NCBI RefSeq assembly: GCF_014646155.1
Contig: NZ_BMMX01000026.1
Coordinates: 1-64,000, forward strand
DNA from: Mangrovihabitans endophyticus
GTDB taxonomy: Bacteria > Actinomycetota > Actinomycetes > Mycobacteriales > Micromonosporaceae
DNA length: 64,000 bases
Direction: 5' to 3'
Of this stretch, positions 1 to 64,000 are shown piece after piece. The stretch's first letter is position 1. Every line of letters begins with the position of its first letter. The notes beneath the pieces were generated by a model. That model saw only the letters and a program-made list of their open reading frames with translations. It did not search any database and was not told the origin of the DNA. Position numbers and translations under genes: made by a program.

Positions 1-56
1 GCCTCAAACGCTACATAGCCCGCCAAATCTGGCGCACCCTCCAAGCCACCACTTGA
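1..56 (+). CDS. C-terminal end of a transposase, probably IS110 family (partial)
   Basis: Only the last 17 codons are inside the window. Reading from base 3, the frame gives a basic tail, LKRYIARQIWRTLQATT, followed by TGA at 54-56. A terminal LKR..A....W.L segment is typical of the C-terminus of IS110/IS1111-type DEDD transposases, which is the basis for the call. The fragment is too short to exclude another family. It lies just upstream of a cluster of palindromic repeats. Confidence 0.4.
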   Translation, partial: LKRYIARQIWRTLQATT

Positions 57-70
57 CACCAACACTCACA

Positions 71-138
71 GATCTTGGAGTTGCGGGTCGGACAGGTCGG
101 TTATGGTGCACCAGATCGGGCACACAAAGTTCAAGATC
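71..138. repeat. Palindromic repeat unit 1 (GATCTTGGAGTT...AGTTCAAGATC)
   Basis: A 68-bp unit whose ends are imperfect inverted repeats, GATCTTGGAGTT and AAGTTCAAGATC. It is in the same orientation as the next unit (164-234) and shares its inner GGTCGGACA.GTCGGT segment. Two more units with the same termini lie at 6255-6325 and 6351-6423. It is non-coding and REP- or MITE-like. Confidence 0.65.
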
Positions 139-163
139 ACTCCGCCGCGCCCTGGACGCCCCA

Positions 164-234
164 TCGATCTTGGACTTCGTGGTCGGACAAGTCGGTAATG
201 GCGTGCCGGAATGGGCACCTTAAGTCCAAGATCG
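164..234. repeat. Palindromic repeat unit 2 (CGATCTTGGACTT...AAGTCCAAGATCG)
   Basis: A 71-bp unit bounded by a perfect 13-bp inverted repeat, CGATCTTGGACTT at 164-176 and AAGTCCAAGATCG at 222-234. It is followed (235-345) by G-rich low-complexity DNA built from GGGGCGG- and GGCGCGGC-type motifs, with no credible gene. The same pairing of palindrome and GC-rich array recurs at 6121-6550. Confidence 0.7.
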
Positions 235-349
235 ACGGGGCGGGCGCGGCGGTCCGGGCGGGGCGCGGCGCGGCGGGCGCGGCACGGCACGGCGCGGCGG
301 AGGCGGGCGGGGCGGGGCGGGCGGGCACGGCAGGACGGGCCCGGGGGGG

Positions 350-1342
350 TCAGCGCTCCGAGTTGCGGTGGTCGACGGTGCGGGCGTAGCGGGGTGGGAC
401 GAAGGCGTCGCTGTCCGTCCGGTCGGAGTAGTGGGTCATGGCGACGTCCACCGTCTTGCCGTCGAGAACCCCGGTGAAACTGCCGAGGGCGCCCTCGGTG
501 GTGACGCATGCGCCGAACCGGGCGATCGGGCCGCCGACCACCCGATCGAGGGTGATGCACGTCGCGTGGTGACCGGCGATCGTGGTGTCGTGCTGCTCGA
601 CGTCCACGTCGGAATCGAGTGCTGCGGCGTTCAGCAGGGCGAGGACCGTGGCCGGCATGATCATGCCGGTCCGGGCGGCCTCCGCGACGGCCTCCGCGTC
701 GACGCCGCCGGTGCCGGACGAGGGCGGCGCACCCGCCGCCGAAGCCGACGGCCCGCTGGACGGCCCAGGAGCCGAGGGCCCGCTGGACGGCCCGGGAGCC
801 GAGGGCCCGCTTGACGGCCCGGGAGCCGAGGGCCCGCTGGACGGTCCGGGAGCGGACGGCCCGGCACTGGAGGGTCCGGGAGCCGACGGCCCGGCACTGG
901 ACGGTCCGGGAGCCGACGGCTCGCCGCTCGCCGGTCCGGCGGTGGCCGATGGTGCGGCGGCGGCCGATGCTGCCGGATCCGTGGGGGATTGCTCCGACCG
1001 GGTGGTGATCGTGCAGTCGAGGTCGCGATCCTGCTGCACGCAGGTGGTCACCGCGTCGTCGGTGACGATCCAGCGGCCACCGGGATGCACCAGTGCGGTG
1101 CGGCGTGGCCGTTGTGCCTGCGCGATCGACGCTGTTTGGCCGTCGGCCAGCCGGTAGGTCGCCGAATAGGTGAGCGTCTGCGCGGTGCCGAGCTGAGTGG
1201 CCACTTCGGAGATCAAGTCATTGCGGGCGATGCCCTGCGCCGCCGCGGACTCCCCGAGATCGCCGCAGCCGGCCACGGTCACCGCCGCGGCGAGCATGCC
1301 GGCGGCGGCGGTCAACGCGGAGGGAAGGCGCACGATGCACAC
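350..1342 (-). CDS. Secreted lipoprotein with Pro/Ser/Gly-rich tandem repeats
   Basis: A 330-residue predicted lipoprotein. The N-terminus has a short basic stretch, a hydrophobic segment and the lipobox VAGC, so Cys26 would be the lipidated residue and the protein would sit on the outer face of the membrane. An N-terminal globular half (about 30-115) is followed by a low-complexity linker (about 120-215) built from GPSAPGPSS-type repeats, then a C-terminal half (about 225-330). The halves resemble the LppX/LprG-like or LpqN-like lipoproteins of actinobacteria in layout only; I do not recognise the family. The linker probably spans the cell wall or separates two domains. It is a single gene on the minus strand, downstream of the PilZ gene, and its exact function is unknown. 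Confidence 0.75.
   Translation of the reverse strand: MCIVRLPSALTAAAGMLAAAVTVAGCGDLGESAAAQGIARNDLISEVATQLGTAQTLTYSATYRLADGQTASIAQAQRPRRTALVHPGGRWIVTDDAVTTCVQQDRDLDCTITTRSEQSPTDPAASAAAAPSATAGPASGEPSAPGPSSAGPSAPGPSSAGPSAPGPSSGPSAPGPSSGPSAPGPSSGPSAPGPSSGPSASAAGAPPSSGTGGVDAEAVAEAARTGMIMPATVLALLNAAALDSDVDVEQHDTTIAGHHATCITLDRVVGGPIARFGACVTTEGALGSFTGVLDGKTVDVAMTHYSDRTDSDAFVPPRYARTVDHRNSER
748..924. repeat. Tandem repeat inside the lipoprotein gene
   Basis: About seven imperfect 24-27-bp copies (GGCCCGCTGGACGGCCCGGG type on the plus strand) encode the Pro-Ala-Gly-Ser linker of the lipoprotein. Copies are near-identical in the middle and diverge at the edges, as expected of slippage-prone coding repeats. 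Copy number is likely to vary between strains. Confidence 0.75.
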
Positions 1343-1389
1343 CTAAGCCGATGCGCGCAAGCCCGCGCAAACCAGAATCCGTCGATGCG

Positions 1390-2040
1390 TCACCCGGTGC
1401 GTGCCCGTGCCAGCATCTGCAGGCGAAGCACGTACCGGCGGATGGTTTGCGCGTGCGGTTCGCTCTCGGTAAACACCGCGACCAGTTCCACCGACGCCGG
1501 TCCGCGCTCGGGCACCTTCTGCGGCAGCCCGGCGACCTTGGTGACGACCGCGTGCAGGTCGACCAGGTCCAGATCCAGCGCCACCCGCAGGCAGACCTCG
1601 TCGCCCTCGTGCACGTCGACGCCACGGAAGTGCGCACGTACGGAGCGTTCGCTGATGTCCCGGATGAACCCCGTGGCGTCCGGCAGGTCGGGTCGGTGCA
1701 GCAGCACCGGCTCGCCGCCGCCGCCCCGCACGAAGTGACGTTGCTGCTCCACCTCGACGGCGCCGGTCAGGGTCACGTCGAAGCGGTTCTCGTCCACCCG
1801 GGTGACCGAGCCCGGCACCACGTACCGTCCACGTGGACCGGCCGGCCAGCGCAGCGTGACCGGCGTCCCGGTCCCGGGCACGTGGGCCAGCGGCAGCGAC
1901 AGGGTCAGGACGCTGCCGTCGGCGCGGATCACGCGCGTACCGGCGTACGGTCCGGAAAACGGCGCATCCTCCGCGTGGGCCGGCGGCGGCGTGCTGAGCT
2001 CGATGAGCGAACCGGGCTGCGGAAGCGGTGAACTGGTCAT
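1390..2040 (-). CDS. PilZ domain protein (c-di-GMP binding)
   Basis: A 216-residue cytosolic protein. The N-terminal half resembles the flagellar-brake (YcgR-like) domain seen before PilZ domains. The C-terminal half holds the PilZ signature: RHFVR (R101-R105, the RxxxR motif) and DISERS (D128, S130), matching (D/N)xSxxG except that the Gly is Ser. It therefore probably binds cyclic di-GMP and acts as an effector. I chose the ATG at 2040 (MTSSPLP) because AAGG lies just upstream; an in-frame extension to 2217 is basic and low-complexity. It is divergent from eno. A second PilZ domain occurs in this window, fused to a histidine-kinase-like protein at 35.6 kb. Confidence 0.8.
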   Translation of the reverse strand: MTSSPLPQPGSLIELSTPPPAHAEDAPFSGPYAGTRVIRADGSVLTLSLPLAHVPGTGTPVTLRWPAGPRGRYVVPGSVTRVDENRFDVTLTGAVEVEQQRHFVRGGGGEPVLLHRPDLPDATGFIRDISERSVRAHFRGVDVHEGDEVCLRVALDLDLVDLHAVVTKVAGLPQKVPERGPASVELVAVFTESEPHAQTIRRYVLRLQMLARARTG

Positions 2041-2145
2041 GGTGACCTTGCCGATCGGCAGGTCGGCGGCGGTCCTGAGGGTATGCGCGGCCCGCGCTCG
2101 GGCGGCCCGATACGCTCTAGCGCGTGGTCGGCCGCAGGGTCGCGG

Positions 2146-3521
<1,376 letters not shown>

Positions 3522-3618
3522 GCCCCTTACGCCGGATCATGGAGTTGTGGCATCCGCAAGGCAGGGAATAGTTTCTCTGCGTCGGATGCCGCAATTCCGG
3601 TGAGTGGGAGGGGCAGGG

Positions 3619-4215
3619 ATGACGCAGCGCCGTACGCCGAGCGGGCAGGGGCCGTCCCGTCGTCCGGGCGCCACCGCGCGTCCGACGACCACCCGGACGC
3701 GTACCCGTGAGACGGTCCGCACCCGGATAGAGCCTCGGGCCGGCGTCACGCGCCTCCCGGCCTCCCGGGTGCGTCCGGCCGCGGCCCGGCGCACCGGGGC
3801 CACCGGCGCGACCAAGCGAACCGTGGCCACCCGCCCGCGAGCATTCACCGGGCGGGCCACGGTACTGGTGATCGTGCTTGTCGCGCTCGCGCTCGGCTAC
3901 ACCTACCCGGTCCGGGTCTATCTGGCGCAGGAGTCACGGATCGCCCAGATGGAACGTGACCAGGCAGACCAGCGCGCGGTGATCGCCGAGAAGGCCGAAG
4001 AGGTCGACAAGTGGCAGGACCCGGAGTATGTGCGGATCCAAGCCCGGGAACGATTGTTCTATGTGGAGCCCGGCGAGGTGCCGCTGCTCGTCTACCGGGA
4101 CGAGGCCGGCGCCGCCCGTGACGCGGGCGCCACACCGCCGGCGGTCAGCGACGACCGCTGGTACGACACGCTCTGGTCGAGCGTCGAAGCAGCCAATGCG
4201 GAGCCCCGCCAGTGA
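3619..4215 (+). CDS. ftsB: FtsB/DivIC-family septum formation protein
   Basis: A 198-residue bitopic membrane protein. A long basic, Arg/Thr-rich cytoplasmic N-terminus (about 1-75) is followed by one membrane helix (about 80-98, TVLVIVLVALALGYTY), a short coiled coil (ESRIAQMERDQADQRAVIAE) and the family hallmark around DPEYVRIQARERLFYVEPGE. FtsB/DivIC bridges FtsL and FtsQ in the divisome. The start is ATG 3619 after GGGAGGGGCAGGG; an upstream in-frame GTG would add only five residues. The gene ends in a 4-nt overlap with DUF501. Extended basic N-termini are common in actinobacterial members. Confidence 0.9.
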   Translation: MTQRRTPSGQGPSRRPGATARPTTTRTRTRETVRTRIEPRAGVTRLPASRVRPAAARRTGATGATKRTVATRPRAFTGRATVLVIVLVALALGYTYPVRVYLAQESRIAQMERDQADQRAVIAEKAEEVDKWQDPEYVRIQARERLFYVEPGEVPLLVYRDEAGAARDAGATPPAVSDDRWYDTLWSSVEAANAEPRQ

Positions 4216-4718
4216 ACCAGGATCCGGTGAACCGGGATCTCGACGTCGTGCACCGTCAACTGGGCCGGCGTCCGCGCGCCACCCGCGCGGTCGCGCACCG
4301 ATGCCCCTGCGGGAACCCGGACGTGGTGGAGACCGCGCCGCGTCTGAGCGACGGCACCCCGTTCCCGACGCTGTATTACCTGACCTGTCCGCACGCCACC
4401 GCCGCGTGCAGCCGTCTGGAATCGGCCGGCCTGATGCGCGCCATGCAGGACCGGCTGTCCACCGACCCGGAGCTGGCTCAGGCGTACCGAACGGCGCACG
4501 AGGATTATCTGACCCGGCGGGCGGCCATCGCCGAGGTGCCGGAGATCGACGGGGTGTCCGCTGGTGGCATGCCCACCCGGGTCAAATGCCTGCACGTGCA
4601 CCTCGGTCACGCGCTGGCCGCCGGTCCCGGCGTGAACCCGTTCGGCGACGAGGTGCTTGAGGCGATCGGGCCGTGGTGGGAGGGCGGCCCGTGCGTGCCC
4701 CGCGAGACACCAGGATGA
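4212..4718 (+). CDS. DUF501 family protein
   Basis: A 168-residue protein of the DUF501 family, nearly always found between ftsB and ppx in actinobacteria. Conserved features include the paired Cys/His region RCPCGNPDVVETAPRL, the YYLTCPHATAACSRLE segment and HVHLGHALAAGPGVNPFGDE near the C-terminus. The Cys and His residues suggest a bound metal, but no function is established. The GTG at 4212 overlaps the ftsB stop, and its own stop overlaps the next start, so expression is probably coupled. Confidence 0.9.
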   Translation: MNQDPVNRDLDVVHRQLGRRPRATRAVAHRCPCGNPDVVETAPRLSDGTPFPTLYYLTCPHATAACSRLESAGLMRAMQDRLSTDPELAQAYRTAHEDYLTRRAAIAEVPEIDGVSAGGMPTRVKCLHVHLGHALAAGPGVNPFGDEVLEAIGPWWEGGPCVPRETPG

Positions 4719-5215
4719 CCATCACCATCCGGCAGGCCCGCACCTCCGACGTACGCGGCATCCGCGACCTGGTCGACACCTACACCGCCGACCGGCGGCT
4801 GCTCAGCAAGGCCACCGTCACGCTGTACGAGCAGGTCCCGGAATTCTGGGTGGCCTGCGACGCGGAGGACCGGGTGGTCGGGTGCGGCGCCCTGCACGTG
4901 ATGTGGGAAGATCTCGCCGAAATCCGCACGGTGGCGGTCGCGCCGCAGTGCCGGGGTCAGCGGATCGGCCATCGGGTCGTCGCCGAACTGCTGACCATGG
5001 CCCGTCGGCTGGGCGTCGCACGGGTGTTCTGCCTGACCTTCGAGACCGGGTTCTTCGGCGCCTTCGGCTTCGCCGAGATCGACGGCGCGCCCGTGCCGCA
5101 TGCGGTCTACGAGCAGTTGCTGCGCTCGTACGACGAAGGCGTGGCCGAATTCCTCGATCTGGAACGGGTCAAACCCAACACGTTGGGAAACACGAGAATG
5201 CTGCTGCACCTGTGA
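4715..5215 (+). CDS. argA: Amino-acid (glutamate) N-acetyltransferase, short GNAT type
   Basis: A 166-residue GNAT enzyme that strongly resembles the mycobacterial short N-acetylglutamate synthase (Rv2747 type): EFWVACDAEDRVVGCGALHVMW, then EIRTVAVAP, the acetyl-CoA loop QCRGQRIGHRVV, and the C-terminal EFLDLERVKPNTLGN segment are recognisable family blocks. It would make N-acetylglutamate from glutamate and acetyl-CoA, the first step of arginine synthesis. The ATG at 4715 overlaps the DUF501 stop; upstream in-frame codons lack a ribosome site. Its place inside the eno-ftsB-DUF501-ppx run is a variation on the usual order. Confidence 0.85.
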   Translation: MTITIRQARTSDVRGIRDLVDTYTADRRLLSKATVTLYEQVPEFWVACDAEDRVVGCGALHVMWEDLAEIRTVAVAPQCRGQRIGHRVVAELLTMARRLGVARVFCLTFETGFFGAFGFAEIDGAPVPHAVYEQLLRSYDEGVAEFLDLERVKPNTLGNTRMLLHL

Positions 5216-6120
5216 GGGTCGCGTCGATCGACTGCGGCACCAACTCCGTGCGCCTGCTCATCGCCGACGTGGCCGACGGGGCGCTGACCGACGTCGCCCG
5301 CCGGATGGAGATCGTCCGGCTGGGCGAGGGCGTGGACCGCACCGGCATGCTCGCGCCGGAGGCGATCGAGCGGACGCGGCAGGCGCTGGTGCGGTACGCC
5401 GCGGAGATCGCGGAAGCGGGCGTGCGGCGGGTGCGCATGTGCGCCACCAGCGCCTCCCGGGACGCGTCCAACGCCGCCGACTTCCGGCGGATGGTCCGCA
5501 GCGTGCTCGACGTCGACCCGGAGGTGATCAGCGGGGACGAGGAGGCGCGGCTGTCGTTCGCCGGGGCCGTGCACGGCCTGCCCGCCGACCCGCCGTACCT
5601 GGTGGTCGACATCGGCGGGGGTTCCACCGAGTTCGTGACCGGGCGTTCCACCGTTGACCACGCGATGAGCGTGGATGTCGGTTGCGTCCGGATGACCGAA
5701 CGGCACCTGCGCTCGGATCCGCCGTCGGCGTCGGAGATCGCGGCCGCGGAGAAGGACATCGTGGAGGCGGTGACCGGGGCGCTTGCGGCGGTCTCCGGCC
5801 GCGCGGCGCACACCCTGGTCGGACTGGCCGGCTCGGTCACCACTGTGACGGGGCTGGCCCTCGGCCTGCCGACGTACGAGGCGTCGGCCATCCACCATGC
5901 CCGGGTGAGCCGGGACGCGGTCGCGAGGGTGACGGCGGACCTGCTGGCGGGCACGGTGGCGGAACGCCGGGCGTTGCCGGTGATGCACCCGGGGCGTGCG
6001 GACGTGATCGGGGCGGGCGCGCTGATTCTGCGTACGATCATGGACTGCTCGGGCCACGCCTCGGTGGTGGCGAGCGAGCACGACATCCTCGACGGCATCG
6101 CGTGGGGCTTGGCCGTATAG
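5212..6120 (+). CDS. ppx: Exopolyphosphatase / Ppx-GppA family phosphatase
   Basis: A 302-residue member of the Ppx/GppA family (actin-like ATPase fold). Visible motifs are the phosphate-1 loop SIDCGTNSVRLLIADV at the N-terminus, the phosphate-2 motif VDIGGGSTEF near residue 130, and LAGSVTTVTGLALGL. It is the short, single-module form common in actinobacteria, about 300 residues compared with about 510 in E. coli. It releases phosphate from polyphosphate or pppGpp. The GTG at 5212 overlaps the argA stop (GTGA), so translation is coupled. The operon ends here, followed by repeat DNA. Confidence 0.9.
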   Translation: MRVASIDCGTNSVRLLIADVADGALTDVARRMEIVRLGEGVDRTGMLAPEAIERTRQALVRYAAEIAEAGVRRVRMCATSASRDASNAADFRRMVRSVLDVDPEVISGDEEARLSFAGAVHGLPADPPYLVVDIGGGSTEFVTGRSTVDHAMSVDVGCVRMTERHLRSDPPSASEIAAAEKDIVEAVTGALAAVSGRAAHTLVGLAGSVTTVTGLALGLPTYEASAIHHARVSRDAVARVTADLLAGTVAERRALPVMHPGRADVIGAGALILRTIMDCSGHASVVASEHDILDGIAWGLAV

Positions 6121-6254
6121 CCACCCGCACCCTGTCGCCCCCGGCCGCGCCGTCGCCCCGCGGTCCCCCCGGCCGCGCCGTCGCCCCCCCCCCGGGCCGC
6201 GCCGTCGCCCCCAGGCCGCGCCGCCGCCCCACCGTCGCCCCGCGGCTGCACCGT
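6121..6254. repeat. GC-rich low-complexity array downstream of ppx
   Basis: Irregular tandem motifs of the form CCGCGCCGTCGCCCC fill this stretch. No gene is credible, although several frames stay open because of the composition. Together with 6424-6550 it brackets two palindromic repeat units. Confidence 0.6.
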
Positions 6255-6325
6255 CGATCTTGGACTTCCTGTGCCGGTTTTGAGGTGCTGCCACCCCTTA
6301 TGTCGCCACGCAAAGTCCAAGATCG
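6255..6325. repeat. Palindromic repeat unit 3
   Basis: A 71-bp unit with the same perfect 13-bp termini as unit 2: CGATCTTGGACTT at 6255-6267 and AAGTCCAAGATCG at 6313-6325. The interior (CCACCCCTTATGTCGCCACG) is shared, in inverted orientation, with unit 4. Confidence 0.7.
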
Positions 6326-6350
6326 ATGAGCCGAGAGGCGTGGCGCGGAA

Positions 6351-6423
6351 CGATCTTGGAGTTTGTGTGGCGACATAACGGCCTTTAGGGGTGGTTATCA
6401 GGCACCGTTAGTTCAAGATCGAC
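6351..6423. repeat. Palindromic repeat unit 4, inverted relative to unit 3
   Basis: A 73-bp unit, CGATCTTGGAGTTTGTGTGG to GTTCAAGATCGAC. Its reverse complement aligns with unit 3 through TATGTCGCCAC and CCACCCCT, so units 3 and 4 form a head-to-head pair. From 6424 to about 6545 it is followed by a G-rich array of GGGGCGG and TGCGGGGC repeats. No gene is seen between ppx and 6593. Confidence 0.65.
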
Positions 6424-6592
6424 GGGGAGGTTGCGGGGCGGCGGGGCGACTGCGGGGCGGCGGGGCGACTGCGGGGCGGTTGCGGGGCTGCGGGGCGGTT
6501 GCGGGGCTGCGGGGCGGCGGGCGGTTGCGGGGCGGGACGTCACGGGGCGGGGTGGCTCCCGGCTGCGCGTACCGGTGTGATCTGCTGAGGGC

Positions 6593-7330
6593 GTGGTCAG
6601 CCGCACGCCCGCCGACGTCGTCACCGCCGCCGCGGCCATCGATGACCTGTCCCGGCTCGACGCCGCCGTCGCCGACTGCTTCGCCTGTCCCCGCCTGGTC
6701 GGCTGGCGTGAAGAGGTCGCCGCCGTCAAGCGTGCCGCCTTCCGGGATCAGGACTACTGGGGGCGCCCGGTGCCCGGGTTCGGGCCGCCGGACGCGGAGA
6801 TCGCCATTCTCGGCCTCGCGCCCGCCGCGCACGGTGGCAACCGTACCGGGCGCGTGTTCACCGGTGACCGCTCCGGTGACGTGCTGTTCGCCGCCCTGCA
6901 CCGGGCCGGCCTGGCCAATCAACCCACCAGCGTTGCTGCCGACGACGGGCTGACCCTGCGGCACACCCGGATCTTCGCCGCCGTCCGTTGCGCCCCGCCG
7001 GGCAACAAGCCGTCACCTGCCGAGCGCGATGCGTGCGCGCCGTGGCTGCACCGGGAGGTGGCGTTGATCCGTCCCACGCTGAAGGTGGTGGTGGCGCTCG
7101 GCGCGTTCGCGTGGGCGGCGTGGTGGCCCGTGGCGCGCGCCGTCTATTCCCTATCCCCGCCCGTGCCGCGGCCGAAGTTCGGGCATGGCACCCTGGTCAG
7201 CGTGCCCGGCGCGCCGGATCTGCTGGGGTGTTTCCACGTCAGCCAGCAGAATACTTTTACCGGCCGCCTGACCCCCGCCATGATTGACGACGTGCTGGCG
7301 AATGCGCGACACCGTGCGGGCCTGGCATGA
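6593..7330 (+). CDS. udgB: Family 5-like uracil-DNA glycosylase (UDGb)
   Basis: A 245-residue base-excision-repair glycosylase. The N-terminal Cys pair CFACPRL and later Cys in VRCAPPGNKPS are consistent with the [4Fe-4S] cluster of families 4 and 5. Motif A is GLAPAAHGGNRTGRVFTGD (active-site loop with Ala/His in place of the Asp of family 1), and motif B is HVSQQNTFTGRLT. These blocks match the thermophile/actinobacterial UDGb group, which removes uracil and some deaminated purines. The GTG at 6593 follows CTGAGGG. It stands alone on the plus strand after the repeat block. Confidence 0.88.
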   Translation: MVSRTPADVVTAAAAIDDLSRLDAAVADCFACPRLVGWREEVAAVKRAAFRDQDYWGRPVPGFGPPDAEIAILGLAPAAHGGNRTGRVFTGDRSGDVLFAALHRAGLANQPTSVAADDGLTLRHTRIFAAVRCAPPGNKPSPAERDACAPWLHREVALIRPTLKVVVALGAFAWAAWWPVARAVYSLSPPVPRPKFGHGTLVSVPGAPDLLGCFHVSQQNTFTGRLTPAMIDDVLANARHRAGLA

Positions 7331-7362
7331 TGCGTGCGCAACCGGTCGTGTGAGGAAGTCGA

Positions 7363-8070
7363 GTGGATCTCGCTGTAGTCCGTCGTTGGTGGCCGCTGGC
7401 CGCCGTGCTCGGGCTGCTCTTTCTCACCTCGCTGGCGGCCACCCGCTCGGCTCCGCAGTTGGACCGGTTCGACCCGAACCCGCCGCCGACGGCCACACCG
7501 CCCCCGCTGCTCCCGCCCGCGCCGGACGCGACGGCGGCCGCGCCGACTTCGGCTCCGACTCCGGAAGCCGCCGACGGGCTTCCCGACTGGGTCGGCACCG
7601 CCGCCCTCGTCGTGCTCGTGGTGCTCGCGTTCGCCGTCGTGGTCGTGGCCGTCACGGCGATCGTGCGTGACCAGATGCGGCGGGCGATGCGGCGCAGCGG
7701 CCGGCGTGCGCCGCGGCGTGAACCCAACCGGACCGCGGAGGAAGTGGTCGCGGCCCTCGACGCCGGCCTGGAGGAGTTGTCCGACACCGACCGCGATCCG
7801 CGCCGCGCGGTGATCGCCTGCTGGGTACGCCTGGAGCAGGCGGCGGCTGCGGCGGGCACCACGCGTCACCCCGGTGACACCCCGGCCGACCTGGTCGGGC
7901 GCCTGCTGGCCGAGCAGCAGGTGGACGCCCGCCTGCTCGCCGCGATGGCCGAGGTCTACCGGCAGGCCCGGTACGCGACACGCTCGGTGGACGATCAGAT
8001 GCGCGCACAGGCGCGGGACGCGCTGGCACGCCTGCGCGCCGACCTCGGGGCCACGGCGGTGACCGGATGA
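7363..8070 (+). CDS. DUF4129 domain membrane protein
   Basis: A 235-residue protein with an N-terminal membrane helix (about 9-26, PLAAVLGLLFLTSLAA), a Pro/Ala-rich external linker, a second helix (about 77-100) and a cytoplasmic domain. The cytoplasmic domain carries the DUF4129 pattern, including ACWVRLEQAAAAAGTTRHPGDTP and the AEVYRQARYA segment. DUF4129 genes sit next to MoxR/DUF58 genes in actinobacteria and are probably part of the same membrane assembly. The start is GTG 7363; the stop overlaps the next gene by 4 nt. Confidence 0.8.
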   Translation: MDLAVVRRWWPLAAVLGLLFLTSLAATRSAPQLDRFDPNPPPTATPPPLLPPAPDATAAAPTSAPTPEAADGLPDWVGTAALVVLVVLAFAVVVVAVTAIVRDQMRRAMRRSGRRAPRREPNRTAEEVVAALDAGLEELSDTDRDPRRAVIACWVRLEQAAAAAGTTRHPGDTPADLVGRLLAEQQVDARLLAAMAEVYRQARYATRSVDDQMRAQARDALARLRADLGATAVTG

Positions 8071-8675
8071 GCGGCCGGGACGAGCCGGGCGGCCTGGAGG
8101 AGCTCTTCGCCTTCGAGCCGGAGCCGCCCGCTGCGGAGGAGGCGCCCGAGCCGGCGCCGAAGCGCCGCTCGCCGGCCCTGTGGGTGCTGCGCAACGTCGC
8201 GCTGATCGCGATCGCCACCGTGGTCACGGTGGCCGGGCTGCACGCGAGCGGCATCAAGGTGCCGTTGCTGCTGATCGTGTCCGCGTTCGTTGCCCTGCGG
8301 CTGCTGATGTTCGCGGTGAGCGAGGTGGCGCCGCCGCCCACGCCCAAGCGCCGGTCCGACCGCCGCGGCGAGGAGAGCGGCGACTACCGCTGGGACGGGG
8401 CCGACTCGCTGCGCGCCGCGGTGCGCCGCTGGGAACGCAGCCTGGAATGGGCGCAATCGGATCCGAAACGATTCTCGCGTAACGTGCTGCCCGTACTGGC
8501 CGAGCTGGCCGACGAGCGGCTGCGCCTGCGGCACGGCATCACCCGGTCCACCGATCCCCGGCGGGCACGGGAGCTTCTGGGCGACCCGCTGTGGCGGACG
8601 CTCGGCGACCCGAGCGGGAAGCCGCCCAAACCGCGGGACCTGGCCGGTTACGTGGAAACGATGGAACAACTGTGA
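8067..8675 (+). CDS. Conserved membrane protein of the MoxR/DUF58 operon
   Basis: A 202-residue protein. An acidic N-terminus is followed by two predicted membrane helices (about 42-60 and 66-85) and a soluble, charged C-terminal half containing YRWDGADSLRAAVRRWERSL and RLRLRHGITRSTDP. I recognise it only as the partner usually found between DUF4129 and MoxR genes in Micromonosporaceae-type operons; no enzymatic motif is visible. The ATG start overlaps the upstream stop (ATGA), and the moxR start follows 11 nt after its stop. Confidence 0.75.
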   Translation: MSGRDEPGGLEELFAFEPEPPAAEEAPEPAPKRRSPALWVLRNVALIAIATVVTVAGLHASGIKVPLLLIVSAFVALRLLMFAVSEVAPPPTPKRRSDRRGEESGDYRWDGADSLRAAVRRWERSLEWAQSDPKRFSRNVLPVLAELADERLRLRHGITRSTDPRRARELLGDPLWRTLGDPSGKPPKPRDLAGYVETMEQL

Positions 8676-8686
8676 GGAGTGGATCT

Positions 8687-9692
<1,006 letters not shown>

Positions 9693-9694
<2 letters not shown>

Positions 9695-9735
9695 ACCTTT
9701 GCCAACCCGGCATCGAGCCCGTCGGCCGCACGGAG
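9693..9735 (+). repeat. Partial, decayed copy of the 90-bp MITE-like element
   Basis: From GAACCTTT at 9693 through GGCATCGAGCCCGTCGG to about 9735, this matches the left half of the elements at 24144-24233 and 45020-45107. The right half is missing or unrecognisable. It forms the moxR-DUF58 spacer and supplies the second and third bases of the moxR stop codon. Confidence 0.65.
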
Positions 9736-9746
9736 TGGGCCCCGGC

Positions 9747-11102
9747 GTGAGTGATCAGCCGCAGGCGGGTGCCGTCGCGGAACCGACCGCCGAGGGCTGG
9801 CCCGCCCCGGCGTGGGTGCCGACGCGTGCCCTCGGCCGGACCGTGCTGCTCACCGGTCTGCTGCTGGTCCTCGGAGTGGCCTTCGGCCGGGTGGATCTGG
9901 TGTTGATCGGGGCGCCGTTCGCGATCGGCGCGGCGATCGGTCTGCGCCGGATGCCGGGGTCGGCGCCCGAGGTCACCATCACCGCGGACACCGAGCATCT
10001 GGTCGAGGGCGGGTCGGTGGACGCCTCCTTGGTGGTGGCAAACCCCGATGTGATCGCGTACGACCTGGTGGTGCTGCGCACCCGGACCTCGCCGTGGTTG
10101 CGGCTGGATCATGCCGACCGCCCGTTCGGCATCGTGGTGCCGCGGGACGGCTGGGCCGCGGTGGACCTGTCCGGCGAGGCGTTGCGCTGGGGCCGGCAGG
10201 ACGTCGGTCCGGCGGCCGCCCGCGTGGCCGCGTGTGGCGGGCTGCTCGCGTGCCGGCCGGTGGTCACCCCGCCGCACCGGGTGCGGGTCTACCCGGTGAC
10301 CGATCCGTTCGCCGCCACCGAGGCGATGCCCGCCGCGGCGGGCCTGGTCGGCAACCACCGGTCACGCCGTCACGGCGAGGGCGGCGAACTGGCCGGGGTG
10401 CGTCCGTTCGCGCCCGGCGACCGGTTGCGCCGCATCGACTGGCGGGTCTCCCTGCGTACGCGTGACCTGCACGTCGCGGCCACCCTGTCGGACCGCGACG
10501 CGGAGGTCTTGTTGTTGCTGGATGTGCTCGGCGAAGCCGGCGCGTCCGGCGGTGTCGGCGGCGCCGCCTCGGTGCTGGACACGACGGTGCGGGCCGCCGC
10601 CGCGATCGCCGAGCATTATCTGCAGCGCGGTGACCGGGTGTCGCTGATGGAGTACGGCGCTTCGGCGCGGCGGTTGCGCGCCGCGACCGGCCGCCGGCAA
10701 TACCTCACCGTGCTGGAATGGCTGCTGGACGTGCGCGCGGACAACACCGACCAGGTGCCCGACGAGCACGTCTTCGGGGCGCACCACGTCTCGTCGGACG
10801 CCTTGGTCGTGGTGCTCACCCCGCTTGTCGACCCACGCGCCGCCGACATGCTCGCCTCGCTGACCCAGTCCGGGCGCTACACCGTGGCGGTGGACACGCT
10901 GCCCGCCGGGGTGCAGCCGCCGCAGGGTAATCAGTGGACCCCGGTGGCCACCCGGCTGTGGCGGCTGGAGCGGGAGAACGTCCTCGGCCGTCTGCGGGAA
11001 CACAGCGTGCCGGTGGTGACCTGGGCGGGCGCCGGAAGCCTGGACCTGGTGCTGCGGGACGTGGCCCGGATGGCCTCGGCGCCGCGCGCAGGAGGCCGCT
11101 GA
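9747..11102 (+). CDS. DUF58 domain protein
   Basis: A 451-residue protein. Two hydrophobic helices near residues 30-65 are followed by an extracytoplasmic-type beta-rich region and then the DUF58 core GVRPFAPGDRLRRIDWRVS, a hallmark of the family. A degenerate von Willebrand-type region with LLLLDVLGEAG follows. DUF58 proteins are the usual partners of MoxR ATPases, probably in cell-surface assembly. The GTG at 9747 was chosen over an upstream ATG that would read through the repeat element. Its stop shares one base with the next start. Confidence 0.88.
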   Translation: MSDQPQAGAVAEPTAEGWPAPAWVPTRALGRTVLLTGLLLVLGVAFGRVDLVLIGAPFAIGAAIGLRRMPGSAPEVTITADTEHLVEGGSVDASLVVANPDVIAYDLVVLRTRTSPWLRLDHADRPFGIVVPRDGWAAVDLSGEALRWGRQDVGPAAARVAACGGLLACRPVVTPPHRVRVYPVTDPFAATEAMPAAAGLVGNHRSRRHGEGGELAGVRPFAPGDRLRRIDWRVSLRTRDLHVAATLSDRDAEVLLLLDVLGEAGASGGVGGAASVLDTTVRAAAAIAEHYLQRGDRVSLMEYGASARRLRAATGRRQYLTVLEWLLDVRADNTDQVPDEHVFGAHHVSSDALVVVLTPLVDPRAADMLASLTQSGRYTVAVDTLPAGVQPPQGNQWTPVATRLWRLERENVLGRLREHSVPVVTWAGAGSLDLVLRDVARMASAPRAGGR

Positions 11103-11665
11103 TGATCGACCGTCTGACGTCGCGGCTGGCCCGGATGCGCCGGGTCGTCGACCGGGCGACGCTCACGCCCTTTCTGCTCCGGTGCGGCATCGCCGTCTGC
11201 GGCGCGATCGCCATGCTTGTCGCCTGGCCCGCCGCGCTGATGGCCAGCCGGTACGCTGCACTGCTGCTGATCGTGGCGGTCTATCCGGCGGTGGTGCCGC
11301 GTGGTCGCGGCGCCACGCTGTCCGCGCTGGTCGTGGTGGCGGGCTGGATCGTCGACACCACCGGCTACGGCGCCGAGGTGGCGCTGTGGCGGGTGCTGTC
11401 CGTGGCCACGCTGCTCTACCTCGGACATTCGTTGACCGCGCTGGCGGCCGTGTTGCCGTACGACGCGGTGGTGAACCTGGACGTGGTCGGCTCCTGGGGG
11501 GTGCGCGCGCTGGTCGTCGTGCTGATCTCGGCCGTGCTGACGGTGATCGCGCTGGGACTGGCGTCGGCCCTCGCTGGTGGCGCGTTCCTGGTGGCCACGA
11601 TGGTCGGTCTGTGCGGCGCGGTGGGTGCCACGCTATTGCTCACGCGTCTCCTGCGACGAGCCTGA
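11102..11665 (+). CDS. Integral membrane protein at the end of the MoxR operon
   Basis: A 187-residue protein with five or six predicted membrane helices, for example AVCGAIAMLVAWPAALMAS, YAALLLIVAVYPAVV and LISAVLTVIALGLASALA. There is no catalytic motif and I do not recognise a named family. The TGATG overlap with the DUF58 gene shows it belongs to the same operon, and similar small membrane proteins close MoxR/DUF58/DUF4129 operons in related genomes. Confidence 0.75.
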   Translation: MIDRLTSRLARMRRVVDRATLTPFLLRCGIAVCGAIAMLVAWPAALMASRYAALLLIVAVYPAVVPRGRGATLSALVVVAGWIVDTTGYGAEVALWRVLSVATLLYLGHSLTALAAVLPYDAVVNLDVVGSWGVRALVVVLISAVLTVIALGLASALAGGAFLVATMVGLCGAVGATLLLTRLLRRA

Positions 11666-11763
11666 AATCTGCGCGAAATATGTGCTGCACGGCACTTGAC
11701 AGATGAGGTTGTCCTGCGTCACAGCGACGAGCATCCGGAGCCTCGGGCGCGGACAATAGAGGC

Positions 11764-13107
11764 GTGATTCCGCAGCGTATCGTCGTCGTCGGGGCCGGTC
11801 ACGTGGGGCTGTACGCCGCACTGCGACTGTCCAAGAAGCTCTCTGCCCGCCGCGCCGAGGTCGTCGTCATCGACCCGCAGCCGCACATGACCTATCAGCC
11901 GTTCCTCCCGGAGGCGGCGGCCGGCAACATCTCGCCGCGGCACTCCGTGGTGCCGCTGCGCCGTGAGCTCCAGCGGTGCCGCATCGTCTCCGGTGAGGTC
12001 ACCCGGATCGAGCACGCGACCAAGACGGTCACCATCCAGCCCATCGACGGGCCGACCACCGAAATGTTGTACGACCACATCATCGTGGCGCCCGGTTCGG
12101 TGTCGCGCACCCTGCCGATCCCCGGCCTGCGTGAGCGGGGCATCGGGTTCAAGACCATCGGCGAGGCCATCTATCTGCGCAACCACATCCTCGACCGGCT
12201 CGACGTCGCCGCCGTCACCCCGGATTCCGACGTACGCAAGGCGTCGCTGACCTTTGTCTTCGTCGGCGGCGGGTACGCCGGCATCGAGGCGTTGGCCGAG
12301 ATGGAGGACGTGGTCAAGGACGCGCTCAAGTACTACCCCGAGCTGGACCCGGAGGAGGTCCGGTTCGTCCTGGTGGAGGCGACCAACCGGATCCTGCCCG
12401 AGGTCGGGCCGGACATGGGCGCGTACGCGGCTCGCCAGCTCGACGCCCGCGGCATCGACCTGCGCCTCGGCACCCGGCTGGAGTCCTGCGTCGACGGGGA
12501 GATCGTGCTGTCCGACGGCGACCGGTTCGGGGCCGAGACGCTGGTCTGGACGGCGGGCGTCAAACCGTCGCCGATGCTGGACCGCACCGACCTGCCCCGC
12601 GGACCTCGTGGGCACATCACGGCCCTGCCCACGTTGCAGGTGGTGGACGGCGACCGGGTGCTCGACGGCGCCTGGACCGCCGGTGACTGCGCGCAGGTGC
12701 CCGACCTGACCAAACCCGGCGCCTACTGCTCGCCCAGCGCCCAGCACGCCGTGCGGCAGGCTGCCGTGCTGGCCGACAACATCCGCCAGGTGATCCTGGG
12801 CGGCGCCCCGAAGGAATACCGGCACAAGTACGCCGGAAGCGTCGCCAGCCTCGGGCTGTACAAGGGCGTCGCGCAGGTTTATGGAGTGAAGCTGAAGGGC
12901 TTGCCCGCCTGGTTTATGCACCGCACTTATCACATGAGCCGAATTCCGTCGTTCAACCGGAAAGTCCGAGTTGTTGTCGACTGGACCTTGGCGTTCCTGT
13001 TGCGTCGGGAGACCATTTCGCTCGGTCAGTTGCACCAGCCGCGCGAGGAATTCACCGAGGTCACGCCGCCACTGGCAGAGGCGCCGGTGGGTGCAGGAAT
13101 GCGCTGA
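11764..13107 (+). CDS. ndh: Type II NADH dehydrogenase (NAD(P)/FAD-dependent oxidoreductase)
   Basis: A 447-residue flavoprotein. The FAD dinucleotide fold is at the N-terminus (IVVVGAGHVGLYAALRLSKK), the NADH fold begins with TFVFVGGGYAGIEALAEMED (about residues 160-180), and the second FAD-binding stretch is WTAGDCAQVPDLTKPGAYC. The C-terminal part has a basic, amphipathic region (KLKGLPAWFMHRTYHMSRIP) typical of membrane attachment in NDH-2. It would oxidise NADH and reduce menaquinone without proton pumping. The start is GTG 11764. A TTGACA box lies at 11696-11701, but no convincing -10 box follows at the usual spacing. Confidence 0.9.
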   Translation: MIPQRIVVVGAGHVGLYAALRLSKKLSARRAEVVVIDPQPHMTYQPFLPEAAAGNISPRHSVVPLRRELQRCRIVSGEVTRIEHATKTVTIQPIDGPTTEMLYDHIIVAPGSVSRTLPIPGLRERGIGFKTIGEAIYLRNHILDRLDVAAVTPDSDVRKASLTFVFVGGGYAGIEALAEMEDVVKDALKYYPELDPEEVRFVLVEATNRILPEVGPDMGAYAARQLDARGIDLRLGTRLESCVDGEIVLSDGDRFGAETLVWTAGVKPSPMLDRTDLPRGPRGHITALPTLQVVDGDRVLDGAWTAGDCAQVPDLTKPGAYCSPSAQHAVRQAAVLADNIRQVILGGAPKEYRHKYAGSVASLGLYKGVAQVYGVKLKGLPAWFMHRTYHMSRIPSFNRKVRVVVDWTLAFLLRRETISLGQLHQPREEFTEVTPPLAEAPVGAGMR

Positions 13108-13194
13108 GATCCGCAACCGCCGTTTCGGGGCACATTCCGCCCGTCCGGTGCCTTGCCGGGCGGGCGGCAGCGGCTACGGTGAGCATTGCACCTG

Positions 13195-13278
13195 GCCCGG
13201 GTGGTGGAACGGCAGACACGGCCGCCTTAAAAGCGGCTGCCCTAACAAGGCGTGCGGGTTCGAGACCCGCCCCGGGCA
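13195..13278 (+). tRNA. bldA: tRNA-Leu (anticodon UAA), bldA-type
   Basis: Acceptor stem GCCCGGG (13195-13201) pairs with CCCGGGC (13271-13277), with A at 13278; the T-loop GTTCGAGAC is present. The anticodon stem GCCGC/GCGGC (13221-13225/13233-13237) encloses CTTAAAA, so the anticodon is UAA at 13228-13230. A long variable arm (TGCCCTAACAAGGCGT) marks a class II tRNA. It reads UUA, the rarest codon in high-GC actinobacteria; in Streptomyces this tRNA is bldA. CCA is not fully encoded. Confidence 0.95.
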
Positions 13279-13324
13279 CCCTGAGCATCCGCACAGAGCA
13301 TCGGCTGTTGATTGGGGTCTGTTG

Positions 13325-13344
13325 CGTGCCCCACTGGGGGCACG
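13325..13344 (+). terminator. Hairpin downstream of tRNA-Leu
   Basis: A perfect 8-bp inverted repeat, CGTGCCCC-ACTG-GGGGCACG, lies 47 bp after the tRNA without a U-run, as is usual in high-GC actinobacteria. From here to 13571 no gene is seen. Confidence 0.5.
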
Positions 13345-13571
13345 TATGGGTTCCGCAACGCCTTCCGCGGCGAGGATCTCGTGCACGGTGGCGCTGAGCA
13401 TGGTCGCGGTGTCTGCGGTGGTCGCTCACCGCCGCAGCCTGGGCGGCGGGTACAGCGGTGAGGCGATGGGTTCCATTCATCCGGTGGGTCGGGGTTGTCG
13501 CCAGCGGTGGGGCGCGGACACTGGCGGTGTCCGCATCGGTCGCCGGCATGCGGGGTGGAGTGGAGGCGTTG

Positions 13572-15338
13572 GTGAGCGACGAGAGGTGGCGGTCAGCGCC
13601 GGCGGCTGTCGACGTGGCCCGCGCGGGTGTCTCGTACGACTGGCTGGCCAGCATCGGCGGCAGGCTGTACTGGGTGGAGTCGTCTCCGGACGCCGGGCGT
13701 GATGCGGTGGTGACCTGGTCGGCCGGGTCGGTTGCCGTTCTGCCTGGTGACGGAGTGGGCAGCGGCTTACACGCCTACGGGGGGATGCCGTTCGCGGTCC
13801 TGCCCTCTGGTGAGGTCGTGCGGGTGTGCGACGAGTCGGGGCAGCTCACCGGCGCGGTCACGGTGTCTGCCACCGCGCATGACTACGGGGATCTGACCTG
13901 GTCGGGCGTTGAGCTGCTGGGCGTCCGGGAAGACGCCAGTGGGGATGACCTGGTTGGTGTCGAGATGTCGTCTGGACGGCTGCGGGTTCTGGAGGCGACG
14001 GACGGGTTTCTCGCTTCACCACGGGTGTCCGGGGAACGGCTGGCCTGGGTGCGCTGGGACCGGGGTGTGATGCCGTGGGATTCCAGCGAGGTGTGGGCGG
14101 CGGGCTACATGCCGGACGAGCAGCTCGTGGGCCCCGTACGCGTAGCCGGCGGGCCAGACGAGTCGGCGTTCCAGCCGCAGTGGGGCGTCGATGGGTGGCT
14201 GTACTTCATGTCGGACCGGTCCGGGTGGTGGAATCTTTACCGGTGGCGTGACGGGCGGACCGAGCCGGTCGCCCTGGTTGAGGCCGAGTGCGCGACCGCG
14301 CCATGGGAGTCCGGCTACGCCAACTACGCGATGCTGCCGGACGGGCGGATCGTGATGACCGTCCAGCGAGGCCCGGTGCACGAGTTGGCGGTGGTGTCCT
14401 CCGGCGCGATGGTGCGGCTGCCTGTGCCGTACACGTCGATCAAGCCGTTCCTGGCGGTGATGGGTGACCGGGTCGCGGTGATTGGCTCGTCGCCGACCCG
14501 TACGCAGGAGATCGCCCTGGTCAGTGCGGATGGCTCGGGCCGGGTGGAAGTGGTCCGGCCGGGCGCGGATCACCGGTTCGCTGACGTGTCGGTGCCGCAG
14601 CTACTTCAGGTCGAGTCCGGCGGTGCCCAGGTGACGGCAGTCCTCTACCCGCCGTCCGGTGAAACCGGTCCCGCGCCGATGATCGTGCGCCCGCACGCTG
14701 GGCCGACCTACCACAGCGATCTTCGGCTGGATGGTGAGGTGCAGTTCTTCACCAGCCGGGGGTTCGCGGTCGTCGATGTCGACTATCGGGGCAGCACCGG
14801 CTACGGGCGTACGTTCCGGAAGGCTCTCGACGGGCAGTGGGGCCGGTTCGACGTGGCGGATTGTCGTGCTGTCGCCGAGCATCTGATCGAGGCCGGTCGG
14901 GCGATACCGGGGGCGGTGTTCATCTCCGGGGCCAGCGCTGGCGGCTACACGGCGTTGCGCGCAGCCTGCGAGGAGGGACCGTTCGCGATGGCGGTGGCCC
15001 GGTCGGCGATCGTCGACCCGCAGCGGTGGACGACGACGGCGCCGAGGTTCCAGCGCCCGCACGCCGCGGTCCTGGCCTCGCCCGACTCGGCGGTCCGAGC
15101 CGACCAAGTGCGCCGGCCAGTGCTGCTGATCCACGGCGTACGGGATCAGATCGTGCCCATCGGCGACACGACGGCCCTGGCAGACGGGCTGCGCGGGCGC
15201 GGCCTGCTCGTCGAGATGCTGACGCTGGAGAACGTCGGGCACTATGTGTCCGGGACCGGGTTGGTGGCGGCGCTGGAGGCGGAGCTCGACGCCTACCGGA
15301 GCGTGCTCAAGGACGCCGGCCTGGCGGTGCCGGGCTGA
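13572..15338 (+). CDS. S9-family (prolyl oligopeptidase-like) serine peptidase
   Basis: A 588-residue two-part protein. An N-terminal beta-propeller-like region (about 1-345) carries WD-type blades such as PQWGVDGWLYFMSDRSGWWN. A C-terminal alpha/beta hydrolase has the nucleophile elbow ISGASAGGYTALRA, the acid in LLIHGVRDQIVP and the catalytic His in LENVGHYVSG. It is probably a cytosolic dipeptidyl- or oligopeptidase. The GTG at 13572 is chosen because GGAGG lies 5 bases upstream; earlier in-frame starts are poorer. Codon 66 is TTA (13767-13769). Its 3' end overlaps the convergent regulator by 32 bp. Confidence 0.85.
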   Translation: MSDERWRSAPAAVDVARAGVSYDWLASIGGRLYWVESSPDAGRDAVVTWSAGSVAVLPGDGVGSGLHAYGGMPFAVLPSGEVVRVCDESGQLTGAVTVSATAHDYGDLTWSGVELLGVREDASGDDLVGVEMSSGRLRVLEATDGFLASPRVSGERLAWVRWDRGVMPWDSSEVWAAGYMPDEQLVGPVRVAGGPDESAFQPQWGVDGWLYFMSDRSGWWNLYRWRDGRTEPVALVEAECATAPWESGYANYAMLPDGRIVMTVQRGPVHELAVVSSGAMVRLPVPYTSIKPFLAVMGDRVAVIGSSPTRTQEIALVSADGSGRVEVVRPGADHRFADVSVPQLLQVESGGAQVTAVLYPPSGETGPAPMIVRPHAGPTYHSDLRLDGEVQFFTSRGFAVVDVDYRGSTGYGRTFRKALDGQWGRFDVADCRAVAEHLIEAGRAIPGAVFISGASAGGYTALRAACEEGPFAMAVARSAIVDPQRWTTTAPRFQRPHAAVLASPDSAVRADQVRRPVLLIHGVRDQIVPIGDTTALADGLRGRGLLVEMLTLENVGHYVSGTGLVAALEAELDAYRSVLKDAGLAVPG

Positions 15339-16581
15339 ACAACACCGGCAGTCGGAGTCGTGCGTACTCGGTGACCGCCTGCACCTCGGGCTGATCGAGG
15401 TCCGGTTGTAGTTCGGCCAGCATGAGCACGATGCGGTGGGCGGCGCGGAACGACGCGACGGTCGCGGCGTGGTCGATCGCCTGGCGAGCCACCACACAGG
15501 CGTGCTCGATCTGTCGGCTGCGCGCCAGGGAGGTGGCGTGCAGCGCGGCGTCGATGGCCAACCTGCGAACCCGGTGGGGTTCGAGCAGGTCGACCGCTCG
15601 TGTGGCCTCGCGTTGGGCGAGTTCGTGCAGTCCGAGGTCGAAGAAGCAATGGGCTTTCTCGTCGGCCAGGTCCGCCTCCCCGAAATAGCCGATCCAGGCA
15701 GGCTCGTCGCCGGGCCGGCTGCGGGCCAGGTCGGCTTCGGCTTGTAACAGGGCGGTGGCGCAGGCGGGTTCGTCGCCGCGCCGGGCGTGGGCGCGGGCCA
15801 GCACCGTGCGGCAGGCGGCCCGCACCGCCGGTGTGCTGGCGTGTTCGGTGCCGCGTAGCGCGGCAGCGGCAAGCCGGGCGGCTTGGTCCGGGTCGCCGCA
15901 ATGCAGGGCGAGGTGGGCGAGGCTGACCGCGATGAGATAGCCGCCGTAGAGACGATCGGCGGACCTCGTCGCGATCTCCAACGCCCGCAGATAGTGCTGT
16001 TGGGCGAGTCCGTCATCGCCGAGGTCGACCGCGTCGTAGCCGGCGAGTTCGAGACATCCCGTCGCGAGCTGCGGCGCCCGGATGCTCAGGTCGTCGAGAT
16101 CGGTGAGCACGTCGGCGAGGTCGGGATAGGTGGATCCGGCGCCGTGCTGATGGTCAGCGCCACGAAGGTCACGGAGCCGGTCCGCGGTGGACCGGTCGTC
16201 GCCGTCCCGAGCACGCCGGGCGTCGCGAGTCGTCGACAGCAGCCAGTCCAGCACGGGCCGGTCGGTCGCCTCGGACCGGAATCCAGCCGTCGTCCCGACG
16301 GTGTCTCGGGTCAGCCGGAGCACCCGCTCCCGGTGCAGGATCGGTATGAGCCGGCAGAGCCCGCCGCCGGCGCCCAGGACTCGGTCGCAGGCGTCGACCA
16401 GGTCGTCGATGGGCATCCGCTCCGCCGACTCGATCTTGCGGACCAGGTCCTTGTGCACGAACAACGCGGCGCCGAGATCAGCCTGCGACATGCCCCGAGC
16501 GAGGCGGAGGCGCCGGACCTCGGCCCCGAAGAAGTGCAGCACGGACCGGGCCGGCTGCAACTGCTTGGGGGTCTGGCCCAT
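15307..16581 (-). CDS. XRE-family transcriptional regulator with TPR-like C-terminal domain
   Basis: A 424-residue regulator. The N-terminal helix-turn-helix of the XRE/Cro type is visible in GAEVRRLRLARGMSQADLGAALF and KDLVRKIESAERMP. The rest (about 90-420) is all-helical with TPR-like repeats rich in Ala and Leu, such as LGDDGLAQQHYLRALEIA and EKAHCFFDLGLHELAQREA. Such proteins often control the gene next door and may sense a peptide or other ligand through the TPR part. It is transcribed away from the TS-fold cassette (16726-20487), which suggests that it controls that cassette. Two in-frame ATGs (16593 and 16581) are possible; 16581 is preferred. Confidence 0.85.
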   Translation of the reverse strand: MGQTPKQLQPARSVLHFFGAEVRRLRLARGMSQADLGAALFVHKDLVRKIESAERMPIDDLVDACDRVLGAGGGLCRLIPILHRERVLRLTRDTVGTTAGFRSEATDRPVLDWLLSTTRDARRARDGDDRSTADRLRDLRGADHQHGAGSTYPDLADVLTDLDDLSIRAPQLATGCLELAGYDAVDLGDDGLAQQHYLRALEIATRSADRLYGGYLIAVSLAHLALHCGDPDQAARLAAAALRGTEHASTPAVRAACRTVLARAHARRGDEPACATALLQAEADLARSRPGDEPAWIGYFGEADLADEKAHCFFDLGLHELAQREATRAVDLLEPHRVRRLAIDAALHATSLARSRQIEHACVVARQAIDHAATVASFRAAHRIVLMLAELQPDLDQPEVQAVTEYARLRLPVLFSPAPPGRRP

Positions 16582-16593
16582 CGCCACCACCAT

Positions 16594-16725
16594 CGGGACC
16601 GAACGGAACGTCTATTGTCGATGAAATCGCGGACGTGCGACAACGCCCTCGCCCGCGATGGGGACAGGCCGGTTGTCCGCATCCGCCCCCTGCCCGAACC
16701 CGGACCGGTTAGGTCTGCTCGATGC
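16594..16725. promoter_or_regulatory. Divergent promoter/operator region of the XRE regulator and the TS-fold cassette
   Basis: The only spacer between the divergent regulator and cassette. It holds two short inverted repeats: TTGTCG/CGACAA (16615-16620 and 16638-16643) and GGACA/TGTCC (16662-16666 and 16674-16678). Either could be the operator for the XRE protein. The pairing is seen; the role is inferred. Confidence 0.4.
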
Positions 16726-17745
16726 ATGCGTATCGGCTACAGCATGTGGGGTTTCCTCGGTCACGGCATCGTGGACACCCCGGACGGTTCCCGCGCCTAC
16801 CGGCGGTCGTTCATCGACGGGCTCATCGCGGCCGGTCATGCGGTCGTATTTCTCCAACCCGACCGGGATCTGACCGAGGCCAGGCAGACACCGTGGGGTC
16901 GCTACCGATGGGATCCGGGCTTTCCCGACCTCGACGCGGTCATCTACGAGTGGCGGTGGCCGCTGCCCGGCCGCAACACCACCGACTGTGACGCCATCGG
17001 GCACACCTGTGACCTGCACCGGCAGATCGACCTGTTCGACCACTACACCGAAGCCGGCACACCGACGCTGATCTGGGACCTCGACCGGCAACTGCCCGGT
17101 GACGACCCTCGGCGGCTGCTGACCAATGTCATGGTCGGCGAGTTCGCCCTCACGCCGACGCCCGGCGCGGTGTCGCTGCCCTGCCCGGTGCCCGACGCGT
17201 TGCTGGACACAGCCGACCCGAAACTGCTCGCCAGCCTCTCCCGACCGCTTCCGCTGGTCTATGTCGGGAACCAGTACGACCGCGACGAGGCATTCGACCG
17301 CTACTTCGCCCCCGCCGCGGCCCGCGTGCCCCACCAGGTCGCCGGGAAATGGACCCGAACCCAGCGATGGCCCCACGTGCGGTTCACCGGCCGGTGCGGC
17401 TTCACGCAGGTCGAGACGCTGCACCGTCATGCCCTGGCCACCGTGTTGCTGCTGCCTGACCGGTACGCACACGCCGGGCACATGACCTCCCGCTGGTTCG
17501 AAGCGCTACTCGCCGGCTGCCTGCCCCTGACCCCGGCCGAGATCCGCTTCGCCGACGCCTACGCACCCCGCAACCTGCAAGTCACCACTAGCGAGGACGT
17601 GATCGACAAGATCACCTGGATTCAGTCGATCGCCGGCAGCGCCGAGCACGCCGACCTGATCGCTGGCTGCCTTCCCCTGCTGGAGCCGTTCCGCTGCTCT
17701 ACCCAGGTCGCCGCCGCGCTCACCGTCCTGGAGGGACTGTCATGA
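16726..17745 (+). CDS. Glycosyltransferase-like protein (GT-B/CgeB-like)
   Basis: A 339-residue protein. The N-terminus (MRIGYSMWGFLGHG...DGSRAYRRSFIDGLIAAGHAV) reads as a Rossmann-type start of GT-B glycosyltransferases. The C-terminal half has the pattern of CgeB-like/glycosyl-transferase-1 proteins: PLVYVGNQYDRDEAF, then RFTGRCGFTQVETLHRHAL, and SRWFEALLAGCLPL with the acidic residue that normally contacts the nucleotide-sugar. The substrate is unknown. The ATG at 16726 lacks an obvious ribosome site, so a short or leaderless leader is possible. Its stop overlaps the next ATG (ATGA). It is the first gene of a tightly coupled four-gene run and shows strong preference for C at third codon positions. 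Confidence 0.6.
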   Translation: MRIGYSMWGFLGHGIVDTPDGSRAYRRSFIDGLIAAGHAVVFLQPDRDLTEARQTPWGRYRWDPGFPDLDAVIYEWRWPLPGRNTTDCDAIGHTCDLHRQIDLFDHYTEAGTPTLIWDLDRQLPGDDPRRLLTNVMVGEFALTPTPGAVSLPCPVPDALLDTADPKLLASLSRPLPLVYVGNQYDRDEAFDRYFAPAAARVPHQVAGKWTRTQRWPHVRFTGRCGFTQVETLHRHALATVLLLPDRYAHAGHMTSRWFEALLAGCLPLTPAEIRFADAYAPRNLQVTTSEDVIDKITWIQSIAGSAEHADLIAGCLPLLEPFRCSTQVAAALTVLEGLS

Positions 17746-18740
17746 TCACCGGCCCGGTCTTCGGCACCTTCACCGACGCCTACCTCGCCGTCCTGCGCGA
17801 GATCCACGACCAACCCCGCTACTCCACGGTCGCCAGGGGCAAGACCGCACTCGAAACCCCGAACGTCAGCTTCACCATCGAAGATCCGATCGCCCGCACC
17901 CCGTACCTTGCCGCTCGCCGGGCGAACATCGTCTTCAACCACGCCGAGGCGCTGTGGTACCTGTCCGGCCGCGACGACCTCGACATGATCGCCCACTACG
18001 CCCCTCGGCTGCGCGGCCTGTCCGAGAACGGCACCACGTTGACCGGCACCGCGTATGGTCCTCGCCTGTTCGCCCCCACCGGCCCCGACGGCCGGTCACA
18101 GTTCGCCCGTGTCGTGGCGTTGCTGCGGGACGACCCGGACACCAAACGCGCCACCGTGCTGATCATGCGGCCGGACGAACTGGCCGATCCCGCCAACCCG
18201 GACGTCGCCTGCACCCTCGGCCTGCAGTTCCTGCTCCGCGCCGGACGGCTGCACGCCATCGCCTACATGCGCGGCAACGACGCCGTGATCGGCCTGTACG
18301 GCGACACCTTCGCCTTCACCCTCATCCAGGAATTCGCCGCCTGCCTGCTCGGCGTCGAGGTCGGCAGCTACACCCACCACGTCGGTTCCATGCACATCAA
18401 CACCCTCGACCTCGCCAGGGTCGAACGCATCCTCGCCGAGCCGGCCCGCCCCGACCTCGGCCACGCGACCATGCCCTCCACAACCGGCTGGGACGACCTG
18501 CGAACCGTCCTGGCCTGGGAAGAGAAGCTCCGGCGCGACCAGACCACCTACACCGCCGATTCGGCCGACCCGGACCCCTACTGGTCGCAGGTGATCGCCC
18601 TGTTCGAAGTCCACCGGCAACTCACCCACCACCCCGAGACAACTGTCGCCCTCGAAGCCCTCGCCTTGCTGCGTCCCGGCCACCGCTGGCTCGTCGAACA
18701 ACGCTGGCCCGACCGGATGCCCGCCGGAGTGACACCGTGA
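17742..18740 (+). CDS. Thymidylate-synthase-fold enzyme, predicted cytosine-nucleotide specific (hydroxymethylase/methylase-like)
   Basis: A 332-residue TS-family protein. Family landmarks are FNHAEALWYLSG (about 66-77), the phosphate-binding Arg region KRATVLIMRP (135-144), the nucleophile in DVACTLGLQF (Cys157), MRGNDAVIGLYGDTFAF (177-193) and GSMHIN (215-220). Aligned to the canonical QRS.D...GLPFNIA block, the Asn that reads the pyrimidine edge (N177 in E. coli) is Asp188 here. That Asn-to-Asp change marks dCMP/CMP hydroxymethylases (T4 gp42, MilA). The substrate is therefore probably CMP or dCMP, modified at C5; this is an inference. It overlaps both neighbours by 4 nt. Confidence 0.8.
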   Translation: MITGPVFGTFTDAYLAVLREIHDQPRYSTVARGKTALETPNVSFTIEDPIARTPYLAARRANIVFNHAEALWYLSGRDDLDMIAHYAPRLRGLSENGTTLTGTAYGPRLFAPTGPDGRSQFARVVALLRDDPDTKRATVLIMRPDELADPANPDVACTLGLQFLLRAGRLHAIAYMRGNDAVIGLYGDTFAFTLIQEFAACLLGVEVGSYTHHVGSMHINTLDLARVERILAEPARPDLGHATMPSTTGWDDLRTVLAWEEKLRRDQTTYTADSADPDPYWSQVIALFEVHRQLTHHPETTVALEALALLRPGHRWLVEQRWPDRMPAGVTP

Positions 18741-19261
18741 CCACCGCCATCGACGTCGACTGGACCCGCTGGACCGTCGTACTCCTCAAACCCGACTGCA
18801 TCGCCCGCGACCTCGTCGACCCCGTCCTCACCTGGGTCGGCACCGAAGTCACCCTCGTCGACCAGCGCCTGGTCACCCCCACCGAGCAGCAAATCTTCGC
18901 CCACTACGACGACCTGCTCACCACCCGCCGCGCCCACTTCACCTGGGTCGACGTCCCCGCCGACCTACGCCGCACCTACGTCGGCCGCCGCGTCGGCATC
19001 GCCCTCGGCTACGCCCCCAACGCAGCACCCCGCCTGCGCGACCTGCTCGGCCACTACGACCCCACCCACGCTGGGCTGCTGACGATCCGTGGCCGCTTCG
19101 GACAGGACTCGCTGCGCCAGGCCCAAGCCGAGCACCGGCTCATCGCGAACGTCATCCACTCCTCCGACGACCCCGTCGGCGCCGAACGCGAATTCGGCAT
19201 CTGGTACGGCCCCGCCCACCGGCACCTGCTGCACCCGCCCACCCAAGGAGGCCAACCATGA
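18737..19261 (+). CDS. Nucleoside-diphosphate-kinase-like protein
   Basis: A 174-residue NDK-fold protein. It starts with the strand-loop WTVVLLKPDCIARDLVDPVL and keeps the active-site stretch NVIHSSDDPVGAEREFGIWY, in which His141 would be the phosphorylated histidine (canonical NxxHGSD). It is longer than housekeeping NDK (about 136 residues) and has Cys21 where usual enzymes have Ala, so it looks like a specialised paralogue. It may bring the modified nucleotide made by the preceding TS-fold enzyme to the triphosphate level. GTG 18737 and its stop both overlap neighbours by 4 nt. Confidence 0.8.
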   Translation: MTTAIDVDWTRWTVVLLKPDCIARDLVDPVLTWVGTEVTLVDQRLVTPTEQQIFAHYDDLLTTRRAHFTWVDVPADLRRTYVGRRVGIALGYAPNAAPRLRDLLGHYDPTHAGLLTIRGRFGQDSLRQAQAEHRLIANVIHSSDDPVGAEREFGIWYGPAHRHLLHPPTQGGQP

Positions 19262-20487
19262 CCATCGCCGTCGGCCCGCGCCTGCTGCCCATGCTCTCCG
19301 ACCAAGCAAAAGCCAACCTCGACCCGTACATGGCCCTGATCGTCGGCTACCGCAAATCCGGCCTGTCGCTCAACCACATCATCGGTTGCCCTCTCGACTG
19401 CGGCTACTGCGTCCGCCACTTCTGGGGCAACTACGACGTCAAGATCCCCCACCTGCTCTGCCCCACCGACCAGGCCATCGAGCAACTCGTCACCCACCAC
19501 GCCTTCCAACCCCACGTGACCCCGATCCAGCTGTTCAACAAGGCCACCGACCCGTTCCTCCCCGGCGTCAAACCCCACCTGTTCCAGGTCCTGCAGACCC
19601 TCGACCAGCGCGGCTTCACCAACCACGTCCTGGTCATCACCCGGTTCAAGGTCACCACCGCAGAGATGACAGCCCTGGAACAGCTGCGCCACCTGCGGGT
19701 CACGCTGCTGTTCACCTACTCCGGCATCACCGACCCCCGGATCGAACCGATCGCCAAGAGCAACACCACCCTCACCTCGATCCGCACCGCCGCCAGCCAC
19801 AAGCAGCGAACCGGCGTGGTGCTCTACTGGCGGCCCATCGTCCCCGGCTGGAACGACACCCCCGACACCATGGCCCACGTCCTGGACGCCGGCCGAGACG
19901 TCGACGCCATCGTGTTCACCGGCTACTACCACAAACCCGAAAACGCCGACCACCTGCGCAACCTCGGCGTCGCCGTGCCCTACGCCCACGACTACGCCCG
20001 CCGCAAAGTCTTGCCCGCCGACCTCGACGCCCGTGTCGTCGCCGCCTGGCGCGCCTCCGGCATAACCACCCCGCTGTTCCGCAAGACCTCCTGCGGCGTC
20101 GCCTACGCCCACGCCGCCCCCGACTACAACGGCCACTGGGGCGTCCGCGAACTTTGCGACATCTGCCCCACGGCCCAGCGCCAGCGCTGCGCCGACGACC
20201 ACCACGAACCCACCTCCGCAGACCTCGACGCCGTCCTCGCCCACCTCGGCTACACCACCGACTACCTCATCGAAGAAGGCCACATCTGGACCCGGGGCCT
20301 CGGCGAACAACACCGCTACGCCATCCAGCACACCCTGCGCCACCAGATCTGGGAACTCGACCAACCCCACTACCTGCACGCCCACGGCCGCTCCCTCAAC
20401 GGCCACACCACCGACCCCGACCAGGTCAGCGCCATCGCCGAAATCCGCGAACACTTCGAGAACACCGCCCGCTACGAGGATGACTGA
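19258..20487 (+). CDS. Radical SAM enzyme
   Basis: A 409-residue radical SAM protein. Cys44, Cys48 and Cys51 in IIGCPLDCGYCVRHFWG form the CxxxCxxC cluster motif. Strands with FTYSGITDPRIEPI and GVVLYWRPIVPGWND fit the SPASM-less TIM-barrel core, and a Cys-rich region (KTSCGVAY and ELCDICPTAQRQRC, about 278-310) may bind a second cluster or zinc. The layout is loosely like spore-photoproduct-lyase-type enzymes, but I cannot assign a substrate. The ATG overlaps the preceding stop. Third codon positions are almost all C, unlike flanking genes. Confidence 0.8.
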   Translation: MTIAVGPRLLPMLSDQAKANLDPYMALIVGYRKSGLSLNHIIGCPLDCGYCVRHFWGNYDVKIPHLLCPTDQAIEQLVTHHAFQPHVTPIQLFNKATDPFLPGVKPHLFQVLQTLDQRGFTNHVLVITRFKVTTAEMTALEQLRHLRVTLLFTYSGITDPRIEPIAKSNTTLTSIRTAASHKQRTGVVLYWRPIVPGWNDTPDTMAHVLDAGRDVDAIVFTGYYHKPENADHLRNLGVAVPYAHDYARRKVLPADLDARVVAAWRASGITTPLFRKTSCGVAYAHAAPDYNGHWGVRELCDICPTAQRQRCADDHHEPTSADLDAVLAHLGYTTDYLIEEGHIWTRGLGEQHRYAIQHTLRHQIWELDQPHYLHAHGRSLNGHTTDPDQVSAIAEIREHFENTARYEDD

Positions 20488-20559
20488 CCCACCGACACGG
20501 TCCCGGACGCGTCGCAGCCGGCAACCGTCGTGGAAGACTCGGCACGGAGGTGCAGACAG

Positions 20560-21189
20560 GTGGAACTCGTCGCGATCGACCTCGAAGGCAGCGGCGCCCA
20601 GGACCGCGACCACGAAGCCATTCTCGAAATCGCCCTCGTCCCCATCGTCGACTGGCAACCCGACATGACAAGGGCCTACTGCACCCTGATCAACCCCCAA
20701 CGCCCAATCCCGCGCAGACCGTGGATCTCTCCCGGACTCACCGACGACAGTCTCCGGACAGCGCCCACGACCGCGACCGTTGAACCCGAACTCGCCCACC
20801 GGATCAACGGGAAATACCTCGTCGGCCACAACGTCGGCGTCGACTGGCGCCTCCTGCACCGCCGTTGCCCGACCATCACCCCAACCGGCCTCATCGACAC
20901 CCTCCGCCTGGCCCGCACGATCGACCCGAAAGCCCAGCACGGACTTACTGCCCTGCTCGAACGGTACGAACTCACCAGCGAGGTACACCGTCTTGCACCA
21001 GGCGGCAACCCACACCAGGCCCTCTGGGACACCGCCGGTTCCGCCCTGCTCCTCACGACGCTCGCTACACGAGTACTCGGCGAGCAGCCCGAGACCGAAA
21101 CCCTCCTCAAAGCAGCCGGCATCCCCACCGACAGGCCGGCGACACCCCCCACTGCGACGCAGCCGAGCCTCTTCGACGCGACAGGCTGA
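20560..21189 (+). CDS. DEDDh-type 3'-5' exonuclease
   Basis: A 209-residue exonuclease of the DnaQ/RNase T superfamily. Motif ExoI is VAIDLEGSG (Asp7, Glu9), ExoII is LVGHNVGVDWRLLHR, and ExoIII is the HxxxxD pattern in PHQALWDTAGSALLL. All four acidic residues and the general-base His are present. The GTG at 20560 is preferred to an upstream GTG because GGAGG lies 9 bases before it. It follows the radical SAM gene by 72 bp on the same strand and shares its C-rich codon use, so it probably belongs to the same cassette, perhaps processing DNA or RNA carrying a modified base. Confidence 0.82.
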   Translation: MELVAIDLEGSGAQDRDHEAILEIALVPIVDWQPDMTRAYCTLINPQRPIPRRPWISPGLTDDSLRTAPTTATVEPELAHRINGKYLVGHNVGVDWRLLHRRCPTITPTGLIDTLRLARTIDPKAQHGLTALLERYELTSEVHRLAPGGNPHQALWDTAGSALLLTTLATRVLGEQPETETLLKAAGIPTDRPATPPTATQPSLFDATG

Positions 21190-21487
21190 GTGGTAACCAG
21201 AGCCGTTCGGCGATCTCTCTGGCCGCCTCGTGGTCAGGCCCGTACAGCAGCTCCAAGTTTTCGTATAGCGAGATCAGCTCGGCCTCCGCTTGCTCACGAT
21301 TACCTTCGGCGAGTAGCAGCATCGCGATGTTGCGTCGCAGGTCCACTGCTTCCTCGGAGACATCTCCTTCGCGGGCGCGGACATGGGTGAGGACCTGCCG
21401 GAACTGCTGGGTGGCGAGGGTGGTCTCGCCGAGGTCGGCCCGGTATCCCGCAGGGACAGCAGCGTCTGATGCCGCTGGAGGAGGCAT
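21190..21487 (-). pseudogene. Fragment of a TPR-repeat protein
   Basis: The minus-strand frame gives two TPR-like helices: LGETTLATQQFRQVLTHVRA and NREQAEAELISLYENLELLY followed by GPDHEAAREIAERL. This is typical of the C-terminal repeats of actinobacterial TPR/NB-ARC regulators. The N-terminus is missing: the frame runs into unrelated sequence at about 21450, and the other end runs antisense into the exonuclease gene. It looks like a decayed remnant. Confidence 0.45.
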
Positions 21488-21653
21488 CAGCCTGACCGGC
21501 GCTAGCTATGTGCGCAGCCCGGCCGAGACGTTGCGCAACTACGGCTGGCTGACGGTGCTCGGCGACGACATGGCCGAACGGATCGGCGGCGGCGACCGGC
21601 TCCGGGCTTCGGGCGCGTTCGTCGAGGTGGAGCGGTTGGCGGCGGACGGATGA
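21488..21653 (+). pseudogene. C-terminal gene fragment of unknown origin
   Basis: The plus strand reads SLTGASYVRSPAETLRNYGW then LTVLGDDMAERIGGGDRLRA, ending at TGA 21651-21653. Codon bias and amino-acid content look like real protein, but there is no start or upstream domain. I do not recognise the parent family. It abuts two other remnants, marking this as a junkyard of insertions and deletions. Confidence 0.35.
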
Positions 21654-21654
21654 G

Positions 21655-21835
21655 CGGGCCAGGTCCGCGATCCGGGTGCCCGCCAGCCCTTCACCGTACG
21701 GGCTGGCGGTGTTGCTGAGCTTGTCGCGAACCGCCGGGGTGGTCATGGAGGCGACCGCATGACCGGGATGCCGAGGTGAATAGGCGGCCCGAGCGCCGGC
21801 GTTGGTGGAGTTGGTGTCACTCCGCACGACCACGC
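21655..21835 (-). pseudogene. Internally deleted wecB (UDP-GlcNAc 2-epimerase) fragment
   Basis: The minus strand joins two separated parts of wecB. One matches the C-terminus (NTASPYGEGLAGTRIADLAR; the intact gene at 30486 has NTASPYGDGLAGTRIAALAR). The other matches the mid-gene segment around DTNSTNAGARAA (intact: DTNSTNAGAQAA). About 620 bp between them in the intact gene are missing. It is therefore a deleted paralogue lying about 9 kb from the working copy. Confidence 0.7.
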
Positions 21836-22206
21836 ACCCCGTGCCGGAACAGATCGTCACGGTCCTCGACGAGAACGACGAGAACGCCGTCATTGGCTGG
21901 CGTCCCGAGCCGGAGGTCGATACGCAGGGTCGGCAGCGTGCCGTGGGCATCTTGCGGACCCTCCGACAGAGGCGGTACCGGGATGACGGATCCTGTCGGC
22001 GATTTGTAGCCCGACTACCGGGTGGGCCGAGCGTGACCCGCGTGAGGTTTCCGGCTGGCTTGGCGGCGTCAGCTCCGGCGCGCTGAAGGTCGGTAGGTCG
22101 CCATCCCAACTCCGCGACATGGGGTATTGTCTGTATTACTACTTACAGGAGCTTACACATAGTAAGACCTTTTTATAACTTGTGCACCTTTCGCCGGGAG
22201 GTCGCC
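21836..22206. other. Non-coding / remnant stretch with an AT-rich segment
   Basis: No complete gene is seen. The part up to about 22085 keeps an open plus-strand frame with VPEQIVTVLDENDENAV, possibly another fragment. From about 22120 to 22190 the DNA is strikingly AT-rich for this genome (TATTGTCTGTATTACTACTT and CTTTTTATAACTTG), with CTTACA repeated and an inverted GTAAG. This is probably the promoter region of the first Kai-locus operon. Confidence 0.4.
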
Positions 22207-22518
22207 GTGACCGTGCGTCTGGAGCCGAGTGGCGGTCGGCCGAATCGGCTCGCCCGGCGGGTGCGGGCGCCCTGGCCTCGTGCTCGGCTGGTTCGGTCCG
22301 GGTCGACCCGCCGCCCCGGTGCTTCCGCGGTGGTCCTGACGACGTGGGGTGTGCGGGTGCAGGAGGTGCTGCCGTCGGTCTCGGTGTGGGTTGCCGGGAC
22401 CGCGGCAGATGCTCGCGGTGTACGCGCGGGTATTGGTGGCGCGGCCGCGATGAGCGTGGCGGTCGAGTTGTCCTCGCCCGCGATCCGCAATTTCCCCCAT
22501 GGGTTTTGGGAGCGATGA
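22207..22518 (+). CDS. Hypothetical protein upstream of the Rcp-like regulator
   Basis: A possible 103-residue protein. GTG 22207 has a good ribosome site (GGGAGG, 6 bases away), third positions are GC-rich, and its TGA overlaps the next start (ATGA-like, 22516-22520), all of which argue for a real gene. The sequence is basic at the start and hydrophobic in the middle (SAVVLTTWGVRVQEVLPSVS). It has no motif I recognise, and composition alone can open frames here, so confidence is limited. Confidence 0.35.
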   Translation: MTVRLEPSGGRPNRLARRVRAPWPRARLVRSGSTRRPGASAVVLTTWGVRVQEVLPSVSVWVAGTAADARGVRAGIGGAAAMSVAVELSSPAIRNFPHGFWER

Positions 22519-22964
22519 TGCGCGTTCTGCTGGTCGAGGACAATCCCGGTGATGTGGATCTTGTCGCCGAAGGCTTGGAAGAAAGTCCACTTCCTGTCGA
22601 GCTCGCCGTCGCGCGCGATGGCGTTGAAGCTCTCTCCTGGCTTGGTCTGCGTCGAGGAGCTGAACCTCCGGAGATACCTAGTCTGATAATTCTCGATCTC
22701 AATCTCCCTCGCCGAAACGGATGGCAAGTTCTGGAGGAAATCCGGCGGGACTCAGAATTTTTTCGCGTTCCGGTCGTGGTGTTGACGTCGTCGGATGCTG
22801 CCGAGGATATCGATGCTTGTTATGACCGGGGAGCGAATTGTTATCTGACTAAGCCGATTGATTTGAAGATGTATATGTCGGTGGTGCGGCATATCGAGGC
22901 GTTCTGGCTTCACCTGGTGGCGTTGCCGGGGGTCGGCGGTGGTCGGCCGAGGAGAGAGGGATAG
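22518..22964 (+). CDS. Rcp1-like single-domain response regulator
   Basis: A 148-residue stand-alone receiver. It has the acidic pair in [13 protein letters not shown], the phospho-acceptor Asp in LIILDLNLPRRNGWQVL, Thr in VVVLTSSDA and Lys in CYLTKPIDL. The inserted loop before the Asp strand and LNLPR.NG.QVL are typical of Rcp1-type regulators that partner cyanobacterial-type phytochrome or PAS histidine kinases. ATG 22518 is preferred (GGGAG five bases upstream); an ATG at 22515 is adjacent. Its last 192 bp belong to the 1.37-kb duplicated segment. A gap of only 3 nt separates it from the next gene. Confidence 0.88.
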   Translation: MRVLLVEDNPGDVDLVAEGLEESPLPVELAVARDGVEALSWLGLRRGAEPPEIPSLIILDLNLPRRNGWQVLEEIRRDSEFFRVPVVVLTSSDAAEDIDACYDRGANCYLTKPIDLKMYMSVVRHIEAFWLHLVALPGVGGGRPRREG

Positions 22965-22967
22965 CCC

Positions 22968-23804
22968 ATGGCAGAGGACGGAGGTACTCGTGTCCTGCTG
23001 CTGGTGGAGGACAATCGCGCCGACGCGGAGCTGGTCAAGGAGTATCTGGCTCAGTCCGATGATGATGATTCTGGTATCCGGGTGATTCACGTGTCGCGTC
23101 GGGACGATGCTGCGGCGGTTCTGCAGCGGGAACGGGTCGATGTCATCCTGTTGGATCTGACGTTGCCGGATGCGCGGGGTCTGCGGACTTTGGAATCGAT
23201 TCGGGATACGGCCGGTGATGTGCCTATCGTCGTGTTGACCGGGGCGGAGGAAGACGGTCTGGCGGCGTCGTGTCTGGACGCGGGTGCGCAGGATTATCTG
23301 CTGAAGTTCGAGATTCGTCCGGTGGCGTTGCGGCGTGCCGTCGGTTATGCGATCTACCGCAAGACCGGTGAGGACCGGCGTAGCCTGGCGCAGGTTTTCG
23401 CGCAGTACCGGGAAATGAGTTCCCAGAACAGTACCACCATGGTTACTGCGTCCATGGCGGGTACTGGCGCGCTGCGGATGCGGTATCCGGACGGCTTCGA
23501 TGAGATCGTCGGAATCTACCAAGAGTTAGTGGTCACGTACGTGGATTGTCTTTTTGTCAAACAAGCGAAACCGCGCGTTCAGATGGAGGAGATCGTCACC
23601 CTGATCGGTGATCGCAGTGGCGGGCCGCGTGACCTGCTCGACGTGCATGTTGCGGCATTGGACCGGGTGACCGCGGCGCACGAGGGTGAACGCGCGCGGG
23701 CCATTGCGGTCGAGGGCCGCCTGATGGCATTGGAGATGATGGGAATGCTGGTCGAGTTCTACCGAGTGGGTCAGCGACGTCATATGGCGTGGAGTACGGC
23801 GTGA
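22968..23804 (+). CDS. Receiver protein with KaiA/RsbU-like C-terminal helical domain (copy A)
   Basis: A 278-residue protein. Residues 7-130 are a receiver with intact phospho-relay residues (Glu14/Asp15, Asp63 in ILLDLTLPD, Thr91, Lys113). After a linker, residues about 175-270 are helical, with [11 protein letters not shown] and [17 protein letters not shown] resembling the RsbU N-terminal/KaiA C-terminal four-helix domain. KaiA of cyanobacteria (about 284 residues) likewise joins a receiver-like domain to such a bundle. Lying directly before kaiB and kaiC, it is a candidate KaiA functional equivalent; that is inference. Codon 187 is TTA (23526-23528). Its stop overlaps the kaiB start. It is identical to copy B. 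Confidence 0.8.
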
Positions 23805-24109
23805 CCTATCAGCTTCGCCTCTACGTCACCGGGCGTACGCCGTCATCGATCCGGGCGATCGACAACCTGCGGGATATCTGCGCCAAGGAACTGTACGGCG
23901 ACATCGAGGTCGACGTGATCGACGTCCTGGAGAATCCGGCCCTTGCCGACGATGAACGCATCCTTGCCACCCCGACGTTGATCAAGCGGCTACCCGAACC
24001 GGTGCGCCGCATCGTGGGTGATCTCAGCGACCGCGAACGCGTCCTCATCGGACTCGACATCGCCGGGGAACCGCTCGTAACGCTCAAAACCCAAGGGAAC
24101 TCGTCATGA
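23801..24109 (+). CDS. kaiB: KaiB-family circadian clock protein (copy A)
   Basis: A 102-residue KaiB, the same length as cyanobacterial KaiB. It shows the thioredoxin-like start [20 protein letters not shown] and the family block [20 protein letters not shown] followed by [13 protein letters not shown]. In cyanobacteria KaiB changes fold to bind phosphorylated KaiC. GTG 23801 is chosen: GGAG lies 6 bases upstream and the codon overlaps the preceding stop (GTGA); a GTG at 23789 would add four residues. It is identical in sequence to the second copy at 27892. The downstream kaiC of this copy is destroyed. Confidence 0.92.
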
Positions 24110-24285
24110 CAGCGCTAATACCAGTCACCAAGATGCAACTACTGAACCTTTTCCAACCTGGCATCGAGCCCGTCGGTTGTGCGCCGTCGACCAGCGGCGG
24201 CATCGGCCGGCCTCGCCAGGTGGAAAAAGGTTCACTGGAAACCGGCATCGCCGGCCTCGAAGACGACTCCGCGGCACCGGTGTGA
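24106..24285 (+). pseudogene. kaiC stump carrying an in-frame 90-bp element
   Basis: ATG 24106 and the next 13 codons ([13 protein letters not shown]) equal the start of the intact kaiC at 28197. A 90-bp element plus 3-bp duplication (93 bp) then interrupts it in frame. After it, [16 protein letters not shown] resembles the KaiC N-terminus for a few residues ([10 protein letters not shown] in the intact gene) before TGA at 24283-24285. All P-loops are lost. The stop overlaps the GTG of the hybrid kinase, so the stump may survive as a translational coupler. It probably arose by deletion of most of a kaiC. Confidence 0.75.
24144..24233 (+). mobile_element. 90-bp MITE-like palindromic element in the kaiC stump
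   Basis: It begins GAACCTTTT (24144) and ends AAAAGGTTC (24225-24233), perfect 9-bp terminal inverted repeats. It is flanked by ACT on both sides (24141-24143 and 24234-24236), while the unoccupied site in the second copy reads CAACTACTGGAAACC with a single ACT. It therefore inserted with a 3-bp target duplication. It has no coding capacity for a transposase and is presumably mobilised in trans. It is about 90% identical to the reverse complement of 45020-45107. Confidence 0.85.
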
Positions 24286-26144
24286 CGGCCACGGCGAAGG
24301 GGCCGCCGGAAGCGGCCCTGCTGCGTGTGCTCTTGGTCGAGGACAACCCGGGCGACGCCGAGCTCGCTCGTGAACAACTGACCGGGCTGCCCGGTGTGCG
24401 CTTCGAGGTGAGGGAAGCCGATCGATTGTCCGAGGCGTGGGACAGCATCGCTCGCGAAGCCGTCGATGCGGTCGTCCTGGATTTGAATCTGCCCGACTCG
24501 TGGGGAATCGACACCTTGCGCAGGCTCCGGGAACGCCATCGCGGACTCCCCATCACCGTGGTGGCCGGCAGCCTTCCGGACGATTTCCGGAGCCTGCTCG
24601 TCAGCGAGGGAGCCTCGGACGTCATCGACAAGGACGACTCCCGGCCATGTGTGCTGGCACGCAGCGTGATGTATGCCGTGTCCCGCCAGGAAGCGACCTT
24701 ACAGGCGCAGAGCGTTTCCGCGCTCGTGCGCGCGGACCCGGACGCCATCATCGTGTATGACGACGATGGCGTGGTCCGTTTCGTCAACGATGCGGCGACA
24801 CGGATCTTCGGACGACCCGCGGAACGCTTCGTCGGTGCGGAGTTCGGCTTCTCCTTCGCCAGTGGAGGAACGACCGAAATCGACATCATGGCGGGATCCA
24901 TGCACCGCGTCGGAGAGATGCGGACGGTCCGGGTGGAGTGGATGGGCTGCCAGATGTGGTTGGCGGCCATCCGCGACGTCACCGAGCAGCGCATGGTTCT
25001 GCGACAATTGCACGAGGCCCAGAAGCTTGATGCGCTCGGCAGGCTCGCCGGCGGTGTCGCGCACGACTTCAACAACATGCTGGCGATCGTGCTCAGCGCC
25101 GCGGACGTCCTGGAGGACATGGTCGCTGGCAACCAGCAGGCGATCAAGCTGATCGGCCAGGTGCAGCGGGCGAGCACTCGTGCCTCGGCGATAGCCAACC
25201 AGTTGCTGGCGTTCGGCCGCGATTCGTCGACAAACCCCGAGCCCCTGGACCTGAACAATTTGGTCCAGGGATGCGTGGACATGCTGTGCCGCCTCCTCGG
25301 AAAGAATATCGACGTGGTGGCGCAGCTCGATCCGAACATCGGCACCATCTGCGCCGATGCCACCCAGCTCGAACAGATCCTGATGAATCTGGTCATCAAC
25401 GCCCGCGATGCCATGCCCGAAGGTGGTCGAATCCGGATCACCACGGCCGCCGTCGTCCTCGGCCCGGACGACCCCTTTAGGTCGCCCGATCTGCAGCCGG
25501 GTGAATATACCCGCGTCTCGGTCGAGGACAACGGGACGGGGATGCCCGAGGAAATCCGCAGCAAGATTTTTGAGCCGTTCTTCACTACCAAAGAGCCCGG
25601 CAAGGGAACCGGTCTCGGGCTTGCCACAACCTTCGGAATTGTGGCGCAGGCGGGCGGCTCCATCGCGGTCGACAGCCGAGCCGGTGTCGGTACGACCTTC
25701 ACGGTCCACCTGCCTGTGGTTCGGCCGTCGCCACCCGTCCATTCCCAGGTGGATGGCGAGACCGCTCCGCTTCCCAGGAGCGGCAGTGTCCTCGTGGTGG
25801 ATGATGAGGCGGACCTGCGCGACGTCGTCGCCGACATGCTCGGGGCCGCCGGCTACGACGTCGGTGTGGCGTGCTCGGGCGCCGAGGCGGTCGCGTTGGC
25901 CGAGACGCGCCGATTCGAGATGCTCCTGACCGACATCAACATGCCGAAGATGAATGGCTTCGAGTGTGCTGATCTCATACGGGAGATCCATCCCCGCATC
26001 GCAGTCGTGTTCATGACGGCCAATCCCGTCGAGGCGGACGACCGCGTCGGGGCCAATGCCGAAGCCGCAATCCTTCCGAAGCCCTTCCAACAGAGGGCGC
26101 TCTTGGGTCGCGTTCGGCAATCATGGCCCCAGCCGGAGCGATGA
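24282..26144 (+). CDS. Hybrid histidine kinase (receiver-PAS-kinase-receiver)
   Basis: A 620-residue cytoplasmic signalling protein. The N-terminal receiver is about 14-130 ([13 protein letters not shown]; Asp67 in [12 protein letters not shown]). A PAS domain follows at about 145-235 ([13 protein letters not shown]). The phospho-acceptor His261 is in [16 protein letters not shown]. The HATPase has an N-box [15 protein letters not shown]1 VEDNGTGMP and G2 [13 protein letters not shown]. The C-terminal receiver is about 502-618 (Asp551 in [13 protein letters not shown]). The GTG at 24282 overlaps the kaiC-stump stop, implying coupling to the Kai operon, so it may be its output or input kinase. 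Codon 140 is TTA (24699-24701). Confidence 0.9.
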
Positions 26145-26863
26145 TCACGGCACCGTTGTGCCGTTCACGCGTCCAGGCCGGCTTCGGTGAGGGCTTCGTG
26201 TATGCGGCCGGGGCAGAACACCATCGATGAGGTGCCACCGTCTCCCGCATGCCCTGTGTCACCGCGGCCGTCGTGCCGAGGGTGGCGTTATAGCAGGTCG
26301 GAGGCCCGAAGTGGCGGCTGTCGGGGGTCTGTCACCCTGCCGGGTGCTGTTCTAGATCGACGCTCGCACTCGTAAGTGTACTTTTCAGCCACGTATGTTG
26401 CAAAAGCCCTCTAAAGGGCGTACTCCTTAAATAGACTAAAACGGACATATAGGCAGGAACAGGATCATGCACTCAGGATCGGGGTCTGGGGCGACCGGGC
26501 GTGTCGCCTCTCCCCGGCTGGCGCGGGTGTGGCGATCGGGACGGTGGTGAGATAGGTGCTGTCGGTAGTCGGGTCACGACACGTGGCTGTCGTGGGTGCA
26601 GAGCACGATTCCCGATTTGCGGTGGCCGCCGGCGGTGAGCCGGTTGTGCGAGTTTTGGGGCCCCGGTTCGGCGCGATGCGTTGCGTCCCCGGCGTCTTGA
26701 GTCCCGGCGGGTTCGAGCCGTTGGCGGACCAGCGCCGGCGATGACCGTCGCGACAACCTGACTGTCTGCTCAACGGGCGAACGTGTCTCCGTCCTCCGAG
26801 GGCGGCTCTCGCGGCGCCGGTTTGTCGTCGGTATCCGATGTGTCGCGTGCCGATTCTCTTCGC
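26145..26863. other. Spacer between the two Kai copies; remnants and AT-rich promoter-like DNA
   Basis: No intact gene is seen in these 719 bp. A minus-strand tail reading SSMVFCPGRIHEALTEAGLD ends near 26165 and may be a gene fragment. The stretch 26375-26465 is AT-rich (TCCTTAAATAGACTAAAACG) compared with its surroundings and resembles the promoter zone ahead of the first copy. The remainder up to 26863 has no convincing codon pattern. Confidence 0.4.
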
Positions 26864-27055
26864 GTCGTGGTGTTGACGTCGTCGGATGCTGCCGAGGATA
26901 TCGATGCTTGTTATGACCGGGGAGCGAATTGTTATCTGACTAAGCCGATTGATTTGAAGATGTATATGTCGGTGGTGCGGCATATCGAGGCGTTCTGGCT
27001 TCACCTGGTGGCGTTGCCGGGGGTCGGCGGTGGTCGGCCGAGGAGAGAGGGATAG
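26864..27055 (+). pseudogene. Truncated copy of the Rcp-like response regulator
   Basis: The last 64 codons of the Rcp-like regulator (VVVLTSSDAAEDIDACYD onward) are duplicated without the first half, so the phospho-acceptor Asp and the acidic pair are missing. A plus-strand frame stays open back to GTG 26783 (MSPSSEGGSRGAG), which could give an 90-residue fusion, but it cannot be a working receiver. The duplication breakpoint is at 26864. Confidence 0.75.
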
Positions 27056-27058
27056 CCC

Positions 27059-27895
27059 ATGGCAGAGGACGGAGGTACTCGTGTCCTGCTGCTGGTGGAG
27101 GACAATCGCGCCGACGCGGAGCTGGTCAAGGAGTATCTGGCTCAGTCCGATGATGATGATTCTGGTATCCGGGTGATTCACGTGTCGCGTCGGGACGATG
27201 CTGCGGCGGTTCTGCAGCGGGAACGGGTCGATGTCATCCTGTTGGATCTGACGTTGCCGGATGCGCGGGGTCTGCGGACTTTGGAATCGATTCGGGATAC
27301 GGCCGGTGATGTGCCTATCGTCGTGTTGACCGGGGCGGAGGAAGACGGTCTGGCGGCGTCGTGTCTGGACGCGGGTGCGCAGGATTATCTGCTGAAGTTC
27401 GAGATTCGTCCGGTGGCGTTGCGGCGTGCCGTCGGTTATGCGATCTACCGCAAGACCGGTGAGGACCGGCGTAGCCTGGCGCAGGTTTTCGCGCAGTACC
27501 GGGAAATGAGTTCCCAGAACAGTACCACCATGGTTACTGCGTCCATGGCGGGTACTGGCGCGCTGCGGATGCGGTATCCGGACGGCTTCGATGAGATCGT
27601 CGGAATCTACCAAGAGTTAGTGGTCACGTACGTGGATTGTCTTTTTGTCAAACAAGCGAAACCGCGCGTTCAGATGGAGGAGATCGTCACCCTGATCGGT
27701 GATCGCAGTGGCGGGCCGCGTGACCTGCTCGACGTGCATGTTGCGGCATTGGACCGGGTGACCGCGGCGCACGAGGGTGAACGCGCGCGGGCCATTGCGG
27801 TCGAGGGCCGCCTGATGGCATTGGAGATGATGGGAATGCTGGTCGAGTTCTACCGAGTGGGTCAGCGACGTCATATGGCGTGGAGTACGGCGTGA
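27059..27895 (+). CDS. Receiver protein with KaiA/RsbU-like C-terminal domain (copy B)
   Basis: Identical to the protein at 22968-23804: receiver with Asp63 and Lys113 intact, then the helical C-terminal domain, 278 residues, TTA codon at 187 (27617-27619). In this copy the order is receiver-KaiA-like, kaiB, kaiC with 4-nt overlaps throughout, the same order as cyanobacterial kaiABC. The preceding regulator is truncated, so transcription must come from the spacer or from read-through of the hybrid kinase gene. Confidence 0.8.
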
Positions 27896-28200
27896 CCTAT
27901 CAGCTTCGCCTCTACGTCACCGGGCGTACGCCGTCATCGATCCGGGCGATCGACAACCTGCGGGATATCTGCGCCAAGGAACTGTACGGCGACATCGAGG
28001 TCGACGTGATCGACGTCCTGGAGAATCCGGCCCTTGCCGACGATGAACGCATCCTTGCCACCCCGACGTTGATCAAGCGGCTACCCGAACCGGTGCGCCG
28101 CATCGTGGGTGATCTCAGCGACCGCGAACGCGTCCTCATCGGACTCGACATCGCCGGGGAACCGCTCGTAACGCTCAAAACCCAAGGGAACTCGTCATGA
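27892..28200 (+). CDS. kaiB: KaiB-family circadian clock protein (copy B)
   Basis: Same 102-residue sequence as copy A, with the YVTGRTPSS start and the [16 protein letters not shown] block. GTG 27892 overlaps the upstream stop, and its own stop overlaps the ATG of the intact kaiC. This is the only KaiB in the window that is directly coupled to a complete KaiC, so it is the likely partner in complex formation. An unregulated second copy would double KaiB dosage relative to KaiC. Confidence 0.93.
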
Positions 28201-29744
28201 CAGCGCTAATACCAGTCACCAAGATGCAACTACTGGAAACCGGCATCGACGGCCTCGACCAAATCGCTGAGGGTGGGCTTCCTGCCGGACGCAGCACCGT
28301 CATCGCGGGCACCGCGGGAAGCGGGAAGACCGTCCTCGCCCTGCAGTTCCTGGTCGACGGCATCCGGCGTTACGGTGAGTCGGGAGTGTTCTGCACTTTC
28401 GAAGAGGATCCGGCCGACCTGGTGGCCAACGTGTCTTCGTTCGGCTGGAATCTCAACCAGATGATCGAGGACAACAAGATCGCCGTGGTCGACGCCACGC
28501 AGCATGTCAGCGATAACGTCATCGAGGTCGGACACTTCGACCTTTCCGCCTTGCTGGCCAGGATCGAGAATGCCGTACGACGGGTCGGCGCGAAGCGCGT
28601 CATTCTTGATGCGATCGGCGCATTGTTCCCACAATTCTCCGATGCGAACATGGTGCGGCGTGAGCTGCGTAGGGTGCAATCCGGCTTGCGCTTGCTGGGC
28701 GTCACGACCGTCGTGACGATGGAACGCACCGATGAAGAAGGCGGCGTGGGGCGCTTCGGCGTCGAGGAGTTCGTCGCGGACAACGTCATCGTGCTGCGGA
28801 ACCGGCTTGAGGTGGAGAAGAGGCGCCGTACGATCGAGATTCTCAAATTCCGGGGTGCCAGCCACCAGAAGGGTGAATACCCCTTCACCATCGATCTGCG
28901 CAACGGCATCACCATCATTCCTCTGTCGGCCATCGAACTCGTGCAGAAGTCGTCCGAAGTACGAGTTTCCTCCGGTGTTCCGGAACTGGACAAGATGTGC
29001 GGCGGCGGCATGTACCGCGACTCCATCATCCTGATCAGCGGTGCCACCGGAACCGGCAAAACCCTCATGGTCACCGAATACGTCAAAGCCGCGATAAATG
29101 CCGGTGAAAGGGCGATTCTGTTCGGTGCGGAGGAGAGTGCGGAGCAGTTGCGTCGCAACGCCGCCTCATGGGGTGTGGACTTCGCCGACGCCGAGCGGCG
29201 CGGTCTGCTGCGGATCATCTGCCGGTACCCCGAGATCATGGGCCTGGAGGATCACACGATCCAGATGAAGCGGGACATGGAGGAGTTCAAGCCCGCCCGC
29301 ATCGCGGTGGACAGCATGTCGGCCTTCGAACGTGTCTCCACCCCGAAGTCGTTCCGTGAGTTCGTGATCGGGATGACCAGTTACATCAAGCACCAGGAGA
29401 TCACCGGGCTCTTCACCAACACGACGTCCATGCTCCCCGGTGGGGAGTCGGTCACCGAGACACACATCTCCACCATCACCGACACGATCATCCTGCTGCG
29501 TTACGTCGAGCTCAGCGGCGAAATGCGGCGCGGTCTGACGGTGCTCAAGATGCGCGGCACCTGGCACGAGAAGAACATCCGCGAGTACGCCATGGACCGC
29601 GGGGGCATTCAGATCGGACAGCCCTTCACCGGTGTGCACGGCATCCTCACCGGCTCGCCCTCGTACGGCTACGCCGATGAGCGGCAGCGCTTGGCCACCA
29701 TGTTCCCGACAAGCGTGGCGGACCAGTCAACGCTCCCGGCATGA
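28197..29744 (+). CDS. kaiC: KaiC, dual-RecA-domain circadian clock ATPase/autokinase
   Basis: A 515-residue KaiC with both halves intact. Domain CI has Walker A GTAGSGKT (38-45), the catalytic Glu pair 69-70 (FCTFEED) and Walker B RVILDAI. Domain CII has GATGTGKT (282-289) and Glu312-Glu313 (GAEESAEQ). The C-terminal segment [16 protein letters not shown] places Thr420, Ser425 and Thr426 at the positions of T426, S431 and T432 of Synechococcus KaiC, the autophosphorylation sites. It is therefore probably an autokinase, not only a KaiC-like ATPase. The ATG overlaps the kaiB stop. No canonical kaiA is seen. Confidence 0.95.
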
Positions 29745-29890
29745 GCGCCGGCGGCTGCGCACGCCCGGGAACATGTCGGGTCGCCGGCATGGTGAGCAGA
29801 TAGGACAGAGAAGCAGCGGAGGCTGTCGACCGCGCGCTCGGTTCACGGTTGGCCGAGCGTGCGGTCCACGGCACCGGCGAGCTTCACCAC

Positions 29891-30349
29891 CTAATAGCCG
29901 GACGACTGCATCAGCCAGTCGACTCGACGGGTCAATGCGGCAAGGCCGAACGGCTTGGCCATGTAGTCGTCCGCGCCGATCGTGTATCCCAGCTCGACAT
30001 CGCAGGTCCGGCTCCGGCCGCTGAGCATGAGCACCGGGATCTGCGCCGTGCGGGGGTCGTCGCGGAGCTGGAAGCAGACGCTGAGCCCGTCGGCGGCAGG
30101 CATGACGACGTCGAGAACGATGAGTCCGGGAGGCTCCCGGTGCACGATTTGCAAGGCGGTCACGCCATCCGCCGCACTCAGCACGCGGTAGCCGGATGCT
30201 TCGAGTCCGAACTTCATCAGGTCGCGGAGATCATCGTCGTCGTCGGCGATGAGCACGGCGGGTCGAGATGTGTTGCGCAGCCGTGTGTCCATGGGCGGGC
30301 CAGGCTCGGTAGAAGTGTTTTCGATCCGGTCTGGGGCTCGAACGGCCAT
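29891..30349 (-). CDS. CheY-like response regulator
   Basis: A 152-residue single-domain regulator convergent with kaiC. After about 30 unstructured residues comes a receiver: acidic cluster LIADDDDDLRDLM, phospho-acceptor in LIVLDVVMPAADGL, Ser in VLMLSGRSR, Lys in DDYMAKPFG. The ATG at 30349 is chosen for its ribosome site (GGGAGG, 6 bases upstream). There is no output domain. It may act with one of the kinases in this region; nothing shows which. Confidence 0.88.
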   Translation of the reverse strand: MAVRAPDRIENTSTEPGPPMDTRLRNTSRPAVLIADDDDDLRDLMKFGLEASGYRVLSAADGVTALQIVHREPPGLIVLDVVMPAADGLSVCFQLRDDPRTAQIPVLMLSGRSRTCDVELGYTIGADDYMAKPFGLAALTRRVDWLMQSSGY

Positions 30350-30485
30350 GGTCATCCTCCCGGGGGCTGAGTGCGGGCGCAGTACCGCGAACATCGGCGG
30401 CGGCGCCGCACTGAGAAGACGAGTAAGAGGTGCGGATGTGGTGCAGTCCCGGAGCCCGGACCAACCGGTGCGGGCTTGCGAGACT

Positions 30486-31586
30486 TCAGACGTGGACGGC
30501 TGAACGGGCCAATGCCGCGATGCGGGTGCCGGCCAACCCGTCACCGTACGGGCTGGCGGTATTATTGATCTTGGCGCGTATCGCCGGGGTAGCCATCGCG
30601 GCAGCCGCCCGGACGATGTCGCCCGGTTCGCAGAGCACCGCGAATCCCGCGGCCACCGCTTCGGGGCGCTCCGTGCTCGTGCGCACCACCACGAGCGGGC
30701 GGCGCAACACCGTCACCTCCTCCTGGATCCCACCCGAATCGGAGATGATCACGTCGGCGTGATGGGCCATGCCGAGAAACGAGCGGTAGTCGAGCGGACT
30801 GATCAGGTGGATCGCGGTGCCCGATGATTCGATGCCGGCGGCGCGCAGCGCTTGCGCGGTGCGCGGATGTGCGGGGAACAGGACGGTACGGCCGAGCCGG
30901 TCCAGTTGGTCGATGATCTGAGCGAGCCGGGAGCGGTTGTCGGTGTTCTCCGGGCGGTGGATGGTCGCCAGCACGTACGGCCGATTCCGCGGGCCGCAAG
31001 CGGCGCGCCCGCGACCCGTCGGCAGGAGGTTGCGAACCGCTTCCACGATCGGGTTGCCGGTCAGATGGATCCGGTCCTCGGTGATGCCGCTCCGGAGCAG
31101 ATTGTCGACGTTTGCCGAGGTGGCGGCGCAGTGCACGTCGGCAACCGAGGAGACGAGCATGCGGTTGATCTCCTCGGGCATGGTGCGGTCACCGCTGCGC
31201 AACCCCGCCTCGACGTGCACGACCGGGATGCCGAGGTAGTGGGCGGCCTGGGCACCGGCGTTGGTCGAGTTGGTGTCGCCCTGCACGATGACACAAGCCG
31301 GTCGGTCCACGGCGAACCGCTCGTGCAACTGGCGGAGCATCTCCGCGATCTGCACGCCGCGCGGCTGTCCGCGCAGACCGGTCACCGAAGGTGGAAGATC
31401 GGGCAGCCCGCAGGACAGCAGCACCGCACGGGTCAGTTCGGGGTCGTAGTGCTGTCCGGTGAACACGGGCACTCCGTCCTCGCCGAGCGAGGCCATGACG
31501 GGAGCCAATTTGATGATCTCCGGGCGAGTGCCGAAGACGACGGCGATCTTGCCGTTCAGTGACGGCGGTGCGGGTGTGGCGGTCAC
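30486..31586 (-). CDS. wecB: UDP-N-acetylglucosamine 2-epimerase (non-hydrolysing)
   Basis: A 366-residue epimerase converting UDP-GlcNAc to UDP-ManNAc for surface polysaccharide. It has the N-terminal GTRPEIIKLAPVM, the VQGDTNSTNAGAQAAHYLGI segment, VEAGLRSGDRTMPEEINR (catalytic acidic residues), IHRPENTDN, the ISDSGGIQEE loop and VRTSTERPEAV. The GTG at 31586 overlaps the upstream stop, removing an unrelated extension. It is the last gene of the minus-strand exosortase operon. A deleted paralogue lies at 21655-21835. Confidence 0.93.
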   Translation of the reverse strand: MTATPAPPSLNGKIAVVFGTRPEIIKLAPVMASLGEDGVPVFTGQHYDPELTRAVLLSCGLPDLPPSVTGLRGQPRGVQIAEMLRQLHERFAVDRPACVIVQGDTNSTNAGAQAAHYLGIPVVHVEAGLRSGDRTMPEEINRMLVSSVADVHCAATSANVDNLLRSGITEDRIHLTGNPIVEAVRNLLPTGRGRAACGPRNRPYVLATIHRPENTDNRSRLAQIIDQLDRLGRTVLFPAHPRTAQALRAAGIESSGTAIHLISPLDYRSFLGMAHHADVIISDSGGIQEEVTVLRRPLVVVRTSTERPEAVAAGFAVLCEPGDIVRAAAAMATPAIRAKINNTASPYGDGLAGTRIAALARSAVHV

Positions 31587-32455
31587 CGGGGCCGTCCGCG
31601 GCGACGTAGCCTGCCGACGATCAGGGCCGCGCCGCCCGCGCCGGCCGCGAGCATCGCGAGGATGACCATGCCGGCGGCGGGGGCTGCCGGAGTAGGCACG
31701 ACGACCGCGTTCGGCCCACAACCGGCCGCGCCGACGACGACCGCCACGGTGCTGCTGAGCAAGCTGATCTCCATGGCGCGGGCCCGGATGCTGCCGGCGC
31801 CCGCCGGCACCGTGGTGCTGTGCAGGGCGAGCGTGGCTATGCCGGGGACGGTGAGGCCGCTGTTGGGCCCGGGACTGCTGGCGATGGTCGCGACGGGTAT
31901 GCCGAGGGTGTAGACCTTGCCGTTGATAACCTGCACGGACGTGCTGGTCGTCGGCCCGTCGGAACTTGCGGTACAGGAGGCGACGATCGCATCGGCTTTG
32001 AGCACCGTGGTCGCCGCGAGGGTGATCTGAGCCGGGCTGCCACCGGTGGTCACCGAACAGACGCCGCCGGCGCCGATGGACACCAACCCGGTGGATCCCA
32101 CGATGCCGGCGCAGGCGGCGGAGGTTCCGTCATCCAGGGCTACGGCGTTCTGGACCAGGACGCCCGCAGTGATCGGTGACTCCGCACCGAGCACCGACAG
32201 CAGCGGCTGCTGACCGTCCACCACGGTGCCCTGCGTGCCGTCGTTGCTCGCGGTTGCGCTCCCGCTGTCGACCACCGATCCGCCGGCGAGCGTGACCGTG
32301 GCGGCCGTCGCGGTCGCGGCCGAGGTGTCCGCCCGCGCCGGGCCGGCCAACCCCAGTTGCAGGGCGGTGGAGGCCATACCCGTGACGACGAGATGGACGG
32401 CCAGGTAGGCCGCGAGGCGTCGCCGCCGGGCGGCCGAGGCGATGTCGCCAGCCAT
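31583..32455 (-). CDS. Secreted protein with exosortase-type C-terminal sorting tail
   Basis: A 290-residue exported protein. It has a signal peptide (RRRRLAAYLAVHLV, then a hydrophobic stretch and ARAD), an Ala/Thr/Val-rich beta-type body with two Cys-containing segments, and a tripartite tail: VPTPAAPAAG, a membrane helix (MVILAMLAAGAGGAALIVG) and RLRRRGRPR. The tail fits exosortase/sortase-like substrates. The body resembles the actinobacterial choice-of-anchor P group that accompanies exosortase P; this assignment is from memory of the family, not from a search. The ATG follows GAGAGGAG. It lies in the same operon as the exosortase-like gene. Confidence 0.75.
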   Translation of the reverse strand: MAGDIASAARRRRLAAYLAVHLVVTGMASTALQLGLAGPARADTSAATATAATVTLAGGSVVDSGSATASNDGTQGTVVDGQQPLLSVLGAESPITAGVLVQNAVALDDGTSAACAGIVGSTGLVSIGAGGVCSVTTGGSPAQITLAATTVLKADAIVASCTASSDGPTTSTSVQVINGKVYTLGIPVATIASSPGPNSGLTVPGIATLALHSTTVPAGAGSIRARAMEISLLSSTVAVVVGAAGCGPNAVVVPTPAAPAAGMVILAMLAAGAGGAALIVGRLRRRGRPR

Positions 32456-32466
32456 GCTTGCTCCTC

Positions 32467-33864
32467 TCACACGGACACCTGTTCGCGTCGAGCCCGCGCC
32501 GGTAGCCGGTCGTCGGCGGCGCGGGCGGTCTTCGCCCAATCGCTGCGCCCGCGCAGCAAACGGAACAGGCCACGCCAGGCCGCGGCTTGCAGGAAGTAGC
32601 TGTAGGCGAGGTTCGCCACGGCCAGCAGCCAGGCCCGGCGGCGGGTGATCATGCCGGCGCAGCGCGAGCGGTAGAACAGCCCCCATGCAGCGTGCGGGAG
32701 GACGCCGAAGGCCAGTGCGAGCGGGAGGACGCCGAGCGCCCCGGTGAGCAGCCACCGATCGGATCCCGCTGGGTCCGCCATCATGTAGGCGACGTAGACC
32801 AGAGCGGAGAGCGGGAAGACCACACTGCCGGTGATCTGGGTGAACGGGATCGCGAGGTAGTAGCCGATCTCCAGCACACCGGAGACGCGGATGTGCGGGC
32901 TGTTGGCCACCTGCCACAGGTACTTGAGGCATTGCAGATTGCCCTGCGCCCAGCGGGTGCGTTGCCGCAGCAGCGCGCGTGGCTGGGTCAGTCCGGCCTG
33001 TGCGACGAAGGTGTCGTGGCAGTACTCGGAGCGGTAGCCGGACAGCAGGACGTGCAGACCCAGCTCGAAATCCTCCAGCAGCGCGCCGCTCCAGGGCGTG
33101 CCATAGGTTGCGGCAATCGTGTCGAGGGTCGACATGCGGGTGAACTGGCCGTTGCCGCCCATGGCGACGCTGCCAGTCCGTCTGCGCAGGAACTGCATCG
33201 CGGCGATCGGGCCGACGAATTCCATATCCTGCAACTGGATCAGCAGGTCTTGGTCCCGGCTACGGGCCGGGTCCCCGGTGAGCCGGCCGATGTCCGTGAC
33301 GGTCAGCGCGTCGGGGTCCGCGGTGACCCGGACCTGAATCTGGACCGCCCCGACGGCCGGATCACCGAACAGGTCGTCGCCGCTGATCACATCCGGGCAG
33401 AACGCCTCAAGGCGGCCGTCGGCGTCGACCACCCCCACGATCACCCGGCCGCGGTCGGTGTCCGGTGGCAGGTACGCGGAGATCTGACGCCAGGCCGCGT
33501 TCAGGGCCGGCCCCTTTCCCTGCCGGGCATCCGGGGGACGGCGTTCGACCACGTGCACCGACGGATAGCGACGGGTCAGCCAGGCGAGCAGCGTGGGGGT
33601 CCGGTCATCGGACGCGTCGTCCACCAGCCAGAGGGTCGCTTCCGGGAAGACCTCGATCAAGTGGTCGACGCAGTCGGCAACGACGGCCTGCTCGTTGAGG
33701 CACGGCACGATGATGTGCCACTGGAATTGCTCCCGGTCGCCGAGGGCGACTTCGCGGCGGGCCAGGAACGGGCGCAGGACCGCGATGATGTACGACGTGA
33801 ACAGCACGCACAGCAGGAACGCGGTGCTGTTGATCAGGGCAAGGACCCAGTTCTCCGTGTCCAC
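32467..33864 (-). CDS. Membrane-bound family 2 glycosyltransferase
   Basis: A 465-residue processive-type GT2. A first membrane helix (about 7-28) is followed by the catalytic domain: HIIVPCLNEQAVVADCV, WLVDDASDDRTP, VVDADGRLEAF (DxD), ALLEDFELGLHVLLSG (general base in ED) and the RQRTRWAQGNLQC motif (QxxRW). Further helices follow at the C-terminus, as in cellulose- and hyaluronan-synthase-type enzymes. The GTG at 33864 begins just after the exosortase stop. It probably builds a surface glycan or glycosylates the anchored protein. Confidence 0.88.
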   Translation of the reverse strand: MDTENWVLALINSTAFLLCVLFTSYIIAVLRPFLARREVALGDREQFQWHIIVPCLNEQAVVADCVDHLIEVFPEATLWLVDDASDDRTPTLLAWLTRRYPSVHVVERRPPDARQGKGPALNAAWRQISAYLPPDTDRGRVIVGVVDADGRLEAFCPDVISGDDLFGDPAVGAVQIQVRVTADPDALTVTDIGRLTGDPARSRDQDLLIQLQDMEFVGPIAAMQFLRRRTGSVAMGGNGQFTRMSTLDTIAATYGTPWSGALLEDFELGLHVLLSGYRSEYCHDTFVAQAGLTQPRALLRQRTRWAQGNLQCLKYLWQVANSPHIRVSGVLEIGYYLAIPFTQITGSVVFPLSALVYVAYMMADPAGSDRWLLTGALGVLPLALAFGVLPHAAWGLFYRSRCAGMITRRRAWLLAVANLAYSYFLQAAAWRGLFRLLRGRSDWAKTARAADDRLPARARREQVSV

Positions 33865-33869
33865 GGCGG

Positions 33870-34436
33870 TTACCGTGCCGGCCGCATGCTGAGGGCGGAC
33901 CGGGGCGCGTCGGCGCCTCGGCCGGTGATCAGGATCTGGATCGCCAGGTAGCCGCTCGCCAGCACGCCGAACACGCTGACCGCGGTGCCGATGAGCACAT
34001 GCGTCAGCGCGTATCCGGTTTCCACGCCGAAGTTCCGCATCCCCAGCACGATGGCCAGCATCCGGGCCTGGTTGGCCAGCACCAACATGGTCGTGGCGAC
34101 CAGGAACGCGGCGACCGGCCGGATGAGCGGAATCCGGCGCACCAGGGCGAGGAACGAGCAGACCGCGGCGACCGGAGGCATCAGCAGCACGGCGGAGCAA
34201 CCGTAGGTGACGGCGTGACCGGCCAGCCGGCCGTCCACGTGGTAGGTCACGGCATCGGTCAGACAGACCGCATCGGCGAGGCCGGACGCGCGGACCGTCG
34301 CCGCCGACAAACATGCTTCGCTATGGCGAACCGCGTCGTCGAAAACCAGACCGGCCAGGACGATGCCGGCCATCAAGGCGGCCGCGACGATGCGGGCCGG
34401 CCCGACACCGCGGGTCCAGGCGACAACGGCGGTCAT
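33870..34436 (-). CDS. Exosortase-like membrane transpeptidase (candidate exosortase P)
   Basis: A 188-residue multi-pass membrane protein. The three residues conserved in exosortases and archaeosortases are in the right order and setting: Cys80 in TYGCSAVLLM, Arg125 in LANQARMLAIV, and His146 in YALTHVLIGTAVS. Cys80, Arg125 and His146 would form the active site on the outer membrane face, cleaving the C-terminal tail of the substrate at 31583-32455. The ATG overlaps the stop of the upstream gene by 4 nt. It is short compared with Gram-negative exosortases but similar to actinobacterial forms. Confidence 0.8.
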   Translation of the reverse strand: MTAVVAWTRGVGPARIVAAALMAGIVLAGLVFDDAVRHSEACLSAATVRASGLADAVCLTDAVTYHVDGRLAGHAVTYGCSAVLLMPPVAAVCSFLALVRRIPLIRPVAAFLVATTMLVLANQARMLAIVLGMRNFGVETGYALTHVLIGTAVSVFGVLASGYLAIQILITGRGADAPRSALSMRPAR

Positions 34437-35416
34437 GTGGTCGCCCTGGTACGCCGTCGGGCGTCGAACAACCGCTTCTCCGCCAGCGCCCAGGTGCCGC
34501 GGAGGCTGGTGGCCTCCGTCCGGGAGGCCCAGGCCGCGGTCGCCCGGTATCCGGCTGCGGCCAGGCGGGTGAGTGCGGTGGCAGCCACCGCGTCGACTCG
34601 CGTGGCGACGAGGCCGTCCAGCAGCAACCCGACCTGCCGGGTCGACAGCCGTGCGGTGACCACGTCGGTGAGTGCCTCGTCGACGAGCCGGACGGCGCGC
34701 TGGATCTCCACCGCGGAGTGGATGAAGCCCAGGTCCACCACCGCGATCGACGATGCGTTCCCATTCATCCGGCCGCGCCGTTCCTCGCCGTCGAGCAGAA
34801 GTCCCCAACCACGCCGCCCGGGCAGCCGGGTCAATGTCTCGCCGGCCCGTCGTTGCGCCTCCCGCCGGTCGGCGGCCAAGGCGGCGAGGTCACGTTCGCC
34901 GACCGCCTCCAGGAGCGGGCCGAGCAGCCGGGCGACCGTCCACAGCATTTGTTCCGTCAGTTCGGGCAGCGGGCCGCGCGGTTCGTGATCGCAGCCTGCG
35001 AGCACGCCGAGCAGGCGGTCCCCGGCCGCCAGCACGGGGACACCGGCATACGCCCTGATCCCGTGTCGTAGGGCGATGGGCGCCTGTGCGTAGTTGGGGA
35101 CCGCGGCGATGTCCGGAACCAGCGTCGGTCCGAGCCGCGACACCATGCGTCGGCAGATGGTGTCGTTCCACGGGATCGGCACCCCGGTCTGCAGCCAGGG
35201 TTGCTCCCGGGTGACCGCGATCGGCTGGGCCGCGGCGCCGAGGAAGCGGGAGACATGCCAGACCGGCAGGCCGGTGAATCGCGACGCTAGGTCAACCGCG
35301 TCGCGGGCGGCCTCGGAGGAACCGGATCCGGCGGAGACCCACCACGATCCCGGCTGCCTGCCACCGGTCGGCGCGGTCGCGACGGCGGTGGTGGTCGCGA
35401 AGCTGGCGGTCGTCAC
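34433..35416 (-). CDS. GAF-domain protein at the head of the exosortase operon
   Basis: A 327-residue cytosolic protein. Residues about 20-175 look like a GAF sensor: DLASRFTGLPVWHVSRFLG, TICRRMVSRLGPTLVPDIAA and GIRAYAGVPVLAAGDRLLGV are typical GAF strands. The C-terminal half has an alpha/beta region (ASSIAVVDLGFIHSAVEIQR) that recalls a degenerate GGDEF or EAL-linked segment, but no catalytic GGDEF is present. The GTG at 35416 (VTTASFATT) is chosen because the upstream frame is a repeat. Its stop overlaps the exosortase ATG. It probably senses a small ligand. Confidence 0.65.
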   Translation of the reverse strand: MTTASFATTTAVATAPTGGRQPGSWWVSAGSGSSEAARDAVDLASRFTGLPVWHVSRFLGAAAQPIAVTREQPWLQTGVPIPWNDTICRRMVSRLGPTLVPDIAAVPNYAQAPIALRHGIRAYAGVPVLAAGDRLLGVLAGCDHEPRGPLPELTEQMLWTVARLLGPLLEAVGERDLAALAADRREAQRRAGETLTRLPGRRGWGLLLDGEERRGRMNGNASSIAVVDLGFIHSAVEIQRAVRLVDEALTDVVTARLSTRQVGLLLDGLVATRVDAVAATALTRLAAAGYRATAAWASRTEATSLRGTWALAEKRLFDARRRTRATT

Positions 35417-35440
35417 ACCCGACCGTTCGGCGTCCGTCCG

Positions 35441-35512
35441 CCTGAACTGAGCCCGTCGCCTGAACTGGGCCCGTCGCCTGAACTGGGCCCGTCGCCTGAA
35501 CTGGGCCCGTCG
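35441..35512. repeat. Four tandem 18-bp repeats in a divergent promoter region
   Basis: Four consecutive copies of CCTGAACTGGGCCCGTCG (first copy has one change) fill the space between the divergent GAF gene and the PilZ-kinase gene. They contain the palindrome GGGCCC. Possible roles are operator array or simple slippage repeat. Confidence 0.85.
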
Positions 35513-35582
35513 GCGGATCCGGTCGGTGCCCGGCCCGGCGCGACCGGCTAAGCAGCATGGCCGCCGCGCCGAAGAGCCAGTC

Positions 35583-37850
35583 ATGGGGCACCCGCGCGCT
35601 CGTCCTCGTTGGCTCACCTGGCATGTCATCGCCGCGATCACCGTCACCCTTGCCTGCGGGGCCGGCACCGCGCTGTTGAGCCGGGAGATGGCTGCTACGC
35701 ACAGCGCCGAGCGGGAGATTGAGGCGCGTCACGGACTGGAGACGGTGACGTACGCGCTCGGTGCCGCGCTGCAGCGCTACGCGGACGTCTCGTCATCCAC
35801 CGCGGTCGCGCTCGGCGGCCAATCCGATCTCAGCGGCGCCGACTTCGCCTCGCTCACCGAGGCAGCCATGGCACTGCCGGCCGCGATGTCCACCGGTCTG
35901 ATCGTTCCGTCGACCGCCACCACGCGCGCGCGGCTGGACCTGACGTGGCTGGACTCGCCGAGCAGCAAGATCGAGCTCAGGCCGGACCGTTCCGTCACCG
36001 ACCACCGCTACCTGATGATGTCCGCCTCCGCCGACCAGGTCCGCGTGCCGTTGGGCATCGATGTCCCGTCCGGCACCGCCGCCGCGACGCTCCGGCAGGA
36101 TGCCCGCCTCTCCGGAATCGCGCGCGCGAGCGGACCGTCGCCACCCGCCGGGGACCCGCGGGTCCCGTCCGGGGCCGACGATCCGCTCATCATGATCGTC
36201 GCCCCGATTTACGGCACCGTCGGCGTCCCCGACGCCGGTCTGTTCCGCGGCTGGCTGGAAACCCTTGTCGACGCCCGGAAACTCGTCCGCGGCGCCGTCG
36301 GCGACGTGAATGTCGACCCGGTGGATGTCACCCTCGGGGCCGGCTCGATGGCCGTCACCGCTTCGCTCGCCGCGCCCGGAGAATCCACCGACGAGCCCGT
36401 CGAGAGTCGTTTCGCGTCCCTCGGTCAGAACTGGACGGTGACTCTCACGAGCGCCACCTCACGGGGCGACATGTCCGGCCGGCTGCTGGCGCCGCTGACC
36501 GCTGCATTCGGCTCGGCGCTCAGCCTGGGCATCGGTCTCTTCATCTTCCACCTCGGCAGAAGCCGCCGCCGCACGCTCACCGAGGTGAACCGGGCGGTGG
36601 CCGAATTGGCCGCCGACGTCGAGCGCGGCAGCCTCGAAGCGGAGCGCCTGCGCGCCCGGAGCCGCGAACTGCAGTCGTCGAACCGCCAGATCGCCACCCG
36701 CCTGGAGCGTCCGCTGAGTGAGGTGAGCGTCGAACTGGCCACGGCTCGGGATTTCTTCGCCACCGGGTTGCTCGACCGGGGCCACGATGTCCTGCAGCAC
36801 GCCCGCCGACGGACCGAGACGATGCACCGGCTGGTGGGCGATCTGCTGATGATGGCCAGCATGGACGACGCGGCGATCCGCTCGGAGACCGTCGACCTGG
36901 CCCGTCTGCTGGAGCGCGTCCTCGACGAGCGGCAACTGAATTGGCCGGGGAGTCTGGGCCAGGTCACTGTCGACCCCATGCCCGAGGTCATCGGCGATCC
37001 CGCCCTGTTGGCGCTGGTCATGGATCGCCTTCTGGAGAACGCATTGACGTATGTCCCACCCGGCGGCATACCGCGGGTAGAGGTGACCGCCGACTTGACC
37101 GGTCCGGGCTGGCGCGGCGAGTACTGGCGGATCGCCGTCCGCGATCAGGGCATCGGTATCGAGGCGGCGGAGCGGCCGTTCGTCTTCGAGGCGTTCCGCC
37201 CGATAGCCACCACCGACGGCCGGCACGCCGGCAACCGGGTCAGTCTGGCCCTGTGCCGCAAGATCATCCGCGCACACGGCGGCGACATCGACGTCGACGA
37301 GAATGCCGGTGGGGGATGCGTCGTGCGTTTCACGCTACCGACGAGAGCCGAGCGCAGGCACCACCGGCGGGTTCCGTTCCGGACGGTCGCGCGGCTGCGA
37401 TTTCCGGACCGGATCGTCGAAGGCCGGACTGTCGACCTCAGTGAAGGCGGTGCCAGGTGCGCGGTGAGCGAGCCCGCGATCCAGCCGGGAAGCCTGGCCG
37501 ACCTGGAACTGGTGATTGACGGGCAGGCGTTCTCCACGACGGCGCGGGTGCTCGTCGCGGGGCGCACAGAGCCTGATGGCAATCTCCGGCTGGAGTTCGT
37601 CGGGCCCGGCCCGGCTCTGACGGCGGCTATCCGCCGGGTCCTCTATGCCGTCGACAACGGCTCTGGCACGGGGCCGAATATCGGCGAGATCACCAGTCTG
37701 ACCACCGCGGAGCTGGCAATGTCGGCGCCCGCGGTGAAAGCCACCGCGTGGGAATCGGAACGAACGACCTCGGCGACACCGGACTCCAAGACAGTCGCGC
37801 ATCGAGGAGCGGGTCTCCATCGACATTCGCGGCGTGCTCGACGACAGTGA
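35583..37850 (+). CDS. Degenerate sensor histidine kinase fused to a C-terminal PilZ domain
   Basis: A 755-residue membrane protein. Helices at about 12-30 and 303-324 bracket an external CHASE-like sensor domain. Then come a coiled coil (about 330-370), a dimerisation region lacking the phospho-acceptor His (ATRLERPLSEV where HELRTPL is expected) and an HATPase domain (N-box LLENALTYVPPGG, G1 RDQGIGIEAAE, weak G2). Residues about 590-680 are a PilZ domain: RRHHRR (RxxxR) and VDLSEGGARC (DxSxxG) are both complete. It probably responds to c-di-GMP. Autophosphorylation is unlikely; it may act as an allosteric partner. Confidence 0.85.
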   Translation: MGHPRARPRWLTWHVIAAITVTLACGAGTALLSREMAATHSAEREIEARHGLETVTYALGAALQRYADVSSSTAVALGGQSDLSGADFASLTEAAMALPAAMSTGLIVPSTATTRARLDLTWLDSPSSKIELRPDRSVTDHRYLMMSASADQVRVPLGIDVPSGTAAATLRQDARLSGIARASGPSPPAGDPRVPSGADDPLIMIVAPIYGTVGVPDAGLFRGWLETLVDARKLVRGAVGDVNVDPVDVTLGAGSMAVTASLAAPGESTDEPVESRFASLGQNWTVTLTSATSRGDMSGRLLAPLTAAFGSALSLGIGLFIFHLGRSRRRTLTEVNRAVAELAADVERGSLEAERLRARSRELQSSNRQIATRLERPLSEVSVELATARDFFATGLLDRGHDVLQHARRRTETMHRLVGDLLMMASMDDAAIRSETVDLARLLERVLDERQLNWPGSLGQVTVDPMPEVIGDPALLALVMDRLLENALTYVPPGGIPRVEVTADLTGPGWRGEYWRIAVRDQGIGIEAAERPFVFEAFRPIATTDGRHAGNRVSLALCRKIIRAHGGDIDVDENAGGGCVVRFTLPTRAERRHHRRVPFRTVARLRFPDRIVEGRTVDLSEGGARCAVSEPAIQPGSLADLELVIDGQAFSTTARVLVAGRTEPDGNLRLEFVGPGPALTAAIRRVLYAVDNGSGTGPNIGEITSLTTAELAMSAPAVKATAWESERTTSATPDSKTVAHRGAGLHRHSRRARRQ

Positions 37851-37885
37851 CGCGCTGCCAACACGCGTGGTTCGAGGACCACGGC

Positions 37886-37960
37886 TTTGCCGATCTATCG
37901 GTATCATATGTACTATTCACAACAAATGTACCATTTTAAGGCATTCTGCAGTGCAGGGGA
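37886..37960 (+). promoter_or_regulatory. AT-rich promoter-like region
   Basis: An unusually AT-rich stretch (TATCGGTATCATATGTACTA, ACAAATGTACCATTTTAAGG) sits before the ribosome site GGGGAG of the next kinase. GTAC and ATGTAC repeat twice. It resembles in composition the AT-rich zones upstream of the Kai copies. It is probably a promoter; exact boxes cannot be assigned. Confidence 0.4.
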
Positions 37961-37965
37961 GTCCG

Positions 37966-40734
37966 ATGGCGCTGCCTCATGACATCGACCGCGAGCGACG
38001 CTATCGGGTTGTCGTCGTCGGCGCCGGCGTCGCGGCCGGGGTCCTCGCCGTCCTCTGCCTGCTCGGATGGGGGCTCGACGCGCCCGTGCTGTACTCCTAC
38101 GGCGGCGCCTACGCGTACACCACACCGCTGTCGGCGATCCTGATCCTGATCCTGGGACTGTCCACGGCGGTCGGTCATCGGCCGGGCGACACGCGCAGCC
38201 GCGCCGTCGCCACGCTGTTGGCCGGCGTCGCGGCGGTGCTGTGCACGGCCGTCCTCATGGAACACCTGTTGGCAATGAGCTCCGGAATCGAGTCCTGGTT
38301 CTGGGTGGACACCGCCACCCTGGCCGGAGCGGAGCACCCGGGGCGCCCGTCGGTGCAGACGACGTTGGGGATGTTGATCCTGGCCGCCGGCGCGATCGCC
38401 GTCACCGCCGGAAACGGCCGGTCCCGTCGATTCGCCGCGGTCGCCGGCCTCGCCGCGGGTGTGATCGGCGTTCTGGGCGCCCTCGGGCAGGTCGTCAACT
38501 CCACGAGCCTGTACTCCTCGGCTGCGGTCGGCGCCAGCGGTCTGGCGTACCCCACCAGCGTCGGAATGATCCTGATCGCGGCCGCGCAGATGGTCGTGGC
38601 GTACCCGCACCTGACGACCTTCACGGCATCCGCGCGAGCGCGCGTCACGATGACCAGGCTGTTGCCCGCGGTGATCCTGGTGCCTCTGGTCACCGCGATC
38701 GCCTGGGGCACCATTCATGCCACACCGGCGTCGGCCACGCTCGGTTCGCTGGTCGCCGCCGTCGGCATCGTTGTCCTTGCGGTCCAGGTGTGGGTCACCG
38801 CGCGCGCGATCACCGACACCGACCGGGACAACCTCGACCTGGTCGAGGCGTTGCCGAACGGCACCATCCATGTGCGCAACAACCACGTCGTCTCCGTGAA
38901 CCCGGCCGTCGGCGAGATTCTGGGAGTGTCGAGCGCGGACCTCGTCGGCCGTAGCGTCGATGAGGCCTTCGCCGGACCGTTGACCGACCTGTACACGGCA
39001 ATCCACCGCCTCCGCCGCCGCGCTGACCATCAAGCCGCGACGGAGATCCGATTGACCCGTGCCGACGGGCGCGAACGCATCGTCATGGTCAACGGGCGGC
39101 CGCTGCAGGCTACCGGCCACTGGCTCTACGTCCTGCAGAACATCACTGATCAGGCCCACGCGCAGGAGAGACTCGCCGCCGCACACGCGGCGCTGAAGGA
39201 TCGGCTCAGCAGCCAGGAGATGCGGCTCCTTCGATACGGTGCCGTCGTCGAGTCCTCTCTGGACGCCATCATCAGCAAATCGCTCAACGGAGAGATTCTG
39301 GCCTGGAACAGCGGAGCCGAACGGCTCTACGGATACCCGGAGAACGAGGCCCTCGGGCAATCCGTGCAAATGGTCGTCCCGCCCGACCGGCAGGACGAGT
39401 TTCGCGACATCCTCGACCGGGTGCGGCGGGGGGAACCGACGGAGGCCCTGGAAACGGTTCGCATCACCAAATCGGGCCGGCGCATCGACGTCCAGCTCAC
39501 CGTGACTCCGCTGCGGGCGCCCACCGGGGAGGTCGTCGGCGCGGCCGCCATCGCTCGCGACGTGACCCACGTGCACGAGCAGGAACAACGGTTCCGGTCG
39601 GTGTTCGAGGCCAGCAGCACCGCGCTCCTGATCGTGGACGGCGCGGGACGCGTCGAATCCGCCAATCGCGAGGCTCTGCAGATGTTCGGATATCCGCGTG
39701 AGGAATTCATCGGCCGCACGGTCGATCACCTGGTTCCCACCGCGAGCCGGGGATCACACGCCGACCACCAGCGGCAGTTCCTGGCCGATCCGCAGGCCCG
39801 GGTCATGGGCCGCGGACGGGACCTCACCGCCGTACGCCGCGACGGCACCGAATTTCCCGTCGAGATCGGGCTGAGCCCGGTCCACCTCAGCTCCGGCGTA
39901 TCCGTGGTCGCCTCGGTGATCAACCTCAGCGACCGCGTTCGCACGCAGCGCCTGTTGGAGGATAAGAACGCCGATTTGGAGCGGTCGAACCGTGAGCTGC
40001 AGGACTTCGCCCACGTAGCCTCACATGACCTCCAGGAGCCGCTACGGATGGTGGTCAACTACACCGAGCTGCTGGCCTCGCGATACCAGGGCAACCTGGA
40101 CGAACGGGCAGACAGGTACATCGGATTCATCATCGAGGGCGGCCACCGGATGCGTCAGTTGATCAAGGGTCTGCTGGTGTACTCCCGCGCCGGCTCATGC
40201 GGCCTGAACATGCGGCCGATCGACCTGTCGCAGGTGGTCTCGAACGTGCTGTGCGACCTGCAGTCGTCGATCTCCGAGACCGGCACCGAGATCGAGGTCG
40301 GCGCGCTTCCCGTGGTGGCGGCCGATGCGACGCAGCTCAGACAGGTGTTGCAGAATCTCATCTCCAACGCCATCAAGTTCCGCGGGACGGCGGCGCCGAG
40401 CATCCACATCTCTTCCCGTGCGGAGGCAGGGGAATGGGTGATCTCGATAGCGGACAACGGCAAGGGCTTCGACCAGGACTACAGCGAACAGATCTTCCTG
40501 ATGTTCCGCCGTCTGCACGGAATCGGGGAGTACGAGGGCAGCGGCATCGGTCTGGCCGTCGTCCGGCGGACCATGGAACGCCACGGCGGGCGCGTCTGGT
40601 GCGAATCGCAACCCGGCGTCGGAACCACCTTCCATCTCGCCTTCCCCGTCGCGCCGACAGCGGCCGTGCCGCCGACCGAATCGCAGACGGAAGGCATCGC
40701 GGGCGGGGAGACGCGAACGTATTCGCCGGTCTGA
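37966..40734 (+). CDS. Membrane PAS-domain sensor histidine kinase (phytochrome-like kinase core)
   Basis: A 922-residue kinase. Residues about 10-290 contain seven or eight membrane helices (MASE-like sensor). Then come three PAS domains: around 300 (EALPNGTIHVRNNHVVSVNP), around 430 (SLDAIISKSLNGEILAWNSG) and around 555 (SSTALLIVDGAGRVESANRE). The kinase core has the phospho-His in FAHVASHDLQEPLRMVVNY, the N-box LQNLISNAIKFRG, G1 IADNGKGFDQ and G2 GSGIGLAVVRRTMERHGG. This HisKA/HATPase type normally pairs with Rcp1-like regulators such as that at 22518. ATG 37966 follows GGGGAG. Confidence 0.9.
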   Translation: MALPHDIDRERRYRVVVVGAGVAAGVLAVLCLLGWGLDAPVLYSYGGAYAYTTPLSAILILILGLSTAVGHRPGDTRSRAVATLLAGVAAVLCTAVLMEHLLAMSSGIESWFWVDTATLAGAEHPGRPSVQTTLGMLILAAGAIAVTAGNGRSRRFAAVAGLAAGVIGVLGALGQVVNSTSLYSSAAVGASGLAYPTSVGMILIAAAQMVVAYPHLTTFTASARARVTMTRLLPAVILVPLVTAIAWGTIHATPASATLGSLVAAVGIVVLAVQVWVTARAITDTDRDNLDLVEALPNGTIHVRNNHVVSVNPAVGEILGVSSADLVGRSVDEAFAGPLTDLYTAIHRLRRRADHQAATEIRLTRADGRERIVMVNGRPLQATGHWLYVLQNITDQAHAQERLAAAHAALKDRLSSQEMRLLRYGAVVESSLDAIISKSLNGEILAWNSGAERLYGYPENEALGQSVQMVVPPDRQDEFRDILDRVRRGEPTEALETVRITKSGRRIDVQLTVTPLRAPTGEVVGAAAIARDVTHVHEQEQRFRSVFEASSTALLIVDGAGRVESANREALQMFGYPREEFIGRTVDHLVPTASRGSHADHQRQFLADPQARVMGRGRDLTAVRRDGTEFPVEIGLSPVHLSSGVSVVASVINLSDRVRTQRLLEDKNADLERSNRELQDFAHVASHDLQEPLRMVVNYTELLASRYQGNLDERADRYIGFIIEGGHRMRQLIKGLLVYSRAGSCGLNMRPIDLSQVVSNVLCDLQSSISETGTEIEVGALPVVAADATQLRQVLQNLISNAIKFRGTAAPSIHISSRAEAGEWVISIADNGKGFDQDYSEQIFLMFRRLHGIGEYEGSGIGLAVVRRTMERHGGRVWCESQPGVGTTFHLAFPVAPTAAVPPTESQTEGIAGGETRTYSPV

Positions 40735-40801
40735 GGGTGGTCCCTCGCCGCGAGCCGGGGGATCGGTGAGATGTCACCGACCCGCCGGCGGAGTGGCGCG
40801 T

Positions 40802-42001
40802 TCAGCCCGTTCGCCAGGCGTCGCGCAGCCGCACGCGGGCGCCGCTGTGCAGCACCGCGTTCTGGTAGATCCGCGCGGAAAGCCAGAGCAGCAGCGGGAT
40901 GGCCACGACGATGCCGCCGAGCGAGACGACTGCCTGCCACGCCGGGACGACCCCCAGCGCGAGCCGCACGGGCATCAGCGTGGGCGCGAAGATCGGTATC
41001 AGGGAGAGTGCCGCCACGAATCCGGAATCCGGGGTGGACGGCAGGATCGACACGCCGATGACGTAGCCGACGATGAGCAGCATCAGCACCGGGGTCACGA
41101 CGGCTGCCACGTCTTCCTGGCGCGACACGAGCGAGGCGACACCGGCGAAGGCAAGCGAGTAGGCGGTGTAGCCGAGCAGGAACCAGATGATCAACCAGAC
41201 GACGGTGCCGGCCGTTGCGGAGGCGTGCATGTGCAGCGCCCCGGTGGCGGTGCCGGCGACGATGCCGCAGAGCGCGATGGCGGCCATCTGGATGAGGCCG
41301 ACCGTGCCGAGGCCGAGGACCTTGCCGATGAGCAACTGGCGTGGCCGCACGGTGGCGAGCAGGATCTCGACCACCCGGCTGGTCTTCTCCTCCACGACGC
41401 CCTGGGCCACGGCCTGCCCGTTGATCAGCAGGGACATATAGATCAGGACGCTGGTGATGATGCCGAGGGCCAGTTGCTGGCCGTCGGTCTCCGTGGGCCG
41501 TTCCAGCGGCGTGACCCGGACTCTCGCCCCGGCGACCGCGGCCGAAACCGTGGCCGGGTCGCCGCCCAGTGCGCTGACCTGTCGGTCGAGGGCGGCGCGT
41601 TGGGCCACCAGTTGCAGCACCGAGCGCAGGTCGTCGTCGAGGCCGGTCTGCACGACCACGTCGATCGCGGCGGGGTCGTCACCGACCAGCAGGCCGTCCA
41701 GCTCACCGTCCCGCACCCGGGCCCGTCCGGCGGCCTCGCCGACGTCATGGACGCGCAGGTCGATGTGAAGAGCCCGGGCGACGGCGGTGAGCCGGTCCGT
41801 CGTCGACGCCGCGGCGGGGGTGACGCCGACATCCTGATAGGACGGTCCGCCGCTGGAGATCTTCGAGACCAGGGCGATGCCCACCAGGATGAGGATGCTG
41901 ATCAGGGTCGCCACGCGGAACGCCTTGGAGCGGAGCCGGGTGCTGATTTCGCGTCTGGCGATCAACATGATGGCCCGGTCGTTCGAGGTCTCGGCGCTCA
42001 T
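40802..42001 (-). CDS. ABC-2 type transporter permease (NatB-like)
   Basis: A 399-residue permease. One membrane helix near the N-terminus (FRVATLISILILVGIALVS), a long extracytoplasmic domain (about 45-175), then five or more helices with the ABC-2 signature region QAVAQGVVEEKTSRVVEILL and VRPRQLLIGKVLGLG. This is the architecture of NatB/YhaP-type exporters (sodium or drug efflux). The ATG overlaps the stop of its ATPase gene by 4 nt. Substrate unknown. Confidence 0.9.
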   Translation of the reverse strand: MSAETSNDRAIMLIARREISTRLRSKAFRVATLISILILVGIALVSKISSGGPSYQDVGVTPAAASTTDRLTAVARALHIDLRVHDVGEAAGRARVRDGELDGLLVGDDPAAIDVVVQTGLDDDLRSVLQLVAQRAALDRQVSALGGDPATVSAAVAGARVRVTPLERPTETDGQQLALGIITSVLIYMSLLINGQAVAQGVVEEKTSRVVEILLATVRPRQLLIGKVLGLGTVGLIQMAAIALCGIVAGTATGALHMHASATAGTVVWLIIWFLLGYTAYSLAFAGVASLVSRQEDVAAVVTPVLMLLIVGYVIGVSILPSTPDSGFVAALSLIPIFAPTLMPVRLALGVVPAWQAVVSLGGIVVAIPLLLWLSARIYQNAVLHSGARVRLRDAWRTG

Positions 42002-42939
42002 GAGATTTCCTCTCTCGGGCCGACGATGTGGCGGAACAGCTCGGTCAGCGAGGGCCGACGGCGAGCGAACTCGTGCACCGGTCCGGTGGCGAGCGCGGCT
42101 CGCAGGATGAGCTGGTCGTCCGCGTCCTCGCCGAGCGTCAGGCGGGTGCGCCCGTCGGAGTGGTCGTGGACGGTGACGCCGGGCAACCGGTCGGCCCAGC
42201 CGGGCGCGGCCTGCGGCGCGTGGACGATCAGTTCTTCCCGGCCGCCGGCCCGCAGGTCGTCCACGGTGCCGGCGGTGATCATGCGGCCGTGGCGGACGAT
42301 GCCCACCCGATCGCAGAGGCGCTCGACCAGGTCGAGTTGATGGCTGGAGAACACGACCGGCACGCCCGTGCCGGCCTTGTCCCGCAGCACCGCGCTCATC
42401 ACGTCGACCGCGACCGGGTCGAGGCCCGAGAACGGCTCGTCGAGGACGAGGATCTCGGGGTCGTGGACCAGTGCGGCGGCAAGCTGCACCCGCTGCTGGT
42501 TGCCGAGCGACAGCTTGATCACGTCGTCGTCCCGGCGGTCGGCGACGCCGAGCCGCTCGGTCCATGCATCTACCGAGGCATGCGCCGCGGAAGCCGTCAT
42601 GCCGTGCAGGCAGGCCAGATATTCGAGCTGTTCGGCAACCCGCATCCGCGGGTAGAGACCGCGTTCCTCCGGCATGTAGCCGATTCGCCGGCGGGTGTCG
42701 AGACGGACGGGCGTGCCCTCCCATCGCACCTCGCCCGCGTCGGCGGCGATGACGCCCAGCACGATGCGCATGGCGGTGGTCTTGCCGGCGCCGTTGCTGC
42801 CGACGAGACCGAAGATCTCACCGGCGCTCACCTGGAAGGTGATGTCCTCCAGGGCGGTGATCTCCCCGAACCGCTTGCTGAGCCGATCGATTTCCAATTG
42901 CCGTGCCACGGCGCCCCCTGCGAGCCGGATGTCTGCCAT
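41998..42939 (-). CDS. ABC transporter ATP-binding protein (NatA-like)
   Basis: A 313-residue ATPase. Walker A is GLVGSNGAGKTTAMRIVLG, the Q-loop is in IGYMPEERGLYPRM, the signature is KLSLGNQQRVQLAAALVHD, Walker B is ILVLDEPFSGLDPVAV and the H-loop VVFSSHQLDLVERLC. A C-terminal extension with HAPQAAPGWADRL and TRLTLGEDAD is shared by NatA/YhaQ-type proteins. ATG 42939 is used because the frame upstream is antisense to the next promoter. It is divergent from the SPFH gene across a palindromic operator. Confidence 0.93.
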   Translation of the reverse strand: MADIRLAGGAVARQLEIDRLSKRFGEITALEDITFQVSAGEIFGLVGSNGAGKTTAMRIVLGVIAADAGEVRWEGTPVRLDTRRRIGYMPEERGLYPRMRVAEQLEYLACLHGMTASAAHASVDAWTERLGVADRRDDDVIKLSLGNQQRVQLAAALVHDPEILVLDEPFSGLDPVAVDVMSAVLRDKAGTGVPVVFSSHQLDLVERLCDRVGIVRHGRMITAGTVDDLRAGGREELIVHAPQAAPGWADRLPGVTVHDHSDGRTRLTLGEDADDQLILRAALATGPVHEFARRRPSLTELFRHIVGPREEIS

Positions 42940-42941
42940 AA

Positions 42942-42960
42942 ATGTGATATCACTATGATA
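42942..42960. promoter_or_regulatory. Palindromic operator candidate between the ABC and SPFH genes
   Basis: The 10-bp perfect palindrome GTGATATCAC (42944-42953) sits in a 50-bp divergent spacer, extended by imperfect flanks to ATGTGATATCACTATGAT. Such a site next to both starts suggests one regulator controlling both operons. The ribbon-helix-helix protein at 43861 or a GntR-type repressor could bind it. Confidence 0.5.
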
Positions 42961-42989
42961 GAAACACCGGCAAGAAGGAAGTGACAAGC

Positions 42990-43853
42990 ATGAGCACTCA
43001 TGGTGAGCGCCGCACCGACGGGGCCGCCGGCCTGCCGATCCTCTTCGGAGCGATCGTGGTCGGCGTGGCCGGCATTGTTCTGATCTGCTTCGCAACCGGC
43101 GCCACCGTGGCCGCCGGGGTCGTGCTCCTCCTCGTCGACGCCGTCGTGCTGCGCGGCCTGACCGTGGTTGCTCCCGGCCAGGCGCGGGTCGTTCAGCTAC
43201 TCGGGCGGTACACGGGCAGCGTTCGCACCAGCGGGCTGCGCTGGGTCAACCCGTTCACCACACGGCACCGCATCTCCACCCGGATCCGCAACCACCAGAC
43301 CGAGGTCACCAAGGTCAACGACGCCGACGGCAGCCCCATCGAGATCGCCGCGGTCGTCGTCTGGCAGGTGTGCGACACGGCCAAGGCGGTCTTCGAGGTC
43401 GACGACTTCGAGCAATTCGTGGCGATCCAGGCTGAGACCGCCGTGCGGCACATCGCGAACTCTTACCCGTACGACGCACACCGCGACGGGCAGACATCGT
43501 TGCGCGACAGCGCCGACGAGATCACGGCGAAGCTCGCCGAGGAGATCGGCGCCCGGGTCGCGCCGGCGGGCGTCGCGATCATCGAGGCCCGGCTGTCCCA
43601 CCTCGCGTACGCGCCGGAGATCGCCCAGGCGATGCTCCGCCGCCAGCAGGCGAACGCCGTGGTGGCGGCGCGGCAGCGGATCGTCGAGGGCGCGGTCGGC
43701 ATGGTCGACATGGCCCTGACCCGCCTCTCCGACCAGGAGATCGTGGATCTCGACGAGGAGCGCAAGGCGGCCATGGTGTCCAACCTGCTGGTCGTGCTCT
43801 GCGCCGACCGGGACACCCAGCCCGTCGTCAACACCGGTACGCTCTACCACTGA
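42990..43853 (+). CDS. SPFH/Band 7 domain membrane protein
   Basis: A 287-residue protein. Two adjacent N-terminal membrane helices ([17 protein letters not shown] and [17 protein letters not shown]) are followed by the SPFH/stomatin domain: [32 protein letters not shown] and [20 protein letters not shown]. It probably organises membrane microdomains. The ATG at 42990 has AAGGAAG at a suitable distance; the GTG at 42981 is too close to it. It is in one unit with the small DNA-binding protein gene that follows after 7 bp. Confidence 0.88.
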
Positions 43854-43860
43854 TTCGCCC

Positions 43861-44076
43861 ATGGCTGACCGCAAGAGCATCCTCCTGCGTCTGGACCCCG
43901 CCGTGCACGACGCGCTGACCCGGTGGGCCGGCGCGGAGTTGCGCAGCACCAACGCCCAGATCGAATATCTCCTGCGGGAGGCGCTGCGCGCCGCGGGGCG
44001 GCTGCCCGACGACGCCGGGAAGATGCGGCGACCCGGCCGCCCCAAGCGCGATGCGGGCGGCGACGCGACGCCGTGA
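43861..44076 (+). CDS. Ribbon-helix-helix (Arc-type) DNA-binding protein
   Basis: A 71-residue protein. The beta-strand SILLRLDPAVHDALTRWAG and helix LRSTNAQIEYLLREALRA match Arc/CopG-like ribbon-helix-helix repressors, followed by a basic tail (RRPGRPKRD). It is regularly found behind SPFH genes in actinobacteria. It might bind the palindrome at 42944. The start is ATG 43861, seven bases after the SPFH stop. Confidence 0.85.
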   Translation: MADRKSILLRLDPAVHDALTRWAGAELRSTNAQIEYLLREALRAAGRLPDDAGKMRRPGRPKRDAGGDATP

Positions 44077-44184
44077 CTGGCTCTCAGCCTGCTCACAGCT
44101 CCCATGCTCACCTGGGGCGGCATGGAGCGCCTACCCTGGAAGAGCGCACAAACTCGTGCCTCAACCTCAAGGAGGCTGGACACA

Positions 44185-45021
44185 GTGAAGACAACGAACC
44201 CGGTGCTCTCGCGCCTCGGCCAGGCGGCCGAGCGGGAGCGGTCGGCGGGGTACGCCTCGGCCGGGCCGTACGGACCGGCTGCCGGTCAGCCGGGTTACGG
44301 TCAGCCGTACCCGTCCACCGCCGGTGACTACCCGGCGGCGCCGCCCGCGGTGCAGCCGATGACCATCGACGACGTGGTGGTCAAGACGGTGACGCTGCTG
44401 GGCGTCACCGGTGTCTCGGCGGTGGCCGCCTGGAACCTGATTCCGGACGCGCTGCTGTCGGCGGCATGGATCGGCGCGGCCGTGGTCGGTCTCGTGCTCG
44501 GTCTGATCATTTCCTTCTCGCGGATGGCGAACCCCGCCCTGGTGGTGGCGTACGCCGTCGTGGAGGGCGCGTTCGTCGGCCTGGTCAGCAAGTTCTACCA
44601 GGAGATCGCCGGGCTGCAGAGCATCGTGCTGGAGGCGGTGGTCGCCACCTTCGGGGTGTTCTTCCTGATGGCGATGCTCTATCGAGCGCGCGTCATCCGG
44701 GCCACGCCGAAGTTCGTCCGCGGCATGATCGCCATCATGGCCGGCCTGTTCGCCGCCATGCTGATCAACTTCGTGCTGGCGCTGTTCGGCGTCAACACCG
44801 GCCTGCGGGACAACGGTGCCCTCGGCATCATCTTCAGCCTCGTCTGCATCGTGGTCGCCTCGCTCAGCTTCATCCTCAGCTTCAACGAGGTGGAGCAGGG
44901 CGTGCGGATGGGACTGCCGCAGCGCTACTCCTGGACGGCGGCGTTCGGCATCCTGGTCAGCCTCATCTGGCTCTACCTTGAGGTGCTGCGCCTGTTGAGC
45001 TATCTGCAAGGCGACGATTGA
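44185..45021 (+). CDS. Bax inhibitor-1/YccA family membrane protein
   Basis: A 278-residue protein. A Pro/Tyr/Gly-rich cytoplasmic N-terminus (about 1-58, GQPGYGQPYPSTAGDY) is followed by seven predicted membrane helices with the BI-1 family pattern, including EGAFVGLVSKFYQEIAG and the C-terminal SLIWLYLEVLRLLSYLQ. The GTG at 44185 follows AAGGAGG. In bacteria these proteins affect membrane stress and Ca2+ leak. Its stop codon TGA is completed by the first two bases of a mobile repeat element. Confidence 0.93.
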   Translation: MKTTNPVLSRLGQAAERERSAGYASAGPYGPAAGQPGYGQPYPSTAGDYPAAPPAVQPMTIDDVVVKTVTLLGVTGVSAVAAWNLIPDALLSAAWIGAAVVGLVLGLIISFSRMANPALVVAYAVVEGAFVGLVSKFYQEIAGLQSIVLEAVVATFGVFFLMAMLYRARVIRATPKFVRGMIAIMAGLFAAMLINFVLALFGVNTGLRDNGALGIIFSLVCIVVASLSFILSFNEVEQGVRMGLPQRYSWTAAFGILVSLIWLYLEVLRLLSYLQGDD

Positions 45022-45107
45022 ACCGTTTCACCGTGGCGAGGCCGGCAAATGCCGCCGCTGGTCGACGGCGCGCAACCGACGGGCTCGATGCCAGGTTGAA
45101 AAGGTTC
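45020..45107 (-). mobile_element. 88-bp MITE-like palindromic element with ATT duplication
   Basis: From GAACCGTTTC (45020) to GAAAAGGTTC (45098-45107), flanked by ATT at 45017-45019 and 45108-45110. Its reverse complement is about 90% identical to the element at 24144-24233. The element end supplies the last two bases of the upstream stop codon. No transposase is encoded. Confidence 0.85.
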
Positions 45108-45197
45108 ATTGACGCCGCCATCGCGCGCACCGGCGCCCGGTCCGCCATCGTGCGGGCCGGGCGCCGTCGTCTTCGCGAGCGCGCATAGGGTCGGCGC

Positions 45198-45548
45198 GTG
45201 AGCGCGGACGCATTCGCCACGGCGGTGGACCGCCTGATCAACCAGGTCGGGCACTGGGAGCAGGGACGTTGGTCGGCCGCGGCGCGGCCATCAGGCGCCA
45301 CCGGGGGCGCCCCGGCCGGTTCGCCGCCCCGGCGGTCGGACGTGGTGCATGCGCTGGTGCAGCGCCTCGCGGACCTCGGCGCCGAGGCCGAGCGCCGGGA
45401 GCGGCGGCCGGTGCCCCGACTGGGTGACCTCCTGCTGCCGGATCAGATCCGGGTGATGGCCGACGACCTGGTCGCGGCCGGCGCACCGGAGGACACGCTG
45501 GCGCGCGCCACCGACGAGATCGCCGCCGCGCGCCAGGCGTTGTCGTGA
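45198..45548 (+). CDS. Conserved hypothetical protein
   Basis: A 116-residue soluble protein. The sequence alternates Ala-rich helices: MSADAFATAVDRLINQVGHW, then SDVVHALVQRLADLGAEAER and LLLPDQIRVMADDLVAAGAP. There is no catalytic motif. I do not recognise a named family, but similar small proteins with the pattern DQ.RVMADDL are seen in Micromonosporaceae. The start is GTG 45198, and the gene is convergent with the thiolase. Confidence 0.65.
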   Translation: MSADAFATAVDRLINQVGHWEQGRWSAAARPSGATGGAPAGSPPRRSDVVHALVQRLADLGAEAERRERRPVPRLGDLLLPDQIRVMADDLVAAGAPEDTLARATDEIAAARQALS

Positions 45549-45566
45549 GCCGCCGCGTGGCGGCGA

Positions 45567-46811
45567 TTAGCTGAGGCGTTCCAGCACCATGGCCATGCCC
45601 TGGCCGCCGCCCACGCACATGGTCTCCAGCCCGATCGTCTTGTCGTGCCAGTCCAGCGAATTGAGCAGGGTGCCGGTGATGCGGGCGCCGGTCATGCCGA
45701 AGGGATGGCCGACCGCGATCGCGCCGCCATTCACGTTCAGCTTGTCGATCGGGATGTCCAAGTCGCGGTAGGACGGGATGACCTGCGCCGCGAACGCCTC
45801 GTTGATCTCGACCAGGTCGACGTCGGCCATGGTCATGCCGGCCCGCCCCAGCGCCTGCCGGGACGCCTCCACCGGGCCGAGCCCCATGATCTCGGGGGAG
45901 AGCGCGGTGACACCGGTGGACACGATGCGGGCCAGCGGTGTGATGCCGAGCTCGCGGGCCTTCGTGTCGGACATGATCACCACGGCGGCGGCACCGTCGT
46001 TGAGCGGGCAGCAGTTGCCCGCGGTGACCCGGCCGTCCGGGCGGAACACCGGCTTCAGCCCGGCGACGCCCTCCAGGGTGACGCCGGGCCGGGGGCCGTC
46101 GTCGGCCGACACCACGGTGCCGTCGGGCAGTGTCACGGGAGTGATCTCCCGCTGCCAGAAGCCGTCGGCGATGGCTTTCTCGGCGAGGTTCTGACTGCGT
46201 ACGCCGAACTCGTCCATGTCCTCGCGGCTGATCCCGCGGTCCTGGGCGAGATTCTCCGCGGTCTGGCCCATCGCGATGTAGACGTCCGGGACCTGGTCGT
46301 CCGCGCGCGGGTCGTGCCACGTCGTGCCGCCCTGCGCGGCCCGCTGGGTGCGGGCCGTCGCCTCCGCGAACACCGGGTTGTGCCAGCTACCGCCGACCAT
46401 GGCCTGCGCCTCCGGTGGCAGCCCGTCCGAGCTGCCACGGGCGAACCGGGAGACCGTCTCGACGCCCGCGCTGACGAAGATGTCACCCTCGCCTGCCTTG
46501 ATCGCGTGGAACGCCATCCGGGTCGTCTGGAGCGAACTGGAGCAGTATCGGGTCACCGTGGCGCCCGGCAGACCGTCCAGGCCGAGCAGCGTGGCGACCA
46601 CGCGGGCCATGTTGAAGCCCTGCTCGCCGCCAGGCAGCCCGCAGCCCAGGTAGAGATCTTCGATGAGGGTGCGGTCGAGCTGCGGGACCTTCTGCAGCGC
46701 GGCGTCCACGATGGTGGCGGCGAGGTCGTCCGGGCGGACCTCCCGCAGGGAACCTTTGACGGCCCGGCCGATCGGGGAGCGGGCGGTGGCGACGATGACA
46801 GCTTCCGGCAT
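45567..46811 (-). CDS. Acetyl-CoA acetyltransferase (thiolase)
   Basis: A 414-residue thiolase. The nucleophile Cys is in [16 protein letters not shown], the substrate-binding region is [10 protein letters not shown], the His in [18 protein letters not shown], and the second Cys in [12 protein letters not shown]. It forms or cleaves acetoacetyl-CoA or 3-ketoacyl-CoA (FadA/AtoB type); which one cannot be told. ATG 46811 is followed upstream by a TetR-type palindrome at 46820-46836. Confidence 0.93.
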
Positions 46812-46819
46812 GGAAATAC

Positions 46820-46836
46820 GTTAACTCGCGAGTAAC
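46820..46836. promoter_or_regulatory. Palindromic operator candidate upstream of the thiolase
   Basis: GTTAACTCGCGAGTAAC lies just upstream of the thiolase start; its 10-bp core ACTCGCGAGT is a perfect palindrome. Sites of this shape are typical of TetR-type regulators of fatty-acid metabolism in actinobacteria. The identity of the regulator is unknown. Confidence 0.5.
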
Positions 46837-46874
46837 TTGTTGTCACACGCTCGCACGTGCCGTCCCGACCAAAG

Positions 46875-47663
46875 TCAGACGCCGGTCAGCGCGGCTTCCT
46901 CGACCGCGGGGAACAGTGCGTGCGCCCACACGCGGTAACCGTCCGCCGACGGATGGAAGCCGTCGTAGCACAGCGTGCCGGCATCCGCCCGGAACACCGC
47001 GCCGGTCTCCGCCCCGAGGTCGACCACCACGCCGCCGGCCGCCTCGACGGCGTGCGCCTGCGCCCTGGCCATCCGCCGACCGAGCAACCCGGCGATCTGG
47101 CGCAGCGGCGGGGCCACGGCGCGCAGCGCACCCAAATCCGGGCAGGTCCCGACCACCACCTCCACCCCCGCACCGCGCAGGCGACGCACCGCGGCGCCGA
47201 GGTGCTCGGCCGCCTCCTCCGGAGGACGCAGGCTGGCAGCGTCGTGCGCGCCGATCAGCACCACCGCGACGTCCGGTTTGTCACCCAGCAGGGCGCGCGC
47301 CACCTGGGTGGCCAGATCGGTGCAGCGGGAACCGGCGACGCCGACGCTGGACAGCAGCACGTGGCGGGCGCCGCTGGCCTGGGTGCCCTCGGAGAGCAGC
47401 CGGGCGAGCTGGCCGCCGACGGTCTCGGACAGCCATTCCACGCCGACGCCGACCGCGGCTGAGTCGCCGAGCAGGACAAGGCGCAGCCGCGGCGCGTCGG
47501 TGGGACCCATGGACGTGCGCAACGCCAAGCCCATGGTCGGCTTGGCGTACCGCCGGGCCTTGGCCGCGATCGCCTCGCCGACCAGTACGGCGATGCCGCC
47601 CATGGCGCTGGCCATCACACCGGCCGCCGTCACCCGGCCGATCCGCCCCGTCAACCCCGTCAT
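46875..47663 (-). CDS. SGNH/GDSL-family hydrolase
   Basis: A 262-residue SGNH hydrolase. An N-terminal hydrophobic stretch (AAGVMASAMGGIAVLVG) may be a membrane anchor. Block I is LVLLGDSAAVGVGV, block III VAVVLIGAHDAASL (Asn of GxND replaced by His), and block V YDGFHPSADGYRV with the catalytic Asp and His. It is probably an esterase or lipase of the cell envelope. ATG 47663 is chosen for GGGAGG five bases upstream. It is paired with a similar gene just upstream on the same strand. Confidence 0.82.
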   Translation of the reverse strand: MTGLTGRIGRVTAAGVMASAMGGIAVLVGEAIAAKARRYAKPTMGLALRTSMGPTDAPRLRLVLLGDSAAVGVGVEWLSETVGGQLARLLSEGTQASGARHVLLSSVGVAGSRCTDLATQVARALLGDKPDVAVVLIGAHDAASLRPPEEAAEHLGAAVRRLRGAGVEVVVGTCPDLGALRAVAPPLRQIAGLLGRRMARAQAHAVEAAGGVVVDLGAETGAVFRADAGTLCYDGFHPSADGYRVWAHALFPAVEEAALTGV

Positions 47664-47733
47664 CTCGCCTCCCTGCCTGTCCGCGCCCGGACTCCGTCGG
47701 TCCGGTCTGCTCATCCGTCGTCGCGCAGCTCCG

Positions 47734-48876
47734 TCAATGATCCTCCGGAGTCCACCCTACGGCGCTGGCTGCCGACCGGCCGGTGGGCACAGCGCGCCGC
47801 GGAGAGTCCGGCGCGGCGGGACGGTGCCCGAAGCCGAACCGCTGCTCACCGAACCACGGATGCCGCCGCAGCCTGGCCCAGCGCCCGCCCGGACCCCGGT
47901 CGCGTCCGCCCACCTTCGCGCCGGTCACCTCGGTGCCGGCGGTGCGCACCGCCTCGTGCGCCGCCCGCGGCAGGCTGCGCAGGCCCTCGGGGCCCGGAGC
48001 CGGCGCGCGCTCGTCGGTGCCGAGTGCCGCCATCAGCGTCGGCATCATCACCGCGGCGGCGCGGGCGTATCCCTCGGCGGAGGGGTGGAAGCGGTCCGAG
48101 CTGAACATCCGGACCGGGTCGGCCTCGAACAACGGACCCAGCAGGTTGCCGATGGAGACGGTCCGGCCGCCCGCTTCGATCACCGCCACGGTCTGCGCCG
48201 CCGCCAACTGGCGGCTCCAGGAGCGGGCCAGCCAGCGCAGCGGCGGCTTGATCGGCTTGATCGCGCCGATGTCCGGACAGGTGCCGACCACCACCGTGCA
48301 CCCGGCCGCGCGCAGGCTCCGCACCGCGTCGCCGAGGTGGCGCACCGCCGCTGCCCGCGCCGAGACGTGGGTGACGTCGTTGGCGCCGACCAGGATGACG
48401 GCCACGTCGGGCGCGTACTCCAAGGCGGCGTCGACTTGATAGGGCAGGCCAGAGGACATCGAGCCGACCACCGCCAGGCGGTGCAGGCGCACCGGTCGGC
48501 GCAGGCGCCGGGAGACGCCGGTGGCGAGCAGTGCCCCGGGAGTCTCCCGGGGCCGGTGCACGCCGTACCCGGCCGCGGACGAGTCGCCGAGGATGACCAT
48601 GCTGAGCGGCTTGCCACCGAACTTGGCGCCGTAGACGCCGTCGCCGCGTGGCGGGGGCGCCTCGGCCATCGGGATGATCCGTCGCGCATCGGCCGCCTGA
48701 CGCATCAGCAGCGCGACGGAAAGCCCGCCCACTCCCGCGGCCGTCCCGGTCACCGCGCCCGCGACGCGCCCGGCCATCCTGAGCCGCCGCCAATCGTCGT
48801 GGGTGAGCCCGAGGGCTCCACCGTGCCCGGATGCCATCCGGATGTCGCCCGTCATCGTCCTGCTCAGGTGTCGCAT
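47734..48876 (-). CDS. SGNH/GDSL-family hydrolase, larger paralogue
   Basis: A 380-residue paralogue. There is a possible membrane helix at about 38-58, then block I SMVILGDSSAAGYGV, block III VAVILVGANDVTHV (intact GxND) and block V SSDRFHPSAEGYARA. The C-terminal 80 residues are basic and disordered. In contrast to the neighbour it keeps the canonical Asn. Starts at 48876, 48855 or 48837 are possible; none has a clear ribosome site, and 48876 is reported. Confidence 0.8.
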   Translation of the reverse strand: MRHLSRTMTGDIRMASGHGGALGLTHDDWRRLRMAGRVAGAVTGTAAGVGGLSVALLMRQAADARRIIPMAEAPPPRGDGVYGAKFGGKPLSMVILGDSSAAGYGVHRPRETPGALLATGVSRRLRRPVRLHRLAVVGSMSSGLPYQVDAALEYAPDVAVILVGANDVTHVSARAAAVRHLGDAVRSLRAAGCTVVVGTCPDIGAIKPIKPPLRWLARSWSRQLAAAQTVAVIEAGGRTVSIGNLLGPLFEADPVRMFSSDRFHPSAEGYARAAAVMMPTLMAALGTDERAPAPGPEGLRSLPRAAHEAVRTAGTEVTGAKVGGRDRGPGGRWARLRRHPWFGEQRFGFGHRPAAPDSPRRAVPTGRSAASAVGWTPEDH

Positions 48877-49155
48877 GTCTCCCTCGCTGTCGTCCGATCG
48901 GGGGCCGTCCCGGTCGGGAAGATCGGAAAACCGTGAGATTTCGAGGCTAACTCTTCATGGCGACATTTCTCCGCATCCGACGACGACTGTTCATCCGCCG
49001 GACAGCGATTGCGGCAGCGATTCATCGTGCGGACAGCCGGGACACCGGTGGTTTCTTCTCCGCGTGCCGAGCGGTCATGGCGAGGGCACGTCATGCTGGA
49101 ATACGACATCCGCACGCCCGGACGGTGGCGGACACTCGGAGAGGGGAGAAGCGCG

Positions 49156-49500
49156 ATGGCCAGGACGCTGAAACGGACGGCGGCGTTCTCCGCGCTTGCC
49201 AAGGCGCTGATGTCCGGCGCGCGCGGCGGACCGTCGATCGGCAAACGGCTCGGCGCGCTGCCCCGGATGATCAAGGCGACGGCCAAGGGCGACTACGACG
49301 GCGGCATGCGGCTCGCGCTGATGGCCGGGGCGACGGCGTATGTGGTGTCCCCGGTGGACGCCATTCCCGAGGCGTTCTTCCTGATCTTCGGGTTGGCCGA
49401 CGACGCACTCATGGTGACCTGGCTGGCCGGTGCCGTGCTCGGCGAGACCGAACGCTTCCTGGCGTGGGAAAAGGAACGCGGGCGCGTCGTCGTAGGCTAA
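49156..49500 (+). CDS. DUF1232 (YkvA-like) membrane protein
   Basis: A 114-residue protein carrying the DUF1232 hallmark YVVSPVDAIPEAFFLIFGLADDA. The rest is a basic N-terminus and a short amphipathic tail. Function is unknown; the family is membrane-associated. ATG 49156 is chosen for GAGGGGAGA upstream. It is 3 bp upstream of the cystathionine beta-synthase gene. Confidence 0.85.
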   Translation: MARTLKRTAAFSALAKALMSGARGGPSIGKRLGALPRMIKATAKGDYDGGMRLALMAGATAYVVSPVDAIPEAFFLIFGLADDALMVTWLAGAVLGETERFLAWEKERGRVVVG

Positions 49501-49503
49501 GGC

Positions 49504-50862
<1,359 letters not shown>

Positions 50863-51252
50863 GCCGCGTCGCTCGACGGGTTCCGGCTCGGGCTCAGGAG
50901 AGTTCGGCCGGAACCGTCACCACATCGACGAAGGCGTTCCGACGCAGCACGGTGATCGGCAGGTCGGTGCCGATGGCCGGCCCCAACATCAGGCGTAGGC
51001 GTCGAGTGCCTCCGATGAGACACCCGCGTCGTCGGTGTGCTCGGTATCCATGCCTATCGCAACGCCGGGCGGTTCGGTGGCGATGTCACCGGGCCGTCCG
51101 CCCAGGGCGAACACCGGCGGCGTGGTCGTCCCGTCGCAGTGCTACGGAACGTGGGGATGGGTCGCACAGAAAGTCCGATCCGGATCGTGGTGGATCGGGT
51201 TGTATGTGATGAGACGGAAATCGCCGCACCGGACAGAGGAGGGCAGACAGGG
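50863..51252. other. Spacer with a possible protease fragment
   Basis: No intact gene in this 390-bp spacer. On the minus strand, GPAIGTDLPITVLRRNAFVD then VVTVPAELS (about 50893-50985) resembles the end of a PDZ domain of an S1C (HtrA-like) protease, but its frame is interrupted and it has no start. A promoter for the next gene must lie in the right half; GAGGAGGG precedes its ATG. Confidence 0.35.
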
Positions 51253-51618
51253 ATGGTCGCCGTTGACCGGACCGGGCTCGACCGTACGAACGGTGACGCC
51301 CCACCGGCGGATGTCGTCGATCGCCTGCTGTGGCGGGACGCGCAGCAGATGCTCGGCCGCCACTGTGGACCGGGACCGGACGACCAGAAATGTGTCTGGT
51401 GCGGGTGGCGTTGGCCGTGCGCGCCGCGCAGGCTCGCCGAACGGGCCGCGGCCGCTGCTCGCCGCCCGTGGCGGGAAGCGTGGACGTTGCGGCACGACCT
51501 GAACAGCATCCGGTCGACGCCCGGACTCCGCGAAGCCGACAACGATCGCGGCCACCGGCCGATCGCCCCGGGCGGTCGTCGGCACGCCAGCGCCAACCGG
51601 GGGTCTTTCGACCGATGA
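51253..51618 (+). CDS. Small Cys-rich hypothetical protein
   Basis: A 121-residue protein. The middle contains a zinc-finger-like arrangement, HCGPGPDDQKCVWCGWRWPC, then APRRLAERAAAAARRPWREA, rich in Trp and Arg. Similar small proteins with WRDAQ...C..CG..WPC are widespread in Micromonosporaceae, but no function is known to me. It starts at ATG 51253 with GAGGAGGG upstream. Confidence 0.65.
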   Translation: MVAVDRTGLDRTNGDAPPADVVDRLLWRDAQQMLGRHCGPGPDDQKCVWCGWRWPCAPRRLAERAAAAARRPWREAWTLRHDLNSIRSTPGLREADNDRGHRPIAPGGRRHASANRGSFDR

Positions 51619-51818
51619 CTTCGACGGCGTCCGGGAGCTGACCGTCCCCCGGCAGGCCCGAACCTTCGGCTCGGACGTCGTCTGACCGCGGTGACGCCGC
51701 TGTGCCCCGCCAGCACATCGGCATCCCGCACTCGGCCCGCCCACGAATCCGAACGACCGGCACGCCTCCGCCGGTAAGCGCCTCCGGCCAGGCGCACTCC
51801 CCGGGTTCGGGCGGGCGA

Positions 51819-51880
51819 GGCCGACGGGAACGCGTGACCACGGTTCCCCCGCTTGATGCGGTCACGCGTTCCCGTCGGCC
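51819..51880. terminator. Long perfect hairpin, probable bidirectional terminator
   Basis: Two 21-bp perfect complementary arms, GGCCGACGGGAACGCGTGAC plus C (51819-51839) and its reverse complement (51860-51880), with a 20-nt loop. The stem is extended by weaker pairing outside. It lies between convergent genes (51618 and 51908). A terminator is the simplest reading. Confidence 0.7.
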
Positions 51881-51907
51881 AGGCAGCGCCGGAGGGCGCA
51901 TCCGGGG

Positions 51908-52420
51908 TCAGATCAGCGCCCGCCGGTACCGCACCTGCGGGGTGAGCACGTTCCCGATCTGCCCGTCGCGCCGGGTGCCGTCCGCGGCCCAGCCGCACCG
52001 CTCGTAGAAGCGCCGCGCCGCCGCGTTGGCGGCCAGCACCCACAGCACCGCCGACGACGCGATGATGCGCAACGCGCCCAGCGCATCGTCCATCAGCAGG
52101 CGGCCGATGCCGGAGCCGACGTGTTCCGGTGCGACGTGGATCGCGTACAGCTCGGCGTCGCGTTCCGGGTCGGACTCGGCACCGGCCGGTCCTACGTAGG
52201 TGAAGCCGACCACGTCCGCGCCCTGGCAGGCCACGGCGAGCCGGTGGGTGTCGCGCTCGGCGTCGAACCGCGCCTCCCACCACGTACCCAACGCCTGCGG
52301 CGAACCGAACATGAGCGCCTCCGGCGGCAGGAAACCGGCGTACGCCGTCGCCCGCGACCAGTAGTGCAACGCCCCGATCGCCTCGCAGTCCCGGCTTTGG
52401 GCGGCGCGGACCACGGTCAT
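51908..52420 (-). CDS. GNAT-family N-acetyltransferase
   Basis: A 170-residue GNAT protein. It has [20 protein letters not shown] at the N-terminus, strand 4 with [20 protein letters not shown] (acetyl-CoA loop HVGSGIG) and the C-terminal [18 protein letters not shown]. The substrate is unknown. ATG 52420 overlaps the stop of the RNase Z gene by 4 nt, so the two are co-transcribed. Confidence 0.9.
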
Positions 52421-53325
52421 GACGTGACACCTTCCCGGCGGGCCGGCACCGCCACCCGCATCAGATCCTCGGCCAGCACGATGGTGCCGGCGAACGTCTC
52501 GGCGGCCTCCGCGGCGAACCGGGACGCGTCCGGGTAGCGCTGCGAGAAATGGGTCAGCACCAGGGTACGTACGCCGCACTCGTGCGCCACCGCACCGGCC
52601 TGTCCCGCGGTGAGATGGCCGACCTGTTCCGCCAGGGCCGCCTCGGTAGCCAGGAACGTCGACTCGATCACCAGCATGTCCACCCCGTCGGCCAGCGCGT
52701 ACACGGTGTCGCACAGCCCGGTGTCCATCACGAAGGCGAACTTCTGCCCCGGCCGGGGGGCGCTGACCTGCTCGATGGTCACCCCGCCCCACCGGCCGGA
52801 CCGCTGCAACTCACCCACGGCGGGTCCGCCGATGCCGTACGCGGCCAGCCGCCCGGGAAGCATGCGGTGACCGTCCGGTTCGGTGAGGCGGTACCCGTAC
52901 GTCTCGATCGAATGCCGCAGTGGCAGGGCGGTGAGCAGGCCGGCCCGCGTCGGTACGGCGAAGCCGGCGCCCACCGGCTCGGGGCGTACGTCGGCGTTGT
53001 CCCTGAAGCTGGTGGCGTACCGGAGCCGGTCGAAGTAGGCCCGGCCGCCCTCCGGGAAGTGCGCGGCCACCGGGTGCGGCGTCCGGTCCAGGGCCAGCCG
53101 CTGGATCACCCCGGCCAGGCCGAGGCTGTGATCGCCGTGGAAGTGCGTGACGCAGATCCGGGTGAGCGGGCTCACCGCGTGGCCGGCCAGCAGCATCTGC
53201 CGTTGGGTGCCTTCACCCGGGTCGAAGAGGATCACCTCGTCGTCCCAGCGCAGCAGGTAGCCGTTGTGATTGCGTGCCCGGGTCGGCACCTGACTGGCCG
53301 TGCCCAGAACGGTGAGCTCACGCAT
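52417..53325 (-). CDS. rnz: Ribonuclease Z (tRNA 3'-endonuclease)
   Basis: A 302-residue metallo-beta-lactamase-fold enzyme maturing tRNA 3' ends. The motif [20 protein letters not shown], the metal-binding [15 protein letters not shown] and the distal [11 protein letters not shown] are the RNase Z signature. ATG 53325 has GGGAGG at 6 bases. It is transcribed leftwards with the GNAT gene downstream. Confidence 0.93.
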
Positions 53326-53352
53326 GAACGCCTCCCGTGGGTGGGCATGAAA

Positions 53353-53440
53353 CGGCCCCCGGGGACTTCCATGCACGCCCGCGAACAACGTTCGCCGACG
53401 TGCAAGGTCCGGTCGGACTAGGCCGGATCCCCGGGGGCCG
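53353..53440. promoter_or_regulatory. Long-range inverted repeat upstream of rnz
   Basis: Perfect 13-bp arms CGGCCCCCGGGGA (53353-53365) and TCCCCGGGGGCCG (53428-53440) are separated by 62 nt. On the minus strand they lie just before the rnz ribosome site and could form a leader structure; otherwise they may terminate the upstream unit. Confidence 0.4.
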
Positions 53441-53534
53441 GGTGGCTATCTGGAATTCGCCGCACCGCTGCCACACGGTCTCGACGACTTGCAAAGCTGC
53501 GCGAGCGCAGCCACGAAGCTGTCAAGGACAGCGG

Positions 53535-53615
53535 CTAGCGGACAGCCACCTCACGAGTCCCATTGCTATACAACTTCGGACCACCTCCCTTCACGTGTAC
53601 CGCCACGTTAGCCAT
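53535..53615 (-). CDS. Possible 26-residue small protein
   Basis: ATG 53615 to TAG 53535 encodes MANVAVHVKGGGPKLYSNGT and six more residues. The sequence is non-repetitive and reads like a real peptide, but no ribosome site precedes it and it lies in a spacer between the CYTH-CHAD and rnz genes. Alternatively this region is an untranslated leader. Confidence 0.25.
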   Translation of the reverse strand: MANVAVHVKGGGPKLYSNGTREVAVR

Positions 53616-53650
53616 CGCAGGGGCAAGCCGACAACGGATTTGTGTGAACC

Positions 53651-55063
53651 TCAGGTCAACCAGTCGCGCAACTTGCGCCGGCGAACGTCCTCCAACGTCA
53701 CCGGGAGCTGGCCCAGCGCGTCCTGGCCGGCCTGCTCCTGACGGGCGTAGGCGACGCCGTACGGGAAACCGTCCGCGGCCTGCGAGGCCAGCTCGCGCAG
53801 CAGTTCCCGGGCGACCACCGCGTCCTGGTGCGCGCCCAGCACGTCCTGCAACCGCGACACGGCATCGGCGAGCTGTTTCGCGCGCCGTCCCTGGTCGGGC
53901 ACCATCACCTCGATCGCGTACCGGGCCCGTTTGTACGATTTGCGGGCGCCGTGCAGCGCCGCGTCGTCCAGCGTCAGGCGCGCCTCGTCGAGTTCCCGGT
54001 CGGCGGTGCGCAACGCCTTGTCCGCCCGCCGTCGCGGGTCGCCGTGCGGGCGGTCCGGTCCGGCCACCAGATCGTCGATCGCATCCAGCAATGTCAGGTA
54101 GCGCTCGCCGTCCAGCGCGGTACCCAGCTCCCGCCGCCCGCACCGCTCCGCCTCGCCCAGATGCTCGCGGATCCGCTCCGCGATCGCGGCCACCTCGTCG
54201 GTCTCCCGCTCGACCACGGACAGCAGCTTGCGCTGCATCACCTGCGCGTCGCGCACCGTTCCCAGCTTCTCCGCCAGCCACTTCAACTCGGCCCGCACGT
54301 GCGCCGACGGCTCCGCACGAAAGCTTTTCCGGTACGTCTTCAGCACGCTCCGCAGCCGACGAGTCGCGACGCGCATCTTGTGCACCGCCTCGGGGTCACC
54401 GGCGCGAACGCCCGGATCGTGCGCCACGATCGCGTCCCGCTGCTCCCGGGCGTACCGCAGGGCGGGGTCCTTGATCCGCGCCGAGGGTGCCGGCGTCAGC
54501 TTGTCGCCGAGGGCGCGGGCGAGCTTCGACGGCCCGGAAGCGGGCCGGGCGCCGGCGCGCAGCAGCAGACTCTCCACCCGCTCCAGCAGCGCCACGTCGC
54601 CGTCGACCAGTTCCACCTCCAGTTCCCGCCACCGCCACACGCGGTCGTCCACGGTGGCGGTCACCTCGTCCTGGGCGATCAGCGCCAGGGTGCGGCCCCG
54701 CGCGTCGTGCAGCGGGGTCTCCACCCGGTGCGTCTGCAGACGGGCGACCGGGCGCAGCTCGCTGGTGCGCACCAGGGCGCGCACCACGGCCCGAAGCTCG
54801 CCCGGCACCGAGTCGCCGTCCGGCGGCATCTGATGCTCGGTGCGGCCGGTGCCGTCGCCGGGCGTCTTCAGATGCCAGCCCGCATCGGTGCCCCCGGATC
54901 GGCGCCGCAGGGTGCGACGATGGCGCGCGAGCCGCAGATCGTCGGTGTCGTAATAGATGGCGTCAAGATCGTGAACGCGCGGCGTGCCGGCGTCGTCCAG
55001 TGCGGGCAGGTCGAATCCATCGGGGACGTCATACTTGCGTTCGGTCTCGGTCGCTGTCTGCAC
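53651..55063 (-). CDS. CYTH-CHAD domain protein (inorganic polyphosphate/triphosphate related)
   Basis: A 470-residue two-domain protein. The N-terminal CYTH domain begins TETERKYDVPDGFDLPAL (ExExK motif) and continues with YYDTDDLRLARHRRTLRRR and GWHLKTPGDGTGRTE. The C-terminal CHAD domain (about 200-470) has the conserved His-containing helices, e.g. AVHKMRVATRRLRSVLKTYR and LGAHQDAVVARELLREL. CYTH-CHAD proteins act on triphosphates, and CHAD binds polyphosphate. The GTG at 55063 is chosen; the family start is METERKY-like. Confidence 0.9.
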   Translation of the reverse strand: MQTATETERKYDVPDGFDLPALDDAGTPRVHDLDAIYYDTDDLRLARHRRTLRRRSGGTDAGWHLKTPGDGTGRTEHQMPPDGDSVPGELRAVVRALVRTSELRPVARLQTHRVETPLHDARGRTLALIAQDEVTATVDDRVWRWRELEVELVDGDVALLERVESLLLRAGARPASGPSKLARALGDKLTPAPSARIKDPALRYAREQRDAIVAHDPGVRAGDPEAVHKMRVATRRLRSVLKTYRKSFRAEPSAHVRAELKWLAEKLGTVRDAQVMQRKLLSVVERETDEVAAIAERIREHLGEAERCGRRELGTALDGERYLTLLDAIDDLVAGPDRPHGDPRRRADKALRTADRELDEARLTLDDAALHGARKSYKRARYAIEVMVPDQGRRAKQLADAVSRLQDVLGAHQDAVVARELLRELASQAADGFPYGVAYARQEQAGQDALGQLPVTLEDVRRRKLRDWLT

Positions 55064-55164
55064 CCCTTCATGGTGCCTTGCCGACGGCGGGGACACATCC
55101 GTCTCCGGCGACCCGGCGACCCGGCGACCCGGGCCTGCCCGCGCCCCGCCCGCCGCCTGTCGCG

Positions 55165-55482
55165 TCATCGGCTGTTGCGGTTGCGGAGATACTGCGCTCG
55201 CACGAAATGAGCAGCCGCGGCCCCGAAGTACATGGTGGCCAGACCCACGTGAAAGCTGTTCTGTGCCAGGGCGTTCTGCGCCTGGGCGGTTCCGGACCAG
55301 CGGATCTCGGCGTCGGTGCTGCCGATTCCCCGTCGCGCGCACCAGTCCTTGGTCAGGTCTTGGCCGTGCTTGAAGGCTTCCTGGGCCTCCTCCGCCTGCT
55401 TCATCATCGAGCAGGCGGTACGGAGCATCGCTTCGCCCACGAGCCACGTCGCGCGCTCTTCATCGTTGACGTATCCCGGCAT
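55165..55482 (-). CDS. Hypothetical helical protein
   Basis: A 105-residue protein. It is almost all helix with scattered Cys and Met: TWLVGEAMLRTACSMMKQAE and LATMYFGAAAAHFVRAQYLR. ATG 55482 has an excellent ribosome site (GGAGGTGAGG). It has no family I recognise. It stands alone on the minus strand, with a 101-bp gap to the CYTH-CHAD gene. Confidence 0.7.
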   Translation of the reverse strand: MPGYVNDEERATWLVGEAMLRTACSMMKQAEEAQEAFKHGQDLTKDWCARRGIGSTDAEIRWSGTAQAQNALAQNSFHVGLATMYFGAAAAHFVRAQYLRNRNSR

Positions 55483-55723
55483 GTCGCCTCACCTCCGATA
55501 TGCCTCCACCCCCTCGACTCAGTGTGAGGTTAAATGTCATTACTTTTCTATATTTGTCGCCTAGAGGAATGACAGAGAGTAACGGATCATGGCGTGGTGT
55601 TGACAGGTGCCGACCGCCCGTCCGCTTGCCGCAGCCGGGCGCGAGGATGCGGCTGGGGTGGCGCAAGCCAGGCGCGCGCGTCAGCTCGGCCGCAGAGGTG
55701 GCCGCAGGGTTGGCGGGAGGTAC

Positions 55724-56008
55724 TCAGCGGGGACGATACGCGTCCGCGCGGTGTTCGACCGCCGTGACGAGAACGGTGTGGTCGTCCTCGTCGATCTCGT
55801 ACAGGACGCGGTAGGTCCCGCGCCGGGTCGACCAGGTGCCTTCGAAGGGCGGCAGCATAAGCCTCTTCCCGACGCGGTGCGGATCGTCGAGAAGCGTCGT
55901 GGTGATGAACTCGTAGACGGCGGTGGCGATCTTTTCGGGCAGGTTTCGCGCGGGAGCCCGTGCTGCCGGTCCGGCCACGCGGAGCCGGTAGCGGTCGGGG
56001 CCGCTCAC
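55724..56008 (-). CDS. relE: RelE/ParE-type toxin
   Basis: A 94-residue RelE-family toxin (ribosome-dependent mRNA interferase or gyrase poison). Family features are YRLRVAGPAARAPARNLPEK (basic N-terminal helix), GKRLMLPPFEGTWSTRRGTY and RVLYEIDEDDHTVLVTAVEHRADAY at the C-terminus. GTG 56008 overlaps the antitoxin stop by 4 nt. It is the second gene of a relBE-like pair. Confidence 0.9.
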   Translation of the reverse strand: MSGPDRYRLRVAGPAARAPARNLPEKIATAVYEFITTTLLDDPHRVGKRLMLPPFEGTWSTRRGTYRVLYEIDEDDHTVLVTAVEHRADAYRPR

Positions 56009-56292
56009 CGCGGGCGCTTGGCCATCAACGCCGCGAGTTCTTCGGCGTCGAGGACGTCACCCGCTTTCGCCGCCGCCCGGGACTCGGCCAACTGCCGCAT
56101 GGCCTCGGGGCTGGACAAGACCTCAAGGGTCTCCTCCAGCGCTGCGAGGTCGTCGGCCGAGACGAGGACGGCGACGGGCTGCCCGTGCCGGGTGATCTCG
56201 ACCCGCTCGTGGGTCCGGGACACCTCGTCGATGAGTTCCGAGAGCCGGTTGCGCGCGTCGGTGAACGGCAGCGTGGTCATGCTCGTGGTCAT
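56005..56292 (-). CDS. Phd/YefM-type antitoxin
   Basis: A 95-residue antitoxin. The Phd/YefM DNA-binding N-terminus is visible in TTLPFTDARNRLSELIDEVS and RVEITRHGQPVAVLVSADDL, followed by a helical toxin-binding tail. It normally represses its own promoter. Two starts are possible (56292 and 56280, MTTSMTTLPF). It precedes the RelE toxin gene with a 4-nt overlap. Confidence 0.9.
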   Translation of the reverse strand: MTTSMTTLPFTDARNRLSELIDEVSRTHERVEITRHGQPVAVLVSADDLAALEETLEVLSSPEAMRQLAESRAAAKAGDVLDAEELAALMAKRPR

Positions 56293-56401
56293 GCTCGCAG
56301 TATGGCCAAATCTGGCGTGAAGTCTGTACAGATTCGGGGTGTGCTGCCCGGCCGTCGTCGTGCCGGGCCTTCGATCACGGACCGAAGCCCCGGCACGCCC
56401 G

Positions 56402-56478
56402 TCAGTCGGTGGTGGCCACTCCGACCGGGCAGGTCATGCCGTTCGGGCCGTGGTTGCAATAGCCGTACGGGTTCTTCG
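56402..56478 (-). pseudogene. 3' fragment of msrA
   Basis: The minus strand encodes [16 protein letters not shown] then PVGVATTD and a stop. The intact msrA at 57884 ends [16 protein letters not shown] then PVGVAKTV. The rest of the gene is gone: upstream DNA (56479-56540) does not continue the frame. A remnant of an msrA copy thus lies between two toxin-antitoxin modules. Confidence 0.8.
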
Positions 56479-56540
56479 ATCCTGACGAACGATGCGGTAC
56501 TGCCGCTGGCCCGGACCCCTCCGGCCTCGTCCCGTGGCGC

Positions 56541-56852
56541 CTAAAGGTCGAGAACCGTTCGGAGAGCGGCGTCGACCGCTGTCAGCTCGTTGTGCGAGAG
56601 GTGGCCGACTATGCGGCCGAGGCGCTCTGGCTGGATCGCGGCGGTCTGTTCGGTCAGGACATAGGTGGTCTTCCCGTTGATCTCGATCTCCGGCCGGAAG
56701 CTTGTCGGCCTGGCGCTGGTCGAGGTGGGTGCGACGAGCAAGGTCGAGAGCGGAAGTAAGTCGGACTGTACGACCACCGCGAAGCGGTTGCCGCGCTGCT
56801 CGTGTCCCCGGGCATCCCCCGGGGCTTTCAGTTCGTGGACGTCACCACGCAC
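56541..56852 (-). CDS. mazF: MazF/PemK-type toxin
   Basis: A 103-residue MazF-family endoribonuclease toxin. It begins VRGDVHELKAPGDARGHEQR (MazF starts RGDI...P..G.EQ.G.RP) and continues with GNRFAVVVQSDLLPLSTLLV and PTSFRPEIEINGKTTYVLTE, matching the conserved core. GTG 56852 is used because it gives the family start. It overlaps the antitoxin gene by 11 nt. Confidence 0.85.
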   Translation of the reverse strand: MRGDVHELKAPGDARGHEQRGNRFAVVVQSDLLPLSTLLVAPTSTSARPTSFRPEIEINGKTTYVLTEQTAAIQPERLGRIVGHLSHNELTAVDAALRTVLDL

Positions 56853-57072
56853 GCAGCGACTCCATGTCGGCGAGCACCGCCCGCGCCTCAGCAACGTCGT
56901 CCGGGTCTGCCGCGACCGCTTCGGCCTCGGCGCGTAGCTGTTCGGCCCGGCGGAGACGCCAGGCGGCGAGGATGGCGTCGCGAATGACCTGGGAGCGGTC
57001 CCGGTCCCCGGAAGTCAGCTCCGCGAGGGCCTCGTCGACGTCGTCGTCCGCTCGGAACGTAATGGTGGTCAT
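56842..57072 (-). CDS. mazE: Ribbon-helix-helix antitoxin of the MazF toxin
   Basis: A 76-residue antitoxin. It has an RHH DNA-binding region (TTITFRADDDVDEALAELTS and SQVIRDAILAAWRLRR) and an acidic C-terminal toxin-binding tail ending in ADMESLRAW. ATG 57072 is chosen because the extension to 57129 has no ribosome site. It is the first gene of the pair and overlaps mazF, as expected for an autoregulated module. Confidence 0.85.
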   Translation of the reverse strand: MTTITFRADDDVDEALAELTSGDRDRSQVIRDAILAAWRLRRAEQLRAEAEAVAADPDDVAEARAVLADMESLRAW

Positions 57073-57121
57073 GAGACGAAATGTATTGCAAAGTGTCTTG
57101 CGAAGCCACCGGCTGAAGCCG

Positions 57122-57769
57122 TCAGGCAAATGCGAACAGCCGCCGTGGCGGTTGTCGTGCCGAAGAGGAGTCGCCGACCAGGCGGTTCATGCCGACTCGG
57201 AACCGGGCGTCGGTTGGCTGGGTGAATGCCAGCTCCTTGAATCCGTTCTCCGCAAAATGGGCCCTCACGCGGGAGCTCGGATCCGCGCTCCCGTTGCCGC
57301 GACCGCGAGTCCAGATCACGATTCCGCCCGCGACCAGCAAGTCGGGTAATGCGGCAATTGTCCTCCGTGCATCCTCATCGCCGATGTTGCCGAAGACCCC
57401 GCATGTCATGACCAGGTGAGCCGGAACTGCATCAAGGTACGTGTCTATCAGGCCCGCATCTCCGGTCCGCACGTCGACATGGGGCAAGTTCAGTTCCCCG
57501 GCCGTCGTGCGAGCCCTTTCAGCCAGTGCGGGATCCAGTTCCGCCAACACCGCTCGGACTGTTCGGCCAGAGTCATGGCGTGCCAGCACAGGCAGCACAT
57601 CCCGGCCGTCACCGGCGCACAAGCTGATCAGCCGTCGCTGTCCGCCCGGCTCGGCAGGTGCCTCGGTCAGCGCTCGCACCAGAAACTCCTGAACGACTAC
57701 CAGCCTCCGGGACAGCGACGAGTCGGGGGTCTCGTAGTCCTGGTGCCAGCGAACCCAGTCTTTGACCAC
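57122..57769 (-). CDS. SAM-dependent methyltransferase, class I
   Basis: A 215-residue methyltransferase. SAM motif I is RRLISLCAGDGRDVLPVLAR, motif II has VRAVLAELDPALAERARTTA and motif III HLVMTCGVFGNIGDEDARRT. It belongs to a family of small actinobacterial methyltransferases starting VKDWVRWHQDYETPDSSLSR. The GTG at 57769 is preferred to ATG 57856 on that basis, though its ribosome site is weak. The substrate is unknown. Confidence 0.8.
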   Translation of the reverse strand: MVKDWVRWHQDYETPDSSLSRRLVVVQEFLVRALTEAPAEPGGQRRLISLCAGDGRDVLPVLARHDSGRTVRAVLAELDPALAERARTTAGELNLPHVDVRTGDAGLIDTYLDAVPAHLVMTCGVFGNIGDEDARRTIAALPDLLVAGGIVIWTRGRGNGSADPSSRVRAHFAENGFKELAFTQPTDARFRVGMNRLVGDSSSARQPPRRLFAFA

Positions 57770-57883
57770 CCCGCCATCGTGGCGAAGCAATCTGGCGGCT
57801 GCAAGATCTCGCCGCCGCGTGGACGGTGCGAAGAGGTTGTGGGTGGCATCGGCCACCGCCGATGGGTGGCCGATGCCCGCCGG

Positions 57884-58543
57884 CTATACGGTCTTGGCGA
57901 CGCCAACCGGACAGGTCATGCCATTGGGGCCATGGTTGCAATAACCACCCGGATTTTTCGCATCCGACAGGTATTGCTGGTGGTAGTCCTCGGCGTAGAA
58001 GTAGTCGCCCAGCGGCTTGATCTCGGTGGTGATCTGCCCGTGACCGGCCGCCGTCACCACCGGCTGGAACGCCGCGCGGGACGCCTCCGCCGCCCGTGCC
58101 TGCTCCGGTGTCGTGGTGTAGATCGCGGAGCGGTACTGGGTGCCCACATCGTTGCCCTGGCGCATGCCCTGCGTCGGGTCGTGGTTCTCCCAGAATGCCT
58201 TGAGCAGGCTGTCGAAGCTGGTCTTGGCCGGGTCGTACACCACCTGGACGACCTCAGCGTGCCCGGTCGCGCCCGAGCATGTCTCCTCGTACGTCGGGTT
58301 CGCGGTGAATCCGCCGGCGTACCCGACCGACGTCGAATAGACGCCCGGAAGCTGCCAGAAGATCTTTTCCGCGCCCCAGAAACAGCCCATCGCGAACACC
58401 GCGACCTGGTGACCCTCGGGCCACGGGCCCTTGAGCGGGGTGCCGAGAACGGTGTGTGTGTCGGCGACCGGCATCGGTAGCGGGCGGCCGGGCAGCGCCT
58501 TGTTGGGGGTGGGCAGTTCGAGCTTCTTGTGCCGCAGGAACAC
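57884..58543 (-). CDS. msrA: Peptide methionine sulfoxide reductase A
   Basis: A 219-residue MsrA. The catalytic motif is [19 protein letters not shown], followed by [20 protein letters not shown] and [12 protein letters not shown]. The C-terminal [15 protein letters not shown] contains the resolving Cys residues. The GTG at 58543 is chosen (GGGAG five bases upstream; family start [13 protein letters not shown]); an ATG at 58558 is also possible. It repairs oxidised methionine. It is downstream of the HIT gene on the same strand. Confidence 0.95.
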
Positions 58544-58591
58544 GGTCACTCCCTTCATCCGAGCTCGTCAACGCCGGGGCGTAAGCAATCC

Positions 58592-59005
58592 TTACCCGAG
58601 TTCCTTACCGATACGCTCGGCGAAGGACGCGGCCTCCTGGTCGGAGGCGTAGCGGTGCCGCGGCCAGAAGAAGCCGCGCAGCCCGTCGCCCCTGGTGCGC
58701 GGTACGACGTGGGTGTGCAGGTGCGGCACGGACTGCGACACGATGTTGTTCTGTGCGACGAATGTCCCCTGCGAGCCCAGCGCCGCCGGCACCGCGGCCG
58801 CGACCGCCTGCACCAGACGGAAATATCCGGGCAGCCGGTCGGCCGTCAGGTCGGTCAGTTGCGCCACATGCTCGCGGGGGATCACCAGCACGTGTCCCTT
58901 GAACACCGGGCGGGTGTCCAGGAATCCGATCCCGTCGGGCGTGTCGACCACCCGGAACGCGGGCACGGAGCCCGCCACGATGCCACAGAAGACGCAATCC
59001 GCCAC
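58592..59005 (-). CDS. HIT-family nucleotide hydrolase
   Basis: A 137-residue histidine-triad protein. It begins DCVFCGIVAGSVPAFRVVD (zinc-type Cys pair), and has FKGHVLVIPREHVAQLTDL and the HIT motif VPHLHTHVVPR. It is an Hint/AMP-lysine hydrolase-like phosphoramidase or Ap3A/Ap4A hydrolase. The start is ATG 59005, divergent from metB across a 66-bp spacer. Confidence 0.92.
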   Translation of the reverse strand: MADCVFCGIVAGSVPAFRVVDTPDGIGFLDTRPVFKGHVLVIPREHVAQLTDLTADRLPGYFRLVQAVAAAVPAALGSQGTFVAQNNIVSQSVPHLHTHVVPRTRGDGLRGFFWPRHRYASDQEAASFAERIGKELG

Positions 59006-59071
59006 GTCGTGAGACTAGTCTGTGGTGTCGCACTGCCCGGCCCGCGCTCATGCCAGGAGGAGAACACGTCC

Positions 59072-60229
59072 ATGACCGCCGACGCGCACGGCTTCGACAC
59101 GCTTGCCATCCACGCGGGTCAGGAACCCGACCCGCGTACCGGGGCTGTCGTGCCGCCGATCTATCAGACGTCGACGTACGCGCAGGATGCCGTGGGCGCG
59201 CCCCGGCTGGGCTACGAGTACAGCCGGTCCGGCAACCCGACCCGGGACGCCCTCCAGGAGTGCCTTGCGGCGCTGGAGGGCGGGCGCCGTGGGCTGGCCT
59301 TCGCGAGCGGCCTGGCGGCGGAGGACACCCTGCTGCGGGCGGTGTGCCGGCCCGGCGACCATGTGGTGATCCCGGACGACGCGTACGGCGGAACGTACCG
59401 TCTCTTCGCGAAGGTGGCGGAGAACTGGGGCCTGGACTGGACCGCGGTGCCGTTGAGCGACCCGGATGCGGTGCGTGCCGCGTTCCGGCCCGGACACACG
59501 CGCTTGATCTGGAGTGAAACCCCGACCAATCCGCTGCTGAACGTGGCCGACATCGCCGCGCTGGCCGGACTGGCGCACGAGTTCGACGCGCTGCTCGCGG
59601 TGGACAACACCTTTGCCTCGCCGTACCTCCAGCAGCCGCTCACGCTGGGCGCGGACGTGGTGGTCCACTCCACCACGAAATACCTCGGCGGGCATTCCGA
59701 CGTGGTCGGCGGCGCGCTGGTCACGGCCGGCGACGAGCTGGGCGAGCAATTGGCCTTCCACCAGAACGCGATGGGCGCGGTCAACGGCCCGTTTGACGCG
59801 TGGCTGACCCTGCGCGGCGTGAAGACCCTCGGCGTACGGATGGATCGGCACTGTGACAACGCCGAGCGGGTGGTGGCGTACCTGGAGAGGCACCCGGCGG
59901 TGACCCGGGTGCTCTACCCCGGGCTGGCGTCGCATCCCGGACACGAGACCGCGGCCAAGCAGATGCGCCGCTTCGGCGGGATGGTCTCGTTCCGGCTGGC
60001 CGGCGGTCCCGAGCAGGCGGTCCGGGTGTGCAACCGGGCCCGGCTGTTCGTGCTCGCGGAGTCGCTGGGTGGGGTGGAGTCGCTTATCGAACATCCGGGA
60101 CAGATGACACACCTGAGCGCGGCGGGCTCGGCGCTTGAAGTACCCGCCGATCTCGTGCGACTGTCTGTCGGCATCGAAACGATCGATGATCTGCTCGCCG
60201 ACCTGGAGCAGGCGCTGCGTCCCCTGTAG
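59072..60229 (+). CDS. metB: Cystathionine gamma-synthase / gamma-lyase family enzyme
   Basis: A 385-residue PLP enzyme. It has DTLAIHAGQEPDPRTGAVVP, EYSRSGNPTRDALQECLA, the substrate loop GLAFASGLAAEDTLL, SETPTNPLLNVADI and the PLP Lys203 in VVHSTTKYLGGHSDV. The C-terminal ESLGGVESLIEHPGQMTH is the Cys/Met-metabolism signature. It makes or cleaves cystathionine; gamma-synthase is the usual actinobacterial call, lyase remains possible. ATG 59072 follows GGAGGAG. It works with cbs (49504) in transsulfuration. Confidence 0.93.
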   Translation: MTADAHGFDTLAIHAGQEPDPRTGAVVPPIYQTSTYAQDAVGAPRLGYEYSRSGNPTRDALQECLAALEGGRRGLAFASGLAAEDTLLRAVCRPGDHVVIPDDAYGGTYRLFAKVAENWGLDWTAVPLSDPDAVRAAFRPGHTRLIWSETPTNPLLNVADIAALAGLAHEFDALLAVDNTFASPYLQQPLTLGADVVVHSTTKYLGGHSDVVGGALVTAGDELGEQLAFHQNAMGAVNGPFDAWLTLRGVKTLGVRMDRHCDNAERVVAYLERHPAVTRVLYPGLASHPGHETAAKQMRRFGGMVSFRLAGGPEQAVRVCNRARLFVLAESLGGVESLIEHPGQMTHLSAAGSALEVPADLVRLSVGIETIDDLLADLEQALRPL

Positions 60230-60240
60230 AGGGAGGGGCC

Positions 60241-61602
60241 TTGGAGCTCGAACCGAAGACGTGGGTGGGCGCCACCGCGAAGCAGATCGCCCGTGCGGTG
60301 CGCCGGGGTGACACGTCGGCCACACAGGTCGTCGCCGACCACCTGGAACAGATCGGCATTTCGGACGACTCGCTCGGCGCGTTCCGGGTGGTGCGCGCCG
60401 GGGAGGCGATCACCGAGGCGGAGAAGGTCGACGAGCAGGAAGATCTGGCCAACCTGCCGCTGGCCGGGGTGCCGGTGGCGGTGAAGGAGAACACACCGGT
60501 GGCCGGGCTGTCGACGTGGATCGGATCGTCCGCCGTGCAGAGCCCGCTCGCCGAGGACGACCACGAGGTGGTCCGGCGGCTGCGCGGCGCCGGCGCGGTG
60601 GTGGTCGGTCTGACCCGGATGCCGGAGCTGGCGCTGTGGGGCGTCACCGACGACGTGGACGTGGCCACCCGCAACCCGTGGGCCCTGGATCGTACGCCCG
60701 GCGGCTCCTCCGGCGGCGCCGCGGCGGCCGTGGCGGCGGGCCTGGTGCCGATCGCCCAGGGCAACGACGGCCTCGGCTCGCTGCGCATCCCGGCGGCGTG
60801 CTGTGGCCTGGTCGGTTTGAAACCCGGTCGTGGTGTGGTGCCGTGCGACCTCGGGCGGGAGGACTGGTTCGGGCTGGCCGAGAACGGCGTGCTGACCACC
60901 ACGGTGGCGGACGCCGCGCTGGGCTTCGGCGTGCTGGCCGGTCGCGGCCCGGTGAAGCTGGTGGAGCCGCAGCGCCTGCGGATCGGGGTGTCGCTGCGCT
61001 CGCCGGTGGCCGGGGTGCGGCCGGACGAGCCGAACCGGTCCGCGGTCTCCACGGCGGGACGGCTGCTGATCGGCGCGGGACACGACATGGTGACCGCGAA
61101 TCCGCCGTACTCGCCCCTGCTGGGCTTGACCGGCATGGCCACGTGGCTCGCCGTGGCGTACCGGGAAGCCGAGTTCCTCGACTGGGCGGCCTTGCAGCGG
61201 CGCACCCGGCAGCATGCCCGTCTGGGCCGTTTCGTGTGGCGCCGGGGATGGGTTCATCAAGCGCAGCGGGATTCGTGGCGTCGCCGTGCCGTCGGGTTTT
61301 TCGCGGACCGCGGGATCGATCTGCTGGTCACGCCGGCGTTGGCCGCCACGCCGCCGACCGCGTACGGGCATGCGACGGGCAGTTGGCTGTCGAATTTGCG
61401 GACTAATATCCGGTACGCGCCGTATCTCGCGCCGTGGAACATGGCCGGGCTGCCGGCTCTGGTGGTCCCGGTCGGGTTCCGCCCGGACGGGTTGCCGCTG
61501 GGCGTCCAACTGGTCGGGCCGCCGGACTCGGAGCTGCTGCTGCTGTCCGTAGCGGGGCAGCTCGAACTGGCCAACCCCTGGCAGCGACTGGCCATGGTCT
61601 GA
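60241..61602 (+). CDS. Amidase signature family enzyme
   Basis: A 453-residue amidase. The Lys of the Ser-cisSer-Lys triad is in VPVAVKENTPVAGL, the Gly/Ser-rich signature TPGGSSGGAAAAVAAG, and the nucleophile Ser in GNDGLGSLRIPAACCG. The substrate is unknown (fatty-acid amide or indole-acetamide-like enzymes share this fold). The start is TTG 60241 with GGGAGGGG upstream, 11 bp after metB; the ATG alternatives are far inside the conserved domain. Confidence 0.92.
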   Translation: MELEPKTWVGATAKQIARAVRRGDTSATQVVADHLEQIGISDDSLGAFRVVRAGEAITEAEKVDEQEDLANLPLAGVPVAVKENTPVAGLSTWIGSSAVQSPLAEDDHEVVRRLRGAGAVVVGLTRMPELALWGVTDDVDVATRNPWALDRTPGGSSGGAAAAVAAGLVPIAQGNDGLGSLRIPAACCGLVGLKPGRGVVPCDLGREDWFGLAENGVLTTTVADAALGFGVLAGRGPVKLVEPQRLRIGVSLRSPVAGVRPDEPNRSAVSTAGRLLIGAGHDMVTANPPYSPLLGLTGMATWLAVAYREAEFLDWAALQRRTRQHARLGRFVWRRGWVHQAQRDSWRRRAVGFFADRGIDLLVTPALAATPPTAYGHATGSWLSNLRTNIRYAPYLAPWNMAGLPALVVPVGFRPDGLPLGVQLVGPPDSELLLLSVAGQLELANPWQRLAMV

Positions 61603-61632
61603 CCCGCTCCGCCGCGGTGGCACGATGGTGCG

Positions 61633-62862
61633 GTGACATCTGAGGTAACCGCGTTGGTGGCGCGCTCCGACATCGAGGCGGCGCGGCGGCTGCTCACGCC
61701 GGTGGTGCGCACCACGCCGTTGGAGGAGTCCCGGCCGCTGACCCAGGCGCTCGGGCTGCCGGTGCTGCTCAAGTGCGAGAACCAGCAGCGTGCCGGGTCG
61801 TACAAGGTGCGCGGGGCGTACACCCGGATCGCCCGTCTGCCGGACGCCGAGCGGGCCCGCGGCGTGGTGGCGGCCAGCGCCGGCAATCACGCGCAGGGCG
61901 TCGCCCTGGCGGCCGGGCTGCTCGGCGCGAAGGCGACCGTGTTCATGCCCGAGGGTGCGCCGCTGCCGAAGGTGACCGCCACGAAGGGGTACGGCGCGGC
62001 CATCGAGTACGCCGGCGCCAGCGTCGACGACGCGCTTGTCGCGGCGCGGGAGTTCGCCGAGCGTACCGGCGCGGTCCTGATCCACCCGTTCGACCACCCG
62101 GACGTCATCGCCGGGCAGGGCACCGTGGGCCTGGAGATTCTGGATCAGTGTCCGGAGGTGGGCACCATCGTCACCGCGGTGGGTGGCGGCGGGCTGATCT
62201 CCGGCGTTGCCGTCGCCGTCAAGGCGGCCAGGCCCGATGTCCGCATCATCGGCGTGCAGGCCGGCGGTGCCGCGGCCTATCCGCCGTCGCTGGCCGCCGG
62301 TGCGCCGGTGCGGCTGGACGCCTCCGCCACGATCGCGGACGGCATCGCCGTGCTGCAGCCGGGCGTGCTCACCTTCGCTCACGTGGCGAAGCTGGTGGAC
62401 GACGTCGTCACGGTCACCGACGACGATCTGTCCGCCGCGCTGCTGGTGCTCCTGGAGCGGCACAAGATGGTGGTCGAACCGGCCGGTGCCGCGGCGGTGG
62501 CCGCGTTGCTCGGCGAGTCGATGGACGTGACCGGGCCGGTGGTGGCGATCCTCTCCGGCGGCAACATCGACCCGATGCTGCTGCTCAAGGTCATCGAGCA
62601 TGGTCTGACGTCGGCGGGTCGCTTCCTGCGGCTGTCGGTGCGGTGCACGGATCAGCCGGGCGAATTGGCCCGCCTGCTCGGGAAGATCGCCGAGCAGCGA
62701 GCCAACATCGTGGACGTCTTCCACACCCGGCAGAACCCACGCCTGGGTTTCGGTGAGGTGGAGGTCGCCCTGGCCGTGGAGACCCGAGGACCGGACCACT
62801 CCACGTCGCTGATCGGCGCGCTGCGTGCGGGCGGACACCAGGTCACGCTGTTGTCCTCGTGA
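61633..62862 (+). CDS. ilvA: Threonine ammonia-lyase (threonine dehydratase)
   Basis: A 409-residue PLP enzyme making 2-oxobutyrate from threonine. The PLP Lys58 is in GSYKVRGAYTRIA, the phosphate loop is VTAVGGGGLISGVAVAV, and AASAGNHAQGVALAAGLLG binds substrate. A C-terminal ACT domain is present (VRCTDQPGELARLLGKIAEQ), giving isoleucine or other allosteric control. The GTG at 61633 is used. The order ilvA/greA/DUF4307 is conserved in actinobacteria. Confidence 0.95.
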   Translation: MTSEVTALVARSDIEAARRLLTPVVRTTPLEESRPLTQALGLPVLLKCENQQRAGSYKVRGAYTRIARLPDAERARGVVAASAGNHAQGVALAAGLLGAKATVFMPEGAPLPKVTATKGYGAAIEYAGASVDDALVAAREFAERTGAVLIHPFDHPDVIAGQGTVGLEILDQCPEVGTIVTAVGGGGLISGVAVAVKAARPDVRIIGVQAGGAAAYPPSLAAGAPVRLDASATIADGIAVLQPGVLTFAHVAKLVDDVVTVTDDDLSAALLVLLERHKMVVEPAGAAAVAALLGESMDVTGPVVAILSGGNIDPMLLLKVIEHGLTSAGRFLRLSVRCTDQPGELARLLGKIAEQRANIVDVFHTRQNPRLGFGEVEVALAVETRGPDHSTSLIGALRAGGHQVTLLSS

Positions 62863-62864
62863 CG

Positions 62865-62927
62865 GTGGCGTGCCCAGTCCCGGCCGTGGCGTGCCCAGTC
62901 CCGGCCGTGGCGTGCCCAGTCCCGGCC
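62865..62927. repeat. Three tandem 21-bp repeats
   Basis: Three perfect copies of GTGGCGTGCCCAGTCCCGGC plus C lie between the ilvA stop and the terminator. They are non-coding. The unit boundary shifts by a partial fourth copy at 62928-62931. Confidence 0.85.
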
Positions 62928-62938
62928 GTGGAAGGCGC

Positions 62939-62973
62939 GAGCCCGCCGCGCGCCGAAGGCGCACGGCGGGCTC
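62939..62973. terminator. Hairpin terminator between ilvA and greA
   Basis: Perfect 10-bp arms GAGCCCGCCG (62939-62948) and CGGCGGGCTC (62964-62973) with a 15-nt loop lie between the convergent ilvA and greA genes, so it probably stops transcription from both sides. Confidence 0.75.
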
Positions 62974-62989
62974 CCAGCATGTGGACGGC

Positions 62990-63484
62990 TCAGCCGCCGA
63001 AGGGCTCGAATTTCACCACCGTGACCTTGATGTCCGCGCCGCTCGGGGCGGTGTAGGTCACCGTCTGGCCAGCGGTGGCGTCGAGGATCGCGGTGCCCAG
63101 CGCGGACTCCGGGCTGTAGACCGTGAGGTCGGTGGTCGCGGAGATCTCGCGCGAGCCGAGCAGGAAGGTCTCGGTGTCGCTCTGGTCGTCGTCGAAGTAG
63201 ATCGTGACGACCGTGCCGGGGGCCACCTTGTCGGCGCTCGGGGCCTCGCCCACCTCGGCGGTGCGCAGCAATTCCTTCAAGTAAAGGATGCGGCCTTCCT
63301 GCTTGCTCTGCTCCTCGCGGGCGGCGTGGTAGCCGCCGTTCTCCCGCAGGTCGCCTTCCTCGCGTCGGGCGTTGATCTCCGCCGCGATGGCCGGCCGGGC
63401 CGCGATCATTTCGTCGAGTTCGGCCTGCAGCCTGTCGTAAGCGTCCTGCGAGAGCCAGGTCTTCGACGCCTCTGAACTGGTCAC
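62990..63484 (-). CDS. greA: Transcription elongation factor GreA
   Basis: A 164-residue GreA. The N-terminal coiled coil includes YDRLQAELDEMIAARPAIAA with the acidic tip RREEGDLRENGGYHAAREEQ (D/E residues that reach the RNA polymerase active site). The C-terminal domain has TVVTIYFDDDQSDTETFLLG. GTG 63484 is the start. It rescues backtracked transcription complexes. DUF4307 lies upstream on the same strand. Confidence 0.95.
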   Translation of the reverse strand: MTSSEASKTWLSQDAYDRLQAELDEMIAARPAIAAEINARREEGDLRENGGYHAAREEQSKQEGRILYLKELLRTAEVGEAPSADKVAPGTVVTIYFDDDQSDTETFLLGSREISATTDLTVYSPESALGTAILDATAGQTVTYTAPSGADIKVTVVKFEPFGG

Positions 63485-63763
63485 GGTCGATCTCCTTGCT
63501 GTACGGCGAGCTGTTTGAACAATGAGCGCGATAGCTTGAGCTGATTAGGCTGAACGGAGCGAATCACCAAGCTTACCAGCGGTACTCGTGTCACCCGGTA
63601 TGCGTTATGTTGCTGAATTGAGATCCACACGGATCTCTGTCCCGGGTTGCCGGTTGCCCGCACCGTCGGCGTCAGCGGTTCTCGCGCGCTGCCGGTCGGG
63701 CATGCTTGCCAGCACGCGGGCCGGTCCGTGCCGCGACCGCGGTGCTGTCGTCCAACGTAGCCG

Positions 63764-64000
63764 TCATCCGGCCGGACGGCACCCGACTACTTCCGCCGCG
63801 ACGGCCTTCTGGGTGGTGGGAATCGGCGTGCTGGCGGTGATCGTGGCGCTCCCGTCGGCCGCGTGCAGCGTCACCTGGCGCTGGCCGACCACCGTCTTGT
63901 CGAAGGTGAGAGCCCGCAGGGCGCAGGTCGCCGACCCGCTGTCCGGCACACGCACCGTGTAGTCGAGGACGATCGCGTCGGCGGTGTCGTCGGTCCACCC
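63764..64000 (-). CDS. DUF4307 protein (partial at the window edge)
   Basis: Only the C-terminal 78 residues are inside the window. The readable part (VLDYTVRVPDSGSATCALRA, then LTFDKTVVGQRQVTLHAADG) matches DUF4307, a membrane-anchored family usually found beside greA in actinobacteria, with the N-terminal membrane helix expected beyond the window end. The stop is at 63764. The 279-bp gap to greA shows nothing clear. Confidence 0.8.
   Translation of the reverse strand, partial: GWTDDTADAIVLDYTVRVPDSGSATCALRALTFDKTVVGQRQVTLHAADGSATITASTPIPTTQKAVAAEVVGCRPAG

Follow-up and report, generated by a model that had tools for sequence, protein, structure and literature searches.

The 64,000-nucleotide stretch of DNA analysed here (the window) holds what is probably a KaiABC phospho-signalling cassette of KaiA3 type that was acquired horizontally and comes with two-component partners of its own. 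Most descriptions of Kai clock-type genes concern cyanobacteria and a small number of other groups. Two Kai loci are present in this genome, one of them intact (contig C11) and the other rearranged (in the window), in agreement with the suggestion of a first-pass annotation that there is more than one Kai set. On C11 an rcp gene (ending at 6105) is followed by a KaiA-like gene (6102-6944), kaiB, kaiC (ending at 8813) and a kinase gene (8810-10702). The same order had been claimed for the window, where all of these genes are present but nowhere as an intact series.

All of the window genes lie on the forward strand. A full-length rcp-like gene for a single-receiver protein of 148 aa (22518..22964; Pfam Response_reg, E 5.4e-19) is followed by the first copy of a kaiA3-type gene (22968..23804), whose 278 aa product combines a receiver domain (Response_reg, E 1.6e-19) with a KaiA-like C-terminal helical domain detected by a C-domain profile and by Foldseek. 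The first copy of kaiB (23801..24109; Pfam KaiB, E 9.5e-27) encodes 102 aa from the GTG at 23801, which is indeed the cyanobacterial length noted in the first pass and that of the solved chain 4kso (102); a longer open reading frame begins at 23789. The first kaiC (24106..24285) is broken, and comparison with the second copy together with translation resolves it into its first 37 nt, an inserted element and a short tail. Next to it lies the gene for a hybrid histidine kinase of 620 aa (24282..26144) with the Pfam arrangement receiver, PAS, HisKA/HATPase, receiver, in which HisKA scores 22.9 bits, under the Pfam cut-off of 26.9. By sequence comparison this kinase resembles the one 3' of kaiC on C11. 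Further downstream are a remnant consisting of the 3' part of rcp (26864..27055, recognised by comparison with the first copy), second copies of the kaiA3-type gene (27059..27895) and of kaiB (27892..28200; above the cut-off of NCBIfam PRK09301), both identical to the first in the repeat comparison, and an intact two-domain kaiC (28197..29744) encoding 515 aa with the phosphosite pair S425/T426. Overlaps of 4 nt join the KaiA-like gene to kaiB (GTGA), kaiB to kaiC (ATGA) and the kaiC remnant to the kinase gene (GTGA), so that the overlaps reported earlier hold at these junctions but not between rcp and the receiver gene, which are 3 nt apart. Coupling of the kinase to the operon, as proposed in the first pass, is supported. 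The GC content of the Kai genes is 0.57-0.65 against 0.694 across the window.

The window locus is built around an exact direct repeat of 1372 bp, the computed boundaries of which are 22773..24144 and 26864..28235 (both forward strand). The copies match at 1372/1372 positions as read in the assembly and contain the 3' part of rcp, the KaiA-like gene, kaiB and the first 39 nt of kaiC. The first copy of the locus retains the full rcp and the kinase with kaiC as a remnant, while the second retains the full kaiC, has rcp without its 5' part and is without a kinase. The description of the window set as complete and duplicated is therefore not upheld, there being one intact kaiC, one kinase and one full rcp, with only the KaiA-like gene and kaiB doubled. 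A tandem duplication of the whole operon was ruled out, since the repeated part is 1372 bp only. The first kaiC was disrupted by a transposon-like (MITE-like) element of about 90 bp and a deletion. This element (24143..24234, forward strand) has 20-nt inverted ends and a core at 24144-24233 with ACT on either side. The genome has members of its family at a minimum of 40 sites, spread over many contigs (40 of 225 candidates scored), and the end triplet is duplicated in 8 of the 9 full copies read. Outside the Kai genes, the segments 26145-26863, 21000-22517 and 29745-31800 gave no tblastx match above 60 bits to the C11 locus or to loci L035, L036 and L037 (Acuticoccus). Comparison of the window and C11 loci shows 1.7 to 3.4 times as many changes at third as at second codon positions, and the protein differences suggest constraint at the protein level, mostly of older history.

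The intact KaiC fits the KaiABC type. It has two KaiC ATPase stretches (Pfam KaiC, E 8.9e-116) and Ser-Thr phosphosites, and in alignment it has the HISTITD motif and no long C-terminal extension. It scores 634 bits against NCBIfam TIGR02655 (cut-off 546), and among solved chains it comes nearest to two-domain KaiC from systems of KaiABC type (8zn5 at 675 bits, others at 554-599), with the Rhodobacter chain 8dba at 368 bits. The Ser-Thr pair, without a KaiC2-type tail, is consistent with KaiA-driven phosphorylation. KaiB matches solved chains with E from 1e-30 (1r5p) to 1.1e-25 (8fwj) and is above the cut-offs of Pfam KaiB and PRK09301; against TIGR02654 it reaches 112 bits, under the cut-off of 145. 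PF07689 matches in this genome at the three kaiB genes only; there is no fourth KaiB-family match, and accordingly no output kinase of the SasA type was found.

The receiver protein is in all likelihood a genuine counterpart of KaiA, because its C-terminal domain ranks KaiA first both by profile and by predicted fold, and because it adjoins kaiB-kaiC in several phyla, like published KaiA3. A Pfam search of the protein gave no KaiA call. When the C-domain profile was run against PDB sequences, KaiA chains, which are not independent of one another, took ranks 1 (1v2z, E 0.068), 2 (1q6a, E 0.077) and 6 (5jwr, E 0.24), with matches colinear across about 98 residues; non-KaiA chains in this search had E of 0.086 and 0.091 over short pieces. 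Foldseek with the predicted C-domain structure (pLDDT 81.0, pTM 0.71) returned KaiA at all of ranks 1-7 (probability 0.98-1.00, E 0.08-0.6), the same dependence among chains applying. These matches, together with those in Pfam, support the earlier proposal of a Kai-type locus in which a two-domain KaiC stands beside a KaiA equivalent. Both KaiA-like proteins of this genome have the receiver residues E14, D15, D63, T91 and K113, and a relative in Acuticoccus (L037) is without the receiver aspartate. The features of the KaiA3 definition that are present are a receiver with a phosphorylatable Asp, a KaiA-like C-domain (with weak E-values) and kaiB followed by kaiC directly downstream, as seen at the second window copy and on C11. 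In searches that scored up to 16 candidates per genome, so that misses are possible, the profile matched at least 22 of 244 genomes in a draw from the phylum to which a Nostoc belongs (E down to 3.9e-40; ORFs of 293-328 aa in 19 of these 22) and at least 19 of 251 in a draw of Chloroflexota. Receiver similarity alone was dropped as evidence for KaiA: 75 of 80 such loci were without a C-domain match and were left uncounted.

Trees place the two loci of this genome with alphaproteobacterial ones. In a KaiC tree of 46 rows the window and C11 proteins are sisters (100/98), joined by Jiella (98/86) and then Acuticoccus (98/98). The same six rows group together (99/95), apart from the 20 others, in a 26-row tree of KaiA C-domains that is without canonical KaiA and the KaiA3 of Rhodospirillum and Bradyrhizobium. 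Since both own loci group with those of Jiella and Acuticoccus, transfer of the Kai cassette across phyla is likely, and we infer its direction to have been horizontal acquisition by the host lineage. The own KaiC clade lies outside a supported 20-row group (97/94) that holds cyanobacterial KaiA3-linked KaiC, with the deep forks open, and therefore the biochemistry of KaiC3 may not carry over. This tree is without published alphaproteobacterial KaiC3, and the window KaiC is not filed as KaiC3. The first pass had proposed searching Actinomycetota for Kai genes: KaiC above 45% identity occurs in this genome and one other (G026) of 67 from the genus, and the full KaiA3-type protein only in this one among 300 of the family (8 candidates scored per genome; misses possible). 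Plasmid searches with KaiC gave 279 records, all below 60% identity and none a close relative, and with the DNA of 22518-24282 no record. No literature match was found for kaiC with Actinoplanes or for kaiABC with Micromonospora, and PMC8113500, which deals with kaiA evolution, mentions none of six group names looked for in it.

Linkage of the KaiA-type gene, kaiB and kaiC is kept in most of the Alphaproteobacteria, Chloroflexota and Cyanobacteria examined and in one other genome of the host's phylum, rather than the genes being scattered in relatives, the outcome that the first-pass annotation had set against its own reading. It is found at all five C-domain-bearing loci (L035-L039) among 80 examined, at both G461 loci (from ORF lists by length, antisense ORFs included), at L171 and L173, and in 9 of 11 Chloroflexota stretches (L224-L234) picked by choice; kaiB adjoins the KaiA-type gene in 15/15 cyanobacterial loci examined (L174-L188, from 22 matches). 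The exceptions are L145, L172, L233 and L234. Four KaiA-type places are without kaiB or kaiC nearby, namely L233, L234, G627 (a KaiA-type domain in a kinase-like ORF; neither gene in 11 kb of sequence) and G891 (neither in 9 kb).

In the proposed scheme KaiC would assemble into a hexamer and autophosphorylate in its CII ring, at S425/T426. Once KaiC is phosphorylated, fold-switched KaiB would bind its CI ring and sequester the KaiA-like protein, so that phosphorylation falls again. The phospho-aspartate receiver of the KaiA-like protein could be a route by which a signal from the linked hybrid kinase (and Rcp) enters KaiA activity, or a readout of the KaiC state. The window locus would have been partly duplicated and the first kaiC lost to the transposon-like insertion and deletion, leaving one complete gene set with kaiA and kaiB doubled. 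A stronger version, in which KaiA is switched by a phosphorelay from the co-encoded hybrid kinase within a self-sustained actinobacterial KaiABC oscillator, two such oscillators running in parallel per cell and the doubled kaiA-kaiB dosage of the window one shifting the KaiA:KaiB:KaiC ratio, is quite improbable.

A serious rival, to which we give somewhat less than an even chance, is a phospho-switch that is ATP- or stress-responsive and coupled to two-component signalling but is not rhythmic and keeps no time. The Kai genes are surrounded by kinases and regulators and no SasA-type kinase or fourth KaiB-family match was seen, as such a switch would have it; however, the KaiA equivalent, the Ser/Thr phosphosites and the missing KaiC2 tail are features tied to KaiA-driven cycling, and passages of PMC11372060 propose the KaiA3-KaiB3-KaiC3 of Synechocystis as an oscillator. 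More doubtful is the reading that the C11 operon alone works and that the window locus is a duplicate without a role. The locus may be decaying, with the first kaiC broken, the second rcp truncated, the C11 operon complete and no consensus promoter found at 26100-27100 (0.2 expected by chance; other promoter kinds exist). Against a loss of role, each gene still has one intact copy in the window, and the suggested constraint on the protein differences from C11, mostly of older history, points the same way.

The repeat itself could be an effect of assembly, with one real rcp-A-B-C operon and the remainder stemming from another molecule, from a mixture of populations or from a loop unrolled in error. 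The 220 contigs suggest a short-read assembly, in which a perfect 1372 bp repeat inside one contig, with identity of exactly 100%, is unusual. We nevertheless consider this unlikely, as the right-hand junctions are sensible, one leading into an element native to the genome whose end triplet is repeated and the other into the intact kaiC, and the outer sides were found to share only the bases where kaiC resumes and short pieces that look like chance matches. That the contig comes from another organism, as the alphaproteobacterial affinity of the closest Kai relatives found might suggest, is very improbable, given that the element in kaiC belongs to the family spread over many contigs of the same assembly and that an sRNA family of actinobacteria (Rfam 'Actinobacteria sRNA Ms_IGR-5', 53347-53598) lies in the flanking sequence, a match that also makes an actinobacterial host plausible.

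The preferred reading, an acquired KaiA3-type cassette, finds its nearest counterpart in the KaiA3-KaiB3-KaiC3 system of Synechocystis sp. PCC 6803 and relatives. As described in passages of PMC11372060, that system likewise has a protein with a receiver and KaiA-like C-domain encoded just 5' of kaiB, usually with kaiC next, a retained phospho-aspartate, Ser and Thr phosphosites in KaiC and two Kai systems per genome. The present case differs in that the host apparently belongs to another phylum ('actinobacteria' has 0 occurrences in the main text of that paper), the KaiA C-domain and KaiC fall in the six-row clade with Jiella and Acuticoccus, Rcp and a hybrid kinase encoded downstream are extra members of the operon, and the window locus is rearranged. 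With canonical KaiABC of Synechococcus elongatus it shares A-B-C order, the KaiA C-domain fold, a KaiB of 102 aa and the KaiC domain plan and phosphosites. Unlike the pseudo-receiver of canonical KaiA, as characterised in part of PMC11372060, the N-domain here keeps its phospho-aspartate; there is also no SasA-type kinase seen, and the KaiC tree position is apart from ten cyanobacterial kaiB-linked rows. A kinase adjoins kaiB and kaiC in the Rhodobacter/Cereibacter KaiB-KaiC timers too, whose KaiC, according to sections of PMC10076222, bears an extended coiled-coil tail and functions in the absence of KaiA; the tail and the Ser-Ser of the Cereibacter row in the alignment are both missing from the window KaiC.

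KaiA has long been held to be cyanobacterial, and a passage of a 2024 paper still states so (PMC11832031). That a KaiABC cassette of KaiA3 type, with a kinase of its own, is present in an apparent actinobacterium and has its nearest relatives at alphaproteobacterial loci suggests that the KaiA-dependent module is passed between phyla in one piece, and six proteins from one genome make KaiA-driven cycling outside phototrophs a testable question.

The kai locus of the window opens with an rcp-like receiver gene (22518-22964), followed by a gene for a receiver joined to a C-terminal domain (KaiA-like, 22968-23804), kaiB (23801-24109), a kaiC remnant (24106-24285) and a hybrid kinase gene (24282-26144); a second KaiA-like gene (27059-27895) and kaiB (27892-28200) precede an intact kaiC (28197-29744). 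Pfam recognised the receivers of the rcp-like and first KaiA-like products, KaiB of the first copy, the kinase and the intact KaiC, with PF07689 matches confined to the three kaiB genes, that of the paralogous operon included. Among NCBIfam models, KaiB scored above cut-off for PRK09301 and under it for TIGR02654, while KaiC was above cut-off for both TIGR02655 and PRK09302. Immediately past kaiC a receiver-domain protein is encoded on the opposite strand (29891-30544, minus), and two further overlapping kinase genes lie nearby (35526-37850 and 37834-40734; a HATPase with a PilZ domain and a multi-PAS kinase). On its right the low-GC kai stretch is bordered by a UDP-GlcNAc 2-epimerase gene (30486-31721), and on its left by a degenerate piece of a gene resembling it (21644-21836; DNA pieces 83-85% identical, the last 67 aa 55%). 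The Rfam actinobacterial sRNA Ms_IGR-5 lies at 53347-53598 (minus), adjoining an RNase Z gene.

The two copies share an exact repeat, 22773-24144 and 26864-28235 being identical at 1372 of 1372 bases. To its left, copy 1 has the whole of rcp and copy 2 its 3' part only, and the left flank of copy 2 has no similarity to the left side of copy 1. To its right, copy 2 continues as intact kaiC whereas copy 1 enters a 92-nt element (24143-24234) with 20-nt inverted ends that are 90% complementary. Past the element kaiC bases return (25 of 26 match) before a switch to a short in-frame tail whose TGA overlaps the kinase start; copy 1 therefore once had at least a real kaiC start that was interrupted and shortened. 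The perfect identity of the repeat could reflect either recent duplication or gene conversion. A slight pointer to gene conversion is the mismatch beyond the element, which could also be a deletion scar.

The element belongs to a transposon-like family of approximately 90 bp with GAACC...GGTTC ends and a triplet repeated at both ends. Further copies lie in the window at 45019-45108 and, in part, at 9692-9725. A search of the genome gave 41 rows, corresponding to 40 places of 86-100% identity, the kaiC one included, plus one antisense row at one place; with 40 of 225 candidates scored, there are at least 40 places. The triplet flanking the 90-nt core is the same on both sides in eight of the nine full copies with ends inspected (ACT in kaiC; the copy at locus L166 has one mismatch) and is thus read as a trace left by transposition.

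An intact paralogous operon is present on another contig, C11, with a kinase-like ORF (2778-5690), rcp (ending at 6105), a KaiA-like gene (6102-6944), kaiB (starting at 6941), kaiC (ending at 8813) and a hybrid kinase gene (8810-10702). Identity to the window is 68% for KaiC and 45-46% for the KaiA-like protein. Differences at codon positions 1/2/3 (0.24/0.15/0.48 for kaiC, 0.42/0.36/0.62 for kaiA, 0.27/0.19/0.65 for kaiB and 0.43/0.32/0.58 for the kinase) suggest constraint on the proteins.

The KaiA-like protein has a clear receiver domain and no match to Pfam KaiA, and a search with a full-protein profile was swamped by receivers, KaiA being absent among the 60 of 314 matches listed. Nine PDB sequences matched a profile built from eight C-domains at E up to 10. 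KaiA took first (1v2z, 0.068), second (1q6a, 0.077) and sixth place (5jwr, 0.24), the match spanning some 98 residues in all three; amphiphysin (0.086) and YfiO (0.091) scored nearly as well, over short pieces only. Foldseek, run with a predicted C-domain structure (AlphaFold, 8 sequences, pLDDT 81.0, pTM 0.71), placed KaiA at ranks 1-7 (E 0.08-0.6, probability 0.98-1.00) and at 12 of the top 16, with no match at E 0.001. In a cyanobacterial draw the profile matched 22 of 244 genomes (best 3.9e-40), and kaiB adjoins the C-domain gene in all 15 loci inspected. Homology to KaiA is very likely, and we take the architecture to be that of KaiA3.

Among 67 genomes of the genus, only this one (two) and G026 (48%) encode a KaiC more than 45% identical; at 1e-30 matches of some kind occur in 30 of the 67, those of the others being 24-31% identical. 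In G026 (L011 / L148) kaiB adjoins kaiC, the KaiA-like profile matches a receiver only, no KaiA3-type gene lies near the pair, and KaiC aligns without a Ser-Thr pair where the phosphosite usually lies. A full-length KaiA-like protein was found in one of 300 genomes of the family draw, this one. The phylum draw gave matches at 1e-40 in 11 of 396, the C-domain being covered in this genome, G461 and G627. G461 has two separate KaiA3-type loci with the KaiA-like gene, kaiB and kaiC in order (A-B-C; L146, L147); in G627 (L145) the receiver and KaiA-like C-domain stand at the end of a long histidine kinase-like ORF, with neither kaiB nor kaiC within the 11 kb examined. A class draw around Jiella gave three of 289 at 1e-45, Jiella among them; G697 has A-B-C, and G891 lacks both kaiB and kaiC in the 9 kb examined. 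Named A-B-C relatives are Jiella endophytica, Jiella mangrovi, Acuticoccus yangtzensis and two Chloroflexota assemblies; in L035 and L037 the gene after kaiC encodes a hybrid kinase-like protein. In Acuticoccus L037 the receiver aspartate of the KaiA3-type protein (8429-9241) is replaced by His, resembling a step towards a pseudo-receiver; a further A-B-C locus, L173, is present in the same genome.

In the KaiC tree (46 rows; deep forks unsettled, several long branches flagged) the window and C11 group together (100/98) and are joined by both Jiella (98/86) and then both Acuticoccus rows (98/98). The same six rows group in the KaiA C-domain tree (26 rows; 99/95), with their inner order unsettled. 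From these groupings, the loci would most likely go back to a single source, either common to them and Alphaproteobacteria or acquired from the latter, with duplication or paired arrival; the direction of transfer we infer.

KaiC homologs are described, in PMC5520375, from Cyanobacteria, Proteobacteria, Archaea and others, e.g. Chloroflexi; we also drew on PMC6989803, PMC10173096, PMC8874327 and PMC11832031, and the terms sought do not occur in PMC8113500. KaiA-type proteins from Actinobacteria/Actinomycetota did not come up in our literature search, which had supplements and most subscription papers outside its scope.

The Glu pairs (FEE, EES), the HISTITD motif and the two Walker-type loops are retained in window KaiC. 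The closest solved chains to window KaiB are KaiB of KaiABC systems and cyanobacterial in origin; 8zn5, among the solved chains closest to window KaiC, is a reconstructed ancestral KaiC. In Rhodobacter a coiled-coil tail of KaiC accompanies KaiA-free phosphorylation, according to PMC10076222, whereas window KaiC has no such tail. According to PMC11372060, most KaiA3 keep the receiver phospho-site, and their cognate kinase had not been identified; the KaiA-like proteins of the window and C11 likewise keep the site, and their loci co-encode a hybrid kinase. Together, the kept KaiC motifs, the lack of a coiled-coil tail, the receiver phospho-site and the co-encoded kinase suggest that these loci may run a KaiA3-type phosphorylation cycle, with the hybrid kinase providing phosphorelay input.
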